Assembly (NCBI GenBank): GCA_023053575.1 | Contig: JAKZAP010000016.1 | Coordinates: 5,514,046-5,578,045, forward strand | Length of the DNA: 64,000 bases | Direction: 5' to 3' | DNA from: Branchinecta lynchi | Lineage: Eukaryota; Arthropoda; Branchiopoda; Anostraca; Branchinectidae | Part shown: piece by piece, positions 1 through 64,000 of the stretch | How positions within the stretch are numbered: the first letter of the stretch is position 1 | Layout: each line of letters opens with the position of its first letter | Made by a program: the position numbers and the translations under genes | The notes under the pieces: model-generated | Told to the model about the DNA's origin: nothing | Seen by the model: only the letters and a program-made list of their open reading frames with translations | Database searches by the model: none

Positions 1-238
1 CTTTCCAAGGCTATAGGTTGTGTAATGCCCTTGTTAGTAATATGACAGAAAGTTGGGGGTTTGATGTTTCATAACAGGTAACACAAGGATGCGTGGTTTC
101 AACAGACAACGGGTAACAGATAAGACTTGGGATGATATCTATAAGAAGCTTTGCTAGGAAGAGCCAAAAACTGCCAAAAAAGCATCTACTGACTTCATCT
201 TTTATCGTCATGATGTCGGAAAACTCAGCAGACGCTTT

Positions 239-997
239 TTGGCGGTTTTTCGGCTCTTCCTGATGGTAATACTTATTATGCATAACATTTTGAAATGCAA
301 CAGACAACAGACATTTTCGAGGATAGGTACCGTTGATACAAATCTGTCACTGAATGTACATGGAAATAAAATCAATAGAGTTCGGGAAACGAAATATTTA
401 GGGTTCATCATAGATGAGAATTTATCATGGAAGGAGCACGCTAATACCATTTCACTTAAAATATCAAGATCCCTGGGCGTGCTTCGCCGCATTAAACATT
501 TAGTGACCGAAAAAACTATGAAAACAATTTATTTCGCTATATTTTATCCATACGTGTGCTATGGTTGCTCACTATGGGCAAGTAACTTTATTACGTGTTA
601 TAAAAGAATTCAGAAAATACAAAATAAAGCAATAAAACTTCTTTTTCACAATGATGTTAATAATTCGACACCTTCTGAAATTTTCTTTAAAAATAAACTC
701 TTTGATGTTTCAAAAACAAGGGATTATCAAATTAGCATTTTTGTTTACAAATACTTTAATATTTTACTGCCTTCCTCTTTTGCAAATTTTTTTTCTACGA
801 ATAGTGATTACCACAATTATGAAACAAGGGGGTGTGGGGATATAGTTCATGAAATCCGGCAAACAACTCGTGCATCGTTCATTATTAGAAATTTTGCTAC
901 GAGTGTTTGGAATTCAATCCCAATTAAAGTCCGTGAGGCCCCGCACCTTGCTGCATTCAAAGCCACAGTGAAAAGGTTCTTCCTCACAAAAGAGTAA
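239..997 (+). pseudogene. C-terminal end of a LINE reverse transcriptase
   Basis: This 252-codon frame reads the region after the catalytic RT core of Jockey/CR1-group non-LTR elements. Visible family hallmarks are KYLGFIIDENLSWKEH near residues 60-75, the ISRSLGVLRRIKH helix, the YPYVCYGCSLWAS block near 105-120, and a KIQNKAIKLL segment near 132. The catalytic FADD-type motif, endonuclease and any ORF1 are absent, so it is a dead 5'-truncated copy. The first ~25 residues of the open frame are read from the flanking MITE and are not part of the protein. The frame is intact to its stop, which suggests a fairly young insertion. Confidence 0.8.
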
Positions 998-1275
998 GCA
1001 AGAGTCAGTCGCTTTCTTTCTTTTTTTTTTCTTCTTCTTTTTTTTTGTTTAGTATTTGGTTTAGTAATTAGTAATTAGAAATGTATTGTTAGTAGTAGTA
1101 TTTATTTTTCAGTAGTAGTAGGATTTATTCTTCATTAGTAAATAGATGTGAATTTTGTTTTTCGCCTGTTATTTAACAAGTCCCCCTGGACTTTCCCTGC
1201 AGGTGATGCAGACAAATTTTACGCGTTGGTTTTATATTAAACATAATCTAATCTAAAAAAAAAAAATAATCTAAT
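309..1275 (+). mobile_element. 5'-truncated non-LTR retrotransposon (LINE) fragment
   Basis: Inserted inside MITE-A copy 1. It holds the C-terminal part of a reverse-transcriptase polyprotein (see 239-997), about 250 bp of 3' UTR with pyrimidine runs, and a 3' tail near 1245-1275 made of TAATC-type repeats and an A-run. The 5' truncation and simple-repeat tail are typical of target-primed reverse transcription. Confidence 0.8.
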
Positions 1276-1350
1276 CCGAAGTGTTATCTGTTACGCATTA
1301 TCTGTTGAAACCGCGCATCCTTGTGTTATCTGTTATGACACTTCTGACAG

Positions 1351-2382
1351 TGTAGGCAGGGCTAGGGCATCCAACCGAAAACGGCGGCAAATGATTCTGT
1401 CATGCTTTTATCTTTTACGATATTACGCTTTTACGAATCATTGTCTATTGTGCGTTAAGTCATTACATAATGTAAATGGATAATTGCAGTTTGGCCGCGA
1501 GTTAATCTGCCTTGTGACTTCTTGACACACTATCCGCTTATACCAGGATAGTATGGCTACCCGATGTGGGCTTCAGGAGCAGGCTTCTATAGCCCAAATA
1601 CACCTGTATGTTTCTTATACCTAAAGTCATAATAAATGGCAATCATGATGTTGTTTCCAGGCTGATATTGTTTGTAGATTGGAATCTTATCTTTCGAAGA
1701 TTGCAAGACGCTGAAAAATTAAATTGAAAACTGAACAGAATCGTGCGGATGAAAGCGCGTACATTTCTAATGATTTTCTCTTCGAAAACTAGTTTTGATT
1801 CTAATCCCTTGGCGTTGCTGTGATAAAATCTACTATAAAACGATAAAATTAAATACTACAAAATGCTGTGCTCTGTCTTCGATAAAATTAAACTCTTATT
1901 CCCATGCCGCGGTTTTGAATTAATTCGCTGTGAAGGTCAGAGGGAAAATCTTGAAATACTAAAATTTTACAATGAGAATCAAAATTGTCCGTGGGAATGT
2001 TATACCATGGGTACAACTTGTCACGAGGACAATTCGCCAGGCGAACGTTTGCCATGGGGACGTTTTGTCATGAAAAATTTTCGCCAAGGGACGTTTCTGA
2101 TGCGGGACGTTTCGCAGACAACCCGGTCCAGAAAGCAAGCGGTTTCGTACTGGCGGAGCTTTGGAAGGAAGTGGAGAGAGGTTCGGCTATTCATCCCTTC
2201 CGAGTATTGTCTAACTTCAAAAATGCTTGCTTGTTCTACACTACCGGTTGCCGCCACAGCGTGGCGCGTGGCAAAGGCTACATATGCTGAACTTTGAATG
2301 ACTTATTTGACGATTTATTATTTCTATGGGAAATGTCGAAGGATATGTTGAAACTAGGAAGCCAGCTAGGAATTTAAGATGT
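1351..2382. other. No gene recognised
   Basis: AT-rich sequence. An open frame at 1863-2297 covers a degenerate short repeat (GGGACGTTT and GTCATG words at about 2010-2120) and shows no recognisable domain; I do not call it a gene. Confidence 0.4.
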
Positions 2383-2610
2383 ACTGCGAGAAGTTCCATA
2401 ATAGATAACACGAGGATGCGCGGTTTCAACAGACAATGCGTAACAGATAACGCTTCGGATGTTATCTCTTGTGTTTGAAAACGCTATGCATGAAATGTTA
2501 TGCATATCAAGCTTTGTTAGGAAGAGCCAAAAAAGCATCTCTTGACTTTCTTCCTTATCGTCATGATGTCGGAAAACTCAGCAGATACTTTTTGGCGGCT
2601 CCGTATTATT
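2383..2610. mobile_element. MITE-A copy 2 (right end degraded)
   Basis: Shares with MITE-A copy 1 the block AACACGAGGATGCGCGG, the GTAACAGATAAC block, GGAAGAGCCAAAA and the GTCATGATGTCGGAAAACTC core. The right inverted end is lost after the TTTTTGGCGG segment. Confidence 0.7.
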
Positions 2611-3240
2611 AATACAGCCTGTACAACGTATTATGAAATACAGCCTGTACATTAGCCACAATACACAATACAGCCTTAGCGGCAGGCAAGAACTCTGCTA
2701 AGAAAAATGGACAACGTGCTCCAGTTTGAAAGACAAAAATTCAGATTTTATGTAGAGTGTAAATACACGGTCAGAACTGCTTACAGCTATGACTTCAAAT
2801 TATATACTAACCCGTCACGCATCAAAGCTTAACGGCCGGTGTCCTAAAGGCTCACTTCCGGAGTTCATGACAATCTGTCAACTAAAACATGATATATTTG
2901 AATCGTTCGTGACAATCCTCCAACTTCTCGCATTTTCACTTACTTATGCGTCAGCTTGGTGTCTAGTTCCTCAAACGGAAAATAAAAAATTTCACTTTCC
3001 ACTTTCGCCCCCGCTTTTGCACGGAAAGCTCATCTTTACCCATTAAAAGATTGGCATTTAGGTCGGTCGTAATTTGCGTATTACTCTGTATGAGAAAGCA
3101 GTATTTAAAATAGATCTTTATGGTCATCTCTGTTTGGGTTAACCACAGAACAGTTGTCTGTTTAGTATTAATTGACATACATTGATAAAGATCAGCCGTC
3201 TCAGTAGCGATTCCTTCAGGTTACGTGAGAAAATTTCTCG
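2611..3240. other. No gene recognised
   Basis: Contains a short imperfect duplication around 2605-2675 (TACAGCCTGTAC, ACAATACAGCC). Open frames here are short and show no recognisable domain. Confidence 0.4.
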
Positions 3241-3245
3241 AAATC

Positions 3246-3575
3246 AGGCCTGGTTGACGTCACGACTAAGGGGGGGCAGGGAGGGACCCCCCCCCCCCAA
3301 TGTTGTCGACCAGTCGCGAAAAAAGATAGCCGATTCAGCGCGAAGCGCCGCGTATTTTCCGTAAAAACAGTCGATTTTGAGTCGGTTCCACGTAAAAATA
3401 GTCGATTTTTTCTTAAAAATAGTCATTTTCTTAAAATAGTAGTTTTTCGTAAAATCTGCCATTTTTTCTCAGTAGTAGTCTTTTTATCTGCGAAAACAGT
3501 TGGTAAAAATGACCAGCCAGTCGGTAAATACCTTGCCCCTCCCTCCACCCGAACATTTTGGCTAGTAACGCCTCT
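3246..3575. repeat. MITE-like repeat with C-tract and AGTCG-type units
   Basis: Begins near CAGGCCTGGTTGACGTCACG, includes a 13-base C run, then degenerate units built on AAAACAGTCGATTTT. It ends in GGCTAGTAACGCCTCTGG. The last ~85 bp (ATGACCAGCCAGTCGGTAAA and onward) recur at 54325-54413, showing dispersal. Confidence 0.5.
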
Positions 3576-3989
3576 GGATGTTAATTGATCTAGTTGATAA
3601 AGGTCAGCTTTTTGCTAGTGTTACTTTTGTAGCCTAATTGTTTTACTTCTTTCGGACAATATTTTTATCTGATTTGATTATTTGTTAACCAGCTACAGGA
3701 GCTATATAAATAAAGAAAGTAAAAGGTAAGAAGTAAAAAATCACGAATGAAAACACTAAACAGAACCAAATAATTAAACATGCTTACGTTCTTTGAAGAA
3801 ACTTTATACGCATTGACGCAAAATTATCTGAGTAAGAAAAGAAGGTGAATGGCACGTTTGGCTACTAAAATAATCAGCCAGATCATCGCGGTAAATAAAG
3901 TCTCTCTATATCGATAATAGTGGGTTAATGGAAATTAACGAAAGAAAGGAAGAAAAAAGAACGGACTTTATAAATTCATACAACGAATA

Positions 3990-4140
3990 AAAATGGAAAT
4001 GTCGGCTACGATGCTTTGGCAGCGATATTTAGGCCCCTCTTGGAAAGGGTCCTCGTCAGGCTGTCATGGATCAGGGACAACGTTGGGGAACGGAAGAAAC
4101 GAACCTGCAATACGTCACTGAAGCTTCTACCAACTATAAG
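3990..4140. mobile_element. GAAACGTC-family MITE (degraded copy)
   Basis: Carries AATGTCGGCTACGATGCTTT, a TTGGAAAGGGTCCTC block and an ACAACGTTGGGGAA block. These correspond in order to the better-preserved element at 15512-15662. A further fragment in the reverse orientation is near 6760-6870. Confidence 0.5.
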
Positions 4141-4184
4141 TATCATAGTTGTCGCAATTACTTTTGAAGATCGCTGTAGGGAAA

Positions 4185-5405
4185 ACAAGACCAAAGGTGC
4201 CGATGGGATCCCAAAAATCTAAGATTTGATCCAGACAATTGGGTCTTGTCTTCGCCAGGCTAATCATCAGAGAAAACCGAGTTCAGATATGTTATCTACC
4301 TATCTATCTACACCTCTATAAGCCATATCTATTTTGACGATACTGACCGAAACTTCCTGCTTTATACTACTGCCAAATTTGCGGTTTCGCCCGAATTCCA
4401 AGCGAACTACTAGTCCAGTAAAAAAAAGAAAATTCAGAAACGAAACCGGCGTATCTCCTTATCCCTATAAAGAACATCTAATCAACTTTAAATAAAATTT
4501 TGACTTAAAAAAAAAATGTGGGTACAACCGGGTTCCTGACTAATTATATGTCCGGGTAAAAAATGATCCTCATATACAGACTCAGCGTCTCTTCTTACCC
4601 TTAAATCTATCATCTAATCAACTTCAGACAAAGCTTTTGCTTTTAAAATATTTTCCGGTTTTGGCCGGATTACAGGCGAACTAGTAGTCCGGCGAGAAAA
4701 TGGTTTTCTCCATCGGGTTCAGCATGTCTTGTTACCCCTAATCAAACATTTAATCAACTTCAAATGAAACTGTTACTTCGAACCAACTTTCCGGTTTTGG
4801 CCGGATTCCGGACAAACTGCTTGTCCGGCGACAAAATGATTTTCACCATCATGCTCAGCATGTCTTCTTACCTCTAAATCAAACACTTAATCAACTTCAA
4901 ATCAAACTTTTACTTTCAACCAACTTTCCGGCTTTTGCCGGATTCCGGACGAACTACTCGTCCAGCGAGAAAATGGTTTTCACCATCTTGCTCAGCATGT
5001 CTTCTTACACCTAATTCAAACATTTAATCAACTTCAAATGAAACTTTTACTTTTAACAAACTTTCCGTTTTTTTGCCGGATTCCGGACGAGCTACTTGTG
5101 CAGCGAGAAAATGATTTTCACCATCGTGCTCAGCATGTCTTTTTACCCCATAATCGACTATCACATTAGCTGTTTAAACATATTTTGTTTGTACCTTAAT
5201 TTCAACCCCCACCCCCAAATATAGGGCTACAGAGCTCATCTACGAACTCGACTTTACCCTTGACCCAAACAATCCTCATACCAAGTTTCATCAAAATATC
5301 TCATTCCCTTCGAGAGTTATCGTGCTTACGGACGGACAGACGGACGGACGGACAACTTTTGCGATGTCATAGGTATCCCTCCACTTACGTTTTGGGATCC
5401 CAAAA
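4185..5405. repeat. GGGATCCC-family element, copy 1
   Basis: One end reads ACAAGACCAAAGG...GGGATCCCAAAAA. The other ends in a CCACTTACGTTTTGGGATCC block followed by CAAAA, so it closes on a perfect TTTTGGGATCCCAAAA palindrome. The interior consists of tandem units of about 137 bp, each with CCGG(T/C)TTTTGGCCGGATTCC, a TTGTCCGGCGAGAAAATG block, a CAGCATGTCTTCTTACC block and AATCAACTTCA. CCGG anchors lie at 4655, 4791, 4928 and 5065. Next to the palindromic end is a GACGGACGGACGGAC run. No ORF of note. Confidence 0.75.
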
Positions 5406-5572
5406 ACTAGTGCTGAGATTTCATTTCTGACATTGCTGCTGCTCTTGATTGGGGCGATGACAGGAAAGTTTTCTTTTCGCATTTTGACTAAGTTCGGTTT
5501 TGTTATTAATGTGGGCCTGACGTTTGAATTTTCTTGCATTCTGTTTTTACAACCGAGGTAGCTGTGTAAAAT

Positions 5573-6632
5573 AACAAGACCAAAGGTTTCGATGGGATCC
5601 CGAAAATTTAATATTTACAGACAATCGGGACTTGTAGAGGTCCAGTGGTAATCATCGGAGAAGACGAAGTTCAAATATGGATTCAGCATGCGAGTTTACC
5701 CTATAGCCTGCGTCATGTCTACTTTGACGAAAGTTACTTCTGCCAAATTTCCGGCTTCAGTCGGATTCCGGGCGAAATACTTGTCTTGCAAAAAATTCAA
5801 GTTCAAAAACAAATTCAGCGTATCTCCATACCCCCATTTCGAACCTGTAATCAACTTCAGATAAAACCTTTTAAAAAATTTTCCGATTTCAGCAGGATTC
5901 GTGGTGAAATGTGTCCAGGTATAAAATGATTGTCATACATGAATGCAGCATGTCTTCTTGCCCTTAATCGAACACCTAATGAAATTCATATACAACTTTT
6001 ACTTTTGACAGATTTTTCGGTTATGGCCGGATTCCGGGCGATCTACTTCTCCGGCGACAAATAATTTTCATATTCGGATTCAACATGTTTTAGTATTCGA
6101 ACCTCTAATCAACTTCAGATTAATCTTTAATTTTTGACAAACTTTCTGGCTCTGGCCGAATTCCGGCCGATCTGCTTGTCCGACGAGAAAATCATTTTCA
6201 TATTCAGATTCAGCATGTCTCCTTACCCCGAAATCGGATATCGGATCAACTTCAGATAAAACTTTTACTTTTAACAAACTTTACGGTTTTAGCCGGGTTC
6301 CGGGTGAACTACTTGTCCGGCGAGAAAATGGTTTTCATATTCGTGTTCAGCATGTCCTCTTACCTCGTAATCAACTATCTCATTAGATTTTAAAAAATAT
6401 TTGTTTCGCCCCTTAATTTTAAACCCCTCCCCCTCCCCTAAATATGCAGCTATCGGGCCCATCTACCAACACGACCTTCCCTTGACTCGAAGAGTCCTCA
6501 CAGCAAGTTTCATGAAAATATCTCATTCCCTTCGAGAGTTATCGTGCTGACAGACGGACGGACGGATGGACAGACGGACAACTTTTGCGATGTCATAGGC
6601 ATCCTTCCACTTACGTTTTGGGATCCCAAAAC
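5573..6632. repeat. GGGATCCC-family element, copy 2
   Basis: Same architecture and orientation as the copy at 4185-5405: ACAAGACCAAAGG end, degenerate 137-bp units, CT-rich block, GACGGACGGACGG run and a final TTTTGGGATCCCAAAA. The two copies are 170 bp apart. Confidence 0.75.
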
Positions 6633-6869
6633 AGCACCCGTGTAGAAATTGAAATCTCGGCGCTAGTTTTCCCTACAGCCAACTCCAAAAGGGATTTCCT
6701 CAAATAGGATACTTATAGTTGGTAGAAATTTTTTTGCAGGACCCAGGTGCGTTTCTTCCGTTCCCTAACGTTGTTCCCTAACGTTCGACGGCCTGACAAG
6801 TGCACTGTCGAGATGGGGCAAAATATCGCTGCCAGAGCATCTTAGAGCGGACGTTGCCGTTTCTATCCG

Positions 6870-9025
6870 TTCTATAAATATATGTTTCCCAGTCAGCTTC
6901 GGCTCAAGGAGTATCTATCTACGGAGTTTAAAGCACCTATCTCACCGAATGGGTTACGCGTAAAAGGTCTCACGAAGAAGAGATACTGCCCCCCCCCCCC
7001 CCCTGGCGTCACCCCGTCGAATGCAAATATTTAGGAGATTACAAAATCTTACTATAAACTGCAGTTTTGACCGCGAGCACTTAAAGTTCAACTGAAAAGC
7101 CAACTTATTTTGTATCATTTAACTGAATACACTGTATTAGTTTGGATTGTGTTAAGGGCTCTCTAATATGACGTCCAGGATGGCTAGTCCGTCTTCACAA
7201 CGCAAAATTCTACTATGACGCGAAAAATTTGAATCGTAGTACAAATTCACTGTTTCAGTGGCCAGTGTTCAGCTCCGGAAGGTAGCTCAGTGCGCGAACA
7301 ATTATTTTTCCTAAATCGTTTTTGTCAAATATACAGCAAAGGTACAAGCTCACAGAGGTACCACAGATCCAACAGGAAATTTTACTATTTGAAAATTTGA
7401 ATATTCATGGACAGCGGAGCTACGAAGAACGCATTTTCATCGGTTCTTCAAGCCACTTTAAGTGAATAAGTGATGGGTAACTGGACTTTCCTATTTGGGC
7501 CCTTTTCGTTTAAACTTTAAGGGTTTTCCCTAGACACGCGAGTTAAATGGAAACGTGTGAGGCGGCTCACTAACCCGCTCGCCTGTATATGCCTTTCATG
7601 AAAAAATATATTTTTTCTCCAAAATTTCTGGATATGTTTTGGAAGGGGGGGGGGTCGCCAGGGAGGGTTTCGCCGCGGGGTTTGTTTTTTTGTACCCCGA
7701 ACCCCTATCAGGGCTGTTAGAGATATAATTGTAATGTTTTTTGTTTTTCTAGGTGGCCCCAACATGTTCTTCTGGTATTCTGTCGATCAGGATAAATAAG
7801 CCCAGCCGATTGGTCTCTGACTCACTGTGTTCCACGGGATATCTTCAACTAATGCCCAACGTGGATGATTCCTATAAGTAAGTTTGAGAATTAAATATGC
7901 TGCTTATGCTTACTGATATTCTTTGCCGCTTTTACTAATTAGTGGGATCTTGACCGGACCAAAATATTTGCTGCGGTTTTCGATCGAGAAGTGTGGTCAT
8001 AGAAACCTGGTTGGTTGTGACGGTTGACTACGGAAGAGATAGGGATCGTAGGAAGCAAACCTGGTGATTGGATTAGGACAAAATAGCGAGGATTTGAAAA
8101 CATATCATAAATAATAATATATACTAATCTTTAATTTCCTTAATAGCTCGTAGAACTGCTAGCATTGGATTGTCATACAGTTTACCACCGATACGTATAA
8201 TAACACTATATAAGACGTTTTGATAATAAGTTTTAAAATTCACAATTGACACTTAATGTATACAGTTTACCTTATTAATTACTAAATAGAATTGAAGTTG
8301 TGTACGAAATAGGGTACAAAGGACTTGAGGTACCTGTCAGTAGAATGTGTGTGTGGGCGAACAAGTTTTAGACAATTTACAGTTGTCTACTTTGTGTCTA
8401 GTGTTTGTTCGATTTGGATATCGATTTATGATATCGCTCAGATGATTGAGCTGGAGGGAGCTTCAGCTGGGGTTCACTAGCAGGCCTAATTGTTCTTCTT
8501 GTGGCCCTCTGTCTTCCTGCTCTATGAAATCCGGCATCATGTCCCTGTGATCATCAGAGTTGGAGGGAGGGTCCCGCATTTCCGGTTATCACGGGCAAGA
8601 GTCATCGCTGTAAAGAACTTTACTTGAGAACTTAGGAGAGCAGTGGCGAAGCACAGTATTTTTAAGCTCAGAAGGCCGTAAATCTCTTCGTCTTTCGGCA
8701 GTGTCCCGAGCGATAAGAATCCAAAGAGAAAAACTTTATGACCTGCTAACGTGACACTAGGGAGAGATAGCTGGGGTTCGGTCGACAACTCCCTAGCGTA
8801 GGTTCATTGCCGATCCGTGATATGGGTACAGCTGTCGCTTTATGATTAATCTATTGCTGCCGTGGCTTACTTACCAGCCGTACAGCGACAGGAATGGATG
8901 ACTGATTGTTGAAGTGTATCTTTGGGCTTGGTTTGTAGAATACGTCTATCCTAAAATCGTCGAAAGAAAGTTGGTCAGGGGTTGGTCATAAATAGAAAAG
9001 TGACAGTGACGTTTGCCAGATTGCT
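6870..9025. other. No gene recognised
   Basis: Contains a 17-base C run near 6987-7003 and a G run near 7644-7652. I see no repeat shared with the rest of the window and no convincing exon. Open frames at 7517-7765 and 8537-8788 lack recognisable domains. Confidence 0.35.
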
Positions 9026-10955
9026 GCAGCCTCTGGCTCAAGTGCCATATACCGATCACAATTCCGTCTGTCGGTCTGTCCGTGTTTGTTGTCACACTCT
9101 TTCGAGTTAGGGTACTTCCAGATGTGCTAGGACAATGAAACTTGGCAGGCACATCAGGGACCCGACCAAACTAACCTGGAAATAATCGGTTTCCCGATCC
9201 GACCATATGCGGGGGAGTGGGGGGCGCTGGAAACTTGAAAATTTAGGGCATTTTGTCACACTTTTTCGAGTTAGGGTACTTCGAGTTGTGCTAGGACCAT
9301 GAAACTTGGCAGGCATATCAGAGACCCTACCAAACAAACTTAGAAATAATCAGTTTTTTGATCCGACCATTTTTGGGGGGAGTGGAGGGCAGGGGAATCC
9401 GGGAAATTGAGAAGTGTATAACTTTTGAACGGGTGATCGGATTATAATGAAACTTAATAACTGGATAGATTATATATCTGTGATGTCCCGTTTAAAGTCT
9501 TGATCGGATTCGGTAGCCAGGGGGGAGTTGGGGGGGGGAGACCGGAAATTTCAAGAAACGGTTAGAATGGAGGGATCGGAGTGAAACTTGCTGGGAAGAA
9601 CAAGCATCTGCTCTAGATAAATCCTTTAGACCATTGTACACTTATGGGGGGGGGGGGGAAGGGGTTTCCCGGATTTCCGGTGATGGTAGTTTTGGGGATT
9701 TTCACGATGAAACTTGGCAGGCATATCAGGGACCCGACCAAACTGACTTCGAAATAAAAAAAATTCGATCTGATAATGGTGGGGGAGTGGAGGGAGGGGG
9801 ATCCGGAATTTTCAGTCATGCGTAACTTTGCAGTGGGTGATCGGATTCAAGTTAAATTTAAGAATTGAACAGAGGACATTTCTCCGGTGATCTTTTTCAT
9901 ATCCGGATCCGATCGCAACTATTGGGGGGGGGGGGGGAATACGTGACCCGCTTAGAATGGACAGATCGGGATGGAACTTTGTGGGAAGAACAAACAGATG
10001 CTCTAGGTAAATCATTTACTGAATCGGATTGGCTACGGGCACCGTGGGGGAGCTAGGGGGGGGGGCGGAAATCTCGAGAAACAGTTAGAATGATGGTATG
10101 GGAGTGAAACTTGATGGGAAGAACAAACATCTGATCAATGTAAATCTTTTACTCAATTCGACTGGATCCGGACACTTGAGGGGGGGGGGGTCCCGGAATT
10201 CTGTTTTTTGGGATTTTCACGACGAAACTTGTAAGGCATATCAGGGACCCGGTCAAACTGACTTGGAATAAAACAAAATCCTCGATATGATAATCTTGGG
10301 GTGGGGGTGAGGGAGGGGAATCCGGAATATTGAGTCCTGCGTGCCTTTGGAACGAGTGATCGGATTCGAATGAAATTTAATAATTGAACAGAGGACATTT
10401 TTTCTCTGGTGATCTTTTTCATTTCCGGACCGAATCTGGCAATTATTGGAGGGAGGGCGGAAAATCCTTGACCCGCTTGGACTGGTGTGATCTGGATCAA
10501 ACTTCGTGGGAATGACAAACAGATGCTCTGGATTAATCATTTACAGAACCGGAGTGGCTCCGGGTATTGTTGGTGGAGTTGGAGGGGGGGGGGGCGGGTC
10601 TGGGATTCCGTTCATCGCGAGTTAATGTACTTCCAGATGTGCTAGGACGATGAAACTTCGCTGGAATATTAGAGATTCAACAACCTCTGCTTAGAAATTG
10701 CTACTTCCCAAATCCGATTATTCCTTAAAGTACCAATCTTGACCGCAAAGTAAAAAAAAATACTTTTAAGCAATATATGCATTTTCATGATGCCCATCAG
10801 GCCATTAGCATTTTTGCCTCAATGGTTTTGATTACAAATGCAGTTCCAGCTCCCTTAGAGTGCGCATCTCAACCGCAAAGTCGAAACGTACTTTTAATCA
10901 ATAAAAACATCTTAACCCATGCAAGTGCCACATGAGCTTACAGCTCTTGTTTGAT
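9026..10955. repeat. G-tract repeat family 2, block 1
   Basis: Starts near CAAGTGCCATATACCGATCA and a GTCTGTCGGTCTGTCCG run. It continues as degenerate repeats of GATGAAACTTGGCAGGCATA, TCAGGGACCCGACCAAACTG, TCCGACCAT and GGGGGAGTGGAGGG, with many runs of 8-14 G. It ends near CAAGTGCCACATGAGCTTAC. Open frames inside are read-throughs of the repeat. The same family is at 22680-23245/36778-37930, 52083-54300 and, as head fragments, 21830, 46543 and 63240. Confidence 0.7.
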
Positions 10956-11339
10956 TATCAACCCCAATAATTGGTTTTGAAATGAATAAAGCATTACAAT
11001 CTTTATTAATTCGACTTCATGTCCATGTTCTGTAGAAACAGGACATCATTTTGTATCTTTAAGCTGACCTTTAGCTTATTTTCACAGTAAAGCTGCTCGT
11101 TAAGACACAACAAACATTTTCCAGTGAGGTGTGCAGAGTGCGTACAGGCGGTTAGATGTCGGGAATGTTCTTTGGCGGGATTTTCAAAAATATGTGGAAA
11201 AGCCACTAGCTCACTTATGTTCGACTAGGATATGTCCGTTTCTGACTAAAACCATCTTTATTATCTATTTCCTGTTACCTTTAACTTTTCATTCCACCAA
11301 AAGTGTTGACAGAACTGCACATATATTCACTTCCTTCAG

Positions 11340-11935
11340 GCTATACAGAATGGATTTCAGGCCAAATACGTCTAAAATGTATTCGAGAATCCCCAAATTG
11401 TATTCGAGAATCCCTTAAATGTCTTCGAGGAATCGGTGTTTGTCTTCGAGAATCGACGGAAACTTTTCGAGTTTTTCTTAGGTCTTCGAAAACTATTAAA
11501 AGTATTCGAGAGAACATAAAAAGTATTTGAAAATTTCTAAATGCCTTTGACATTCAAATTGAAATAAAAAATCAAGAATGACATGGATGTATTCAAGAGT
11601 GACCAAAATACATTCGAGAAATTGAAAAATACGTTCGAGAATTTGAAGAACGAAAATTCCCGAATACCATTTTTTTCATTCTCGAATAAATTTATGCCAT
11701 TCTCGAATACCTAATTTCAATTTAAGTGTCAAATTCTTTTAAAACATTCTCAAACACTTGTTATGTTTTCTCGAATACTTTTTGTAGTTTCTCGAAGACT
11801 TAAAAATAATCTCGAAGACTTTTTTATCGATTCTCTAATACAAACAGCGATTCCTCGAAGAATTGAGGGATTTCCGAATACATTTTTAACGTATTTATCG
11901 TCAAATCCACCCATAAGGCTGTTATTTGCTGAGTC
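11340..11935. repeat. Foldback element with TTCGAGAAT units
   Basis: The left half repeats (A/T)TTCGAGAAT in sense; the right half carries the complement ATTCTCGAA, with the switch near 11660. The arms match over about 190 bp (11345-11530 against 11740-11930), including TCTTCGAGGAATCG/CGATTCCTCGAAGA, so it can fold into one long imperfect hairpin. Confidence 0.65.
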
Positions 11936-12964
11936 TCTGACGCCCTTACACGCCGCGTGTCACACTATCTTAGCCCGAATTTGCCACACCAGAATTTCTA
12001 AATTCCATCTGTGAGGTAGGGAAGCAGGGATGTTTATACGAATGGAAACATCGAAAGAACTAGACTGTATCTTGCAGTATTTGCTACTGGGATTAATCTT
12101 GTTTCTACTGAGATAATATTATCTCTAATTTGGATTAAAGCAAATACTCCATTTAACTTTAATATTTACTCGGTGAAACTTTCTACGGTTTACTCAGAAG
12201 CATCGAATATGTCGCTGGCTTTCGTATCCCTTAAAGGACACCTGAACAATGAAACTATACTTGAACACACCATGGAGAATGCATTTACAGACATGGCCAC
12301 GGAGAGCATTCTTCTCCTGAGCGTGACGTTTTCAAAATAGGGATGTTCGTTTCTGGAGGTTTGCAAATGCAGACTCCAAGACAAAAAGCGCAATTCATTC
12401 AAATCTTGTACAGAGCTGGCCGGATCGAATTGGAATTTCTTCTAGATCTACGTTTGGGCTTAACTGGCTAAAAAATATTCCAGAAGAAGGGTTGATTGGA
12501 GATATTTGTTCATTTCTAAAATTGTTCGGTACTGAAATAAGGACAGATGCAAAATGGAGCAAAAATCATAGCTTGGAAACACTATTTCGTATTTGGATTG
12601 GGTTTTCTGCAGGCAATGTTAACGGAAGTCATACAGATTGGGATGATACTTGGTACTCTTCATTCAGGTGTCCTTTACTTTTTTTCAACTCTTTTTTTTA
12701 TTAATTTTTAAATTATTGCGAAATTTGAAGTCGTGCTAGCCCAGTGCCGAGGTGTTACCAACTTCCCGTGTACACACTTTCTCAGCACCGGCCTTCTCCG
12801 AACCGGCACCAGCCGAAACCATCAGCTCCGGCGATGAATTAGACGATTCATCTTTCAACGCTTCTAAATATGCTGATTTTGATATTCTAATACGTGGCTG
12901 GTGCCACCCAGGACCGGGCACTTGGTTTACGCCAAAATCGAGACTGGACAAAACCTCGCTTAGT
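11936..12964. other. Intergenic or intronic; one possible but unsupported exon
   Basis: A 28-bp sequence (CTTGCAGTATTTGCTACTGG and onward) at 12072-12100 recurs at 14608-14634. The open frame at 12752-12960 has protein-like composition (Ser/Pro/Ala-rich, then a WCHPGPGTWF segment). I find no donor that joins in phase to the exon at 14245, so it is not called. Confidence 0.3.
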
Positions 12965-12969
12965 GCTAA

Positions 12970-13110
12970 ATCCCCCCCCCCCCCCCCGAAACATACAAGA
13001 AGAATCGTTTTGTATAGGCTTTAACTTCTGATTGATGTCCTTTAGTAACTTTTGGTACGACCCGCGAGCATTCCCCCCTCACCCGAAATAAATTCCTGGA
13101 TCCGGACCTG
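12970..13110. mobile_element. hAT-like MITE fragment
   Basis: Poly-C followed by CGAAACATACAAGAA and ending AATTCCTGGATCCGGACCTG. It corresponds along its length to the complete element at 39566-39748. The left terminus is lost at the C run. Confidence 0.55.
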
Positions 13111-13522
13111 CTCGTGCTGCTATTTGTTCCAGTTTCTCCATACCTTCTGTGCACATTCATGAACGATACGAAACTATGGTAGTTTAGTAATAGATTTCAG
13201 ATAAATAGACATTAAAAGAAAAGAGACAATGTACAGGGAGGGCAGGGCTTTGTTTGTACGTGTAGTCCTAGGATGTGTGAGTACGTGTTAAAGTGAGTGA
13301 TTCGCGAAGGTACAAGCGGGTACAAGCCTGTTTGATGAAAGATGGCTGGCTGTTCGACTCGCGTTTTCTCTAACTGCAAAGCAAATACGAAAAGTGCCAA
13401 AAACGTCGCCTGTAGCAATAGCCAAGTCAAAATAACAACGGAGTACCGGTGAACTAAAATCCGGAAAGTAGAGGATAGCCGCGTTCGATTCCCCAACAGT
13501 CATCCACCCAGCATCCACCTAC

Positions 13523-13786
13523 CGAGGGGTCGACGACTCTCATTTTTTAGGTACACCATTCCGGAATAGCCGAATAATCCTGACCTTCCGGGTTATTCCT
13601 GGCCATTCCGGATTATTCCTAACCATTCCGGATTATTCCTGACCATTCCGGATTATTCATTCCTAACAATTCCGGATTATTCCTAACCATTCCGGATTAT
13701 TCTTGACCATTCCGGATTATTCCTGACCATTCCGGATTATTCCTTCGGAACCTATACACCATTCCGGGAGAGTCGTCGACCCCTCG
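13523..13786. mobile_element. 264-bp MITE whose core is a 20-bp minisatellite
   Basis: Terminal inverted repeats CGAGGGGTCGACGACTCTC (left) and its exact complement (right) bound the element. It is flanked by a perfect 8-bp target duplication CCACCTAC at 13515-13522 and 13787-13794. The interior is about nine copies of a 20-bp unit of the form CCATTCCGGATTATTCCTGA. Confidence 0.85.
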
Positions 13787-14094
13787 CCACCTACATTATC
13801 CTAAAATTGTCTGTAGTCGTTTTCTTCACGGACAATGACTACATTCTCAGTGAAAATTTCAATTTTCGTCGAGTGAATCGAACAACAACAGACGTTTTTC
13901 ATCGCTAGAACTTCGACGCGAATACTAGAATCCGACGTTTTGTAGAACTACGATTACAGCTTTTAAATAAAACAACAGTAGCGCTACGTCGTAGTTGATA
14001 AACGGAATCAAGGGCTGGTCGTCGACAATAATAGATAATTGTAGTTTAATCGAACACAACTGGTAAATAAAACTTGGAAAGTAGGCTTTGCATC

Positions 14095-14167
14095 GTTTCC
14101 ATGGTGTAGCGGTTATCACGTCTGCCTAACACGCAGAAGGTCCCCAGTTCGATCCTGGGTGGAAACA
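14095..14167 (+). tRNA. tRNA-Val (AAC)
   Basis: Complete cloverleaf. Acceptor GTTTCCA (14095-14101) pairs with TGGAAAC (14160-14166), discriminator A follows. A-box TGGTGTAGCGG, anticodon loop with AAC inside CTGCCTAACACGCAG, T-arm CCCAGTTCGATCCTGGG with the GTTCGATCC B-box. No intron. A T-run follows at 14169, a usual Pol III terminator. It lies 78 bp upstream of the first host exon seen here. Confidence 0.95.
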
Positions 14168-14244
14168 TTTTTGTCAAGATTTGTGAAAATGCCAGTAGTA
14201 AATTAATTAACGATTTTCCTTGACGGCACATTTTTCTTTTGCAG

Positions 14245-14384
14245 AGTTTGTGGACAGTTGGACCTACTCCCAAGCTACACCCACGTGTTCGACAGCTCGA
14301 AATCGTCGTCGGTTACAGTGAAAATAACCATGGTTTCCGAAGGACCGGAAACGGACTTTGAAGGACTTTCGTTCACCATCCAAG
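14245..14384 (+). CDS. Host gene, internal exon 1 of those visible
   Basis: The acceptor is a T-rich tract ending TTTTGCAG; the donor is CAAG|GTATGG. The 140-nt exon starts with one base completing a codon and ends one base into a codon. The open frame reads 46 residues from VCGQLDLLPSYTHVFDSS to GLSFTIQ. No ATG lies at its start, so upstream exons are expected outside or undetected. Its end phase (1) fits the acceptor phase of 17384-17518, creating a Gly codon across the junction. I do not recognise the family; the alternating hydrophobic pattern (SSVTVKITMV, GLSFTIQG) suggests beta strands, perhaps of an extracellular domain, but that is inference. Confidence 0.6.
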
Positions 14385-14389
14385 GTATG

Positions 14390-15511
14390 GCTACAGTTCT
14401 ATACATCGTGAACCCCAATTCGGATAAAAGTCAAGACTGGGTGGAGCTTTTTCGCTTCCTTAAAGGACCGGTCTTGCTTATTCTGCCTTTCATATTGTCC
14501 CTTGCACCCTTGTGGGATTATATGGTTCTGAAATCCCTAGCTTTTGAATTGTTTCGCCTACCCTACAACTTTTTAGCGCTTTTTCGGCCTACACTGTAAA
14601 AAAAAATCTTGCAGTATTTGCTACTGGGATTAATTAAAGATTACGAAATTCGTATTGGCATTTTGGGTACGACGAGTCCTTAAAGTACAATGGGGGCTAA
14701 CTGTGCTTTAATTTTTATAACATGCTTCACACATATCCATTTCTGACTTCCACTAGATAGCGCTTCAAAAATAAGCCGTTTTCTTGTTATCGCTTTTCAA
14801 TGACTCGTGGGCGTATCGGCGGAGGCGATTTCAGATCATGGTATTGCAAGGCGCGGAAATTCAAAAACTCTCGGCCATGTAAAATCAATCGTTTTGTAGA
14901 GCCGAGTGACGCGAGTACCATGGCTGTAAAATCAATTGTCTTTGGTCGCTGGTAGATTGCTCTGGTGTTTTCTGATGAAAATTTCTATGTTTGTAGTACA
15001 GAAGAATGGTTTAGTTTTCTGTATGTAAAGCCATAACACTGTCAACAATGTACAAATATATTAGTTTGTCGAGGAATCTGCTGATTTGTGATGTAACATA
15101 GTATTCTAGGGGGTGGTAATGTGGCATCATGATTGTTTGATCCGCTCATTGAACTTTAAGCTCAAACATGAACCTTACTAATTACTGTGAATGGTACATT
15201 TATCTGTACTTGCTCTCGCGCATAGGCGGTAGCTCTACGCTTCGTAAAATTTATGGGGCTCATTTTTAAGGCAGAGTATGACATGCCCGACAGGCACAAC
15301 TAAACCCCAGGCTAAGCTGTGTACCAAGTTTGGAGCTCACAGAAAACTATTAAAATATTTGGAACTCCTCCACCACACACACACATGAGCAGGGTTTTTG
15401 AATACTTTCTGTGAAAGTAATACTTTTCTAATACTATTTCGTGAAAGTAGTACCTTTTTAAATATTCCTTGATCCCAAGCTTACTTTGAGACATGTATTC
15501 AAATAATGCAT
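14390..15511. other. Host intron sequence; no feature recognised
   Basis: The frame of the preceding exon stays open to 14599, but the GTATGG donor and codon bias indicate intron. A CACACACACA run is near 15374. No RNA gene or repeat shared with the window was noticed except the short block at 14608-14634. Confidence 0.4.
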
Positions 15512-15662
15512 ACAACGGAAACGTCAGCTATGATGCTTTATCAGCGATGTTTCGGCCCTTCTTGGCAAGGGTCCTCTCAGGCTGCCAATCTTCAGGGTCA
15601 ACGTCGGGGAAGGAAATAAACCTATTACGCTGATAAAGCATCGTAGCTGACGTTTCCGTTGT
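15512..15662. mobile_element. GAAACGTC-family MITE, well preserved
   Basis: A 151-bp element with about 33-bp inverted ends. The left end reads ACAACGGAAACGTCAGCTA, then TGATGCTTTATCAGCG; the right end is its complement with one difference. The middle contains TTGGCAAGGGTCCTCTCAGG, also present in the copy at 3990-4140 and near 43550. Confidence 0.75.
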
Positions 15663-16365
15663 GTTCATTATTTTAACATAGTACCTTTTTGTCACAAAAT
15701 GGTATTTTTTAAATAATTTTTAGAAGTAACTTCAAATCATTTCGTATCGTTGCCGACTTCTAGGTTTTTCGCTACACTTTACAGTCACTATTAGGGACTG
15801 GAGAAATGCATAATAGGATATAACTAAAGGCCTAGAAATAGCCTTATTGTAATAATAACAGTATTTAAACCTTTATTTTAAATATCTAAAACTGACAAGG
15901 TTAAAAGATAGGAGTAAAACTGAAGCCGGATCTTAAAATCTTATAGAAAACTTATGCCTTTCGTAGTATTTTCTATTGTGTGGAAGTGCGTGTCATTAAC
16001 GTAGTGTCTTAACTTGTTCCGAGCTTGGGATTTCAGAAACAGTAAATCCTAAAATCTTTATGGGAAATTTTGTCAGAAAAAAAGGCGAATTTAAAGAATG
16101 TCTGACTGTAGCGCTCACTGTGGTCTTGGAAAGGCTACAGTAGGCAGGAGCTGCTGCCGGGTCTACGCTCCGTCCGGTGATAAAGTTTCTGGAAATTCAT
16201 GCGGTTTTGATCCACATTAAAAGCTAGAATTTGCAGGGGATGCAGTTGAATTCTGCAGGAATAGATAATAAATTTCATAATAGATGGAAGCTACTGCCAA
16301 GATCGTGCCGAGCAGTATACTGTCCAGATGGTATTCCCAAAAGCGACGCCTAGTACACTGGCAGA
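15663..16365. other. Host intron sequence; nothing recognised
   Basis: AT-rich, no open frame over 60 codons and no repeat shared with the rest of the window that I noticed. Confidence 0.4.
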
Positions 16366-16630
16366 ACTTTCAGAACAGATAACACGAGGATGCGCGGTTT
16401 CAACAAATAATGCGTAACAGATAATACTTCGGATGTTATCTGTTGTGTTTCACAATGTTATTCATAACAAGAGTTAAGATCAGGAAGAACCGAAAAACCA
16501 CTAAAACTTTATCTGCTGAGTTTTCCGACATCATGACGATAAGAAATAAAGTGAGTAGAAGCTTTTTTGGCTCTTCCTAACAAGCCTTGTCCTCGTGTTA
16601 TCCGTTAGGGAGCTTCTGACAGTTTAGCTG
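16366..16630. mobile_element. MITE-A copy 3 (most complete)
   Basis: Left end ...CAGAACAGATAACACGAGGA; right end TCCTCGTGTTATCCGTTAGG then GAGCTTCTGACAG. These are inverted copies of each other. The core hairpin (GGAAGAACC...GGCTCTTCC) and the TCCGACATCATGACGATAAG block match the other family members, here in the opposite orientation. Confidence 0.75.
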
Positions 16631-16863
16631 TATAGTTATCCTCCGGACTGCCGTTTAGTGTGTGTACTGTTTGTCCTTAATAATTTTCGTGTTTGTTGTT
16701 GATAAATTTAACATAGTTTAAAGCTCGAATTAGCAGCTTCTAGATGCGACGCTCCCTGGTAGGCTCGCCTTTTGAAATTGTTTAGTTATAATCGGTTGGT
16801 TTCACCAACAAAGAAAACCTTCCAAGATTTTGGAAGGTGGTACTTTTTTTCGAAGTAGTACTT

Positions 16864-17345
16864 ATTGGCAGTAAGTAAGTAAGTAATTTATTTCGGACCC
16901 GCCAATTAAAAAGCGGAGTATGTAAAATAAATTAAAATAATTAATTAAAACACAACAGATACAATATACAATTTTTCATCCATCGTCCCGAAAAGAATGT
17001 AGAGTGTCATGTGTTGGCTGGGCCCTGTTGTCCATGATTTTTGGCAGATCCGAAGAAATGTCCAAAAGTGGACGCTTGCATATTTAATAAACGCTCCGTT
17101 AGGATGTAGCTGCGGTATAAGTTTGGCAAATAAAGCAGGTGCTTCGAATACTTAAAGTAGCATCTTCTCATCTTCTTCAACTACTCCGTCCGTAGAACAT
17201 GTGCGACACCAGAGAGAAATAAAATGGATGTAGAACAAAAAGAGCTCTATAATATTCCTAAAGATTGTAGCTCCCACGGTTCGGGAATTGTGAATGGCAG
17301 CATTTTTGTTCGAGTGGCAACGCTGCACCTGACTCTGGATCCGAT
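16864..17345 (-). mobile_element. LINE 3' tail, (TTAC)n-ended, copy 1
   Basis: Reads leftward to a simple-repeat tail (AGTAAGTAAGTAAGTAA on plus). Next to the tail is a block with GACCCGCC...AAAAGCGGAGTATG, shared with 42364-42810 and 44484-44650. Contains GGCTGGGCCCTGTTGTCC at 17018, the uninterrupted version of the site occupied by a MITE at 42519-42723. Confidence 0.65.
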
Positions 17346-17383
17346 CCGCACCACAAACATATATTAACCTTGTACATTTTCAG

Positions 17384-17518
17384 GTTTATGTGCCGACATT
17401 AGTGCTAATATCAAGGCTACTCTTCCCAGGCCAATCCCGATAAGCGATTACTATAAGGGGGCTAACCGGATCGATGGAGTAACGGTGTACAACGCTGACT
17501 CAGCGGCTCTCACTGGAG
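17384..17518 (+). CDS. Host gene, internal exon 2
   Basis: A 135-nt symmetric exon (phase 1-1) between the acceptor TACATTTTCAG and the donor GGAG|GTAAGC. Joined in phase to the exon at 14245-14384 it encodes a segment running from GLCADISANIKATLPRPIP to NADSAALTG. No family recognised. The following intron runs to 38074 (20.6 kb) and contains the whole Polinton, so the host transcript would have to splice across an antisense virus-like element. Confidence 0.65.
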
Positions 17519-17559
17519 GTAAGCTTATTTTAGTATGACAGTTGCAGAATATTTGTCTT

Positions 17560-18347
17560 CTCAACTTTTTAAAGAGCACGTCCCACTTGTGACGGTAATT
17601 AGTTTTTATCGAATCGTCCTGCCTTACTTCTGCAAAATCTCCGGTTTCAACTGGATTCCGGGCGAACGACTTGTCATGCAGAAACTAAAGCTCAAAAATG
17701 AAATCAGTGTATACCCCTATATCGAACATCTAATCAACTTGAGATAAAACTTTAACTTTTAACAAACTTTCCGGCTTTAGCCGGATTCCGAGCGAACTAT
17801 TTGTCTGGGTAGAAAATGATTATCAAAATCGGATTCAGCTCGTATTCTTACCCCTAGTTTGAACATCTAATCAACTTCAGGTAAAACTTTTGATTTTAAA
17901 TAAATTTTCTGGTTTCGGCCTGACTCCGCGCGAACTACTTGTCCGACGAGAAAATGATTCTCATATAAATATTCAGCATGTTTTCTTATCCCTAAATAGA
18001 ACGTCTAATCAACTTTAAATAAAACTTAGACTTTTAATAAACTTTCCGGTTTCGGCCGGATTTCGGGCGAACTACTTGTCCGGCGAGAAAACGATTTTCG
18101 TATCCGTGTTCAGCATGTCGACCATCTCATTATCTTTGCAAAAAACTGTTCGCCCCTTGATTTGAACCCCCTCCACCACCCCTAAATGTTGAGCTATAGA
18201 ATCTACGAACTCGATCCCTTGACCTAAAGAGTCCTCACACCAAGTTTCATGAAAATATCTCATTCCCATCGAGGTTTATCGGGCTGACAGACGGACAACT
18301 TTTACGAAGTTATAGGTACCCCTCCACTTACGTTTTGTGATCCCAAA
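17560..18347. repeat. GGGATCCC-family element, copy 3 (one end truncated)
   Basis: Same orientation as copies 1 and 2; the ACAAGACC end is missing, the 137-bp units and CT-rich block are present, and it ends TTACGTTTTGTGATCCCAAA with one base change in the palindrome. Confidence 0.7.
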
Positions 18348-18611
18348 CATTGGGTCATAAATAAATAAAAGTTTCAACAAATATCTTAACTTCTTCAAGA
18401 TAGTGCCAAATTACTGTATCACAGTAACGCGCCAAGCGGACGGACGGACAACCTTTGCGAAGTTATAGGACTCCCGTCACTAACGGTTTGGGATTCGAAA
18501 AAACAAGGCAAATCAGGGGCTCACTTAACGCATCCAACAATCTCCTGTTTCACTGCCTTGGCCGGGAGTGCACCCGGTGGTCCCTACCCTGGGTATTTCT
18601 AGGTACCGTTT

Positions 18612-19598
18612 TTTTAGGATCCCAAAACGTACGTGGGGGGATACCTGTGACATCGCAAAAGTTGTCCGTCTGTCTGTGAGCATGATAGCTGTCGAAAGGA
18701 AAGAGATATGTTGATGAAACTTGGTGGGAGGATTCTTTGGGTCAAGGGTAAGGTCAAATTCGTAGATTGGCTCTGTAGCCTTACATTTAGGGGTTGGGGA
18801 GGGGGTTCTAATTTAGGGGCAAACAAAATATTTTAAACAGCTAATGAGATAGTCGATCAAGGGGTAAGAAGACAGGCTGAACCCGATTATGAAAACCATT
18901 TTCTCGTCGGACAAGTGTTCGCCCGGAATCGGGCCAAACCGGTAATTTTGTTTAAAGTAAAAGCTTTATTTGAAGTTGATTAAATGTTCTAGATAGAAGT
19001 ACGAAAAAATGCTGATCACTCATGTCAAAATAATTTTCTACCCGGACAAGTAGCTCGCCCGGAATCCGGCGAAAACCGGAAAATTTGTTAGAAGCAAAAG
19101 TTTTTTCTGAAGTTGATTAAATGTTCTATTTAGGGGTAAGAAGAGATGCTGAATCCGTATATGAAAATCATTTTTTACCCGGACGTATAGTCCGCCCGGA
19201 ATCCGGCTCAAACCGGAAAATTTATTCTACGTTTTATTTGGGTTGATTAGATGTTAGGGGCAAGGAGATACGTTGAATTCATTTACGAGATTTATTTTTC
19301 GTACGGACAAGCAGTTCGCCGGAAACCGGAAATATGGCAGAAGTAAGGCAGGAAGTTCCGACCAGTTTCGTCAAAACAGATATGGCTTACAGGGGTAAAC
19401 ACCCATGATGAATCCATATCTGAACTTGGTTTTCTTTAGAAGATTAGCTATTTGGCCTTAATCTGTTTCTAAATTTGACTAGTAAAAACGTTCAAGGAGT
19501 CTGGTGAAGACTGGATATGGCGAAGACAAGACCCAGTTTCCTGTATCAAATATTAAATTTTTGGGATTCCATCGAAACTTTTGGTCTTGTTACAGGTG
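18612..19598. repeat. GGGATCCC-family element, copy 4 (reverse orientation)
   Basis: Opens TTTAGGATCCCAAAACGTA and closes AATTTTTGGGATTCCATCG, AAACTTTTGGTCTTGTTAC, i.e. both ends present and inverted relative to copies 1-3, with about five degenerate 137-bp units between. Confidence 0.75.
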
Positions 19599-20031
19599 GG
19601 TCGTATTCGGCTTGTCTTATACAACCTCACGCTAGTTCTGTCGAGCTCCTGGACGAGGACTTCGCGTGATCGAATTTACATGGCTAAAATAACCGCGCGG
19701 GGTCTGTGTTCTAACTGATGAGAGTTCGAGCATTGGAAATATATACATATATATATTTAATTTACGGCCTTCCAAATGCACAAGGCGACAGTGGAGTAAA
19801 AGGAAAAAAGGAAAAACAACAAAAAACGTCAACATTTATGACGGCAGTTTGGACTCAGTTTCTAATTAGCCTAACAAATTAACGAAAAAACTCATGTAGA
19901 TGATGAGTTGGATGACTAGATGTTTTTAGCAGAGGGGACGAAGTGACAATGACCGAATGACATCTTGCACGCCGAACTTCTGAATTAACGTAAGGCTACG
20001 ACGTGAACTAGGGAGATAAATTAAACATTTT

Positions 20032-20430
20032 CAGTGATTAAAGTAGGACGTCTTTAAAGGACCTGTCTTACCTATACAACTAATGCAACCTACTTCTATA
20101 ATCACTCCATATGTTTCTAAATCCGGAGACCCCAGTTTCGTACGATACATTCTAACCCCTCCAACAAAACCACGCTGATGAACAAAACCACACTTGCCGT
20201 GTTTTGCTACCTTCAATGTGTATCACGCTGTCGACGGTTGTCTGCGAGCAGAAAAACCGGTTATCTAAATTGTTTCCTTGTTTTCTCTACAAGTCAACGG
20301 GTCTCGGAAAAGGCTTAAAACAGCCAAAACCGTGGGTTATTTGTTCGAAGCACAGCAAAGTTTAAAATTAATCAAATATTTCAACATGGTGTAAGTTGAA
20401 GAGTAAACAGTGCGAGGGACTGGCGAGAGG
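20032..20430 (-). repeat. TTAAAGGACC repeat family (family 4), copy 1
   Basis: On the minus strand it carries CCTCGCACTGTTTACTCTTC, a GGCTGTTTTAAGCC block, CCCGTTGACTTGTAGAGAAA, an AACCGGTTTTTCTG block and GGAGACCCCAG-type sequence in reverse. The same order is at 43100-43350, 47108-47405 and, twice over, 59649-60240. Confidence 0.6.
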
Positions 20431-20639
20431 TCCTTTAAAACTTTCATGTCTATTTGCCGCAGAATGTGGTACAAACAATAAAGTATGTAACGCGCGCAAA
20501 GTCTATCATAAATTCGCCTAAGCGCCTTTCGGTTAAAGCGACTTCTGTTTTGACAGACATGGACATACGCAATCATGATGAGGATTACGATGATGATATA
20601 TTTATTACCCATTTGTATAACAAAAATTCGTATTAAATG

Positions 20640-21820
20640 TAGTATGAAAAGAAGAAAAGGAAAGGAAAAAATGCAATAGATCTACATCAGCTAAATACAT
20701 AAAACACAAAGACTAAATTACAACATAGAAAGATACAAACTATGTACAAACCCGCCGCAAAACGATCACGCCGGTCGTTTATCTGCGAATCAGTTTGGAG
20801 GCATCCTGAGTTATAGCCAAGCAAGTCTATTTTTTTTATTTATTTTTTTTGATGAAAAAAACTTTAGTTATCACAAAATTATATCCTATAACACTAAAAA
20901 ATACCATGGTCCTAAAAATCAGTTCTATTTCGATCCTCCTCGGGAGCATCTTGCTCGTCCCGACCCGAGACCCCGGGATGGGAGCGTATTTTAAAACTTG
21001 AGGCTAAGCCACTTTAACGAAGTTGCTGGAACTGAAAGCAAATCCATGGACAGCGTCACTGGCGCACCGGAAGATAAAGCATTAAAACATAGAAATTCCC
21101 TTTTCGACAAGTTAACGGCAAGACCAATTTTTTTAAATTCAGAAGAATGAATAATCTTTTCAATTATACGTTTGCTTTTACTGACAAGAAGCGCGTCATC
21201 GGAAGAGAATCAGGAAATGGAAAGAAAAAAAAACTGTAGGCTTACCGCTGTTTGCTGTAGCCATAAATGACCAGATTGATCATAAGTAGTAAAATGTACC
21301 GACTCCCGAGAAAGCCCTAAAACTTAACCAGAGACGGTCGAATAACCCACAACTTAAACCACATTTAAGAGTGAAAACGCTAGCCTTATGCTGAATGATG
21401 AGGTGAGGTAAGAATCTCCACGGCATCAGGTATGGGCTTTTTTGAAGGTCTTGGGAGTCTTGGCTTTCAATAGGTATAGCGGACCACCAGGTTGACGTAA
21501 CTCCACACCTCTAGCACCAACTACAGCGCTGGAAATGACACTATGTAGTATCTACCCCTGCGCGTCATCGAGCCCCACGCGGTTACACATCATGATTCTC
21601 TACATGGGAACTCTCAGGATCTTTGTTTCCACTGGGTGCTAGCGGTGGCAAGTATCTTGTGTCATACATTGCTAAGCCGGCCTGACGGTTCCCTGGTGGT
21701 CATGCTCTTCTATCACGCTCTTCTAGTTCCTAGATTCACTTGGACTGGGCAGTTAATGAAAAGCCAATAAGAAATAACAAAATTTTGTTTTTAAAATTAT
21801 GTTTTTGGTCCTTGCCCGGC
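20640..21820. other. Host intron sequence; no feature recognised
   Basis: Mixed composition with a GC-richer stretch near 20935-20985 containing GACCCGAGACCCCGGG. No long frame. A family-2 head fragment (GGCCAAGTGTCATATAGCAA) starts near 21830. Confidence 0.35.
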
Positions 21821-22017
21821 GATATTGACTCGGCCAAGTGTCATATAGCAATCACAATTTCTATCCGTCGGTCGGTTGTTCTTGTTGTTGTTTGAAGGTT
21901 GACGTCACGTGGGCTTCAGCCCAAACGCGCTCATGCCACTGGGTTTATATATACTTTTAAATATCCTTCATTACTTTTAAACCAATATATTGGTTCAATT
22001 CAATGAACTTTTGCCTA

Positions 22018-22460
22018 TAATAATAATAATAATAATAATTTATAAAGCCAACAAAGGGCCATACATCAGCATTCATTCCGCACTTAACTAATAAAACTGA
22101 CGTTCAATATTACATACAATAAGATTACTCCTTTTCACCCTTCTACTACTAACCAAATACCTCCAATCTAAACTTCCAGTATACACCTAAAATACTCTTA
22201 AAATACTCACATACAAACCGCATTACCTGACGATTCGTCGACTCCATAATACCAGGAAATAGTATGGGTACCCCCCCCCCAAAAAAAAAAAACTATCTCT
22301 AATTTCCTTCACCCCCCCCCCCCCCCCCCCCCCGACAATCCGTGACCAGATGGCAGAAACTCTCTTCTACCTCACCACAAAATCGGCAAACACACTCGGC
22401 CACCGGCAAAGACCTATTCTTTTCAAAAACCTTTTTCCTACTTCGAAATGGGAGACAGTT
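22018..22460 (-). mobile_element. LINE 3' end, (ATT)n-tailed
   Basis: The minus strand ends in a (TTA/ATT)n tail (plus AATAATAATAATAATAA at 22018-22040). Upstream of the tail on that strand the sequence at about 22340-22405 encodes a CxxC...H...C knuckle (CRFCGEVEESFCHLVTDC), the terminal zinc-finger signature of many non-LTR polyproteins. Interrupted by A and C homopolymers at 22270-22335. Confidence 0.6.
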
Positions 22461-22679
22461 CGCCCGGAGTTGGAACTACATCTGTAATATTTCTGCGGGT
22501 AGGCTTAGCTTAAAATAAAATTCTAATCCAAATAAATTCTTAAACTTGGGATAACTAGTGAGCGACTCCGACTTCCGGATAGCCGCATTCCCTAACTGAG
22601 TTTCTTGGTCCTGAAGTACTGAAGTAAATTTTCCTATCAAATTTTCCAAATACTTTACGTCAATACTTTAAAAGGGTAG

Positions 22680-23245
22680 GGGTCTTTCTCAAGACATCAC
22701 CTGAATCCGGGTCGGTCTGTCCCGTCCGGGTTTTGCTAGTTCAAGCACCGTATCCGGAATCTAGAGGTACTTATAACATTTGAACGGGTGATGGATCTTA
22801 ATGAAACTTGATGTTTGGGAAGAATCCGTGTCTCAGATGATCCTCCTCAAATACGAATCGGATCCCGCGACGTGGGGGGGGGGGTTACTGGACGGGGACC
22901 GGAAATCTTTGGAAACGCTTAGAGTGGAGGGATTGGGGTGAACTTGGTAGGAGGAGACATAACTACATCGTTGACATAACCAGACCGGATTCGGGTAATG
23001 TGTGGGAGTTTGAGGGGGGGGGGGGGTCGGAATTCTGTTGATCCCATGAGTTCGGTACTTTCTGATGTGCTAGGACGAGGAAAATTGGAAGGCATACCAG
23101 GGGCCCGAACAGGCTGACTTGAGAATAGTCATTTCCCCGATCCGACCACAATGGGGGGAGTGGAAGAATGGGGAGCCCGGAATCTAGTGGCATGCATAAC
23201 TTTTGAACAGGTCGTCGATCGGAATTGAATGAAACTTGACGCGTG
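22680..23245. repeat. G-tract repeat family 2, left part of the block split by the Polinton
   Basis: Same units as 9026-10955 (GATCGGAATTGAATGAAACT etc.). It is interrupted exactly at the Polinton target; the other half resumes at 36778 in register, as shown by an uninterrupted unit at 53104-53150. Confidence 0.75.
23240..23245. other. Polinton target-site duplication, left
   Basis: CGCGTG immediately before AGTAGT; repeated as CGCGTG at 36772-36777 immediately after ACTACT. Confidence 0.93.
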
Positions 23246-23831
23246 AGTAGTATATAATACCGGCTCCCACTCCACCCTCCCCCCAATTTCAAAACCCCAT
23301 TTTAACATCAATTTCTTAAATTTTAACATCCTTTTTACCAAATTATCCCCCTTTTTAAGAACATTTTTATTTTCTTACTTCCAAAATAAAGGATACAAGA
23401 AATGAGAATATTACCCTTTACTACATATAAAATACTACAATATACTACTACTTCTTTTTTTTTTACATTTTTCATTTTTTATTCAAATATTACTGAGTAA
23501 ACAGTTCTAAATCCACATATGTTTCTTTGTTCTTGTTTTCGCGTACAATAGGCTGCAAAACCAGATTTTTCTTTAAAAGTAATTCGTTAGCAATGGCATT
23601 ATATTTCTGAGTTATAAACAAATCACAGGGTTTGTCATTATGATTAATAACTACAACCAACTTATCACCATATTTTGTCTTAGCAATTCTCATTTTAACA
23701 ATAGTATATTTCAATCCAAGAACTAGTTCTTCTTTCCTGATTGTCTCATTGTATTTATTCATTCTGATTGTATTCAAGACTTCCTTTGTGGACTCCATTT
23801 ATTAGGGGATGATTTTATTAAATAAAAATCC
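23246..23831. repeat. Polinton terminal inverted repeat, left (586 bp)
   Basis: Matches the complement of 36186-36771 over its full 586 bp as far as I can align by eye, including a 10-base A/T homopolymer and the whole 102-codon gene. The match ends after AATAAAAATCC: the left side continues AGACTC, the right side CAATCG. Confidence 0.92.
23490..23798 (-). CDS. TIR-encoded small Polinton protein, left copy
   Basis: A 102-residue protein with a KYTIVKMRIAKTKYGDKLVVV core near residues 30-50 and a hydrophobic, Lys-rich second half. The TKYG-plus-beta-strand pattern resembles a small protein I know from cnidarian and other invertebrate Polintons. An OB-fold-like nucleic-acid-binding role would fit the strand pattern, but that is speculation. 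The start is set by CCCCTAATAAATGG, the signal shared by all genes of the element. It lies wholly inside the terminal repeat, pointing outward towards the left end, and is duplicated without change at 36219-36527. Confidence 0.75.
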   Translation of the reverse strand: MESTKEVLNTIRMNKYNETIRKEELVLGLKYTIVKMRIAKTKYGDKLVVVINHNDKPCDLFITQKYNAIANELLLKKNLVLQPIVRENKNKETYVDLELFTQ

Positions 23832-23835
23832 AGAC

Positions 23836-25194
23836 TCACAAACTCACATACATATTTTTGTTAATAATACCTAATGTAGCTTTTCTTTCATAATATATAA
23901 CACAGTAAACATTATATGGTACGGGTTGATTATCTTTCAACGTTAAACTTATTTCAATATCAGCAGTTGTTCCATTATAAATATTTGACTCGTGTTTGGA
24001 AACATCGAAACAGAATAGTGGATATACTTCTTTAAATTCTTCTATACTAACAACACTACCAGTATCAAATGCTAATTGTTTATAACCCAAATGTATGAAC
24101 CTATTGTAAAGATTTGAGTATTTACATTTGTCATCGCTAAAATCACATTTAAGTGGTTCTTCGGGATATTTATCCCCATTAATTCTAAGTTCTATGTCTG
24201 TTAAATTCATATGATCAAACACCATATTATTCATTAATTGATTGTTATGCTTTTCATTTTTCTGTAGCATCACAACTACTTTTGTTGGATTGTTTCTCTC
24301 AGATATAACTTTCCAAGTGTGTTCCTTATTTTGACTAACATCGCTTTTATAAGTATTACATGCTTCCCACATCAGATTATGCTTTTTATCCTTAGCAAGA
24401 CCCTTTTCTAATTCACTCATCATTTCGATACTAGGAGCTACAATAGGGATCTTCCAGGATAAATACTCGATTACTACTTTGAAATTAGTATTTCCATTTC
24501 TTATAATCATGTTGTTATCATCATTTCTTCTTAGAAATAATTTATGCGATGCACCTCTGAAGAATCGTTTGTTTCCTTTCAGAAATCCAAACAATTCTGA
24601 TAATGGTAAATACATATTTACTAATTTACTGCTCTTTGTTCTGTTATATCTTTTTTCAAATCCTTTATTATAATTATTATTATTTCTCAAACTGACTGTT
24701 CCACCCCCTGCTGCAGCCCCTGCAGCCCCTGCAGTAAACGAAGCAATAACAGGATTAATTTCTTTTCCTTGATTATAATCCTTATACCAGAAATGATTTC
24801 TTGCTGCACTTCTAGAATAATCATCAGAGTAATCAATCAACTTTGTAACGGTAGTTGTAATACCAACATGATTAATTTTTTCAACCGATTCATCGTTTAT
24901 TACATATTCAGCGGTACTGAATAAATTAAATCCATTGTTCGTCAAAGTAGCAATATCGGTTGCAGCTATATTATCTCCATTTTCTTTCACTATTCTTACA
25001 CTAACATCAAGATAACTTTCACTTGGATAAAACCAGGAATCTAATTTCTTTGTTACGAATTCAAACTCTGATTTATTAGATACATTCACATCTGTTTCTC
25101 GAATTTCTTTAAATTCATATTTAACCACTGTATCATCCACAAGCGGTTCATCAAAAATGTTCCATTGCGGACTGATGACTTTATTTACTGCCAT
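23836..25194 (-). CDS. Major capsid protein, double jelly-roll (Polinton PY type)
   Basis: Likely forms the pseudo-hexagonal capsomers of the predicted virion. The 452 residues match the Polinton capsid family that includes C. elegans F54H12.2-like proteins. Visible features are the N-terminal FDEPLVDDT and the SESYLDVSVRIVKENG strand near residues 52-70. In the middle are the MYLPLSELFGFLKGNKRFFRG block near 195-215 and the KLFLRRNDDN segment, which usually link the two beta barrels. Near the C terminus is PYNVYCVIYYERKA, an antiparallel strand pair. A Gly/Ala-rich loop and an Asn-rich stretch near 150-175 are unusual. It starts at TATAAATGG and follows the 118-residue gene by 30 bp. No break; length is on the short side for the family. 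Confidence 0.78.
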   Translation of the reverse strand: MAVNKVISPQWNIFDEPLVDDTVVKYEFKEIRETDVNVSNKSEFEFVTKKLDSWFYPSESYLDVSVRIVKENGDNIAATDIATLTNNGFNLFSTAEYVINDESVEKINHVGITTTVTKLIDYSDDYSRSAARNHFWYKDYNQGKEINPVIASFTAGAAGAAAGGGTVSLRNNNNYNKGFEKRYNRTKSSKLVNMYLPLSELFGFLKGNKRFFRGASHKLFLRRNDDNNMIIRNGNTNFKVVIEYLSWKIPIVAPSIEMMSELEKGLAKDKKHNLMWEACNTYKSDVSQNKEHTWKVISERNNPTKVVVMLQKNEKHNNQLMNNMVFDHMNLTDIELRINGDKYPEEPLKCDFSDDKCKYSNLYNRFIHLGYKQLAFDTGSVVSIEEFKEVYPLFCFDVSKHESNIYNGTTADIEISLTLKDNQPVPYNVYCVIYYERKATLGIINKNMYVSL

Positions 25195-25224
25195 TTATAT
25201 AAGAAAGAAATTATTAAATAAAAC

Positions 25225-25581
25225 TTATTTCAGAATCTTTAATCCATTACCAGTCATTAACGTTTTGATCAAGTCCTGACTTCTTTGATTTAAAATCCTT
25301 TTATTTGTACCGATAAGATCCTTCATCGATTTTTTGTTTCCAATTACATCGATGAGTTCCTTCTTGTTGACATTGATCAGATCTTTCCCATATTCTATTG
25401 CTCTGTTTTTCAACAACTCAAATCTCGGTTTAATAATATTATTATACATTGACATAGCCCCATCTTTTATTTGTTTTGCTGACGTTTGAAATAACTGGGA
25501 ATTAACAATGTTTTTGAATACACTACCGATTCCACTTCCATACTGCTTTTTATAAAGTAATCGCTTATTATTAATCAACAT
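25225..25581 (-). CDS. Small basic Polinton protein, possible minor virion component
   Basis: 118 residues, Lys/Asn/Ile-rich. It opens with a basic segment followed by YGSGIGSVF (residues 15-23). Then comes an amphipathic alpha-helical stretch around 25-75, and the C terminus is LMTGNGLKILK. The MTGNG word fits the adenain cleavage consensus ((M/I/L)-x-G-x-G), so it may be processed by the element's own protease like adenovirus minor virion proteins. It sits between the penton-like and major capsid genes with about 30-bp gaps and starts at TATAAATG. Function is inferred from position and composition only. Confidence 0.6.
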   Translation of the reverse strand: MLINNKRLLYKKQYGSGIGSVFKNIVNSQLFQTSAKQIKDGAMSMYNNIIKPRFELLKNRAIEYGKDLINVNKKELIDVIGNKKSMKDLIGTNKRILNQRSQDLIKTLMTGNGLKILK

Positions 25582-25613
25582 TTATAGGTAAATAATTTTA
25601 TTTCACTAATCCT

Positions 25614-26327
25614 TTAAGCTTTTCTTAAATGCAGTACGTATCCAACGTTATCACCATTCAAATCGATAGGTCTTCCCAACTGATCAGTAATTGTCATTCT
25701 CAAGGAGTAAATAAAGTCTTTTGTATTAATAGGAAGGTAGATTAATTGTCTAGGATTCTCAACAATTTGACAACCCGGTTCTGTATTCGGAACAAATGTC
25801 CAAATGACATCTGATTTACTTTTGTTTACGATAGAACTGTTTACAAGAGAGCAGTGAATTTGAATTTTATCAACGCTTCTTGTTATATTCGGAAGCTTTG
25901 TACCTTCATTGATTTTCTTAGATATCTCACTATCCTTCTCAAATCCTAAAATCTGACACAAGTCACTATTAAATCTAAACACATATTTTTCTTGTAATAG
26001 TATGACGAATCTCATAGATGCTGGATTGGATGAAATTACAATAGGACATTTATCTTTTGGGGTATCAAAATACTGACACAAAAAATAATTCAAACAATCA
26101 TCGTTATACATCCCATTAGGAATAGTAACATTCATCCATCCCCCCTCTTCGTCTTTCCTGTATTTAAATGTATTATTTCCAAATTTATCACTTATATTAT
26201 GCCATGAATACCACAAAGTACACTGATTCAAACCTATTTCATAATCCCAATTACGATTCAATTCGATTGGTTGACTAAATGTTATATCAATGATACTTTC
26301 ATTACCTTCAATGTTTAACAACACCAT
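25614..26327 (-). CDS. Penton-like minor capsid protein (Polinton PX type)
   Basis: 237 residues with mainly beta-strand character and no membrane segment. Polintons carry a single jelly-roll minor capsid protein of about this size next to the major capsid gene, thought to form the vertices. The features I associate with that family are the N-terminal strand motif ITFSQPIELNRNWDYEIGL (residues 15-33) and the C-terminal block SLRMTITDQLGRPIDLNGD with its closing VGYVLHLRK strand (about 207-236). The middle contains the VFRFNSDLCQILGF segment seen in related proteins. It starts at TAATAAATGG, 3 bp after the stop of the coiled-coil gene. Confidence 0.68.
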   Translation of the reverse strand: MVLLNIEGNESIIDITFSQPIELNRNWDYEIGLNQCTLWYSWHNISDKFGNNTFKYRKDEEGGWMNVTIPNGMYNDDCLNYFLCQYFDTPKDKCPIVISSNPASMRFVILLQEKYVFRFNSDLCQILGFEKDSEISKKINEGTKLPNITRSVDKIQIHCSLVNSSIVNKSKSDVIWTFVPNTEPGCQIVENPRQLIYLPINTKDFIYSLRMTITDQLGRPIDLNGDNVGYVLHLRKA

Positions 26328-26330
26328 TTA

Positions 26331-27155
26331 TTAGAAATAATTTTTATATATTGAATTGTAATCTCTCTTCGTAAGAAATTTATTTCGCATTAACGAATCC
26401 AAAATATCAATAGCTTCATTTCTCACCTCATCAGATGTATTTCCGTTTACTCTGCTACCTATCAAAGTGTATAATTTTGAAATCATTTCATCACAGTTCA
26501 TAAATATTCCAGTTCCTTTTTGTTGAACTAAAAATGGGGAATTAGTTCGAATGCTGGTTAACCTCTCCTTGTATTCTCTTATAAATTCAAGGATTTCATC
26601 ATAGCTAGAGTAACCTTTACCTTTTTTCCCGCCATAACTTTGACTTAGAGATGTCAAACGTTCTAGAGCCTCATCTATATCCGTATGATGCTTAATGTAA
26701 TACGTAGGCATTTTAAAATAAGTATCAGTGCCACCCCGCGATTCTACATGTTTTAAATTAATCTGATTTAACAACTCATGGGTAATATCTTTATTCATAT
26801 CAACGGATAGTGGTCCTAAATCGGGAGAAGGTTCTAAAGCGGGTGCTCGACTCACTTCCTCTGAATTTGGAATCTGTAAAGCTGTTTTAAATGTATCACC
26901 TAATCTGATAAACCGTCTTCTTGAATTATTATCACCTTCCTGTAGTTTATTAATTATCGTTTCAGCGTTCTCTTGTAATTTTTTGATGGTATCTTTAGTG
27001 TTTTCTTTTTGTGCTATAATAACTGGAGCGTTTAACTCTGAAGCATATTCCCGAAATCCTGCTTTCTCCATCTCATTTTGTTGAACCTTTCTTCTCTGAA
27101 TTTCTCTGTTCTTCACTATATCTGATAAAATATCACTCAAGCGTCTTGAATCCAT
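26331..27155 (-). CDS. Coiled-coil Polinton protein of unknown function
   Basis: 274 residues. Residues 1-90 are charged and heptad-like (IQRRKVQQNEMEKAGF; TIKKLQENAETIINKLQEGD), consistent with a coiled coil. A Pro-rich linker follows near 100-115, then a globular C-terminal half with a Gly/Lys patch (GGKKGKGYSSYDE) near 190-205. No catalytic motif recognised. It lies between integrase and penton-like genes in the capsid block, with TATAAATGG at its start and a 3-bp gap to the next gene. A structural or scaffolding role is a guess from context. Confidence 0.6.
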   Translation of the reverse strand: MDSRRLSDILSDIVKNREIQRRKVQQNEMEKAGFREYASELNAPVIIAQKENTKDTIKKLQENAETIINKLQEGDNNSRRRFIRLGDTFKTALQIPNSEEVSRAPALEPSPDLGPLSVDMNKDITHELLNQINLKHVESRGGTDTYFKMPTYYIKHHTDIDEALERLTSLSQSYGGKKGKGYSSYDEILEFIREYKERLTSIRTNSPFLVQQKGTGIFMNCDEMISKLYTLIGSRVNGNTSDEVRNEAIDILDSLMRNKFLTKRDYNSIYKNYF

Positions 27156-27171
27156 TTATATACAAGTAATT

Positions 27172-28143
27172 TTATTTCATAATAAATTTTGAAAGTTCTT
27201 TTTCATAAAACCCTCCTTGAATTAACTCCCCACTTTTGTCAGATATTTCATAAGTAATGGGTTTGGTAGGTCTAACGGTTGCTATTTGGAATACTTCATC
27301 CGTATAATTCGGTAAATATCCTTTATCAAAAATACTTTTTTCTTTTTTAATTCTAACTAAATCTCCTACTTTGACGTTTCCTGTGATTTTGTAGTCATCT
27401 ACTGGAGGAAACAGAGCACTAAAAACCTTTTTCTGATTTACCTTTTTACTAGCATCAACTGGTTTCATTTGTATTGAGCGGTGATACGAGTTATTATAAT
27501 TATTTACGAATACAGGTAAAATATCAATCCATTTACTAGAGTTGTTGTGAGTAAAATATTTCCATAACTTTTCTTTTAGCGTTCTGTTGAATCGTTCTAC
27601 GATTTGTGCTTTCAGTTCACTTTCCGATGCAAACCAGTGAACGTTATTATTTTTCAAAAAAGTTTGAACATTTCTCATCACAAATTCTTTACCTTTATCA
27701 GTTTGTAGTTTCTTAGGAATTCTTTCTTTAAATATAACACTGAATGCTTTTATTATTTCAGCACCCGTTTTGTCTTTCAGAGGGATACACCAAGCATATT
27801 TACTAAAGCAATCAATAACAGTTAAAATGTAATTTGTTTTATTATTTTCTTTTTTATATTTCTGCATGTCAACTAAATCAGCTTGCCATTGCTCATCAAC
27901 ATAGTGAACATACACTCGCCTCCTTTCAAAGTTATGATAGGAAGGTTTGTGTAACGTATACACATTCTCATTTTGCAACACATTTTTTATTGTATCTTTA
28001 GACACGTTCACTCCATTTTCTTTTAATTTTCTGTGAATATCATCAACACCTGAATAATTAGAATAATACGTCTTTAATATATCTTTTTCTGCGTCGAGGT
28101 TTTTTTTAAAAAGCGATTTTTCCTCGATCCGCAAATAACACAA
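27172..28143 (-). CDS. INT: Retroviral-type integrase (rve), entered from the zinc-ribbon frame
   Basis: DDE integrase for joining the linear element to host DNA. Numbering from the open-frame limit at 28143, the catalytic triad is D89 (WQADLVD), D149 (LQTDKGKEF) and E183 (IVERFN), with 33 residues between the last two as in other Polinton integrases. VYTLHKP near 61-67 and SYHRSIQMKPVDA near 214-226 are family marks; residues ~250-310 resemble the SH3/chromo-like C-terminal domain. The frame has no ATG before residue 93, after the first catalytic Asp, and no TAAATG signal. It overlaps the zinc-ribbon gene, whose zero frame reaches it by a -1 step at TTTAAAA. The functional start is therefore probably 28241. 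Confidence 0.88.
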   Translation of the reverse strand: MCYLRIEEKSLFKKNLDAEKDILKTYYSNYSGVDDIHRKLKENGVNVSKDTIKNVLQNENVYTLHKPSYHNFERRRVYVHYVDEQWQADLVDMQKYKKENNKTNYILTVIDCFSKYAWCIPLKDKTGAEIIKAFSVIFKERIPKKLQTDKGKEFVMRNVQTFLKNNNVHWFASESELKAQIVERFNRTLKEKLWKYFTHNNSSKWIDILPVFVNNYNNSYHRSIQMKPVDASKKVNQKKVFSALFPPVDDYKITGNVKVGDLVRIKKEKSIFDKGYLPNYTDEVFQIATVRPTKPITYEISDKSGELIQGGFYEKELSKFIMK

Positions 28144-28241
28144 TTCCCTTTCAGCATTGGAACATTATTTTTTTGTGACACTGCCTTAAACATTGATTCA
28201 GTGTCAGTGCTCTTTTTACATTTCATACAATAAATCTCCAT
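28074..28241 (-). CDS. CxxC zinc-ribbon protein, probable N-terminal part of the integrase product
   Basis: This 55-codon frame is not in a longer ORF. It starts at CTAATAAATGG, the element's standard signal. Cys5/Cys8 (YCMKCKK) and Cys34/Cys37 (NCVICGS) form a two-knuckle zinc ribbon like the short DUF5679-type domains found in Polinton proteins. It terminates at TAA (28076-28074) nine codons after TTT TTA AAA AAA. The heptamer T_TTA_AAA lies in zero frame; slipping back one base continues into integrase as a product of about 356 residues. Either the 55-residue protein and the fusion are both made, or one A is missing from the A8 run in this assembly. Confidence 0.75.
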   Translation of the reverse strand: MEIYCMKCKKSTDTESMFKAVSQKNNVPMLKGNCVICGSRKNRFLKKTSTQKKIY

Positions 28242-28258
28242 TTATTAGAAAACAATTT

Positions 28259-28603
28259 TTATAAACGAAAAGCTACCAACTTCATTTTGCGCTTAATGTA
28301 GGAAATACAGTGAAGTCCACAGTTTAATTCATCTATATTTTGAACAGCAAGATTTTCATAAGCTATTTTTTTCTTTGAAGTTTTTAGATATTTAACTATT
28401 TCTTTTCCTGGAGGAATACCGAAAGAATCAAAAAATTCTACATGGGGGTATTCAGGTAGATTACAATAGGCAACCCAGTGAGTTCCAGGCATTCCGAGTT
28501 TATCATAATTAATGACACCGCATTCTATACTATTTATATGTTTGGGTAGCGTATCTATAGAGAAAACACCTCTAAAATGTGGTATATCCCCTAATGCATC
28601 CAT
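28259..28603 (-). CDS. PRO: Adenain-like cysteine protease, probably expressed by -1 frameshift
   Basis: Maturation protease of the adenain/Ulp1 (C5) group. From the first ATG: H42 (GTHWVAY), D59 (EFFDSFG), Q88 (AVQN) and C95 (LNCG), the complete H-D-Q-C set in order; FRGVF near residue 10 is a family mark. The conserved domain begins upstream of this ATG with LTNFDI, and the frame stays open back through the end of the preceding gene. No TAAATG signal precedes it, unlike all other genes. In the preceding gene, zero-frame TCA AAA AAC (A_AAA_AAC) at 28660-28666 would shift ribosomes into this frame with no stop between. Confidence 0.85.
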   Translation of the reverse strand: MDALGDIPHFRGVFSIDTLPKHINSIECGVINYDKLGMPGTHWVAYCNLPEYPHVEFFDSFGIPPGKEIVKYLKTSKKKIAYENLAVQNIDELNCGLHCISYIKRKMKLVAFRL

Positions 28604-28626
28604 AATATCAAAATTGGTTAGAGGTC

Positions 28627-29184
28627 CTACTTTACTTTTGCTTCTTTTTTTATGTCCCCGTTTTTTGACTTCCTAGGCCTTCCACGTACCCCATTACCCA
28701 CAACTTTTTGTGTTCCAGGGAGTGTAAGCGCTCCACCTGTGTTAACATCATCGGTTTTCTTCTTAGGTCTTCCCCGTCCCACAACTTTTTGTGTTCCAGG
28801 AAGTGTAAGCGCCCCACCTGTGTTGGTTATGTTATCCACCAATTTCTTACCAGCGAATGTACCCAAAGCAGCAGCTCCGCTTGTTAAAGCTGCCTTACCA
28901 AGGGCTACAGCTAACGGTATTAAGAATGGAAGTAATCCACCTTTTTGAATCGCTTCTCTCATCTGCTTGTATGATACATCTATGTCACAACCCTTATTAT
29001 TCATTTTACATGTTTCAATTTTATCAATTTGTCGTTTACTTAAAAGTAACTTAACTGGTTCTCGTTCATTTTGTCTACTATGACTAACACGTATCTGACA
29101 TTTTTGTTTAGCACCAAAGCATTTCTTCAGCTTTCCTTTCTGAAGCTTTGACAAATAAACTGTATACTCCATTGTTTCAACCAT
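28627..29184 (-). CDS. Basic amphipathic virion protein with two AT-hooks (pVI/pX-like)
   Basis: 185 residues. The N-terminal half (YTVYLSKLQKGKLKKCF; LLLSKRQIDKIETCK; DIDVSYKQMREAIQKGG) matches a family found next to the protease in invertebrate Polintons. Residues 82-115 are hydrophobic/Ala-rich (LLPFLIPLAVALGKAAL...), suited to membrane disruption as in adenovirus pVI; that role is inferred. Residues 121-136 and 148-163 are exact repeats (NTGGALTLPGTQKVVG), each followed by a GRP core in basic context (RGRPKKK, RGRPRKS), i.e. AT-hook motifs suited to the AT-rich element. Zero frame ends at TAG 28629-28627, ten codons after the A_AAA_AAC slippery site. Confidence 0.7.
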   Translation of the reverse strand: MVETMEYTVYLSKLQKGKLKKCFGAKQKCQIRVSHSRQNEREPVKLLLSKRQIDKIETCKMNNKGCDIDVSYKQMREAIQKGGLLPFLIPLAVALGKAALTSGAAALGTFAGKKLVDNITNTGGALTLPGTQKVVGRGRPKKKTDDVNTGGALTLPGTQKVVGNGVRGRPRKSKNGDIKKEAKVK

Positions 29185-29214
29185 TTATTAGGGAATTAAT
29201 TTATCTTATAAAAT

Positions 29215-29838
29215 TTATTTACCAGCCATCATTTTTTCTATTCTGGTAACGAATGGTTTGTCAACAGGTTTTAGCTCTAGCTCTAGAAGCCTTTTTAAAA
29301 TATTTACTACTGCTCTTTCAATATTATCGATACGAGTTTTTTGACCAGCAATCTTTCCTTCAATTATACCGTTATGGGTGTGTTGCCCAAGAAGCTTTTT
29401 GTCATAATCTAAAAGATTCATAGTTAACGTTGCTAAATTAACAGCATCATTTTTGTTTCTAGGGTTTTGAACATTTGTTATCAATTTGTTCTCAGCATCA
29501 ATTTCTTTCTCATTAACTCGAATTATTTCTTTTACAAATAACCCTTTATCATTAATCCTTACCAATAAATTTTTAGGAGAATCATGTACCGCAGTTAATC
29601 TGTTGATATCTTCGCTAAAATACTGATTTATCCCCACTTGTTGTGCGGTAATTTCTTCTTTAAATTGATTCAGAATAATAGTCATGGATCTGAAACTAAT
29701 AGCGTCCTGGTCAGCTTTCGCATCCCCTAACATAATAATTCTCTTATCTTGTAGGTTAATATTACCGTTGTCATCAGTAACTCTCTTTTCATTCGATTCG
29801 TTACTAACCTTTTTTCCAACACTACCAAATTTATTCAT
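29215..29838 (-). CDS. Fibre-like Polinton protein
   Basis: 207 residues. Two segments share the pattern seen in phage and viral tail-fibre shafts, where a short beta element carries I-x-N/L-x-(D/N)-P...DA: residues ~26-50 (NINLQDKRIIMLGDAKADQD) and ~125-150 (NKLITNVQNPRNKNDAVNLA). A C-terminal heptad-rich stretch (RIDNIERAVVNILKRLLELE) could trimerise. Together they suggest a trimeric spike or attachment fibre, or an internal trimeric scaffold. It lies between the packaging ATPase and the pVI/protease unit and starts at ATAATAAATG. No homology search was possible; the fibre call rests on the repeated motif. Confidence 0.5.
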   Translation of the reverse strand: MNKFGSVGKKVSNESNEKRVTDDNGNINLQDKRIIMLGDAKADQDAISFRSMTIILNQFKEEITAQQVGINQYFSEDINRLTAVHDSPKNLLVRINDKGLFVKEIIRVNEKEIDAENKLITNVQNPRNKNDAVNLATLTMNLLDYDKKLLGQHTHNGIIEGKIAGQKTRIDNIERAVVNILKRLLELELKPVDKPFVTRIEKMMAGK

Positions 29839-29854
29839 TTATTATAGAAATAAA

Positions 29855-30532
29855 TTATCCGGTAAATTTTTCAAAGTTTTTCCTGTACTTAAGGGTTTTA
29901 TCTTTTATTTTTAAATCTATGAAGAAAAAACCGTAGCCCTTGGTTGCAGTCTCGAATTGTTTCAGAAATTTTTCATCGTCTATACTGGATACATGGCTTT
30001 GTCTTATTAATTTTACTTCTTTTGGATTAGAACACTGAAAGAATGCAAAATAATTGCACTGGAGCCTTACCACCTTTGGCGTTTTATGATAGCTTTGAGA
30101 CAAGTAAATAATTGAGGCATTTTTCTTTCTTCCTCTTATGAATAAATCTTCTATTTTCTTCTGGTCTTTTTCAGTAACAAAATCATCAAAGATAATCAAG
30201 TTTTGGTACTCAGGGTCTAAGTCGTCAACATCGACAATATCATCAAGATTGTTACTTACTGTTAAGACTTTCGATTTGCATTGTGACTCCAAAGTGGTCA
30301 AATTGGTTATAAGGTCTTGATATTTATCTTCTTCAAGATCTTTTGCATACAAGTATATTCGGTTGAAACAAAGATATTCATAAATTAAATTCAAAAGAAG
30401 GTTAGTTTTCCCTGTTCCAGAACTACCACAAATTAAGAGTCTAAATGGCCACTGAGGTGCAAGGTCGTGCTTATTCTGATAAGTGTTCTTTTCACTAAAA
30501 TCATAGACTTTGATTGGAGCCTTTTCATTCAT
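29855..30532 (-). CDS. ATP: FtsK/HerA-type genome-packaging ATPase
   Basis: 225 residues, an A32-like packaging motor of the kind encoded by Polintons, adenovirus-like elements and large DNA viruses; it would pump the DNA into the capsid. Walker A is GSSGTGKT at residues 36-43, Walker B is NLIIFDDF at 111-118. RKKNASIIYLSQSYHKTPK follows at about 135-155 as the sensor segment (YLSQ), then the C-terminal KGYGFFFIDLK strand. It starts at TAAATAAATG. Upstream lies the 21-bp repeat array that separates it from the polymerase gene. Confidence 0.9.
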   Translation of the reverse strand: MNEKAPIKVYDFSEKNTYQNKHDLAPQWPFRLLICGSSGTGKTNLLLNLIYEYLCFNRIYLYAKDLEEDKYQDLITNLTTLESQCKSKVLTVSNNLDDIVDVDDLDPEYQNLIIFDDFVTEKDQKKIEDLFIRGRKKNASIIYLSQSYHKTPKVVRLQCNYFAFFQCSNPKEVKLIRQSHVSSIDDEKFLKQFETATKGYGFFFIDLKIKDKTLKYRKNFEKFTG

Positions 30533-30561
30533 TTATTTAGGAAGAATTTTTCATTATAAGA

Positions 30562-30782
30562 TTTACTTGAGTATTTTAAGTATATACTTGAAGTTTTGAA
30601 GTAGGTACTTGAATTTTTTAAGTAGGTACTTGAATTTTTTAAGTAGGTACTTGATTTTTTGAAGTAGGTACTTGAAGTTTTTAAGTAGGGACTTCAAGTT
30701 TTGAAGTAGGTACTTGAATTTTTTAAGTAGGAACTTGAAGTTTTGAAGTAGGTACTTGAAGTTTTGAAGTAGGTACTTGAAT
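30562..30782. repeat. 21-bp tandem array with embedded hairpins
   Basis: About ten units of the form AAGTAGGTACTTGAATTTTTT. Each contains the dyad AAGTA-GG-TACTT and an A/T spacer that alternates TTTTTT and GTTTTG. The array fills the gap between the polymerase stop (30783) and the ATPase promoter-like signal (about 30535). No other tandem array of this kind is in the element. Confidence 0.9.
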
Positions 30783-33700
30783 TTAATGTTTATAACCTAA
30801 AGGTAAAGTGTGTATTTTATCACTTGTTACTATCCTTTTATCATCCTTAGGATCTAACGCTTTTTTATTCTGTTCTTCTAGAAACATATTGTGCTTGTAT
30901 GATCTTAAGTTATACTGGGTTATAGAAAGGTTTTCAATATTTCCAAACAGTACATCCTTATAGTTTTGAAGTGTAATTTTATCTTTAACTATATTGGTTT
31001 TTATTCCTTTCAGTTTTTTGCTAGCTTTTGAAGGGTCTTGGTTGTCCTTTAAATAAGCATATACTTTTGATCGTAATCCAACAAACTCTGTCATAACCTG
31101 TCCACCTAATTCATCTTTCATCATTCCTATCACTTTCTTATTTACACTAGGAAACCCATATGGATTATCTTTCGCATAATCAGATGTATCGAACCTCTCA
31201 TTCAAATCTTGTTTGATATCTTGATAAAAATCTTCAGTTCTAATATCATATATGAAAGAATCAGTGTCCATATAACACAAATCAATTTTATCTCCATATT
31301 TAGGCTTCATATAATCATAATGGAATTCATACATCAATAACTTGGATAGTTCTAATACAGCAAAACCGATGTACATTGGTTTGTCTAGTTTTATCTTTTC
31401 CTTCGACATTCTTGCTACTGAAAAGTTTTCACTGAATATTATTTCAGATTTAAAGTTGGGTTTCTTTATTATTTTTTCTCTTGTTGCATCATCCGTTATT
31501 ATTTCCATATCCGCTCGCTTCCTTACGTTTTCCATAGTTTTTCCAAAGCAAGCATTATTCATAAGCTTAAAGAAATCCTTTTCAAAATCATTTGTACCTT
31601 TAGTTCTAAGTGCTGTGTTGTGGTCTATATATCCTTTTAAGTAAGCACTTTCAGTGAATCCTAGTATTCTGTGTACTCTTTTCAATATCAAACCTTTTTG
31701 TAAATAGAATTCTAGATTCCTGTGGTGAACTACATAGTTGGTTTTATCTAATACTGTGGTACATAGCTTACCGTTAAAGTGTTCGGGTGCTAATGGTAAA
31801 TCCTTGTGTAATTCGTGTAGTTCTTTTGGATATTCTAAATCTACTTCATATATAGCACCTACATCTTGTCTCACCGACTTAATCGTAATCACCGACTTGA
31901 TATGAGTTTTTAGATGGTTGTAATACTCGATTGATTCGTATTCATTCCTTTCTTTCAAATCATCCGGTATGGAAATGAATTGGAAATCATTCTCTGGTAA
32001 ATTCTGCGACATCGCCCACCCATATAAATTATTTTTATCCAAATACACTAAATAATTAGATGGTTTATTCTTATTATAATCACTTGTATATTTATTATTT
32101 GCTTTTGCGTATCTTTTTATACATTGGGATACACCACCTCTTATTCCTTTTTCTATAAAGGTATACATGTCTTCCTTTGAGAATAACGGTAAGTCTACTT
32201 TCGAATGTTTTAGGAAAGCATCCCATGTTAGTCCTGGAGCTGAGAAGTAATGAAGTGGATCCAGATCATAATTATGTATACACACATTTCTGAAATTCTC
32301 TACAACATCCGACAATATTAACACATCACTTTTTAGGTATAATTTAGTATAATCAAGTAATGTTTCACAGTTAAATTGTTTCCATATAGATACCGCTCTT
32401 TTATAATCACTTTTGTCAATACCTTTCCCCGTCAACCTAGAATAAAAGCTTTCAATGGATGGTAACTTTGTACAATTCATTTTATCGAAACTATCTACGA
32501 ATTCATAGGGATACACCCCTTTTTTAATTATTTCTTTGAATTCATCGTCATTTTTGAAGCTGTTAGATGTGAATTTGAAATTCTGTCTTAGATGATTACA
32601 AGGTACTTTGCAATCACATGTTGCTAAATTTGCTGATAGTTTGTCTAAAGATGAAGCCATAAATCTAATTGAATCTATAAACCGCATCTCATATTTTATT
32701 TCCGTATCCGCTTTTGTAATAATTATTGATTTTGAGAATGAGATGAAACTTTCTGCACTTTCAAAAATTCCGTTATCAGGTATCAATTCTCTAACAAATA
32801 AATGAGAATCATATTTTGATAAATTATGCATTACTACCGGGATATGCCTAGGAATCCTGTATTTCATATTACATTCAGCATGAGCAAATCCCCTATCTTC
32901 TCCTGTCATGTGGTCGTGATCAAAGTGAGGATTTTCAGTAATTTCAGTTGTACAGATGTGACAAGTCTTATTCATTAGATTTTTCCATTTTTCGGTAATT
33001 TCTCCATTGGTATAAGTATGGTTTCTTTGTCTGCTTTCATATTTGTTTGCAATTTCTGTGGATACTTTTGTAACGGTTTTAACAAAATGTTCTGCAGCGT
33101 CTTCACCGAAATAGTCATAGTATTTGTTCTGGTTTGTATCAAAGGAACAGCATACCTGAAACCCGTAAGCAAATGGTTTCTGTTTGGCCACTTTTATTGT
33201 TTTCTTCCCGTTTACCTGATTGTATTCTTCGTTATAAGACTCAAAGTCTGCTATTATGCAATAAGGTACTTTCATTTGTTTTGCAATATTTTTATATTGT
33301 ATACTTGAACCTTCAGGAGGCATTATGATATCAGGATCTTCGCAATTATTTTTACTTTCATGTTTTTCAAAGCATTCTTCCTTCTTAAAATGCCTTCCGC
33401 AATAAGTGCAGAGGTATGTCTTTGTTTTCTTTTTAGATATTTGGGGACCAACTAATCTGCTCAGATCCTTTACCAGTACATAATGATTATCGAAATATAA
33501 TAAATTAAAAACATGTTTAGCTGTTTTGCCATTGATTGTACTTTTTAGTATATGACTTCTGATTATTTTCTCTTTATCAATTTGAAATAAACAAATTTTA
33601 ATGTTGTATCTATTTTCAAATTTGTGTATATCTTTAGTATCCATTGGGAAGTTGGTAACCCCTTCGAAATCAAATTCGTTCTCATATTGTTTATATTTCG

Positions 33701-34859
33701 AAATTCTTTCCGGATGATCCTTAGCTGGATGTAGATTTGCTAAGATAGACCAAAGGAAACATTTCTGGTCGTTATTTTCAATATTCAAGCAAGCTCTTTT
33801 ATTTCTTACGAAATCTGGCAGTATTTTAAACGTTCCTCCCATGTAAGATTCTATTCGCGTCATCCTATAATCAATTCCTTCATACCGACTAAATTGTAGC
33901 CCAGATCGAGGGGTATTACTTAAAGAACTAAGTCTCTTGTTATTATCATTCAAATGATTATGAGTAAGAATGCTATTTTTATTTAAAATCCAAGAAGTAC
34001 TGTTGTAATACACTACTACTTCTTCATCATTCTCCTGTCGATGGAAAATAACACGAGTTACAAACTGAACTCTATACTGATAAAGTTCATTCATTCTTCG
34101 TCTCAAATCTGCGAAAACAAAAGCAATAAGAGTATGTTCATCTCTTCCATTGCTTTCAACTGATACGTTTACAGTGAATATATTCTCACTTTCGCTAGAG
34201 ATAGTAGGTTGTTCTTCTTCTTCAGTTCTAAATAAATGATCAGGAATTAATTTTTCTACTTGGATTTTTTTCTTATTTATGAAGAGAGTTGATAAACCAA
34301 TTGGTTTCTGTCTACTGTTATCACGTCTTTCTGTTTGATCTCTTATGATATCTCTATTTTTCTGTACGGAATCTTTATGTTTGGTAATAATATTATTATA
34401 GTATTCTTCAACCTTTTGTATGACTTCTTCTCGGTTTCCGCGAGTTGATAGGTTCTTGTTTTTCAGAAATTTCTTTAATCCGCTTGTCCCTTTTTCTTTG
34501 TTATCATTGTATTCTTGTTTTAGTTTTGTAATGGTGATATTATTTTCTTTTATCTCATCTTCCAGAATGGTTCGTAATCTCGGTTCTGGTTTGTAGTCGG
34601 ATGGTCTGTTCTTATTATGAGTTCTTTCGTTTCTGCGTTCAATTTTAATTTTATCTTCAGCTATCAAAATATACTTATTAAGATGGTTTATTATATTATT
34701 TGTTATTTCATGTTTCTTAGCTCCATTTGTTTTGATTTTATTAATTTTCGCATAAGTCCGCAGTTCATTATATGTATATAGCGATAATCTTTGTATAACC
34801 GCTTTGTTGTTTGATATAACCTTTTTACAAAGCTGAATAACCTCTGCAGTATTCATCAT
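30783..34859 (-). CDS. POLB: Protein-primed DNA polymerase B with N-terminal extensions
   Basis: 1358 residues; replicates the linear element from its ends. Exonuclease motifs: DFE (IADFESYNE, ~535), NLSKYDSH (~685) and YLKSDVLILSD (~840). Polymerase motif A is DKNNLYGWAM (~940), motif B is KLMNNACFGKTMENV (~1098-1112), motif C is YMDTDSF (~1193). N-terminal to this lie SAP-like helices (~10-55 and ~115-145), a papain/OTU-like block with KCFLWSI (~366) and NHYVLVKDL (~458), and a C2H2 finger CTYCGRHF...H...C (~482-505). A CxxC/HDHxTGxxRGxxHxxCN zinc/HNH-like insert (~630-662) lies within the exonuclease part. The start is TTAAATG. Size and motifs fit an intact Polinton polymerase. Confidence 0.96.
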   Translation of the reverse strand: MMNTAEVIQLCKKVISNNKAVIQRLSLYTYNELRTYAKINKIKTNGAKKHEITNNIINHLNKYILIAEDKIKIERRNERTHNKNRPSDYKPEPRLRTILEDEIKENNITITKLKQEYNDNKEKGTSGLKKFLKNKNLSTRGNREEVIQKVEEYYNNIITKHKDSVQKNRDIIRDQTERRDNSRQKPIGLSTLFINKKKIQVEKLIPDHLFRTEEEEQPTISSESENIFTVNVSVESNGRDEHTLIAFVFADLRRRMNELYQYRVQFVTRVIFHRQENDEEVVVYYNSTSWILNKNSILTHNHLNDNNKRLSSLSNTPRSGLQFSRYEGIDYRMTRIESYMGGTFKILPDFVRNKRACLNIENNDQKCFLWSILANLHPAKDHPERISKYKQYENEFDFEGVTNFPMDTKDIHKFENRYNIKICLFQIDKEKIIRSHILKSTINGKTAKHVFNLLYFDNHYVLVKDLSRLVGPQISKKKTKTYLCTYCGRHFKKEECFEKHESKNNCEDPDIIMPPEGSSIQYKNIAKQMKVPYCIIADFESYNEEYNQVNGKKTIKVAKQKPFAYGFQVCCSFDTNQNKYYDYFGEDAAEHFVKTVTKVSTEIANKYESRQRNHTYTNGEITEKWKNLMNKTCHICTTEITENPHFDHDHMTGEDRGFAHAECNMKYRIPRHIPVVMHNLSKYDSHLFVRELIPDNGIFESAESFISFSKSIIITKADTEIKYEMRFIDSIRFMASSLDKLSANLATCDCKVPCNHLRQNFKFTSNSFKNDDEFKEIIKKGVYPYEFVDSFDKMNCTKLPSIESFYSRLTGKGIDKSDYKRAVSIWKQFNCETLLDYTKLYLKSDVLILSDVVENFRNVCIHNYDLDPLHYFSAPGLTWDAFLKHSKVDLPLFSKEDMYTFIEKGIRGGVSQCIKRYAKANNKYTSDYNKNKPSNYLVYLDKNNLYGWAMSQNLPENDFQFISIPDDLKERNEYESIEYYNHLKTHIKSVITIKSVRQDVGAIYEVDLEYPKELHELHKDLPLAPEHFNGKLCTTVLDKTNYVVHHRNLEFYLQKGLILKRVHRILGFTESAYLKGYIDHNTALRTKGTNDFEKDFFKLMNNACFGKTMENVRKRADMEIITDDATREKIIKKPNFKSEIIFSENFSVARMSKEKIKLDKPMYIGFAVLELSKLLMYEFHYDYMKPKYGDKIDLCYMDTDSFIYDIRTEDFYQDIKQDLNERFDTSDYAKDNPYGFPSVNKKVIGMMKDELGGQVMTEFVGLRSKVYAYLKDNQDPSKASKKLKGIKTNIVKDKITLQNYKDVLFGNIENLSITQYNLRSYKHNMFLEEQNKKALDPKDDKRIVTSDKIHTLPLGYKH

Positions 34860-34861
34860 TT

Positions 34862-35226
34862 AATAGGGGAACATTTTTATTAATAAATTTCTCCCGTCTG
34901 AGTTTTGTCAGCCGTAAAGAAAAGCACTGGTTTCAGTATGCGTTTCACAGAGCAAGCGCTGTCTATATTGTCTCCGATCAGTCAAGAAAGTTTCAGTAGA
35001 GTTCCGTAGATAGCAGATGTGTTTTGTGTTTCACGGAGTCAAGAAAGTTTCAGTAGAGTTCCGTAGATAGCAGATGTGTTTTGTGTTTCACGGAGGAAGC
35101 GCTATCTAGATTCTCTCCGATCAGTCAAGAAAGATTCCATACAGTTTAGCAGGTGGCGGATGTGTTCCGAATCGCGAACCTTTCATTCAATCAAATAATT
35201 TCTGAAACAATTTTATTACATAATAA
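34862..35226. promoter_or_regulatory. Divergent intergenic region with direct repeats
   Basis: Separates the leftward polymerase from the rightward 2-TM gene. Two perfect 57-bp direct repeats (34981-35037 and 35038-35094, starting GTCAAGAAAGTTTCAGTAGA) lie inside a looser repeat whose flanks (AAGCGCT(A/G)TCTA...CTCTCCGATCA) occur at about 34955 and 35097. A third, diverged copy starts near 35125. GC content is higher than in the genes. Likely control region for both transcription units; an origin function is possible but not shown. Confidence 0.75.
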
Positions 35227-35646
35227 ATGGAAGAATTAGAAAAGAAAATGTATGTTTACCGTCGCAGTTACAAGTACTACAATCGTATAAGTAATAGCTT
35301 ACTTGTATCCAAATTCCTCTTTTCGGCAGCAGGAATGTCTGCGTTTCTAGTGCTACCTTTAGCTTCTTTAAGTTTGGGTGCTGTTATCATCGAAATAATT
35401 GAAAAGCAGTTAAGCATTGCTGATAGAAAAGCAGAATTTAGGACTATTTATGATTTTTATACTGAGTTGTTGTCAATGCTAAAATGCGGACAGTTAACAA
35501 TTGAGGAGGTAATTCAGAGAGAAACAGAGATGCGTAAAACCTTTCGATTTTTTCCTCGCGAAAAATACATGAAACAAGTCCGTCTGAATGGCTATAAATA
35601 TTGTAATAAATCTATAAAAATTCAAGAGAAATTACCAAACATATAG
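35227..35646 (+). CDS. Predicted two-pass membrane protein
   Basis: 139 residues, the only single-copy gene on the plus strand of the element. A basic aromatic N terminus (YVYRRSYKYYNRI) precedes two hydrophobic stretches separated by a short turn (LLVSKFLFSAAGMSAFLVLPLA at ~25-46 and SLGAVIIEIIEKQL at ~49-62). A charged helical C-terminal tail of about 75 residues follows. This layout recalls small membrane proteins I associate with invertebrate Polintons and, loosely, 2-TM effector proteins; no function can be assigned. It starts at CATAATAAATGG, diverging from the polymerase across the repeat-containing intergenic region. A role in egress, entry or host-cell membranes is conjecture. Confidence 0.65.
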   Translation: MEELEKKMYVYRRSYKYYNRISNSLLVSKFLFSAAGMSAFLVLPLASLSLGAVIIEIIEKQLSIADRKAEFRTIYDFYTELLSMLKCGQLTIEEVIQRETEMRKTFRFFPREKYMKQVRLNGYKYCNKSIKIQEKLPNI

Positions 35647-35689
35647 TCTATTGCTATACTGAATATTGTTTCCTAACTGTCAAACAGAT

Positions 35690-36060
35690 CTTTATTTCAT
35701 ACGCGCATTAATGAGCTGCGTCATTCAAAGGTCTCGCCGCCAATTTGGGATGTAATTACAGTCTCCGGCGTGACTAACACAATCTCATCTTAGCTCGGAA
35801 ACTTGTGCGAATTGAACAAGGACCCTTGGTGTAGTGGCTCAACGCTCGGCCGAACGTTGACTCATCACCATTCAGACCTTCGAATCCCACTGACCGCAGT
35901 TTCTGTTTGTCGATAGTGGGATGGTAATAAAAACTTGCGGGTTCCCCGTTCAGGGCCCCCCAGACTAAGGCCACATCACCACAAACACTACACCAATCGG
36001 GGTGTACCAACATCACACCTCTTAATTTTCAAAGTCTGGGGGTGTGGGGTTTTGCAAAAA
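35690..36060 (+). mobile_element. tRNA-derived SINE-like insert
   Basis: A GC-rich island inside the AT-rich element. A-box TGGTGTAGTGG at 35827-35837 and a B-box-like CCTTCGAATCC at 35877-35887 are at tRNA spacing. A non-tRNA body follows, with CCCCCCAGACT...AAAGTCTGGGGG forming an inverted pair (about 35957-36045). The tRNA-related part does not fold into a full cloverleaf. Borders and target duplication are not resolved. Confidence 0.5.
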
Positions 36061-36185
36061 TATTTTATAAAGTTCAAAATCGGTAATCATCATATCATCA
36101 TGCAAACTCAGTACTGCGTTTGTATCTATCGCATTTATATGATAAACGTGGTTGGTTTCTATTACCAGATGTTTCAAAGCGATTG

Positions 36186-36771
36186 GGATTTTTATTTAAT
36201 AAAATCATCCCCTAATAAATGGAGTCCACAAAGGAAGTCTTGAATACAATCAGAATGAATAAATACAATGAGACAATCAGGAAAGAAGAACTAGTTCTTG
36301 GATTGAAATATACTATTGTTAAAATGAGAATTGCTAAGACAAAATATGGTGATAAGTTGGTTGTAGTTATTAATCATAATGACAAACCCTGTGATTTGTT
36401 TATAACTCAGAAATATAATGCCATTGCTAACGAATTACTTTTAAAGAAAAATCTGGTTTTGCAGCCTATTGTACGCGAAAACAAGAACAAAGAAACATAT
36501 GTGGATTTAGAACTGTTTACTCAGTAATATTTGAATAAAAAATGAAAAATGTAAAAAAAAAAGAAGTAGTAGTATATTGTAGTATTTTATATGTAGTAAA
36601 GGGTAATATTCTCATTTCTTGTATCCTTTATTTTGGAAGTAAGAAAATAAAAATGTTCTTAAAAAGGGGGATAATTTGGTAAAAAGGATGTTAAAATTTA
36701 AGAAATTGATGTTAAAATGGGGTTTTGAAATTGGGGGGAGGGTGGAGTGGGAGCCGGTATTATATACTACT
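36186..36771. repeat. Polinton terminal inverted repeat, right (586 bp)
   Basis: Inverted copy of 23246-23831 with equal length and no difference noticed. Contains the second copy of the 102-residue gene. Confidence 0.92.
36219..36527 (+). CDS. TIR-encoded small Polinton protein, right copy
   Basis: Same 102-residue product, residue for residue, as the gene at 23490-23798, and the same upstream CCCCTAATAAATGG. It points outward toward the right end. Because both copies sit wholly inside the TIR, dosage is doubled and each copy is near a DNA end, where replication begins in protein-primed systems. Function unknown; see the left copy for motif notes. Confidence 0.75.
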   Translation: MESTKEVLNTIRMNKYNETIRKEELVLGLKYTIVKMRIAKTKYGDKLVVVINHNDKPCDLFITQKYNAIANELLLKKNLVLQPIVRENKNKETYVDLELFTQ

Positions 36772-36777
36772 CGCGTG
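36772..36777. other. Polinton target-site duplication, right
   Basis: CGCGTG directly after the terminal ACTACT. Removing the element and one copy restores a continuous family-2 repeat (GAATGAAACTTGACGCGTGG then AAAGA; compare 53104). Confidence 0.93.
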
Positions 36778-37930
36778 GAAAGAGATGTCGTCTCATATAT
36801 TACATTTACAAGTCCTAATCGGATACTTGTGGGGAGGGGGGGGGGGGGGGACCGGAAATCTCGTGAAAGACTTAGAGTCGAGGGATTGGGGTGGGTGGGA
36901 AGAACAAGCATCAGCCGTAGATACGTGATTGACAAAACCTGATCTTATGGGCAGTGGGAGGGAGTTTCTCGGAGCTCCGGTGATCGCCAGTTCTGATTTT
37001 TCCAGATATACTCAGGACGACGTAATGGTGACTTAAGGACCCGACATAATGCCCTAGGAAAACTTGTGTTCCTGGATCCGACCACCTTTGGGGAGTTGAG
37101 GAAAGGGGAATTCGGAAATCACTGGCTTCCGTAAATTACGAACGGGTGGTTCGATTCGAGTGAAACTTTATAGGTGATAAGAACTGATGACCTAGACAGA
37201 CACAAGATGCGTCCGAACCACATGCTGCCGCGGCTGGGAAGGTTGGAGGGGGGGAGGGTCCGAAGTCTTTTTGACATGCACGAAAACCAAATGGATAGAC
37301 AGAATGGGATGCAAGTTGGACAGTATTGAGCTTATGCGGCCTTGATTTGTTATTTGGCTCCTGGATCGGATCCAGCCATGGTGAAGCGGAAATCTCAAAT
37401 TTACAGATAAGCTTTGCTAAGATTCCAGTTAAACTTGATGGACGGGAATATGAGGTCTCAGAGATGCGATATTTAAGTTTCCTAGTCGCATTCAGCCACA
37501 GTGGGGGGAGTTGGAAGGGGAGTCCCGGAAATGTTGTGGCTCGCATAGGGGTCAAACAAGTCGGGCGATTTGAATGAGACTTGGAATGTAGAGAGACCAC
37601 ATGCCCTAGATGACATATTTTAGGGTTCAAACCAGATGAGATCACGGTTGGAGAGGAGGGGAGATTTACCGGAAGTTCCCCCAAAACGCACAGATTTTAG
37701 TGAAACTTTATAGGTTGTAAGAGAAAATGAACCAGATTCGGCCGCGGTAGGAGGAGTTGTAGGGGGGGGGGTACCGAAAATCGTGTGGCATGTCTGGGGA
37801 CCAAACGAACGGATCTACTGGGTCCAAACTTGGAAGGTACAAAAGTCGTTGTCATATGATCCGAGGCGATGCCGGAAATGCTCAGATTTGAGTGGAACTA
37901 GATATTCTATTTTTCGGTTCGAACAGCGTT
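36778..37930. repeat. G-tract repeat family 2, right part of the block split by the Polinton
   Basis: Continues the units interrupted at 23245 (GGTGGGAAGAACAAGCATCA, TTCCGGTGATCG-like, GGGGAGTTGGA). The open frame 37136-37684 on the minus strand is a read-through of these units and not a gene. Confidence 0.7.
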
Positions 37931-38074
37931 TTTGAATGGCCGGGTATTTTGTGAGTGTCAGCTGTCGAAGGAAAAGGATCGGCGCACAGTCCTACTCACA
38001 TCATATGGTACTGGTATCTTATGTGTATCTAGTGCAGTAACAGCCAGAAAAATAAGGTACATTCTTTCTTTCAG

Positions 38075-38337
38075 CTGTCAATGACCCATCCAAGCCACCT
38101 CCCAAGAACGCCCCTCCGAAGATTGCAGCCCTTGGCCCAGCAGAAGCCCCATCACCAGCCCCAGTACCAGCCCCAGCACCAGCCGTAGAGTCAGTGGTAG
38201 TGGAAGCGGACGACACGGTTCAAGTCGGAGAAGTTCCTCAGGTGGTTGAACCTGTAGCTATACCCCTTCCAGATCTCGTTAAAACGCCAATTGTCGTTGA
38301 CCTTGGCAGCAGCGGAGGCAGTAGCTCTTCATCAAGC
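38075..38337 (+). CDS. Host gene, internal exon 3 (Pro/Ala then acidic)
   Basis: Acceptor CATTCTTTCTTTCAG, donor AAGC|GTGAGT. The first two bases complete the codon begun at the end of exon 17384-17518 (giving Ala). The 263-nt exon ends in phase 0. It encodes a Pro/Lys stretch (NDPSKPPPKNAPPK), a Pro/Ala spacer (SPAPVPAPAPAV), an acidic/valine-rich segment (VVVEADDTVQVGEVPQVVEP) and the start of a Ser/Gly run (GSSGGSSSSSS). Low-complexity and probably disordered; no domain recognised. It lies 1.3 kb beyond the right end of the Polinton. Confidence 0.7.
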
Positions 38338-38497
38338 GTGAGTTTAGCTTTCTTTCTGGGGGGTCGTCTGCTTGGAATTTCGTCTCCTTTTGAATTACCC
38401 TGCGTTTCGATGTCCCACCCTAAAAGCTGACACATGTCAAGGCACTATTCTTACTATAGAAAGGATCTATCACAACGAAACGGCTTAAGAATATCGT

Positions 38498-39372
38498 TTT
38501 TGGGATCCCAAAACGTAAGTGGAGGGATACCTATGACTTCGTAAAAGTTGTTCGTCTGTCAGCACGATAACGCTCGAAGGGAATGAGGCATTTAGTGAAA
38601 TTTGGTGTGAGGACTGTTTAGGTCAAGGGAGAGGTGAAGTTCGTAGATGGGCTCTGTAGCTCAACTTTCATGGGTGGGGGAGGGCGTACAAATCAAGGGG
38701 CAAACAATTTTTTTTTAACAAATAATGAGATAGTCGATTTAGAGGTAAGAAGAAATGCTGAACACGGATATGAAAGCCATTTTCTTGCCGGACAAGTAGT
38801 TCGCCTGGAATCCTGCCGTTCCAGTTTGTTAAAAGTCAAAGTTTTATTTAAAGTTGATTAGGTGTTAGATTTAGGGGTAAGAAGACATGCTGAACACTTA
38901 TATGAAAATCATTTTCTCGTCGGACAAGTTGTTCGTGCGGAATCTGGCCGAAACTGGAAAATTTTTTAAAACTAAAGTTTTATCTGATGTTGATTAGATG
39001 GTCGATTTAGAGGTAAGGCGATACGCTAAATTCGTTTTTGAGCTTTAGTTTTTGCAAGACAAGTCTTTTGCCCAGAATCCAGTAGAAAACGTAGATTTGG
39101 CACAAGTAAGGCAGGAAGATTTGATCAATTTCGTCAGAATAGATATGACGTAGACTATAGCCGAGGGGTAAATAAACACATGTTGAATCCATATCTGAAC
39201 TTGCTTATCTCGGATGATTAGTCATTGGCCTTCTTTTGTTTCTAAATCTTAATAGTAAAAATGTTCAAGGAGTCTGGCGAAGACCGTATATCTGCAAGAC
39301 CCATTCGGACCCATTTGTCTGGAGCAAATATTAAATTTTTGGGATCACATTGAAACCTTTGGTCTTGTTCGA
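38498..39372. repeat. GGGATCCC-family element, copy 5 (reverse orientation)
   Basis: Opens TTTTTGGGATCCCAAAACG and closes ATTTTTGGGATCACATTG, AAACCTTTGGTCTTGTTC, with four degenerate 137-bp units. Confidence 0.75.
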
Positions 39373-39565
39373 AAATACCATTACTTGCCATGTGAAATAG
39401 CGATTTTCGTGGTAGCGCTTGTCGCCTCTATCCAGCCTTCCCATTCTCCAACGCGGCGGCTACACGCAAAATATTTGAAAACTGATCGCGGCGTGGTTAA
39501 CAAGACCAAAGGTTTAGATGGGTTCCCATAAATTTAATATTTGATTCAGACATCTACGTCGTGTA

Positions 39566-39748
39566 CAAGGCCGTATCCAGGGGGGGTTAGGGGGTTGACG
39601 CCCCCCACGAAACATACAAAAATACTAATTTTTATAGGCTTTTCCCTCTGATCTGTGTCTTTTTTTTACTTTTTTTGTGCGACCCGCAGGCACCCCCCCC
39701 CCCCCCCCGAAGGCACCCCCCTGGAATAAATTCCTGGATACGGGCCTG
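39566..39748. mobile_element. hAT-like MITE with 8-bp target duplication
   Basis: Ends CAAGGCCGTATCCAGG and, in complement, CAGGCCCGTATCCAGG (14 of 16 identical). Flanked by a perfect GTCGTGTA duplication (39558-39565 and 39749-39756). 183 bp with a C-tract; no coding capacity. hAT elements typically make 8-bp duplications and have CA-starting ends. Confidence 0.85.
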
Positions 39749-39825
39749 GTCGTGTAGATATCCGGTCTTCGCCAAGCTTCTTGAATATTTTACTATCAAA
39801 ATTTAGGAACAGATTAAGGCAAACC

Positions 39826-40125
39826 CGATGAAAAATTTATCTCAGAATAGTACTATGAAGTAGTACGAAAAAGTTGCATGCAGTACTAACGATGCTACTA
39901 CATGCTTCTACTTCAAGGCTACCGTGTTAATGCATACTACTATATGCTACTATTAGCAAGACTGGGTGCTACTATGGCAAGACAGGATGCTACTGGATAC
40001 TACTACAAAAGATTGGACCAGTCTAAGGCACATTAAGTGAAAGTATTCTTTGCTATTACATAGTATTACATGCAACGTTTTCGTACTGCTACCATACTAC
40101 TACGCAGGCTACAAATTTTTCATCG
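39826..40125. mobile_element. Foldback element with CGATGAAAAATTT ends
   Basis: Ends CGATGAAAAATTT and AAATTTTTCATCG are perfect inverted repeats of 13 bp. Weaker pairing continues inward (AGTACTATGAAGTAG... against ...TACCATACTACTACG). The interior is rich in TACTAC words. It interrupts the GGGATCCC-family segment. Confidence 0.65.
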
Positions 40126-40332
40126 TGAATGGCTAATCATCTGAGAAAACCATGTTTAGATCTGGATTCAGCATGTGTGTTTACCCCTATCCGTCATATC
40201 TACTTTGAAGCTGATCGAAAGTTCATGCTTAACTTCTGCAAAATGTCTGGTTTCGGCCGGATTCCGGATGTAGCTACTTATCCGGCAAAAAACTAAATCC
40301 CAAAACGAATTTATTATATCTCATTACCTCTA

Positions 40333-40764
40333 TATGAATGAATGAATGAATGATTTATTTGCACATTAAAGCCATCCGGCCATTATACAACAAAACGAAA
40401 CAAAAAGTGAACAATCTTACATGCGCATATACACACTAACAAACTCTTAATATTTTTAATTTACACTGAATACTTTATTAGCACTAAAAACACAATTTCC
40501 CTATCAAAAGAAATCTTTCCGGTGTTTAAAAGCTAACCTGGGGAACTTCCCAATAATTCTTATTTCTTTAAAATCTTTACTTCCCATCATTTTAATAATC
40601 CATTTCTTATCAGTTCCCCCCACCCCGAAAATCTCCTCCCTTAGCCCCCGTAACTCTCTACAATCACACGAAAGGTGGCATATATCCTCGTTCGTTTCTC
40701 CACACATAGGACAGAAGTAGTAAGGACCCGATCTTTCCTCTTTTTTCCCCATATAATTTCTCTA
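40333..40764 (-). mobile_element. LINE 3' end, (TTCA)n-tailed, with terminal zinc knuckle
   Basis: The minus strand ends in a (TTCA)n tail (plus GAATGAATGAATGAATG). An 82-codon frame at 40504-40752 encodes a CPMCGETNEDICHLSCDC knuckle near residues 14-31, as in the C-terminal part of many non-LTR polyproteins. Flanked by ACCTCTA on both sides (40326-40332 and 40765-40771), a probable target duplication. Confidence 0.75.
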
Positions 40765-41845
40765 ACCTCTAATCAAATTCAGATGAGGATTCCGGGCGAA
40801 CTATTTGTCCGTCGAGAAAAAAATAATTTTCATAAACGGATTCAGCATGCATCCTTACCACTACATCGAAACTCTAATCAACTTCAGATAAAACTTTTAC
40901 TTAATTATTTTCCGGTTTCAGCCAGGTTCCGGGCGAACTATATGTCCGGGTAGAAAACGATCGTCACATACCGAATCAGCATGTCTTCGTACCCCTAAAT
41001 CGAACATTTATCCAACTTCAAATATAACTTGTACTTTTAACAAGTGTTCCGGTTTTGGCCGGATTCCGGGCGAACTTGTCTGGGTAGAAAATTATTGTGA
41101 TGTATGGATTCAGCATTTCTTCTTACCCCTAATTCTTAAATCATTTAATCAACTTGAAATAAAACTTTTTGTTTTAACCAATTTTCCGGTTTTGGCCGGA
41201 TTCCGGACGAACTAATTGCCCAGCGAGAAAATAAGTTTCATATATAGATTCAGCGTTGTCTCCTTATTTTTAGATCGACTATCTCATTGGCTTTGTATAC
41301 TGTTTTTTTCGTCCCTTAATTTGAAATCCCTCCCCCACCCCTAAATATATAGCAATGGGTCCAATCTACGAACTTGACCTGTACTTTGACCCAACGGATT
41401 CTCACACCGAGTTTCAACAAAACATCGCTATCGCTTTGAGAGCTATCGTGGTAACAGACAGACGGACGGACGGACAACTTTAAGAAGTCATAGGTGTCCC
41501 ATCACTTACGTTTTGGGATCATAAAAGGTGGGAAAACCGAGCAAAAGAAAGTAAGTCTACCGTGTCTTAGAAAAAAAAAAAAACTTTTCAAGCTTCCATG
41601 TCCTTATGTGTTAAATAGTTGTTAGCGGACCTTGAAGGTTTGCGTTGCATGACTGGCAAAACCCGGTTCGGTCGAAAAAGTGAAAAAAAGTACAAAACGA
41701 ACAAAAAAGTACAAAACGAAACAATGGCGAAAGATTGAGCTTTTAGCAGCGTACAGTTCCATAAGGTAGCTGAAGAAATTCAAAAGGTAGAATAAGCAAG
41801 AGGGGCTCTTTAAAGCAATATAAGTAGTGAACTGATGACAAAAAT

Positions 41846-41912
41846 GCTCCTCCGGCGGGATTTGAACCCATGTCCTTCGACTTCTGAATCTGATTCAAAA
41901 CTACCCCGGGAT
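41846..41912 (-). pseudogene. tRNA-related sequence in a dispersed repeat
   Basis: Minus strand ends GGGTTCAAATCCCGCCGGAG, GAGCA, a good B-box and acceptor-like 3' end. The 5' half does not fold. The flanking TAAGTAGTGAACTGAT...ACAAAAATGCTCCTC is the same as beside the tRNA-Thr-like genes at 54.6 and 55.3 kb, so it is a diverged member of that family. Confidence 0.5.
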
Positions 41913-42044
41913 GATCTGTCACTGTAAAAGTCCCTGTGTCATAGATCAGGAGCTCCGATGATCGTGTGTTTGCAGTAATGGAAGTCATCCCACAAATAAT
42001 ACTTCGATTTACTTAAGTACCGAACTTCTTTCGAACCAATTCGA

Positions 42045-42220
42045 ACCAATGAGAAGACTTTCCCAGATACCACAATCAGTTACCACACGTCGGAACCGCG
42101 GTATCTGAACATTAGATACTACGGTAATTGGGCAGATACCATGGTAACTGGAAAAGTATACCAGATACCATGGTAACCGCTTTATGGTATCAGCTACCAT
42201 GGTATCTACGAAAACGAAGA
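42045..42220. repeat. Degenerate TACCATGGTA repeats
   Basis: Several copies of the palindrome TACCATGGTA (or CCGCGGTA variants) spaced by 20-45 bp, with GATACCATGGTAAC units near 42137 and 42167 and CTACCATGGTATCTAC near 42190. No gene seen. Confidence 0.6.
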
Positions 42221-42363
42221 TGTAATGAAAACTCTGACAGTGCAGTGGAGAGAACGCTAGTGAGTTGTTTACTCCGGTGACGAAGGGCGCAGAAATATCC
42301 ATCTCTGCGTTTGCGGTCTCAGCAGGACTCATCCTTGCTGATTTATCCGCATTGAGTCACTTT

Positions 42364-42810
42364 TCACAGAAAAGTAATTTTTTCTGACCCGCCGTTTGAA
42401 AAGCGGAGTATGTAAAACAAAATAAAATAATTAAATAAAACACTACAAATACAATATACAATTTTTCTTTCATCGTCCAGAAAAGAATGTAGAGTGTCAT
42501 GTGCTGGCTGGGCCCTGTCCAGGGTTGGTCACCAAGAACCAGGGTGTACGAGTTACTTCAGGATACTTTGGGTTACTTTTGGTTACATTGGGTTGCTTTG
42601 GGTTACATTGCATTGGGTTACATTGGGTTGCTTTGGGTTACATTAGGTTACATTGGGTTACTTTGAGATACTTTTGGGTTACTTTCCAGGGTGTATGAAG
42701 TTACTTTTGGTGACCAACCCTGGGGCCCTGTTGTCCATGATGATGTTCTGTATGTTTTTGTCCTGTATGTCATTGATGTGATTTTTACGACACCGGTCCA
42801 ATGCTTTTTT
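42364..42810 (-). mobile_element. LINE 3' tail copy 2, interrupted by a MITE
   Basis: Shares GACCCGCC...GAAAAGCGGAGTATG and AGAATGTAGAGTGTCATGTG with 16864-17345 over about 150 bp. The (TTAC)n tail is shorter. The MITE at 42519-42723 splits it at the GGCCCTGT word. Confidence 0.65.
42519..42723. mobile_element. 205-bp MITE made of about 10-bp GGGTTACTTT units
   Basis: Perfect inverted ends CCAGGGTTGGTCACCAA. Interior is degenerate tandem GGGTTACTTT/GGGTTACATT. Flanked by GGCCCTGT at 42511-42518 and 42724-42731. The uninterrupted paralogue at 17018-17035 has GGCCCTGT once, confirming the insertion and its 8-bp duplication. Confidence 0.92.
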
Positions 42811-42818
42811 GTTCGCAG

Positions 42819-43001
42819 GGCTCATCAGGTTCCAGCTCTTCTAGTGGCAGTGGTGACACCAGTGGAAGCTCCGGTGGCACCGTCATTTCCAGTGGGACAC
42901 TAGTCACTAGCATGGATCGACCCACGGTCCGAGTGTCCATGGTTCAGTTACTACTGCACTATCTTAGGATAAGACCTATTGTAGCGAACGATCGAACTTG
43001 A
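42819..43001 (+). CDS. Host gene, last visible exon (Ser/Gly-rich, ends in stop)
   Basis: The acceptor GCTTTTTTGTTCGCAG sits just after the LINE/MITE complex. The exon continues in phase 0 from 38075-38337, and its Ser/Gly run (GSSGSSSSSGSGDTSGSSGG) extends the run that ends the previous exon, which supports the joint. It closes with a short amphipathic tail (VSMVQLLLHYLRIRP) and TGA at 42999-43001. No polyadenylation signal is obvious nearby, so a further donor inside the exon cannot be excluded. Function unknown. Confidence 0.6.
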   Translation, partial: GSSGSSSSSGSGDTSGSSGGTVISSGTLVTSMDRPTVRVSMVQLLLHYLRIRPIVANDRT

Positions 43002-43099
43002 TGTCAGGATTGCTTACTTTGGAAGAGATAATACATTTATGAAAAATAATTCAAACATACTTCAATGCGGGATTTCAGATGAACTGGAAACAATCGTAG

Positions 43100-43350
43100 G
43101 ACCTGTTTGTGTTCCGGTATTTTAAAATAGTTGAATCCTTTGAAACTAGGCTCGAAAAAATTCCCACGGCTTTAGCTGTTTTAAGCCTTTTTCCAGACCC
43201 ATTGACTTCTAGCAAAATTGGCGAAAAAATTACATAATCTTTTTTTCTGATGAATGAGCTGTGCTCAAACAGCCGTCGAAAGCATAATACGCATCGAAGG
43301 AAGCGAAACAAGACAAGTACGGTCCATATGAAATTCGGGTCCCCGGGGCT
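43100..43350 (+). repeat. Family 4 repeat, copy 2
   Basis: Contains CGGCTTTAGCTGTTTTAAGC, CCATTGACTTCTAGC, TTTTTTCTGATG and AAATTCGGGTCCCCGGGG in the same order as 47108-47405 and 60040-60240. Confidence 0.6.
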
Positions 43351-43634
43351 TAAAAAATTAAGTAGCGATTGCGGAAGTAGATTAGTTGCGTTTTTGTTCG
43401 TCTTTTCGTTCGAAGTTTTGATGGCTTTTTACTTGTTTTGCGTTTTGTAAAATGGTCCTAAGACCTACTGTTTGATAATTTCCCGTTAAACATTCCTTCA
43501 GCCCAAGCTGACTGCATAGTGCAAAACGGATAGAGCTATATTTCGGGGCTTCTTGGCAAGGGTCCTCTTTAGGCTCAAGCCGCTCAAGTAGGAGAAGGAA
43601 TAGATGTTCCTTCGGCCCAAGCTGACTGCGAATC

Positions 43635-43712
43635 ATATTTGACGGTGCAAAACGGATAAGCCAGCTACATTTCAAAATGTAGCTGGCTTATCCGTTTTGC
43701 ACCGTCAAATAT
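43635..43712. repeat. Near-perfect 78-bp palindrome
   Basis: Two 38-bp arms (ATATTTGACGGTGCAAAACG... and its exact complement) around a 2-base centre. Related words (TGCAAAACGGATA, TATCCGTTTTGC) occur at 43522 and 43892. Could extrude as a cruciform. Confidence 0.9.
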
Positions 43713-43915
43713 TGGAAGAAGATTGTGGGAAACACCAAATTTTGTGGAAACACTTATGATCGAAGTGCCTTATTGCGAACTTGCTTCCCAAAAGTTATTT
43801 TTTCCGACTTGAGCGGCTTTGGCCTTAGAGCCTGCAGAGGACCCTTGGCGAGAATGTCCGAAGTGTAGCTCTAATAAAATCCATCTGACGTATCCGTTTT
43901 GCGCTATGAAATATA

Positions 43916-44211
43916 GAGCGTGTTCCATCCTACTTACCGTAGTTACTACGCATGACGTCACGAATTCTGGCATTTTGCCGTCAAGGCTGGAACGATTTTT
44001 CTATTTTCCAGCAGAATATCATGCCACGGGCGAATCCGACCAATCACGTTACATAGATCCGTAGTTACTACGCTCCCGAGCGTGGTAAGCAAATAGTTAC
44101 TATTAGTTACTATTTCGAGAAGGCTGGAATGGTCAGCGTAGTAACTATTGGTGAGGTTGGAACGGAAATAGTAACTAATAGTTACTATTTGTAGAAGGGT
44201 GGAACACGCTC
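43916..44211. mobile_element. GAGCGTGTTCCA-ended MITE, copy 1
   Basis: Ends GAGCGTGTTCCATCCT and, in complement, GAGCGTGTTCCACCCT. The interior has repeated TAGTTACTA palindrome-like words. Contains the uninterrupted site TCCATCCTACTTACCGTAG that is occupied by another MITE at 45692 in the second copy. Confidence 0.75.
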
Positions 44212-44483
44212 ATAATTCCCGTTGTTGTCAAAAAGGCAAACGCCGACATCGCCTTTTTCCGAAAAAGGAAACTTGGTAGCTAGCTAAGTTGCGTTCTCCT
44301 TTTGGTTTTTTGCCTTGCGACTTTTGTCTATTTACCCCAAAATCCAGTAAAAGATGGATTTGAGTCAAAGTGATAAGCAGTATTTAGGGACCATCTCGGA
44401 TTTTAAAGATGGAAAATTTACAGTACAAGTAAAAGGGCATATGTCAAAGTTGACATTTTATCGAAGAAAAGCGGAAAGTCATT

Positions 44484-44650
44484 AGTAAGAAAGTAAGTAA
44501 GTAATTTATTTCTGACCCGCCATTTGAAAAGCGGAGTATGTAAAGTAAAATAAAAGATTTTAAAGTAAAATAAAAGAATTTAACAAAATACAACAAAACA
44601 GAACATACAATAGTAGTAACGGCTACTATACAAGTAGGTACTACGGGATA
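44484..44650 (-). mobile_element. LINE 3' tail, (TTAC)n-ended, copy 3
   Basis: AAGTAAGTAAGTAA tail followed by GACCCGCCATTTGAAAAGCG, GAGTATG, as in 16864-17345; short 5'-truncated fragment. Confidence 0.6.
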
Positions 44651-45659
44651 CAAGATACAAGTAGTAGCGGCTACTTACAAAAACGCGAAAATGTCCAAGA
44701 AGGCCAGAAAAAGGCTAGAAGCTAGCCCAAAAAGGGAAAGGCAAAGCCGAACAAAAACGCAACTATTGCCTTATAAAAAGTAAAACATATCCTAGACCAT
44801 TTTCATGTCAGGATTCCTTACATTGGTAAAACGTAAAACACACTGATTCAGTGTGGGGATCCAGAGGAATGGTTTACACTAGCTCCACTAGAGGACACGA
44901 ACATCCCTACTGAAACTCAACCAGTCATTAACGAGCGCTGGCTCTGATCTGATCCTCTATGTTTGCACCGCATCTTAGCCTTACTAGAATTTTCTACGTC
45001 CGCCACTGAACACACGAACAGTTGTCTGACGCTTCTCTCGCGAAGCGAGCTGGGCGGCGCTGCGACGGAGGCCCATTTTTGATGCATGGGAAGGATAGGT
45101 CTTCGCATTTCTCTCTAGAGTTATTTTGCTCTGTGGTAATACTAATCTGTTCGTACGCGATTTGGGAAAGCTTTCGTGTACTAGGCTCTCGTAGGGCAAG
45201 CGATGTTTATAAATAATACTGCCTCTTAATCCTCGTAAAGTTCATATGCTCAGTTAATCTCTGCTTTTGTATTCTGTGATATATTTATTGGTTATTTATT
45301 GCTGCTTGATGTTTAGTTGAATACAGAGGAAATCATTGGAATGTCTTTGCTTAGTTTATATTCTATAATTAATATTTGCACTTGCACGCCAATAATCAGT
45401 AGCGAGAATCATACTCGTGATTTACAGGATGGGAATCCAACGTCGAATTTATATGACCTTGAACTTGGCCTGAAAACCTTACAAGAAAGTTTCTGTGTAG
45501 TCCAAAACAGGTCCTGGATCACTCAGGGTTTCCTTCTTGACAGTTAGGACCGTTATAGGACTGCCTTGAAAGTTCCTTCCATCCTTTTTAGACCAGGTTC
45601 GAGGTTGTGTAAATTCGACATTGGATACCTCTCCTGTATTTAAACCGCATCACATATGT
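44651..45659. other. No gene recognised
   Basis: Includes a GC-richer stretch at 45030-45080 (TCTCGCGAAGCGAG inverted word). A 76-codon frame at 45317-45547 begins with a hydrophobic stretch that could pass for a signal peptide, but there is no splice or codon support. Not called. Confidence 0.35.
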
Positions 45660-46300
45660 AACTGTTACTGTTGTGGTGTTCCACCCTGCTTCAGTCTACC
45701 ACAAATCCCTGATTTTTGGATACCCCATGCCAAATGCTGGATATCTCTAGCATTCGGCATAGCCTATGCCTAATGCTGGATACCCTATGTCAAACGCTGG
45801 AGACCTGTTTCCAATAAGATATTGATGATTTGATGAAGCTCTGAAATCAACCAATCAGAATTAACCTATAGTGAAATAGGTCAGGGTTAGAGTACCAACA
45901 GGTATCCAGCGTTTGGCATAGGGTATCCAGCGTTAGGCATAGGCTATGCCAAATGTTAGATATATCCAGCGTTAGGCATTGGGTATCGAAAAATCAGGGG
46001 TTTGTGGTAGACTGTCCTGCTTACCTTAGTTACTACGCATGAAGTCACGGCTCCCGGCTTCTTGGCATCAGGGCTGGAAGGCATTTTTCTCTTTTGGGCA
46101 AAACATCTTGCCACTGGGTAATCGGGCCAATCACGTCACAGAGATCGTAGTTACTACGCTGCCAAGCATGGTAAGCAAATAGTTACTAATAGTTACCATT
46201 TCGGAAAGGTCGGAACCGTGAGCGTAGTAACTTTTCACGAGGTTGAAACGAAATCTGTAACTATTAGTTACAATTGTTAAGAGGGTGGAATACGCTCTGT
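45660..46300. mobile_element. GAGCGTGTTCCA-ended MITE, copy 2, interrupted
   Basis: Same TAGTTACTACGCATGA and ATCACGTCACAGAGATCGTA blocks and right end GGGTGGAATACGCTC as copy 1. Split near its left end by the MITE at 45692-46014. Confidence 0.75.
45692..46014. mobile_element. CAGTCTACC-ended MITE, copy 1
   Basis: Inverted ends of about 30 bp starting CAGTCTACCACAAATCCCTG. Interior is built of repeated ATGCC(A/T)AA(T/C)GCTGGATA units in both orientations, so the whole element is self-complementary. Flanks CCCTGCTT/TCCTGCTT form an 8-bp duplication with one difference. Confidence 0.85.
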
Positions 46301-46302
46301 GA

Positions 46303-46540
46303 GAAGTTTTATAATAGATAGCACAAGGATGCGTGGTTTCAACAGATAAAACTGAGGATCTTAGCTGTTATGTTTTTAAAGTGTTACACGCTAAAACGTT
46401 ATGCATACAAAAAGAGCCAAAACACCGCCGAAAATACATCTGCTGACTTCTTTGTTTATCATCGTGATATTACAATCGGAAAAGTCCCAGATGCTTTTTT
46501 GGTGTTTTTTTTTTTATCTTCATGACAATAGTTTCGTTTT
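46303..46540. mobile_element. MITE-A copy 4
   Basis: AGCACAAGGATGCGTGGTTT, AAAACGTTATGCATAC, AGAGCCAAAA and a CTTTTTTGGTGTTTTTTTTT stem, in the order seen in copies 1 and 2. Confidence 0.65.
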
Positions 46541-46542
46541 TA

Positions 46543-47107
46543 TGGCACTTGTCGTCCGGCCAAGGGCCATATACCGATCACTTTTCCGTCGGTCGGGCGG
46601 TCGCTCAGTCCGGTATTTGCGAGTTAGGGTACTTCCAGATGTTCCCTTCTGATGGTGTAATGACGCTCAACCAAACCAAAGCAGGTTTCGATACCTTTTC
46701 GGGCACTGGTCTAGGTAATAATAGTTCGTTTAATTCCATATTATCTTTTTATAAAATAGTGGTAGATAGTCATACATGGTCACGGATAGGTTACAATTTT
46801 TTAATATGATATGATGGAATTACATGTGTACATCTGTGTACATAACACAGCTAAATAATTCGTTAAAATACTTTATGAAATAGGGAAGAAACGACTTCAG
46901 GTACCCACCGTTTATTTCGCATGCGTTTATTTTCGCATTTTCGCACCTTATGACGGTTTTGTGCATCACTGTTACGCAATTCTCGTCGAAAAAGGAGCAA
47001 ATTCTTAAGCTGTTGAAGACGAAATAATGGTTTGAATAAGCAAAAAATTTGTTAGGCTTGGCTTACCAGTAAATAGGTAAAAAGACAATATTGGCTTTCG
47101 CTAAAAC
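46543..47107. other. Family-2 head fragment, then nothing recognised
   Basis: GGCCAAGGGCCATATACCGA, GTCGGTCGGGCGGTC and GAGTTAGGGTACTTCCAGAT match the start of the family-2 block at 9030-9125; the rest of the family is absent. The remaining sequence has no recognised feature. Confidence 0.5.
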
Positions 47108-47405
47108 CTTAAAGGACCCCTCGCACTATTTACTTTTCAACTTGCATTATTTAGAATACTTGAATACTTTATAACTAGGCTGCGCATTCAACAAATCACC
47201 CACGGTTTTCGCTTTTCCGAGACCCGTTGACTTATAGCGAAAACAGGGACAAAAATGTACATAACCGGTATTTCTGATGTAAAGACTTCTTGCGCAGACA
47301 ACCGTCGACATCGTTATACACCTCGAAGGTAGCCAAACACGGCAAGTGTGAAAATAAGCGTGGTTTTGTTAGAGGGGTTAGAATGTACCGTACGAAGTCT
47401 GGAGT
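47108..47405 (+). repeat. Family 4 repeat, copy 3
   Basis: Starts CCTTAAAGGACCCCTCGCAC and runs through CACGGTTTTCGC, CCGTTGACTTATAGCGAAAA, AACCGGTATTTCTGATG to ACCGTACGAAGTCTGGAG, matching 59950-60230. Confidence 0.7.
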
Positions 47406-48046
47406 ACATGAGTGTGATCAGGAACGGATGGAGCAAATTTTGAAGAGTGATTTTTTATCACTATAAGGAAGGTGGGTAGATTCCTCAAGTTATGTATGAC
47501 TCACAGATCATTTTTTGTTGTTGTGGTTTTAAGTGATCGTTCTAATTAGGTTTCGTTTTTAGGTTATCGTTTTAATTACCCTCCTAGGCTTTTAGAGTAA
47601 TAAATATAAAATTATATCATATCATATACTTGACTTTTTCTTAAGCTGGCTTTGCCAGTCCACTTACCGTTCAGCAAGTCATTCGTCTTCTGTTTAAGTT
47701 CTAAATCTATAACTCAAACAAGATAGCTTCAGGGGGTCTTGTTTCTTGCTTTATATTTATTTTATGTAGTCTTACTAGTACGAAAAAATGAATAAATGAA
47801 TATCCATATCTTCAAATACAACCTGAAAAGCTACACGACACCCTCCCTTTCTCACCACCGAAATGATACTGCAGAAAATTCAGAGTAGCCTACAATCTGC
47901 AAAGAGTATGATAGAGTTATCTGCTAAAAAATATAAATAAGGATTAGAATCATTTTCGTGATAAGTTTATAAACTGAAATTAATAAAAATCATCGACCGC
48001 ATTATCAGTTCGTTGTTTCAGGTAGTGATAGAAAGAAGCTGAGAGC
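47406..48046. other. No gene recognised
   Basis: AT-rich, with a short ATATCATATCATATA word near 47615. The sequence just before 48047 may be the start of the truncated LINE. Confidence 0.35.
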
Positions 48047-49087
48047 TTGGTCACACTTGGCTCATTTACTGGCTTCTTGTGTTGCAAAAGTAGAAAAAAA
48101 GAAAAAGAACAAGATACAACTAAACAATTCTTCAACAATTCTTCCGTCTCTGCAACAAGTGGAGTGCCCCAGGGTAGTGTATTGGGACCATTACTATTCA
48201 ATATTTATATTAATGATTTAGTGTCCGACATTGATTCTGATATCGTGTTGTATACGGATGACACCAAGATGTACAGAGTCATCAGGAGTTCCCAAGATTC
48301 ACAGATACTCCAAAATGATCTTCACAAAATTGAACTTTGGATGCAAGTGTGGCTGATGGAAGTCAACGTCGAAAAAAGTCACCATCTTGGCCTGTGACCC
48401 TCTCACTTTAAAACTTTCTATAGTTTCAACAGCCAAACGATACCCGAATGCATGACCCAGCAGGATCTAGGGATCCTGATCGATGGGGATCTGCGTTTCT
48501 CGCAACATTACAACCTTACCATGAAAAAGTGTAATAGAATCCTTGGTGTACTTCGAAGAAACTTTACTTTTAAGCAGGATGGTTTGTTCTCACTTCTTTT
48601 CAAGTCGATGGTTCGCCCGATCACTGAATATGGCCACACCACAGTGAGGCCATATTACAATTGTGACATTGAGGCTTATGAAAAAATCCAACGGAGAGCT
48701 ACGAACTTCGTACCAGATCTGCGCGATCTCCCCTACCAAATGAGATTAGCCACGTTTTGCCGTCCCTCCGTTGCATACAGATTTTTTAGAGGAGACCTGA
48801 TTGAAACGTTCAAATTAATCAGTGGAAGTTATGACAATTTTGAAGTAACTGATTTAGTAAGATTCAGCATTAACCGTCATCATCGGGGGCACGCGTGCAA
48901 GCTTACAAAGTCAAGATTCCACAAGGACGTTTTTAAGTGGGGTTTTGGCAACAGAATTGTTGATCCTTGGAACAGCCTTACCGAAGATGCGGTTAATGCT
49001 GAATCGATCAATAGTTTTAAGTGCATTGTTGATGAGATTTTTAACTCTGATCAGTTCGACTACTCAAAATTTCTTAGAGTTATTTAG
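48047..49087 (+). pseudogene. Non-LTR reverse transcriptase, frameshifted remnant
   Basis: Two adjacent frames carry consecutive parts of one Jockey/CR1-like RT. In 48047-48397, SGVPQGSVLGPLLFNIYIND (palm) is followed by the catalytic block YTDDTK, with Thr where the usual motif has Ala (YADD). In 48452-49087 come the LGILIDGDLRFSQHY segment, the LLFKSMVRPITEYGHTTVRP block and an aromatic/basic tail ending near DPWNSL. Between them (48370-48450) the frame changes at least twice and stop codons appear, so the gene is dead. It is 5'-truncated, lacking endonuclease and fingers. Sequence differs from the LINE at 239-997, so it is a separate family. Confidence 0.85.
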
Positions 49088-49459
49088 AGGCGAAAGCCTT
49101 TTCTCTTGCTTTGTATTATTATAACTAATTTTGAATGTTGTTGTTTTAAATTCAGGAGATCAATTAGAGCAAAGCAGTATGTATAATTATGTTACAGGAA
49201 CCCTAATTGACCCTTAATTGTAGTCTGCTCATTATCCCCAAGCTGCCAGATGCTGCCACAAAGCCCATCAAATCTCACGTCCCCTTTGTTTGTCGAATAG
49301 GCGGCATGTTGACTTGAGCCCAGTGTTACCAAGCTCTCAACTGATCGTCACGACTTCACCGTTCTGCCCTTTCTTTCGGTTTATCAGAGTCATCTAGGTA
49401 AATTATTCTCTCCTGTGTAGTAGATCTTTTCACCGCTAGGTAGCGTCAAAGAGGTGTTG

Positions 49460-50500
49460 CTTTTTGGGATCCCAAAACGCAAGTGGAGTGATACCTATGA
49501 CATCACAAAAGTTGTCCGTCCGTCCGTCTGTGCGCACTATAACCCTCGAAGGGAATGAGATATTTTGATGGAACTTGGTGTGAGGATTGTTTGGGTCAAG
49601 AGTAAGGTCGAGTTCGTAGATGGACTCTGTAGCCCAACATTTAGGGGTGGGGGAGGGGGTTCAAATTAAGGGGAAAATGAAATATTTTTAAACAGCTAAT
49701 ATGATAGTCGATTATGGGGTAAGAAGACATGCTGAACATGATCTTGAAAACCATTTTGTTATCGGAAAAGTAGTTCGCCCGGAATCCGGCCAAAACCGGA
49801 AAGTTTGTTAAAAGTAAAAGTTTCATTTGAAATTGATTAGATGTTCGATTTCGGGGTAAGAAGACATGCTGAACACGGTGGTGAAAGCATTTTTTTTCGC
49901 CGGACAAGTAGTTAGCCCGGAATCCGGCCAAACAGAAAAGTCTGTTGAAAGTAAAAGTTTTATTTGAAGTTGATTAGATGTTCGATTTATGAGTAGGAAG
50001 ACATGCTGAACGCGATGATGAAAACCATTTTCTCGCAGGGCAAGTAGTTCGCCCAGAATTCGGCCAAAACCGGAAAGTTTGTTAAAAGTAAAAGTTTTAT
50101 CTGAAGTTGATTAGATATTCGATTAAGGAGAAAGAAGACATGCTGAACCCTTATGTGAACAGTATTTTTTACCTGGACAACTTGTTCGGCCGGAATCAGG
50201 CCAAACCGGAAAACTTGTTAAAAGCACAGGTTTTATTTGAAGTTGATTAGATGACAGATTTATGGTTAAGAAGACACGCTGAATCTGTATCTGACTATCT
50301 TTTTTTTTTTTTTTACCGGGACATATAAGTTGAAGTTCTACTTGAAGTTGATTAGATGTTCTTTATACGGATAAGGAGATACGCTGAATTCGTTTCTAAA
50401 CTTCCTTTTTTCTCTCTGGACAAGTATGGTAGTTCGTTCGCGATTGTCTGGATCAAATATTGTATTTTTGGGATCCCATCGAAACCTTTGGTCTTGTTTC
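49460..50500. repeat. GGGATCCC-family element, copy 7 (reverse orientation)
   Basis: Opens TTTTTGGGATCCCAAAACGC and closes TTTTTGGGATCCCATCGAAA, CCTTTGGTCTTGTTTC, with six degenerate 137-bp units and a 15-base T run. Confidence 0.78.
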
Positions 50501-50869
50501 ACAAGCCAGTTAAGCCAAGAAAATGCTTTGCAGAAACTTGGATCTGGGTTTTTCACTCAGTTCTGTTCACGTACCCAGTGGCCGGACGGTAGCCTAGTGA
50601 TTGAAGATCAGCGGACGGTTCTTGCTATGTTTGACCTTTTTAAATTTATCGAGCTATTTGTCAATTCGCCTTATTCCAGCTACGTGCTCTTAGTGAAATA
50701 GTTTCCGAAGTCCCATTTGTCTCATTATCAGAACTTGTGACAGATTGTAAAAATATGGATTCATGACAAAAGGCAGAACGCTGTAGCTTGCACTTTCCGC
50801 TCCAGAGACAGTGCAAAACACGTAGGCTATTACCTGGGAAGCAGATTGCAGATTTCTACTCAACTACCT

Positions 50870-51135
50870 GAGCCTCGTTTTTGTTACAATAGCGCTGCCT
50901 GCGCTGCCGCATCGCTGCTGCAGAACTTCTTTGCTTTTGCATAATATGCGTTTATGGATTCACTTTCTTCTTGGTTGAAGCGGCAGCGCTGCAGCATCTT
51001 GCAGGGAAGCACGGACTTGGTCGGGGAGCAAGTCCGTGATTCTCGAGAAGCGCTGCAGTGCAAAACGGATGTAGAAAGAATCAGTCCGGAATCGGCCGAG
51101 AAGTGGACCTGCAGCATTCAACAAAAACGAGGCTC
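50870..51135. mobile_element. AGCCTCGTTTTTGTT-ended MITE
   Basis: Perfect 15-bp inverted ends AGCCTCGTTTTTGTT (50871-50885) and AACAAAAACGAGGCT (51120-51134). Inside are repeated GCAGCGCTGC and CTGCAGC words in both orientations. No target duplication was found. Confidence 0.6.
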
Positions 51136-52080
51136 TGTACTATGCCATGGCACGAGTGTTGATAATGAGGCACTGGGGGGGGGGGGGGCTTTCAGAAACA
51201 AGTCCGCTTGGAAGCGCTGCTGTGGCGAAAAGTAGCTATGACGACCAGTTTCTCATGTACGTACACATTGTACCAGGGAGTATGCGACCCTTCGATTGGG
51301 ACGGTCCTGTTGCGCGTATTCCTAGAAAACATTTAGTCGTAGTTTATTCTCCTTAATACGTTCGGTAAACTTTTCTTTTACTGGATTTCCTGGAGCTCTC
51401 GAGATTTCCGAACCTGTGCTTGGTGAATACCATCACAATAGCTGCGTTCTTTGTCACGGGAGTTCTCACCGGTGGTCTCCGGTTTTTCTTATAAGCCGTT
51501 TTTGCATCCACCGGTGACTTCTCACCAGTCTTATAACCCGTTTTTGAACTAACCAGTGTCCGGTTTTATCTCACCGGTGCGGACTAACCAGAACCTGCTC
51601 GTGAGCCCTGCTGCAGCGAGGAGTTAGCCGGTTTTCATCAACTCACAGGGGAACAAAAAAAAACGCGTTTTAAGGGAAGAACCGGACACTGGTGACTAAA
51701 CACCAGAGACAGCCCGGAGAGCAACGAATGCAGCTAATACACAAAAGAGGGAAGGGAAGACAAAATTAAATTCTACTCGGTCTCCACTCTCAATACCAAG
51801 TAGAAGCACCGTGATTTTGCAGTTGTAAGTAAAATGTGAGGTTGGGAGAGCTGTTTGAACAATATAATGCATATAATCAGGGCTACAAAAACTTCGGGGG
51901 AAAATGGATCTAGGAAGGTAACTCTAAAATGACCAGCTACACCCCCCCCCCCCCCTCGCACTATCGCAGTAGTATGTTTAAATTATCTAAACACGCGTAG
52001 AATCCTAAATCAGAAGGACAAACTTGCCCGTGATTTTTCGTAAAACCAGTCGATTTTTCGTCAAAATAATCGTTTTTTAT
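51136..52080. other. No gene; CACCGGTG-rich inverted segments
   Basis: A G-run at 51175-51189, and repeated CACCGGTG/CACTGGTGA words at 51460-51700 with ACCAGTGTCCGG paired to CCGGACACTGGT, suggest another foldback element. A C-run is at 51940-51955. Confidence 0.4.
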
Positions 52081-52082
52081 GG

Positions 52083-54300
52083 CACTTGCCAAATGCCATA
52101 TAGCGATTGTAATTTATGTCCGTCAGTCGGTCTGTCGGTCCCGGTTTCCAGTCAACTTCCAGATAAGCTAGGACGATGAAACTTGGCAGGCATATCACGG
52201 ACCGGACCAGATTAAATTAGAAATAGTGACTTCCCCGATCCGACCATCTGGAGGGGAGTGGAGAGAGGGAAAATCCGGAAAATTAGATATTTTTAGCTTA
52301 CGAACGGGTGATCGGATCTTAATGAAACTTGATATATGGAAGGAACTCGTATCTCAGACGCTCCATTTTAAATCCAGACCGGATCCGGTGATATTAGGGG
52401 GAGTTTGACGGGGAAACCGGAAATCTTGGAAAACACTTAGAGTGGAGAGATCCGGATGAAACTTGGTGGAAAGAACAAGCACAAGTCCTAGATACTTGAC
52501 TGACATAACCGGAACGGATACACTCACTTTGGGGGAGTTGGGGTGGGGGAGTCCGAATTTCTAGTGATCCCACCAGTTCGGTGCTTCCTGATATGCTAGG
52601 ACGATGAAAATTGGCAGGCATGTCAGGGACTCGACCAGAGTAAGTAGGAAATAGCCACTTCCCCGATCCGACCATCTGGGGGGGGGGGGGCGGAGTGGAG
52701 GGAGGGGGAAACCAAAATATGAGGTATTTTTAATTGCGAACGAGTGATCGGATCTTGATGAAAGTTGGTATTTAAGAAGATCTCTTGTCTCAGACGTCCG
52801 ACTTTAAATCCGGACCGGATCCGGTGACACTGGGGTAGTTGGAGGAGGGAACCGGAAATCTTGAGAAACGCGTAGAATGGAGGGATCGGGGTGAACAAGC
52901 ACGAGTCCTAGATTCGTCATTGACATAAGCGGACCGGATCCGGGCACTGTGGGGGAGTTGGGGGGGGGGGCGGATTTCTAGCGATCCCGCGAGTTTGGCA
53001 TACTTCCTGATGTTCTCGGACGATGAAACTTGGCATGTGCGTCAGGGATCCGAACAGATTGACTTGAGATCTAGTGGCATACATAACTTTTGAACGGGTG
53101 CTCGGATTTGAATGAAACTTGTCTGGTGGAAAGATCTATCGCCTCAGATGTTCAGTGTCAAGTCCGGGTCGGGTCCGATACCTGAAAACTCAAGAAACGC
53201 TTAAAGCAGAGTGATTGGGACGGAACTTAATGGAGAGAACAAGCATTAGGCCTAGATACGAAATTAACGGGGCTCTGTGGGGGGAGTTGGAGGGGGTTTC
53301 CTGGAATTCCGGTAGTCGCGAGTAGCATAGTTCCAGATGTACTAAGACAACTAAACTTTGCAGGCATATTAGTGACCCGACTTAATTGACTTAAGAACCT
53401 GACACAACATACCTCCGGAAACTTCTGTTCCTAGATCCGAGCATTTTTGGGGGAGCAAGGGAAGAGAAATATGGAAATTGACTTCTGCAAATTGCGAACG
53501 AGTGGTCTTATTCGAGTGAAACTTAATGGACGATAAGAACTGATTGCCTCATCGTGTAAAACATGCGCTGGAACTTTATGTGCGGCCTAGATTTGTTATT
53601 TGGCGCCCGGACGGATTCGGCCAAGGTAGAGGGGGGGGGGGGGGGGGGGGGGGTACTGGAAACTTTCAGATAAGTTATGCTCCAATTTCAGTAAAACTTG
53701 ATGGAAGGAAGAGGGAATTAAGAGATACGACGTTTATGTTTCCAAGTCCTGTTCGGCCACAGTGGGTGGAGTTGGAGGGAGATTGCCGGAAACTTTGAGG
53801 CTCGCATAGGGGTCAAATTTAACGAGTGCATCAGTTTAAATGATACATGGAACGTAGAGAGAGCATATACGCTAGATGACATATTTTGGTCCCGAACTGG
53901 GTCCGACAACTTTCGTGTGTGGGGGGGGGATACCGGAATTTCCCCAAAATGCTCAGACTCGAGTGAAACTTGATAGATAGTATAAAAGAAGATACTTTAC
54001 ATGATCCGATTTTTTAGTCCGAACCAGGTTCGGCCACGGTACGGGGAAATGAGAGAATACCGGAAATCGTGTAGCACGTCTAGGGAACAAACGAGTGGAT
54101 TTATTGGGCTGAAACTTGGATGTTTGAACAGTCGTGTGTATTTGCTACGGATGATCGAGACGGGGCCGGAACTGCTCAGAAGTGAGTGAAACAAAATATC
54201 CTATTTCTATCTCCGAACCGCATTTTTTGATGGCGGGTGTATTTTGTGACGCTCTCATCCACTTTCTTGTACCGCTTACTCGTAACAAGTGCCATATGAG
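52083..54300. repeat. G-tract repeat family 2, block 3
   Basis: Longest block: head with CCAAATGCCATATAGCGATT and GTCAGTCGGTCTGTCGGTC. Then many degenerate units (GATGAAACTTGGCAGGCATA, GGGGGAGTTGGAGG, TCCGACCATCTGG) with G runs up to about 24 bases (near 53630). Tail CAAGTGCCATATGAGCTCGT, AGCTCTTGTTC as in block 1. Contains an uninterrupted version of the unit hit by the Polinton (53104-53150). Confidence 0.75.
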
Positions 54301-54305
54301 CTCGT

Positions 54306-54415
54306 AGCTCTTGTTCTTAAAAACAGTCGTTTTTTTCTGCAAGAACAGTCGGTAAAAATGACCAGCCAGTCGGTAAATAACTTGCTCTCCCCAAAAACGT
54401 GTTGGCTAGCAATGC
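54306..54415. repeat. Fragment of the 3246-3575 repeat
   Basis: AAAAATGACCAGCCAGTCGG, TAAATAACTTGC and TTGGCTAGCAATGCTTCTGG match the end of the repeat at 3490-3575 in the same order. Confidence 0.55.
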
Positions 54416-54654
54416 TTCTGGCAGTACCATGCCCAAAACTAACATATATCACAACCCCCCATTTATTATAGCAGTAGCCTGTCTGAGTTTCTCGGCCAAT
54501 CAACCAAGTTGTCCAGTGTTTTTTCAATTCTAGTACACAAATAAATACTTTAACACTTATTAAACCCGTCTAGAAATTATAATCCAAGGACGAGTTTGAA
54601 CGAAGCAAAACATTCATTTCTTGTTTTATAAGTAGTGAACTGATAGACAAAAAT

Positions 54655-54730
54655 GCTCCTCAGCCAAGGATTTGAACCCAGGATCCTCTGCTTACAAGGC
54701 AGTCACTCTACCACTGAGCTACCGAGGGGC
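54655..54730 (-). tRNA. tRNA-Thr(UGU)-like, degenerate copy
   Basis: Minus strand has A-box TAGCTCAGTGG, anticodon TGT in the loop CTTGTAA, and T-loop TTCAAAT. The T-stem (CTGGG against CCTTG) has mismatches and the acceptor has a C-A mismatch, so it may not be functional. It lies in the left arm of a large inverted duplication. Confidence 0.55.
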
Positions 54731-55244
54731 TTGTGAACAGAGTTCGCAAACCATTACAATAGTCTGGTAGAAGCCGGCCATAGGAACAGTGATCCCGCCC
54801 GAAGACAAATTCATCCAAACAGTTCACATCCACATGCCACGGAAATTATTAATATAGATGGCACTTTACACAAGGGACTTGTACCGTGACCAAATCCATA
54901 AACAATTTTTCGAATATAATTTAGAAGTCTAGGACTCCCTTGTCGGAATCACGTAGACAAACCAGGACCCACAAGACGAGGTCTCATGGTGAAAACCAAA
55001 TAAAACCAAATATATAATTTTAATGGGAAGACGAAAATTGAAAATTGAAAACTGAAAAAAATTGTTTATGGAATTGGTCACGGTACAAGTCCCTTGTGTA
55101 AAGTGCCATCTGTATTAATCATTTCCGTGACATGGGGATGTGAAGTTGTGAACTGGTTAGATGAATTTGCCTTCGGGCGGGATCACTGTTCCTATTGCCG
55201 GCTTCTACCAGACTATTGTAGTGGTTTGCGAACTCTGTTCACAA

Positions 55245-55320
55245 GCCCCTCGGTAGCTCAGTGGTAGAGTGACTGCCTTGTAAGCAGAGGGTCCTGGGTT
55301 CAAATCCCGGCTGAGGAGCA
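55245..55320 (+). tRNA. tRNA-Thr(UGU)-like, better-preserved copy
   Basis: Acceptor GCCCCTC/GAGGAGC (one C-A mismatch), A-box TAGCTCAGTGG, anticodon TGT in CTTGTAA, T-stem CTGGG/CCCGG with loop TTCAAAT, discriminator A, then TTTTT at 55321. It is embedded in a repeat (right arm of the inverted duplication) related to the tRNA-like sequence at 41846. It could be a real gene or the head of a SINE. Confidence 0.6.
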
Positions 55321-55728
55321 TTTTTGTCTATCAATTCACTACTTATAAAATGTTTCCATCTCAAGGGCGTCTTCCCCATTACAGTTATATATTTGGTTTT
55401 ATTTGGTTTTCATCATGAGGCCCCGTCTTGTGGGTCCTGGTTTGTCTACGTGATTCCGACAAGGGAGTCCTAGACTTCTAAATTATATTCGAAAAATTGT
55501 TTATGGAATTGGCCACGGTACAATTCCCTTGTGTAATGTGCCATCTATATTAATTCATTTCTTGGCTATGAACATTTCTGGAGAAAACATATTTACGTAC
55601 ATAAATGTAGAATGTCCCGTCATTCTCCCCCACACTCTCGCAGTGGCCTATGGGAGTTTCGTAGTCAACCCGCACAGGTTTTAAAGTCGGAAAGTTGATT
55701 CAATCTCTACATTGTATTCAATCAGAAA

Positions 55729-56585
55729 CAAGATCAAAGGTTTCGACGGGATCCCAAAAATTCAATATCTAATCCAGACAACTAGGTCTTGTCTTAGAAA
55801 AATCCAGTCATCGCCAGACTCCTTTAACGTTTTTACAATTGAAATTCAGAAACAGATTATGGACAAATAGCTAATAATCTGAGAAAAAGCAAGTTCAGAT
55901 ATGGATTCAGCATGTGTGTTTACCCCTATAAGTCACATCTGTTTTGACGAAAACTTCCTGCCACTTCTGCCAATATCCCGGTTTGGCCGGATTTCGGGCG
56001 AACTACATGTCCGGGTAGAAAATTGTTTTCAAATAAGTGTTCAGCATGTCTTCTTGCCCTAGATCGAAAATCTAATCAACTCGAAATAAAAATTTCAATT
56101 TTAGCAAACTTTCTGGTTTCGGCCGGATTCCGGGCGAACTACTTGTCGGTCGAGAAAATGGTTTTCACCATCGTCTTCAGCATGTCTTCCTACCCATAAA
56201 TCGAACATCTAATCAACTTCAAATAAAACTTTTAATTTTAACAAACTTTCAGGGTTTTGCCGGATTCCGGGTGAACTACTTGTCCGATGACAAAATAGTT
56301 TTCACTATCGTGCTCAGCATGTCTTCTTACCCCATAATCAACTTTCACATTAGCTGTTTCAAAATATTTTGTTTGCCCCTTAATATGAACCCCCTCCCCC
56401 ACCCCTAAATGTAGGGCTACAAAGCCCATCTAGGAACTCAACTGGTCCGATGACTCAAAGAATCCTCACACCAAGTTTCGTCAAAATATCTCATTCCCTT
56501 CGAGGGGTATCGTGCTTACAGACGGACGAACAACTTTTGCGATGTCATAGGTATCCCTCCACTTACGTTTTGGGATCCCAAAAAT
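55729..56585. repeat. GGGATCCC-family element, copy 8
   Basis: ACAAGATCAAAGGTTTCGAC at one end, CCACTTACGTTTTGGGATCC then CAAAA at the other; three to four 137-bp units, no nested insertion. Serves as the reference for the interrupted copy at 39503-41527. Confidence 0.78.
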
Positions 56586-57625
56586 GGGACTGGGAAGCTA
56601 ACTATAGAATGACCCCCCTCCCCCATACCATACCGTACTATCGGTGTGATGTGTATGATCTTCGTACCAAACCCGCACTGTTCTCATTTTCACCATAGAC
56701 ACGATTCCGTCACTACTAAAATCCCTCTATAAATAACGCGACTAGAGAATTGTCCGGTTTCCAGCACATGATCTTGGAACCGCTCTATTTTCAGTGACAC
56801 TTGCACGCGTGCAGGTCCTTCTGTTCCAGAGCAGTGTCAGGAATTTCATCTGTGATATTTATTTATGAAATAATAGTTTCCAATTCGGGAATTTGCATAT
56901 TTTTTTGGATACGTGGTGACTTGCGCGCTACCTAGTTTAAATGATGGTTGGAGACGCAAAAATGGCTGCAGAAAATAAAGGCACAATATTTGCTAAATCT
57001 GTGCAGAAACATGCAGGAAGGGCTAAAGAAAAGGTAAACTAATTGAATTTTGTTTGATTTCCTGACATTAGAGAATATGCTTAGCAAGATTTCATTGCTG
57101 GGCTCTGGTTGTGGTGTATCTGGACAGCTGTAGGTCACGTTTTATTGTTAGCCTACCATGGTTTGTCATCCCTCCTGTATCTTGAAAGGATTTAGGCTTA
57201 GCTAGCCTAACAAGATAATGCTTGAAAGTGATAAATTAGTGGAATCGGAAGAAAAATACCTTTGATTGTCATGATAACCCTGTGATAACCAACATTTGTA
57301 GCTCCTTTTTACAAACTCAAAGCAAAATTTTCTAAACTCAAGATATTCTTTTTGGCCATGTCCTTGTCAAATCATATCTCAGCCTGTTCTGAGCAGGTCC
57401 TGAGCCTGTCCTAGGCTCCCTACATCTCCACAGTTGCAGATAAGAAATCCTTTGCTGTAGGTCTGCCCAGTATTTTGTCAGCCCTTTGATGTTTAGATAT
57501 CACTAGGGAACATCCCGTTTTGATCAGGTTTTGAGTGCCTTCAGCAGCATACTTCCATTGCTGTTTTTAGCTCCAGCTGTGTGCATACTGTCTGAAGTGA
57601 CGAGTATTTTTGAAGTATGGTACTA
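56586..57625. other. No gene recognised
   Basis: Includes a short CCTGAGC(A/C)(G/T)GTCC duplication near 57390-57412. A possible small exon around 56944-57034 (ATGGTTGGAGACGCAAAAAT...GAAAAG|GTAAACT) has a good donor but no other support. Confidence 0.3.
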
Positions 57626-57906
57626 CAGTCTACCACAAATCCCTGATTTTTGGATACCCTATGCCAAACGCTGGGTATATCTAGCGTTTGGCATAGCCTA
57701 TGCCTAACGCCTGCCTAATGCTGGATACCCTATGCCAAATGCTGGATACCTGTTGGTAACCTAACCCTATTCATCAATATTTTACTAGGTTACAGTATCC
57801 AGCACTTGGCATAGTGTACCCAGTGTTAGACATAGGGTATGCCAAAGGATAGGCATATCCAACGCTTGGCACAGGGTATCCAAAAATCAGGGGTTTGTGT
57901 TTGACT
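57626..57906. mobile_element. CAGTCTACC-ended MITE, copy 2
   Basis: Same ends and ATGCCAAACGCTGG-type units as 45692-46014, with several differences in the right end (GTGTTTGACTG). No clear target duplication. Confidence 0.75.
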
Positions 57907-58873
57907 GGTATGGTATAAGAAATATTTGTAGCATTTGAAGGCTCTTCTGGCTTCATGAAAATTGGAATTCTGTCTATCCTATGCTATCAATGCTATCATG
58001 CTATCAATATGCTATCAATGGAGTACCTACAAGTGTATGTTATAAAAATTGCAAGAGCCGCTTGCAGTTTGGTAGATGAAAAAGGTTCAAAACATGCTTT
58101 TTTTCCCTTTTGTACATCTGGTAGGTACCTGACAACTTTTCACAACATAGTTATTGTATTGTTTTTATTTTGTACTTCGACTCAGGAATAATTTTGCTGT
58201 TGATATGCAATGGAAACTATCTAAATCTTACAGTCTAAACAGCAAGTTTGATAGTGGGAGTGGCTTAGGATGTTGGACCTGGAATTGTTTGGGTTATTAA
58301 GTAATAACCCACAATTCTAGTACTCGCTGGGATATGTTCAGGCCTTGCACCATTAGTAAATGCCAGTTGTTGACCACAACAACTGGACAAGCTTGGGACA
58401 ACTAAAGTAACCGCTGATGCAGAAAATTTGAACTAACACCAGGATTGTTGCAAAGATTATCATTTCCTTGTTAAAAGTTATCAATCATTTAGTTTCCCGT
58501 ACAGACCATGACTCCAACTTGGTAGGCTACTTTAGTGGTGTTTTGATATGATGTTCTTACTTAACATCAATAGTCTTTGACTACTAATGAGCTTAATTCA
58601 GGTGCCAAAAGTCCATGTTATTTGCAAAATGGAAAGTGTAGACTGCAGTGCATCTGAGACAAGGTCCAGAGTTTTGTTTACAAACCATCCACCTTTGTCA
58701 CTGGACAATGCGATTTAAGGTAATTTAAAGTATGCCAAATGCTAGGCATACCCCGCATTTCTTGTATCTCATTCCACATGTTGCTATGCATGTACCAAAC
58801 CTTTAGCATACTAACTGACCCGAACCAAATTTGATTGTAATGATGTAGCAAAATTCACTAAATAGGCTAACTT
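57907..58873. other. No gene recognised
   Basis: Begins with a short CTATCAATGCTATCA tandem (57985-58020). No convincing exon or repeat shared with the window beyond isolated ATGCTAGGCATA words near 58735. Confidence 0.35.
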
Positions 58874-59129
58874 TTTATCCTTTGATAGCTGGATGAGGGC
58901 CCTCAGATTTTTGGCATAGGCCTAGGCTGTACAGAATTTGAATCTATCCAACACCAGGCATATCTATCTACCTTTCTCCTGTACTAGATTTCGGAAAACT
59001 GTTTATCCTTTGATAGCTTGATGAGGGCCCTCAGATTTTTGGCATAGGCCTAGGCCGTACAGAATTTGAGTCTATCCAACACCAGGCATATCTATCTACC
59101 TTTCTCCTATATTAGATTTCGGAAAATTA
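58874..59129. repeat. 128-bp tandem duplication
   Basis: TTATCCTTTGATAGCT(G/T)GATGAGGG... at 58874-59001 and 59002-59129, about 96% identical. Confidence 0.9.
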
Positions 59130-59415
59130 CTTCCACCTAAGAATCAAATGGAATTCAAAGTTGGGGGTTCATAAAACTTCAAACCAATTCCATTCTTACT
59201 CCAGTGCAAATCATGCGACATCAAACAGATTTCATGAAACATCATTTGAATTCTTGTCTTGATAACAATCTTAGTACAGATCATGTTCTTCTTTTTTTCT
59301 AACATCCAGTTACTGCAGGTTCTTCAGATATGAAGTATGAAGTCAGATTTGATTTTTTTTTTTCAATGCTGAAAATCCATGGAACATCAAGCTGAGCCTT
59401 GAAGTAGAGTAATAA

Positions 59416-60041
59416 ATTGTCTTCATAGTAGCCTACGTAAGATAGTTTTTGCAACTTAGTAGTAGTATGTTCTTCTTTTTGTTTTGCATTTATTTGACCA
59501 GCTTTAACAAGCAGGGGAATATTTTATAAGCAGGGCCGTCGCAAGTGCGTTTTTGTTGGGGGGGCGGGGGTGCAGAGACAAAAGTTTTACCGAATCTTTA
59601 TAAAATTTTTACCAGATTCTAGAAACTGAGAATTATAGCTAAATTATTAAAGGACCCCTTGCACTATTTACTCTTCAACTAATACTATTTTAAAATATTT
59701 GTATACTTAAAACTAGGCAGTGCTTTCAATTGCCTTCATAGTAGCCTACGTAAGATAGTTTTTGCAACTTAGTAGTAGTATGTTCTTCTTTTTGTTTTGC
59801 ATTTATTTGACCAGCTGTAACAAGCAGGGGAATATTTTATAGGCAGGGGCGTCGCAAGTGCTTTTTTGTTGGGGGGGGGGGGGGTGCAGAGACAAAAGTT
59901 TTACTGAATCTTTATAAAATTTTACCAGATTCTAGAAACTGAGAATTTTAGCTAAATTATTAAAGGACCCCTCGCACTATTTACTCTTCAACTAATACTA
60001 TTTTAAAATATTTGAATACTTTAAAACTAGGCTGTGCTTTC
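59416..60041. repeat. 313-bp tandem duplication containing a hAT-type end
   Basis: Copies at 59416-59728 and 59729-60041 (CTTCATAGTAGCCTACGTAA at 59421 and 59734). Each includes the end CAG(G)GGC(C/G)GTCGCAAGTGC with its G-run and the start of a family-4 repeat. The duplication therefore happened after both insertions. Confidence 0.85.
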
Positions 60042-61299
60042 AGCAAATAACCCAGGGTTGTGGCTGTTTTAAACCTTTTCCAAGAACCGTTGACTTATAG
60101 CGAAAACAGAGAAGCAATTTATATAACCGGTTTTTCTGATGGAAACGCTTCTCGCAGAAAACTGTCGAATCAGAGTGATCTGGTTAGAGGGGTTAGAATC
60201 TACCGTACGAAATTGGGGTCTCCGGGTTTAGAAGTATATACATTTTTTACGTTCAATTTGTTTTTCTGCAAAATCTGACCACTTCCGAAATAAATTATAT
60301 TGTTTACCGTGGATAAACACACCAAGATCCCACGAATTTCCAGAAACATCGAAACCGGTTGGAGCGACGTCCCGGCTTGTCGCTACTGCTAGGCTACCGA
60401 ATATGAAAATGAGCGCTGCAGGCGAGGTTCTTTAAAATTCGCTTTTTCTGCCAAACTTAACTTTTCCGTGCAGATTTGGATATTTTAATCTCCAAAATCC
60501 CAAGCCTAAAACTGGTTTAAAACCCGCACTCTTTTGCTCTTTTAAAACCGCGCACCGTTCCTCAAAATAAAGAATACCACAAAAGGCGCCGCTGGCAGAA
60601 TTTTTAAAAATATTTATGAGTAGAGCACCTTTTTGGGGTCCAAAATAAAAGTAAGGACTACCGGTTAAAGCATAGACCAGTCCTTTTTTTTGTGGCCAGT
60701 GCTTCACTTGACCTCTTCTCTGTGCTTACAAATCCGATTTTTGTCCAAACCTTGCCCTACATCATTTTTTTTTTAAAAACCTACCTCTGCTAAAATACAA
60801 AATTTTCTAAAAAATCAGGTCTCTCCGCTTTCAGACAGACTTCGGTACAAGTCCAACTGTGAAATCCAAAATTTGGTAACTACCTTTATGTAACTCTGGC
60901 AAGCTGACTAATATTATGACACGATCAAAACCTACAGCTGAGATTACGATTGTCAGCGGTATGTGGGGGGGGGTGGTCACCGGATTATAGGGTTGAGGTC
61001 GATATCGGACCAAAATTCGGAATACCGAAGAAGTATATAGCGGATACTGATGGACTAATATTCAGGATTCGGTAAAATGTCGTCGAAATCGGACCGAAGT
61101 TAGGGGGTACCTATAGCCTGTTCGGGATTCTTTCTAACTACCGAATCCCCGTAAACCACAAATTCTGATATCGAAAAATAACCGAATAGTTTTAGTAAAA
61201 TTTTGGGCATCCGGCCCAATTTTTTTTTCTTTTTTTACCGAACATCATGAAGTTGTGGGTCCTCCCCACCCCCACCCTCATCCCCTTGCGACGCCTCTG
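59844..61299. mobile_element. Non-autonomous hAT-like element, 1456 bp
   Basis: Left end CAGGGGCGTCGCAAG, right end CTTGCGACGCCTCTG (14 of 15 complementary). Flanks TTTATAGG and GTTGTAGG share 6 of 8 bases, an aged duplication. No transposase; includes a family-4 repeat at about 59958-60240 and unexplained sequence after it. Confidence 0.65.
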
Positions 61300-61361
61300 G
61301 TTGTAGGCTATCGACTGTGTGACTTGACTAGGTCTGAAAAGGAAGACATGTATTTATTAAA

Positions 61362-61400
61362 CTTGTTTGAGGTGGGAGCTTAGCTCCCACCTCAAACAAG
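61362..61400. repeat. Perfect 39-bp palindrome
   Basis: CTTGTTTGAGGTGGGAGCT, one central T, then the exact complement. The 61321-62048 interval otherwise has no recognised gene; a 183-codon frame at 61518-62069 is hydrophobic, runs into the next repeat and is not called. Confidence 0.9.
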
Positions 61401-62048
61401 GAAGTTTGTATAAGGAAGTTTGCTCCATCTGTTAATTTAGCCAACTTCTCATAAGAGTAGCAAACAGTAGACTAGTAGTCAACCAAAATCCCACTTCTCT
61501 CTGTTAATTGATGTTTTGTGTGGGAGTGGGAGCGCTCATTATGGTCTGGAATAGAGGGAGTCGGATGTTCTGTTACACCACACACTCATGGGGACATTAT
61601 TGTTATGCCTTCTGTTGGAACCGTGACCGTGAAAATGTTTGAAAAGACATTGACGGTTGGGTTTAGCGTGATCCGGTTTCAGCCTTTCGTGGCAACGTTG
61701 GATATCCCCCTTTTTTACGTTTTATTTCATTTTATTTGGTCTCAGTTTTCCTTGTCAAGTAGTAAAAACGTTAATAAGTTGTCTGGTGTCACACAAGGCC
61801 AATTGACGTCGTCTCTCTCCACTTTTGGTTTGGTTTTTCTTAGCAGTTCGTGTTCTTCACATTTGGATACTTTCTGTTTTATTTCTTACGCTACCATGTC
61901 CTCGCAGTTAAAGAATATTGGGCTGATCGTTATCCAGGCTCCAGACCGTGTCTGTACCTTGTACTTTGTCGTGTTTTGTTTGCGTTTTTTTGGGTTCACT
62001 TCTGTTTCGTCAAAGTTTGTAGTTTGGCCCATGTTTAGTCTTTTGTGT

Positions 62049-62966
62049 TTTTGGGATCCCAAAACGTAAGTGGAGGGAAACCTATGACATCGCAAAAGTT
62101 GTCCGTCTGTCCGTCTGTACGCACTAAAACTCTCGAAGGGAACGAGATATTTTGATGAAACTTGGTGCGAGGATTGTTCGGGTCAAGGGTTAGGTCAAGT
62201 TCGAAGATGGGCTCTGTAGCCCTACATTTAGGGGTGGGGGAGGGGGTTCAAATTAAGGGACAAACAAAATATTTTTAAACAGCCAATGTGATAGTGGTTT
62301 ATGGTGTAAGAAGGCATGCTGAGTACGATAGTGAAAACCACTTTCTCGCCGGACAAGTAGTTCGTCCGGAATCCGGCAAAAACCGGAAAGTTTGTTAAAG
62401 TAAAAGTTTCATTTGAAGTTGATTAAATGTTTGTTTTAGGGATAAAAAGACATGCTGAACATGATGGTGAAAACGATTTTCTCGCCGGACAAATAGTTCG
62501 CCAGGAATCCGGCCAAAGCAGGAAAATTTGTTAAAATGAAAAGTTTGATTAGATGACAGAATAAGGGATAAGAAGAGAGGCTGAGTCTGTGTATGACAAT
62601 CATTTTTTACCCGGACATATAATAAGGAATCCGGTTGTAACCGGATTTTTTTTTTTAAGTCGAACTTTTATTCAGAGTTGATTCGATGTTCTTTATAGGG
62701 ATTCGACGCTGGATTTGTTTCTGAATTTTCTTTTTTTGCTGGACTAGTAGTTTGCTCGGAATTCGGGCGAAACTGGAAACTTGACAGAAGTAAAGCAGGA
62801 AGTTTCGGTCAGTACCGTCAAAATAGATAGCGCTTATAGAGGTATATCTGAACTTGATTTCACTGATGATTAGCCTGGCGAAGACTGGATCTGGCGAAGA
62901 CAAGACCCTACTGTCTGAACCAAATATTAGATTTTTGGGATCCCATCGACACCTTTGGTCTTGTTT
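62049..62966. repeat. GGGATCCC-family element, copy 9 (reverse orientation)
   Basis: Opens TTTTTGGGATCCCAAAACG, closes ATTTTTGGGATCCCATCGAC, ACCTTTGGTCTTGTTTT; five degenerate 137-bp units. Confidence 0.78.
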
Positions 62967-63239
62967 TTATAGTTTTCGTTTCCGAAAAGTCAAAGTACGT
63001 CTGCGAGGTACCCTCCAAAAAGCTGCCGAAAAGGCTCCCTCGAAAGCAAAGCGAAATACACTACAGAGTAGCGACAAAACCTATGCTTTCATTGGTAATG
63101 GACTGTACTCGTTGCGGTGTCCACTACGCTCTGGATATCCAAAGCGAAACAAACTTGCGGGTTTAAGAATTCCTAGTACAGCTAAGAAGCCGTCTGTACC
63201 CATCGACGAAACAGGGGAGGTTGTATCTTTTTTTTGCTG
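62967..63239 (+). other. Possible coding exon, unconfirmed
   Basis: An open frame rich in Lys/Arg and Ser (RGTLQKAAEKAPSKAKRN) follows TTTTTATAG. The frame itself runs on from the repeat upstream, and no paired exon or consistent donor was found. Confidence 0.25.
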
Positions 63240-64000
63240 TTTTTATGGCATTTGCCCTTCGGCCAAGTTCCGTGTAGCGATTGCAGTTTCTGTCCGTCAG
63301 TCGGTCTGTCGGTCCCCGGTTTTGCTAGTTTGAACACTTCCACATAAGCTAGGACCATGAAACTTGGCAGGCATACAGGGACCCGACCAGATTAAATAGG
63401 AAATAATAACTTCCCCGATCCGAGCATCTGGAAATGGAATTTACCAATAAAACGGCTTTTAAGCGAAACTACGACGAAACTACATAAAAAAGCGCATCTT
63501 TAGTTTGTTTGTGTTCGAGTCCGCTCTGACTTGATATGACCTATGCTGGTCGGCTGTGTATTTCGAATAGAATAAGAACTAGTGCGGTTAGTATTTCTGT
63601 CAGTAGGGAGACGATGGCTTCATGGCTAATTGACTGATCAGGAACTGCTGAGTTTTGTACTATCACCTCTGGTCCTTTTGACTTCCCTCCCGTCCCAGAT
63701 AAAGGAGTCATTTGGTTAAAACTTCGAAGCCGCTTTATTGTCATTGGTCCTCCTGGTCATTCGTGTTTTCATCACGTCGGCAAATTAGTTAAAGGACACC
63801 TCGTACTTAGGACATTAATTCATTTTACTTGAATAGTATTTCCTACACTGATTATCACGCTTGCCACATTTGTTCACTTTACGTGACATATCAGCCTCCC
63901 AGTCATTGTTTGGGAGAAGCTTATTGGTCAGCAGACCGTTGCTCATTTTGCCAAGTTTGTCATCCAGGCAAAGGGCATGCGAAGAGGCGAAAAACAGCCG
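63240..64000. repeat. Family-2 head fragment, then unannotated end of window
   Basis: GTCAGTCGGTCTGTCGGTCC, AGCTAGGACCATGAAACTTG, GCAGGCATACAGGGACCCGA and CCCGATCCGAGCATCTGG match 52120-52250; it stops near 63432. The rest holds TTAAAGGACACCTCG (63790), a family-4-type start, and no recognised gene. Confidence 0.5.

Follow-up and report, generated by a model that had tools for sequence, protein, structure and literature searches.

Polintons (Mavericks) possess long terminal inverted repeats and a 6-bp target-site duplication, a family B DNA polymerase and a retroviral-type integrase, and an A32-type ATPase, an adenain-type protease and a double-jelly-roll capsid protein. The pGKL elements of yeast are linear and possess a polymerase B. 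The pGKL elements use TAAAN initiators and have 5′ poly(A) leaders, and a Polinton-like common ancestor of these elements and the large DNA viruses has been proposed (PMC6211774, PMC6831550). TAAAT is the intermediate and late initiator of vaccinia virus, and slippage on it gives poly(A) leaders (PMC6211774, PMC6831550). The vaccinia intermediate promoter consists of an A-rich box followed by T and TAAA (PMC11980589). In mavirus, the promoter motif matches the late promoter of the helper virus; integrated virophages with helper-type promoters are a precedent (PMC10945749, PMC8547959). Adintoviruses are defined by an OTU-like domain at the N terminus of the polymerase and a chromodomain on the integrase, and the word "promoter" is absent from the main text of the paper on these viruses (PMC11071296).

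The window (the whole 64,000-nucleotide stretch of DNA that was analysed) contains a Polinton at 23246-36771 (Table 1). Its 586-bp terminal inverted repeats are identical (586/586 bp, 0 mismatches) and CGCGTG is present on both sides. The integrase was recognized by its rve domain (3.9e-14), and the polymerase by its homologues: 6679 of 7985 scored proteins matched at E <= 0.001 (best 2.8e-219), and one of the homologues listed is named DNA-directed DNA polymerase. A Pfam scan and a PDB profile search of the polymerase ORF matched no polymerase family or entry. The matches of the ATPase and capsid protein are strong, but that of the protease is weak only. The predicted model of the capsid protein matches capsid proteins of large DNA viruses and virophages; a PDB search with the capsid alignment gave no match. 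Polintons of other animals have capsid genes that are 35-60% identical. The 237-aa ORF is probably a penton or minor capsid protein. The single-sequence fold of the terminal-repeat ORF (pLDDT 48) was unusable. No RNA polymerase or named transcription factor was found among the scanned ORFs (Pfam at 0.1), and the zinc-ribbon ORF could be a transcription factor of the element. The host genome is probably that of an animal: a reverse transcriptase fragment, which we take to be CR1/jockey-like, was counted toward this assignment, and relatives of the polymerase are named from coral, spider and bug.

Table 1 Features of the Polinton and its proposed promoters (positions in the window)
Feature	Position	Strand	Basis
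Target-site duplication CGCGTG, left	23240..23245	.	read from sequence
Left terminal inverted repeat, begins AGTAGT	23246..23831	.	0 mismatches in 586
Terminal-repeat ORF, 102 aa	23490..23798	-	low-confidence beta-rich model
Promoter-initiator, terminal-repeat ORF (-28..+3)	23796..23826	-	motif alignment
Major capsid protein, double jelly roll	23836..25194	-	PF21738 1.1e-27 (Pfam)
Promoter-initiator, capsid gene	25192..25222	-	motif alignment
118-aa ORF, no assigned function	25225..25581	-	ORF list, Pfam scan
Promoter-initiator, 118-aa ORF	25579..25609	-	motif alignment
237-aa ORF, conserved family	25614..26327	-	penton/minor capsid protein inferred
Promoter-initiator, 237-aa ORF, mostly within 274-aa ORF	26325..26355	-	motif alignment
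274-aa ORF, allele-variable, no assigned function	26331..27155	-	ORF list, sibling copies
Promoter-initiator, 274-aa ORF, partly within integrase	27153..27183	-	motif alignment
Integrase frame (rve), -1 frame of zinc-ribbon ORF	27172..28164	-	PF00665 3.9e-14
Zinc-ribbon ORF, 55 aa	28074..28241	-	DUF5679 1.4e-9
Slippery heptamer T TTA AAA, zinc ribbon to integrase	28104..28110	-	read in element and copies
Promoter-initiator, zinc ribbon/integrase, partly within protease	28239..28269	-	motif alignment
Adenain-like protease frame, -1 frame of AT-hook ORF	28259..28672	-	PF00770 0.022; ASFV S273R 0.021; both weak
Basic AT-hook-like ORF, 185 aa	28627..29184	-	AT_hook 0.0034
Slippery heptamer A AAA AAC, AT-hook ORF to protease	28660..28666	-	read in element and copies
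Promoter-initiator, AT-hook ORF/protease	29182..29212	-	motif alignment
207-aa ORF, allele-variable	29215..29838	-	Pfam scan, sibling copies
Promoter-initiator, 207-aa ORF, partly within ATPase	29836..29866	-	motif alignment
A32-like packaging ATPase	29855..30532	-	PF04665 2.1e-13
Promoter-initiator, ATPase	30530..30560	-	motif alignment
21-bp tandem repeats, about 10.6 copies	30564..30784	.	repeat analysis
Family B DNA polymerase with SAP and endonuclease VII domains	30783..34859	-	polymerase part by homologues
Promoter-initiator, DNA polymerase	34857..34887	-	motif alignment
Promoter-initiator, 139-aa ORF	35199..35229	+	motif alignment
139-aa ORF, divergently oriented to polymerase	35227..35646	+	ORF list, Pfam scan
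Right terminal inverted repeat	36186..36771	.	0 mismatches in 586
Promoter-initiator, second terminal-repeat ORF (twin of 23796-23826)	36191..36221	+	motif alignment
Terminal-repeat ORF, second copy	36219..36527	+	ORF list, terminal-repeat comparison
Target-site duplication CGCGTG, right	36772..36777	.	same six bases as left

Nearly every gene of the element has the same motif of about 30 bases joined directly to its start codon. The original prediction listed 12 independent starts with a TAAATG-type signal. TAA indeed stands directly before ATG at all 12; because 36219 and 23798 are the same start in the two terminal repeats, 11 of the starts are independent. TAA precedes 11/11 of these ATGs; among all remaining ATGs of the element, both strands included, the figure is 11/464 (Fisher 1e-16, or 1e-15 when the protease ATG at 28603 is scored as a miss). 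The sequence that had been noted upstream proved better defined than claimed, since it keeps a fixed register with ATG: T is present at -27 in 11/11 starts, AA at -18/-17 in 11/11 and T at -14 in 10/11, with an A-rich stretch around -22 to -15. Furthermore, T is present at -13 in 6/11 starts and at -3 in 11/11. The information content was computed from a gapless alignment anchored at ATG. The region from -30 to -7 alone contains 23.4 bits as compared with 15.3 ± 0.7 bits in dinucleotide shuffles, and 0/3000 shuffles reach this value. Thus, the motif is enriched over shuffled AT-rich background, as predicted. The flanks have no excess information (-60 to -31, 338/1000 shuffles; +4 to +27, 122/1000 shuffles). 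In leave-one-out ranking with the upstream part alone, the starts ranked 3 to 276 among 27,006 positions. The gaps between genes, given as about 3-40 bp in the prediction, are 3-37 nt in eight of nine tandem cases, and the ninth, from the polymerase end to the ATPase, is 250 nt. Of eight close tandem pairs, four (gap 3-17 nt) have a promoter that extends into the upstream ORF.

The prediction that every gene start carries the signal held for the 11 independent starts but not for the integrase and protease ORFs, which do not have a motif of their own. Each of them occupies the -1 frame that follows a slippery heptamer; the heptamers were found in 18/20 copies of the element. Therefore, judging from the reading frames, the integrase and protease are probably -1 frameshift products.

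At least 126 sibling copies of the element are present and 20 of these were read. As expected in the prediction, the motif is retained: nearly all alignable orthologous starts in the 20 copies possess it. Polymorphism among the siblings was observed in 3/99 core promoter columns as compared with 101/561 other columns in -60 to -1. Two copies (L063 and L067) have diverged upstream of the 207-aa ORF, yet TTTA, GATAATTT and TATAAATG are found there at unchanged spacing. These observations demonstrate the conservation of the motif and its register. As exceptions, the start of the 118-aa ORF is disrupted in one copy, the ATG of the AT-hook ORF is lost in one copy, and a single base is deleted from one of 16 polymerase promoters.

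The whole motif mostly did not transfer to distant relatives. The weight matrix of the window was applied to 41 starts in 10 loci with 300 shuffles each: the combined p was 0.09 for L001, 0.013 for the single start of L045, and at least 0.2 in each of the remaining eight loci. In column permutations, L001 gave 76/2000, or 814/2000 when TAATAAA was held fixed; L036, L037, L039 and L043 gave 1130, 963, 224 and 1864 of 2000, respectively, and 14 grouped starts of L040, L044-L046 and L048 gave 172/2000. In most distant relatives, the whole matrix was no better than shuffles or permutations, and its transfer to them was rejected. A simpler feature, TATAA or TAATAA in -10 to -1, which was picked after viewing these sequences, is enriched in L001 (8/10 starts, 0/1000 shuffles), L036 (4/7, 2/1000) and L043 (3/3, 0/1000), where the starts are not all independent because divergent spacers are shared (8494/8520 in L001, 4778/4804 in L036). 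This feature is found at 0/6 starts of L039, where plain ATAA is found at 3/6 (18/1000 shuffles), and at 1/15 starts of six other contigs (402/1000). The start lists were made by automatic ORF picking with hand edits (one of four starts used in L046, one of two in L037, four of five in L048; 4778 added to L036), and L038, L041, L042 and L047 were excluded. Among the capsid and polymerase queries of viral contigs, some gave one contig (L001/L049) and the others no relatives; phages and plasmids gave no match. The motif pattern matched 34 viral contigs once each. In some of these 34, window-matrix matches of at least 11 lead into ORFs of 2-68 codons. The matrix matches in L039 and L047 are followed by 4 and 5 codons. 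In L049, both matches start ORFs, of 192 and 71 aa, and of the two matches in L045 one is the start of the polymerase.

We compared the motif with the known systems. TAAAT overlapping ATG, found in the element at 11/11 starts, is common to vaccinia intermediate and late promoters, and an A-rich box followed by T is shared with the intermediate promoters (in the element, T at -14 in 10/11) (PMC11980589). Because the vaccinia box is printed 15-19 nt upstream, the box of the element is a few bases nearer. Vaccinia late promoters have a conserved T 10 nt before TAAAT, where the element has T in 6/11 starts (-13), or in 10/11 one base off (-14) (PMC11980589). The predicted likeness to late promoters held for TAAATG, but this looks joined to what is rather the intermediate arrangement of A-rich box, T and TAAA (PMC11980589). 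In contrast to vaccinia virus, the element has both sets of features together in the promoter of each gene with its own start, and no RNA polymerase was recognized in it. The pGKL elements encode their own RNA polymerase and use a UCS box (ATNTGA); neither was seen in this Polinton. ASFV late promoters likewise have an AT-rich initiator, with a box 4-12 bp upstream of the start in 17/55 late genes (PMC7163114), but the ASFV initiator is TATA, and 3/11 starts of the element read TATAAATG while eight do not. Mavirus and endogenous mavirus-like elements are likewise integrating Polinton-type viruses with a promoter motif repeated before genes (PMC10945749, PMC8547959). Their motif is TCTA, the host is a flagellate and the helper is known, whereas here the motif is of the TAAAT type, the host is probably an animal and a helper is only hypothesized. 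Adintoviruses and meldviruses are likewise animal Polinton-type viruses, and in some of them virion genes resembling those of poxviruses accompany a polinton polymerase and integrase (PMC11071296). In this element, no OTU or chromodomain match was found (Pfam at E 0.1), and the polymerase shows SAP and endonuclease VII domains.

We propose, with a probability of roughly one half, that each transcription unit of the Polinton has its own poxvirus-type core promoter, which is read by an RNA polymerase of the large-DNA-virus type supplied in trans by a co-infecting virus. From the layout of the motif, we infer the start site, the leader, the type of polymerase and the helper as follows. The core promoter would span about 30 bp and begin with a T-rich patch near -27. 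This would be followed by an A-rich box (about -20 to -14), a pyrimidine-rich spacer and the initiator TAAAT, which shares its last two bases with the start codon. The most likely place of transcription initiation is the AAA of TAAAT, where slippage of the polymerase would yield a short poly(A) leader of the kind made by poxviruses and by the cytoplasmic virus-like elements of yeast. If so, the mRNA would not contain the T at -3. Such promoters would be read by an RNA polymerase of the nucleocytoplasmic-large-DNA-virus type; because no such polymerase was recognized in the element, it would be supplied in trans, and the element may thus behave as the virophage of an animal virus does. The layout (TAAAT on ATG, an upstream A-rich box at a distance of 12-18 nt, the T at -3 and promoters reaching into upstream ORFs) and its conservation across copies fit poxvirus-type intermediate and late promoters better than a Pol II or translation signal. 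This suggests that the element may borrow a poxvirus-like RNA polymerase from another virus. The predicted dependence on a helper was not substantiated: no helper was identified, and searches of the host genome without a positive control gave 0 matches for Pox_VLTF3 (3 candidates scored) and for Capsid_N (0 candidates). Because a helper virus need not be integrated in the host genome, this absence counts less. The limited transfer of the whole matrix to distant relatives, the displaced T of the late promoters and the exceptions among the sibling copies also count against the proposal. To our knowledge, animal Polintons are widespread without known helpers, and this counts against a helper.

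A different reader of the same compact promoters might be host RNA polymerase II in the nucleus, producing leaderless or very short-leader mRNAs, perhaps with a factor from an unassigned ORF or the zinc-ribbon ORF. In favour of this reading, the element inserts into nuclear DNA, an RNA polymerase was not recognized in it, the two marker searches without a positive control found nothing, and in some protists Pol II promoters lie right at ATG. However, leaderless Pol II genes are unusual in animals, and the host is probably an animal. Moreover, the A-rich box, 12-18 nt from the proposed start, is too close for TATA-TBP-Pol II, which works at about 24 bp. The same argument from spacing has been made for ASFV (PMC7163114). 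We therefore consider Pol II somewhat unlikely. A spliced-leader acceptor was rejected, because no AG is present within 20 nt before ATG in 11/11 starts.

Because the motif is fixed to ATG, it might be a translation-start context instead of a promoter. Eukaryotic start contexts favour a purine at -3 (the Kozak rule) and T there is a poor context if transcribed; the T in 11/11 starts is the opposite. The invariant bases at -27 and -18/-17 have no place in a start context, and the ORFs without their own start (integrase and protease) do not possess the motif, so this explanation is very improbable. Slightly less probable still is that AATAAA within TAATAAATG signals polyadenylation of transcripts from the gene upstream. 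The genes are packed tail to head and AATAAA occurs in 7/11 motifs, but it is absent from the other 4/11, the divergent starts at 34859 and 35227 carry the motif where no gene ends upstream, and the bases at -27 and -18/-17 are left unexplained. As the spacers between genes are very AT-rich, the motif could also have been a by-product of these spacers or of duplicated upstream sequence. The dinucleotide shuffles (0/3000) refute this, the flanks lack excess information, and the core positions are less polymorphic among copies; its probability is negligible.

The comparison with known promoters suggests that start-codon promoters of a type known from poxviruses here sit in an animal Polinton. 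This bears on how animal Polintons are expressed and on whether any of them is a satellite of a larger virus. A start-codon promoter conserved across copies predicts mRNAs that begin from TAAATG with extra A's, only in virus-infected animals. Tentatively, the element may be an animal virophage: a high-copy metazoan Polinton, every gene of which awaits a cytoplasmic large-DNA-virus RNA polymerase, and the copies would be inducible passengers or defenders, as mavirus is in its flagellate. If the proposal is true, the mavirus system would have its first counterpart in animals, as far as the literature covered goes, and transcription signals would add to what connects Polintons with the linear elements of yeast and with large DNA viruses.

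The region is a Polinton with both ends present: its terminal inverted repeats are identical at 586 of 586 bp and a six-base duplication, CGCGTG, flanks the element at both ends. Its virus-type genes include those for an integrase, an A32-type ATPase and a double-jelly-roll capsid protein. Polymerase B was assigned through homologues (Pfam gives SAP and endonuclease VII domains only) and the protease is recognised weakly; the 237-aa ORF, which belongs to a conserved family, probably encodes the penton protein. The structure model of the capsid protein (mean pLDDT 79.8) matched capsid proteins of iridovirus, faustovirus, chlorovirus, Sputnik and mavirus. The terminal repeats contain a gene, whose product may adopt an OB-like fold of five strands plus helices according to a low-confidence model. 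Two repeat features, a 21-bp tandem array and a perfect 57-bp duplication, are possible replication or packaging signals. A reverse-transcriptase fragment, which we take to be CR1/jockey-like, carries one internal stop and suggests that the host is an animal.

Positions of the element and of individual features in the window
Feature	Position	Strand	Remark
Polinton	23246-36771		
Terminal-repeat gene	23490-23798 and 36219-36527		
Slippery heptamer T TTA AAA, zinc ribbon to integrase	28104-28110	-	correct phase
Slippery heptamer A AAA AAC, AT-hook ORF to protease	28660-28666	-	correct phase
21-bp tandem array	30564-30784		end of polymerase gene, upstream of ATPase
57-bp duplication	34980-35095		in divergent spacer
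Reverse-transcriptase fragment	48047-49087		

The original prediction placed a TAAATG-type signal at 12 gene starts, 11 of which are independent, and this was borne out: TAA precedes the ATG (-3 to -1) at all 11 starts, versus 11 of the 464 other ATGs in the element. The upstream sequences align without gaps at the ATG, and they share T at -27 and AA at -18/-17 in every case, and T at -14 and A at -4 in 10 of 11. The predicted enrichment over shuffled sequence also held when the last six bases were excluded: positions -30 to -7 contain 23.4 bits of information versus 15.3 ± 0.7 in shuffles (0 of 3000 reach this value); the regions on either side contain no unusual information. With a 33-column matrix, the 12 starts score 21.7-32.4 and the rest of the 64-kb window 10.9 or less. 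It should be mentioned that the matrix was trained on those same starts; the fair measure is the upstream-only leave-one-out rank, which ranges from 3 to 276 among 27,006 positions. Four of the eight tandem pairs with close spacing have an A-rich box that extends into the preceding ORF, and the divergent starts at 34859 and 35227 likewise carry it.

The signal had been expected at every gene start, but the integrase and protease have no motif of their own. In the window, each lies in the -1 frame of the preceding promoter-bearing ORF, downstream of a slippery heptamer. In 18 of the 20 sibling copies read, the zinc-ribbon ORF ends after 55 codons, the -1 frame is open for at least 301 further codons and T TTA AAA is present; L064 and L077 are the two copies that read differently. 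After the AT-hook ORF, the -1 frame has an open stretch of 119 codons or more in 16 of 20 copies, a shorter one in three and no located start in one, and A AAA AAC is present in 18 of 20. Because this layout would not survive decay, both proteins are likely made by -1 frameshifting, although the RNA downstream of the slippery sites is weakly structured (80-nt segments, -7.4 and -9.0 kcal/mol). For a Polinton, this would be a retrovirus-like route to integrase and protease. If the two are frameshift products, each separately started gene bears the promoter.

A capsid-family search of the host genome (576 Mb, 216 contigs) gave 871 first-look candidates. All 126 that were scored exceeded the cut-off, so that there are at least 126 copies, and the match is free of internal stops in 123 of these. 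Together with the identical terminal repeats, this shows that the window copy is a recent insertion within a large family. We read 20 of the 126 (L058-L077), hand-picked for varied contig and ORF length (19 with a second piece). Their proteins are mostly 87-100% identical to those of the window; outside the variable genes, the lowest values are 78% (protease, L067) and 65% (zinc ribbon, L077), and the ATPase was not found in L058. Three genes occur as distinct alleles (274-aa ORF, 66-98% identity; 207-aa ORF, 60-99%; AT-hook ORF, 79-98%) beside mostly near-identical neighbours, as if co-replicating viruses had recombined. In L062, the zinc-ribbon start and its promoter are duplicated (5067 and 5556 of that copy, about 489 bp apart).

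For nine genes, 172 of a possible 180 orthologous starts were alignable; among 19 copies, so were 16 starts of the polymerase, 15 of the 139-aa ORF and 11 of the second terminal ORF. Among the 172, there is no substitution at -28 to -26, -24, -17, -10, -9 or -4 to -1. The exceptions are a disrupted 118-aa ORF start and a missing AT-hook ORF ATG, in one copy each, and a one-base deletion in one of 16 polymerase promoters. In L063 and L067, the sequence before the 207-aa ORF has diverged and the motif elements are retained; L066 and L068 carry the window's promoter without change, at a protein identity for this ORF of only 64% and 60%, respectively. Within -60 to -1, polymorphism affects 3 of the 99 core columns versus 101 of the 561 others (p = 3.5e-5), and mean dN/dS is 0.08-0.35 (six genes, 18-20 copies). 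Thus, selection seems to have acted on both promoters and proteins during the spread of the element.

Conservation in relatives, which had also been anticipated, applies to the sibling copies but is only partial in distant relatives. TATAA or TAATAA, a feature picked after the sequences were viewed, adjoins the ATG in L001, L036 and L043 and is not enriched in L039 or in 15 starts from other contigs. The full matrix detects one start in L045 and two in L049, which is the L001 contig and has a polymerase of 33% identity; overall it is no better than permutations. L036-L048 carry Polinton-type polymerase genes on contigs that are filed under genomes of bacteria or archaea and probably represent contamination from a eukaryote or virus; L036 also has a BRO-N gene.

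In the literature searched, with most subscription papers outside its scope, no such promoters were described for an animal Polinton. According to PMC6211774 and PMC6831550, TAAAT is the start site of intermediate and late genes in vaccinia; slippage of the polymerase at this site adds a poly(A) leader, and yeast linear elements behave likewise at TAAAN. Late promoters of vaccinia carry TAAATG over the start codon, whereas those of the intermediate class have TAAA with an A-rich box followed by T (PMC11980589); the element combines what are separate promoter classes there. If transcription initiated within the AAA of TAAAT, the A-rich box would lie 12-18 nt upstream, nearer than a TATA box (about 24 bp), an argument used for ASFV (PMC7163114). 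The T at -3 would then be absent from the message, and its conflict with the start-codon context would be removed.

A Pfam scan of ORFs of at least 80 aa and the zinc ribbon gave no match at 0.1 to an RNA polymerase or named transcription factor. Therefore, the reader of these promoters is probably supplied from outside the element. Large-DNA-virus sequences had been expected alongside the element; Pox_VLTF3 and Capsid_N, two marker families, gave no match in the host genome, although neither search had a positive control. This outcome and the reduced signal in distant relatives count against a helper virus. We infer transcription by a virus-type polymerase, for which a large DNA virus acting as helper would be the simplest supplier. 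The same arrangement, a promoter reader supplied by a large DNA virus, is described for mavirus and its relatives (PMC10945749 and PMC8547959), and may apply to this Polinton.
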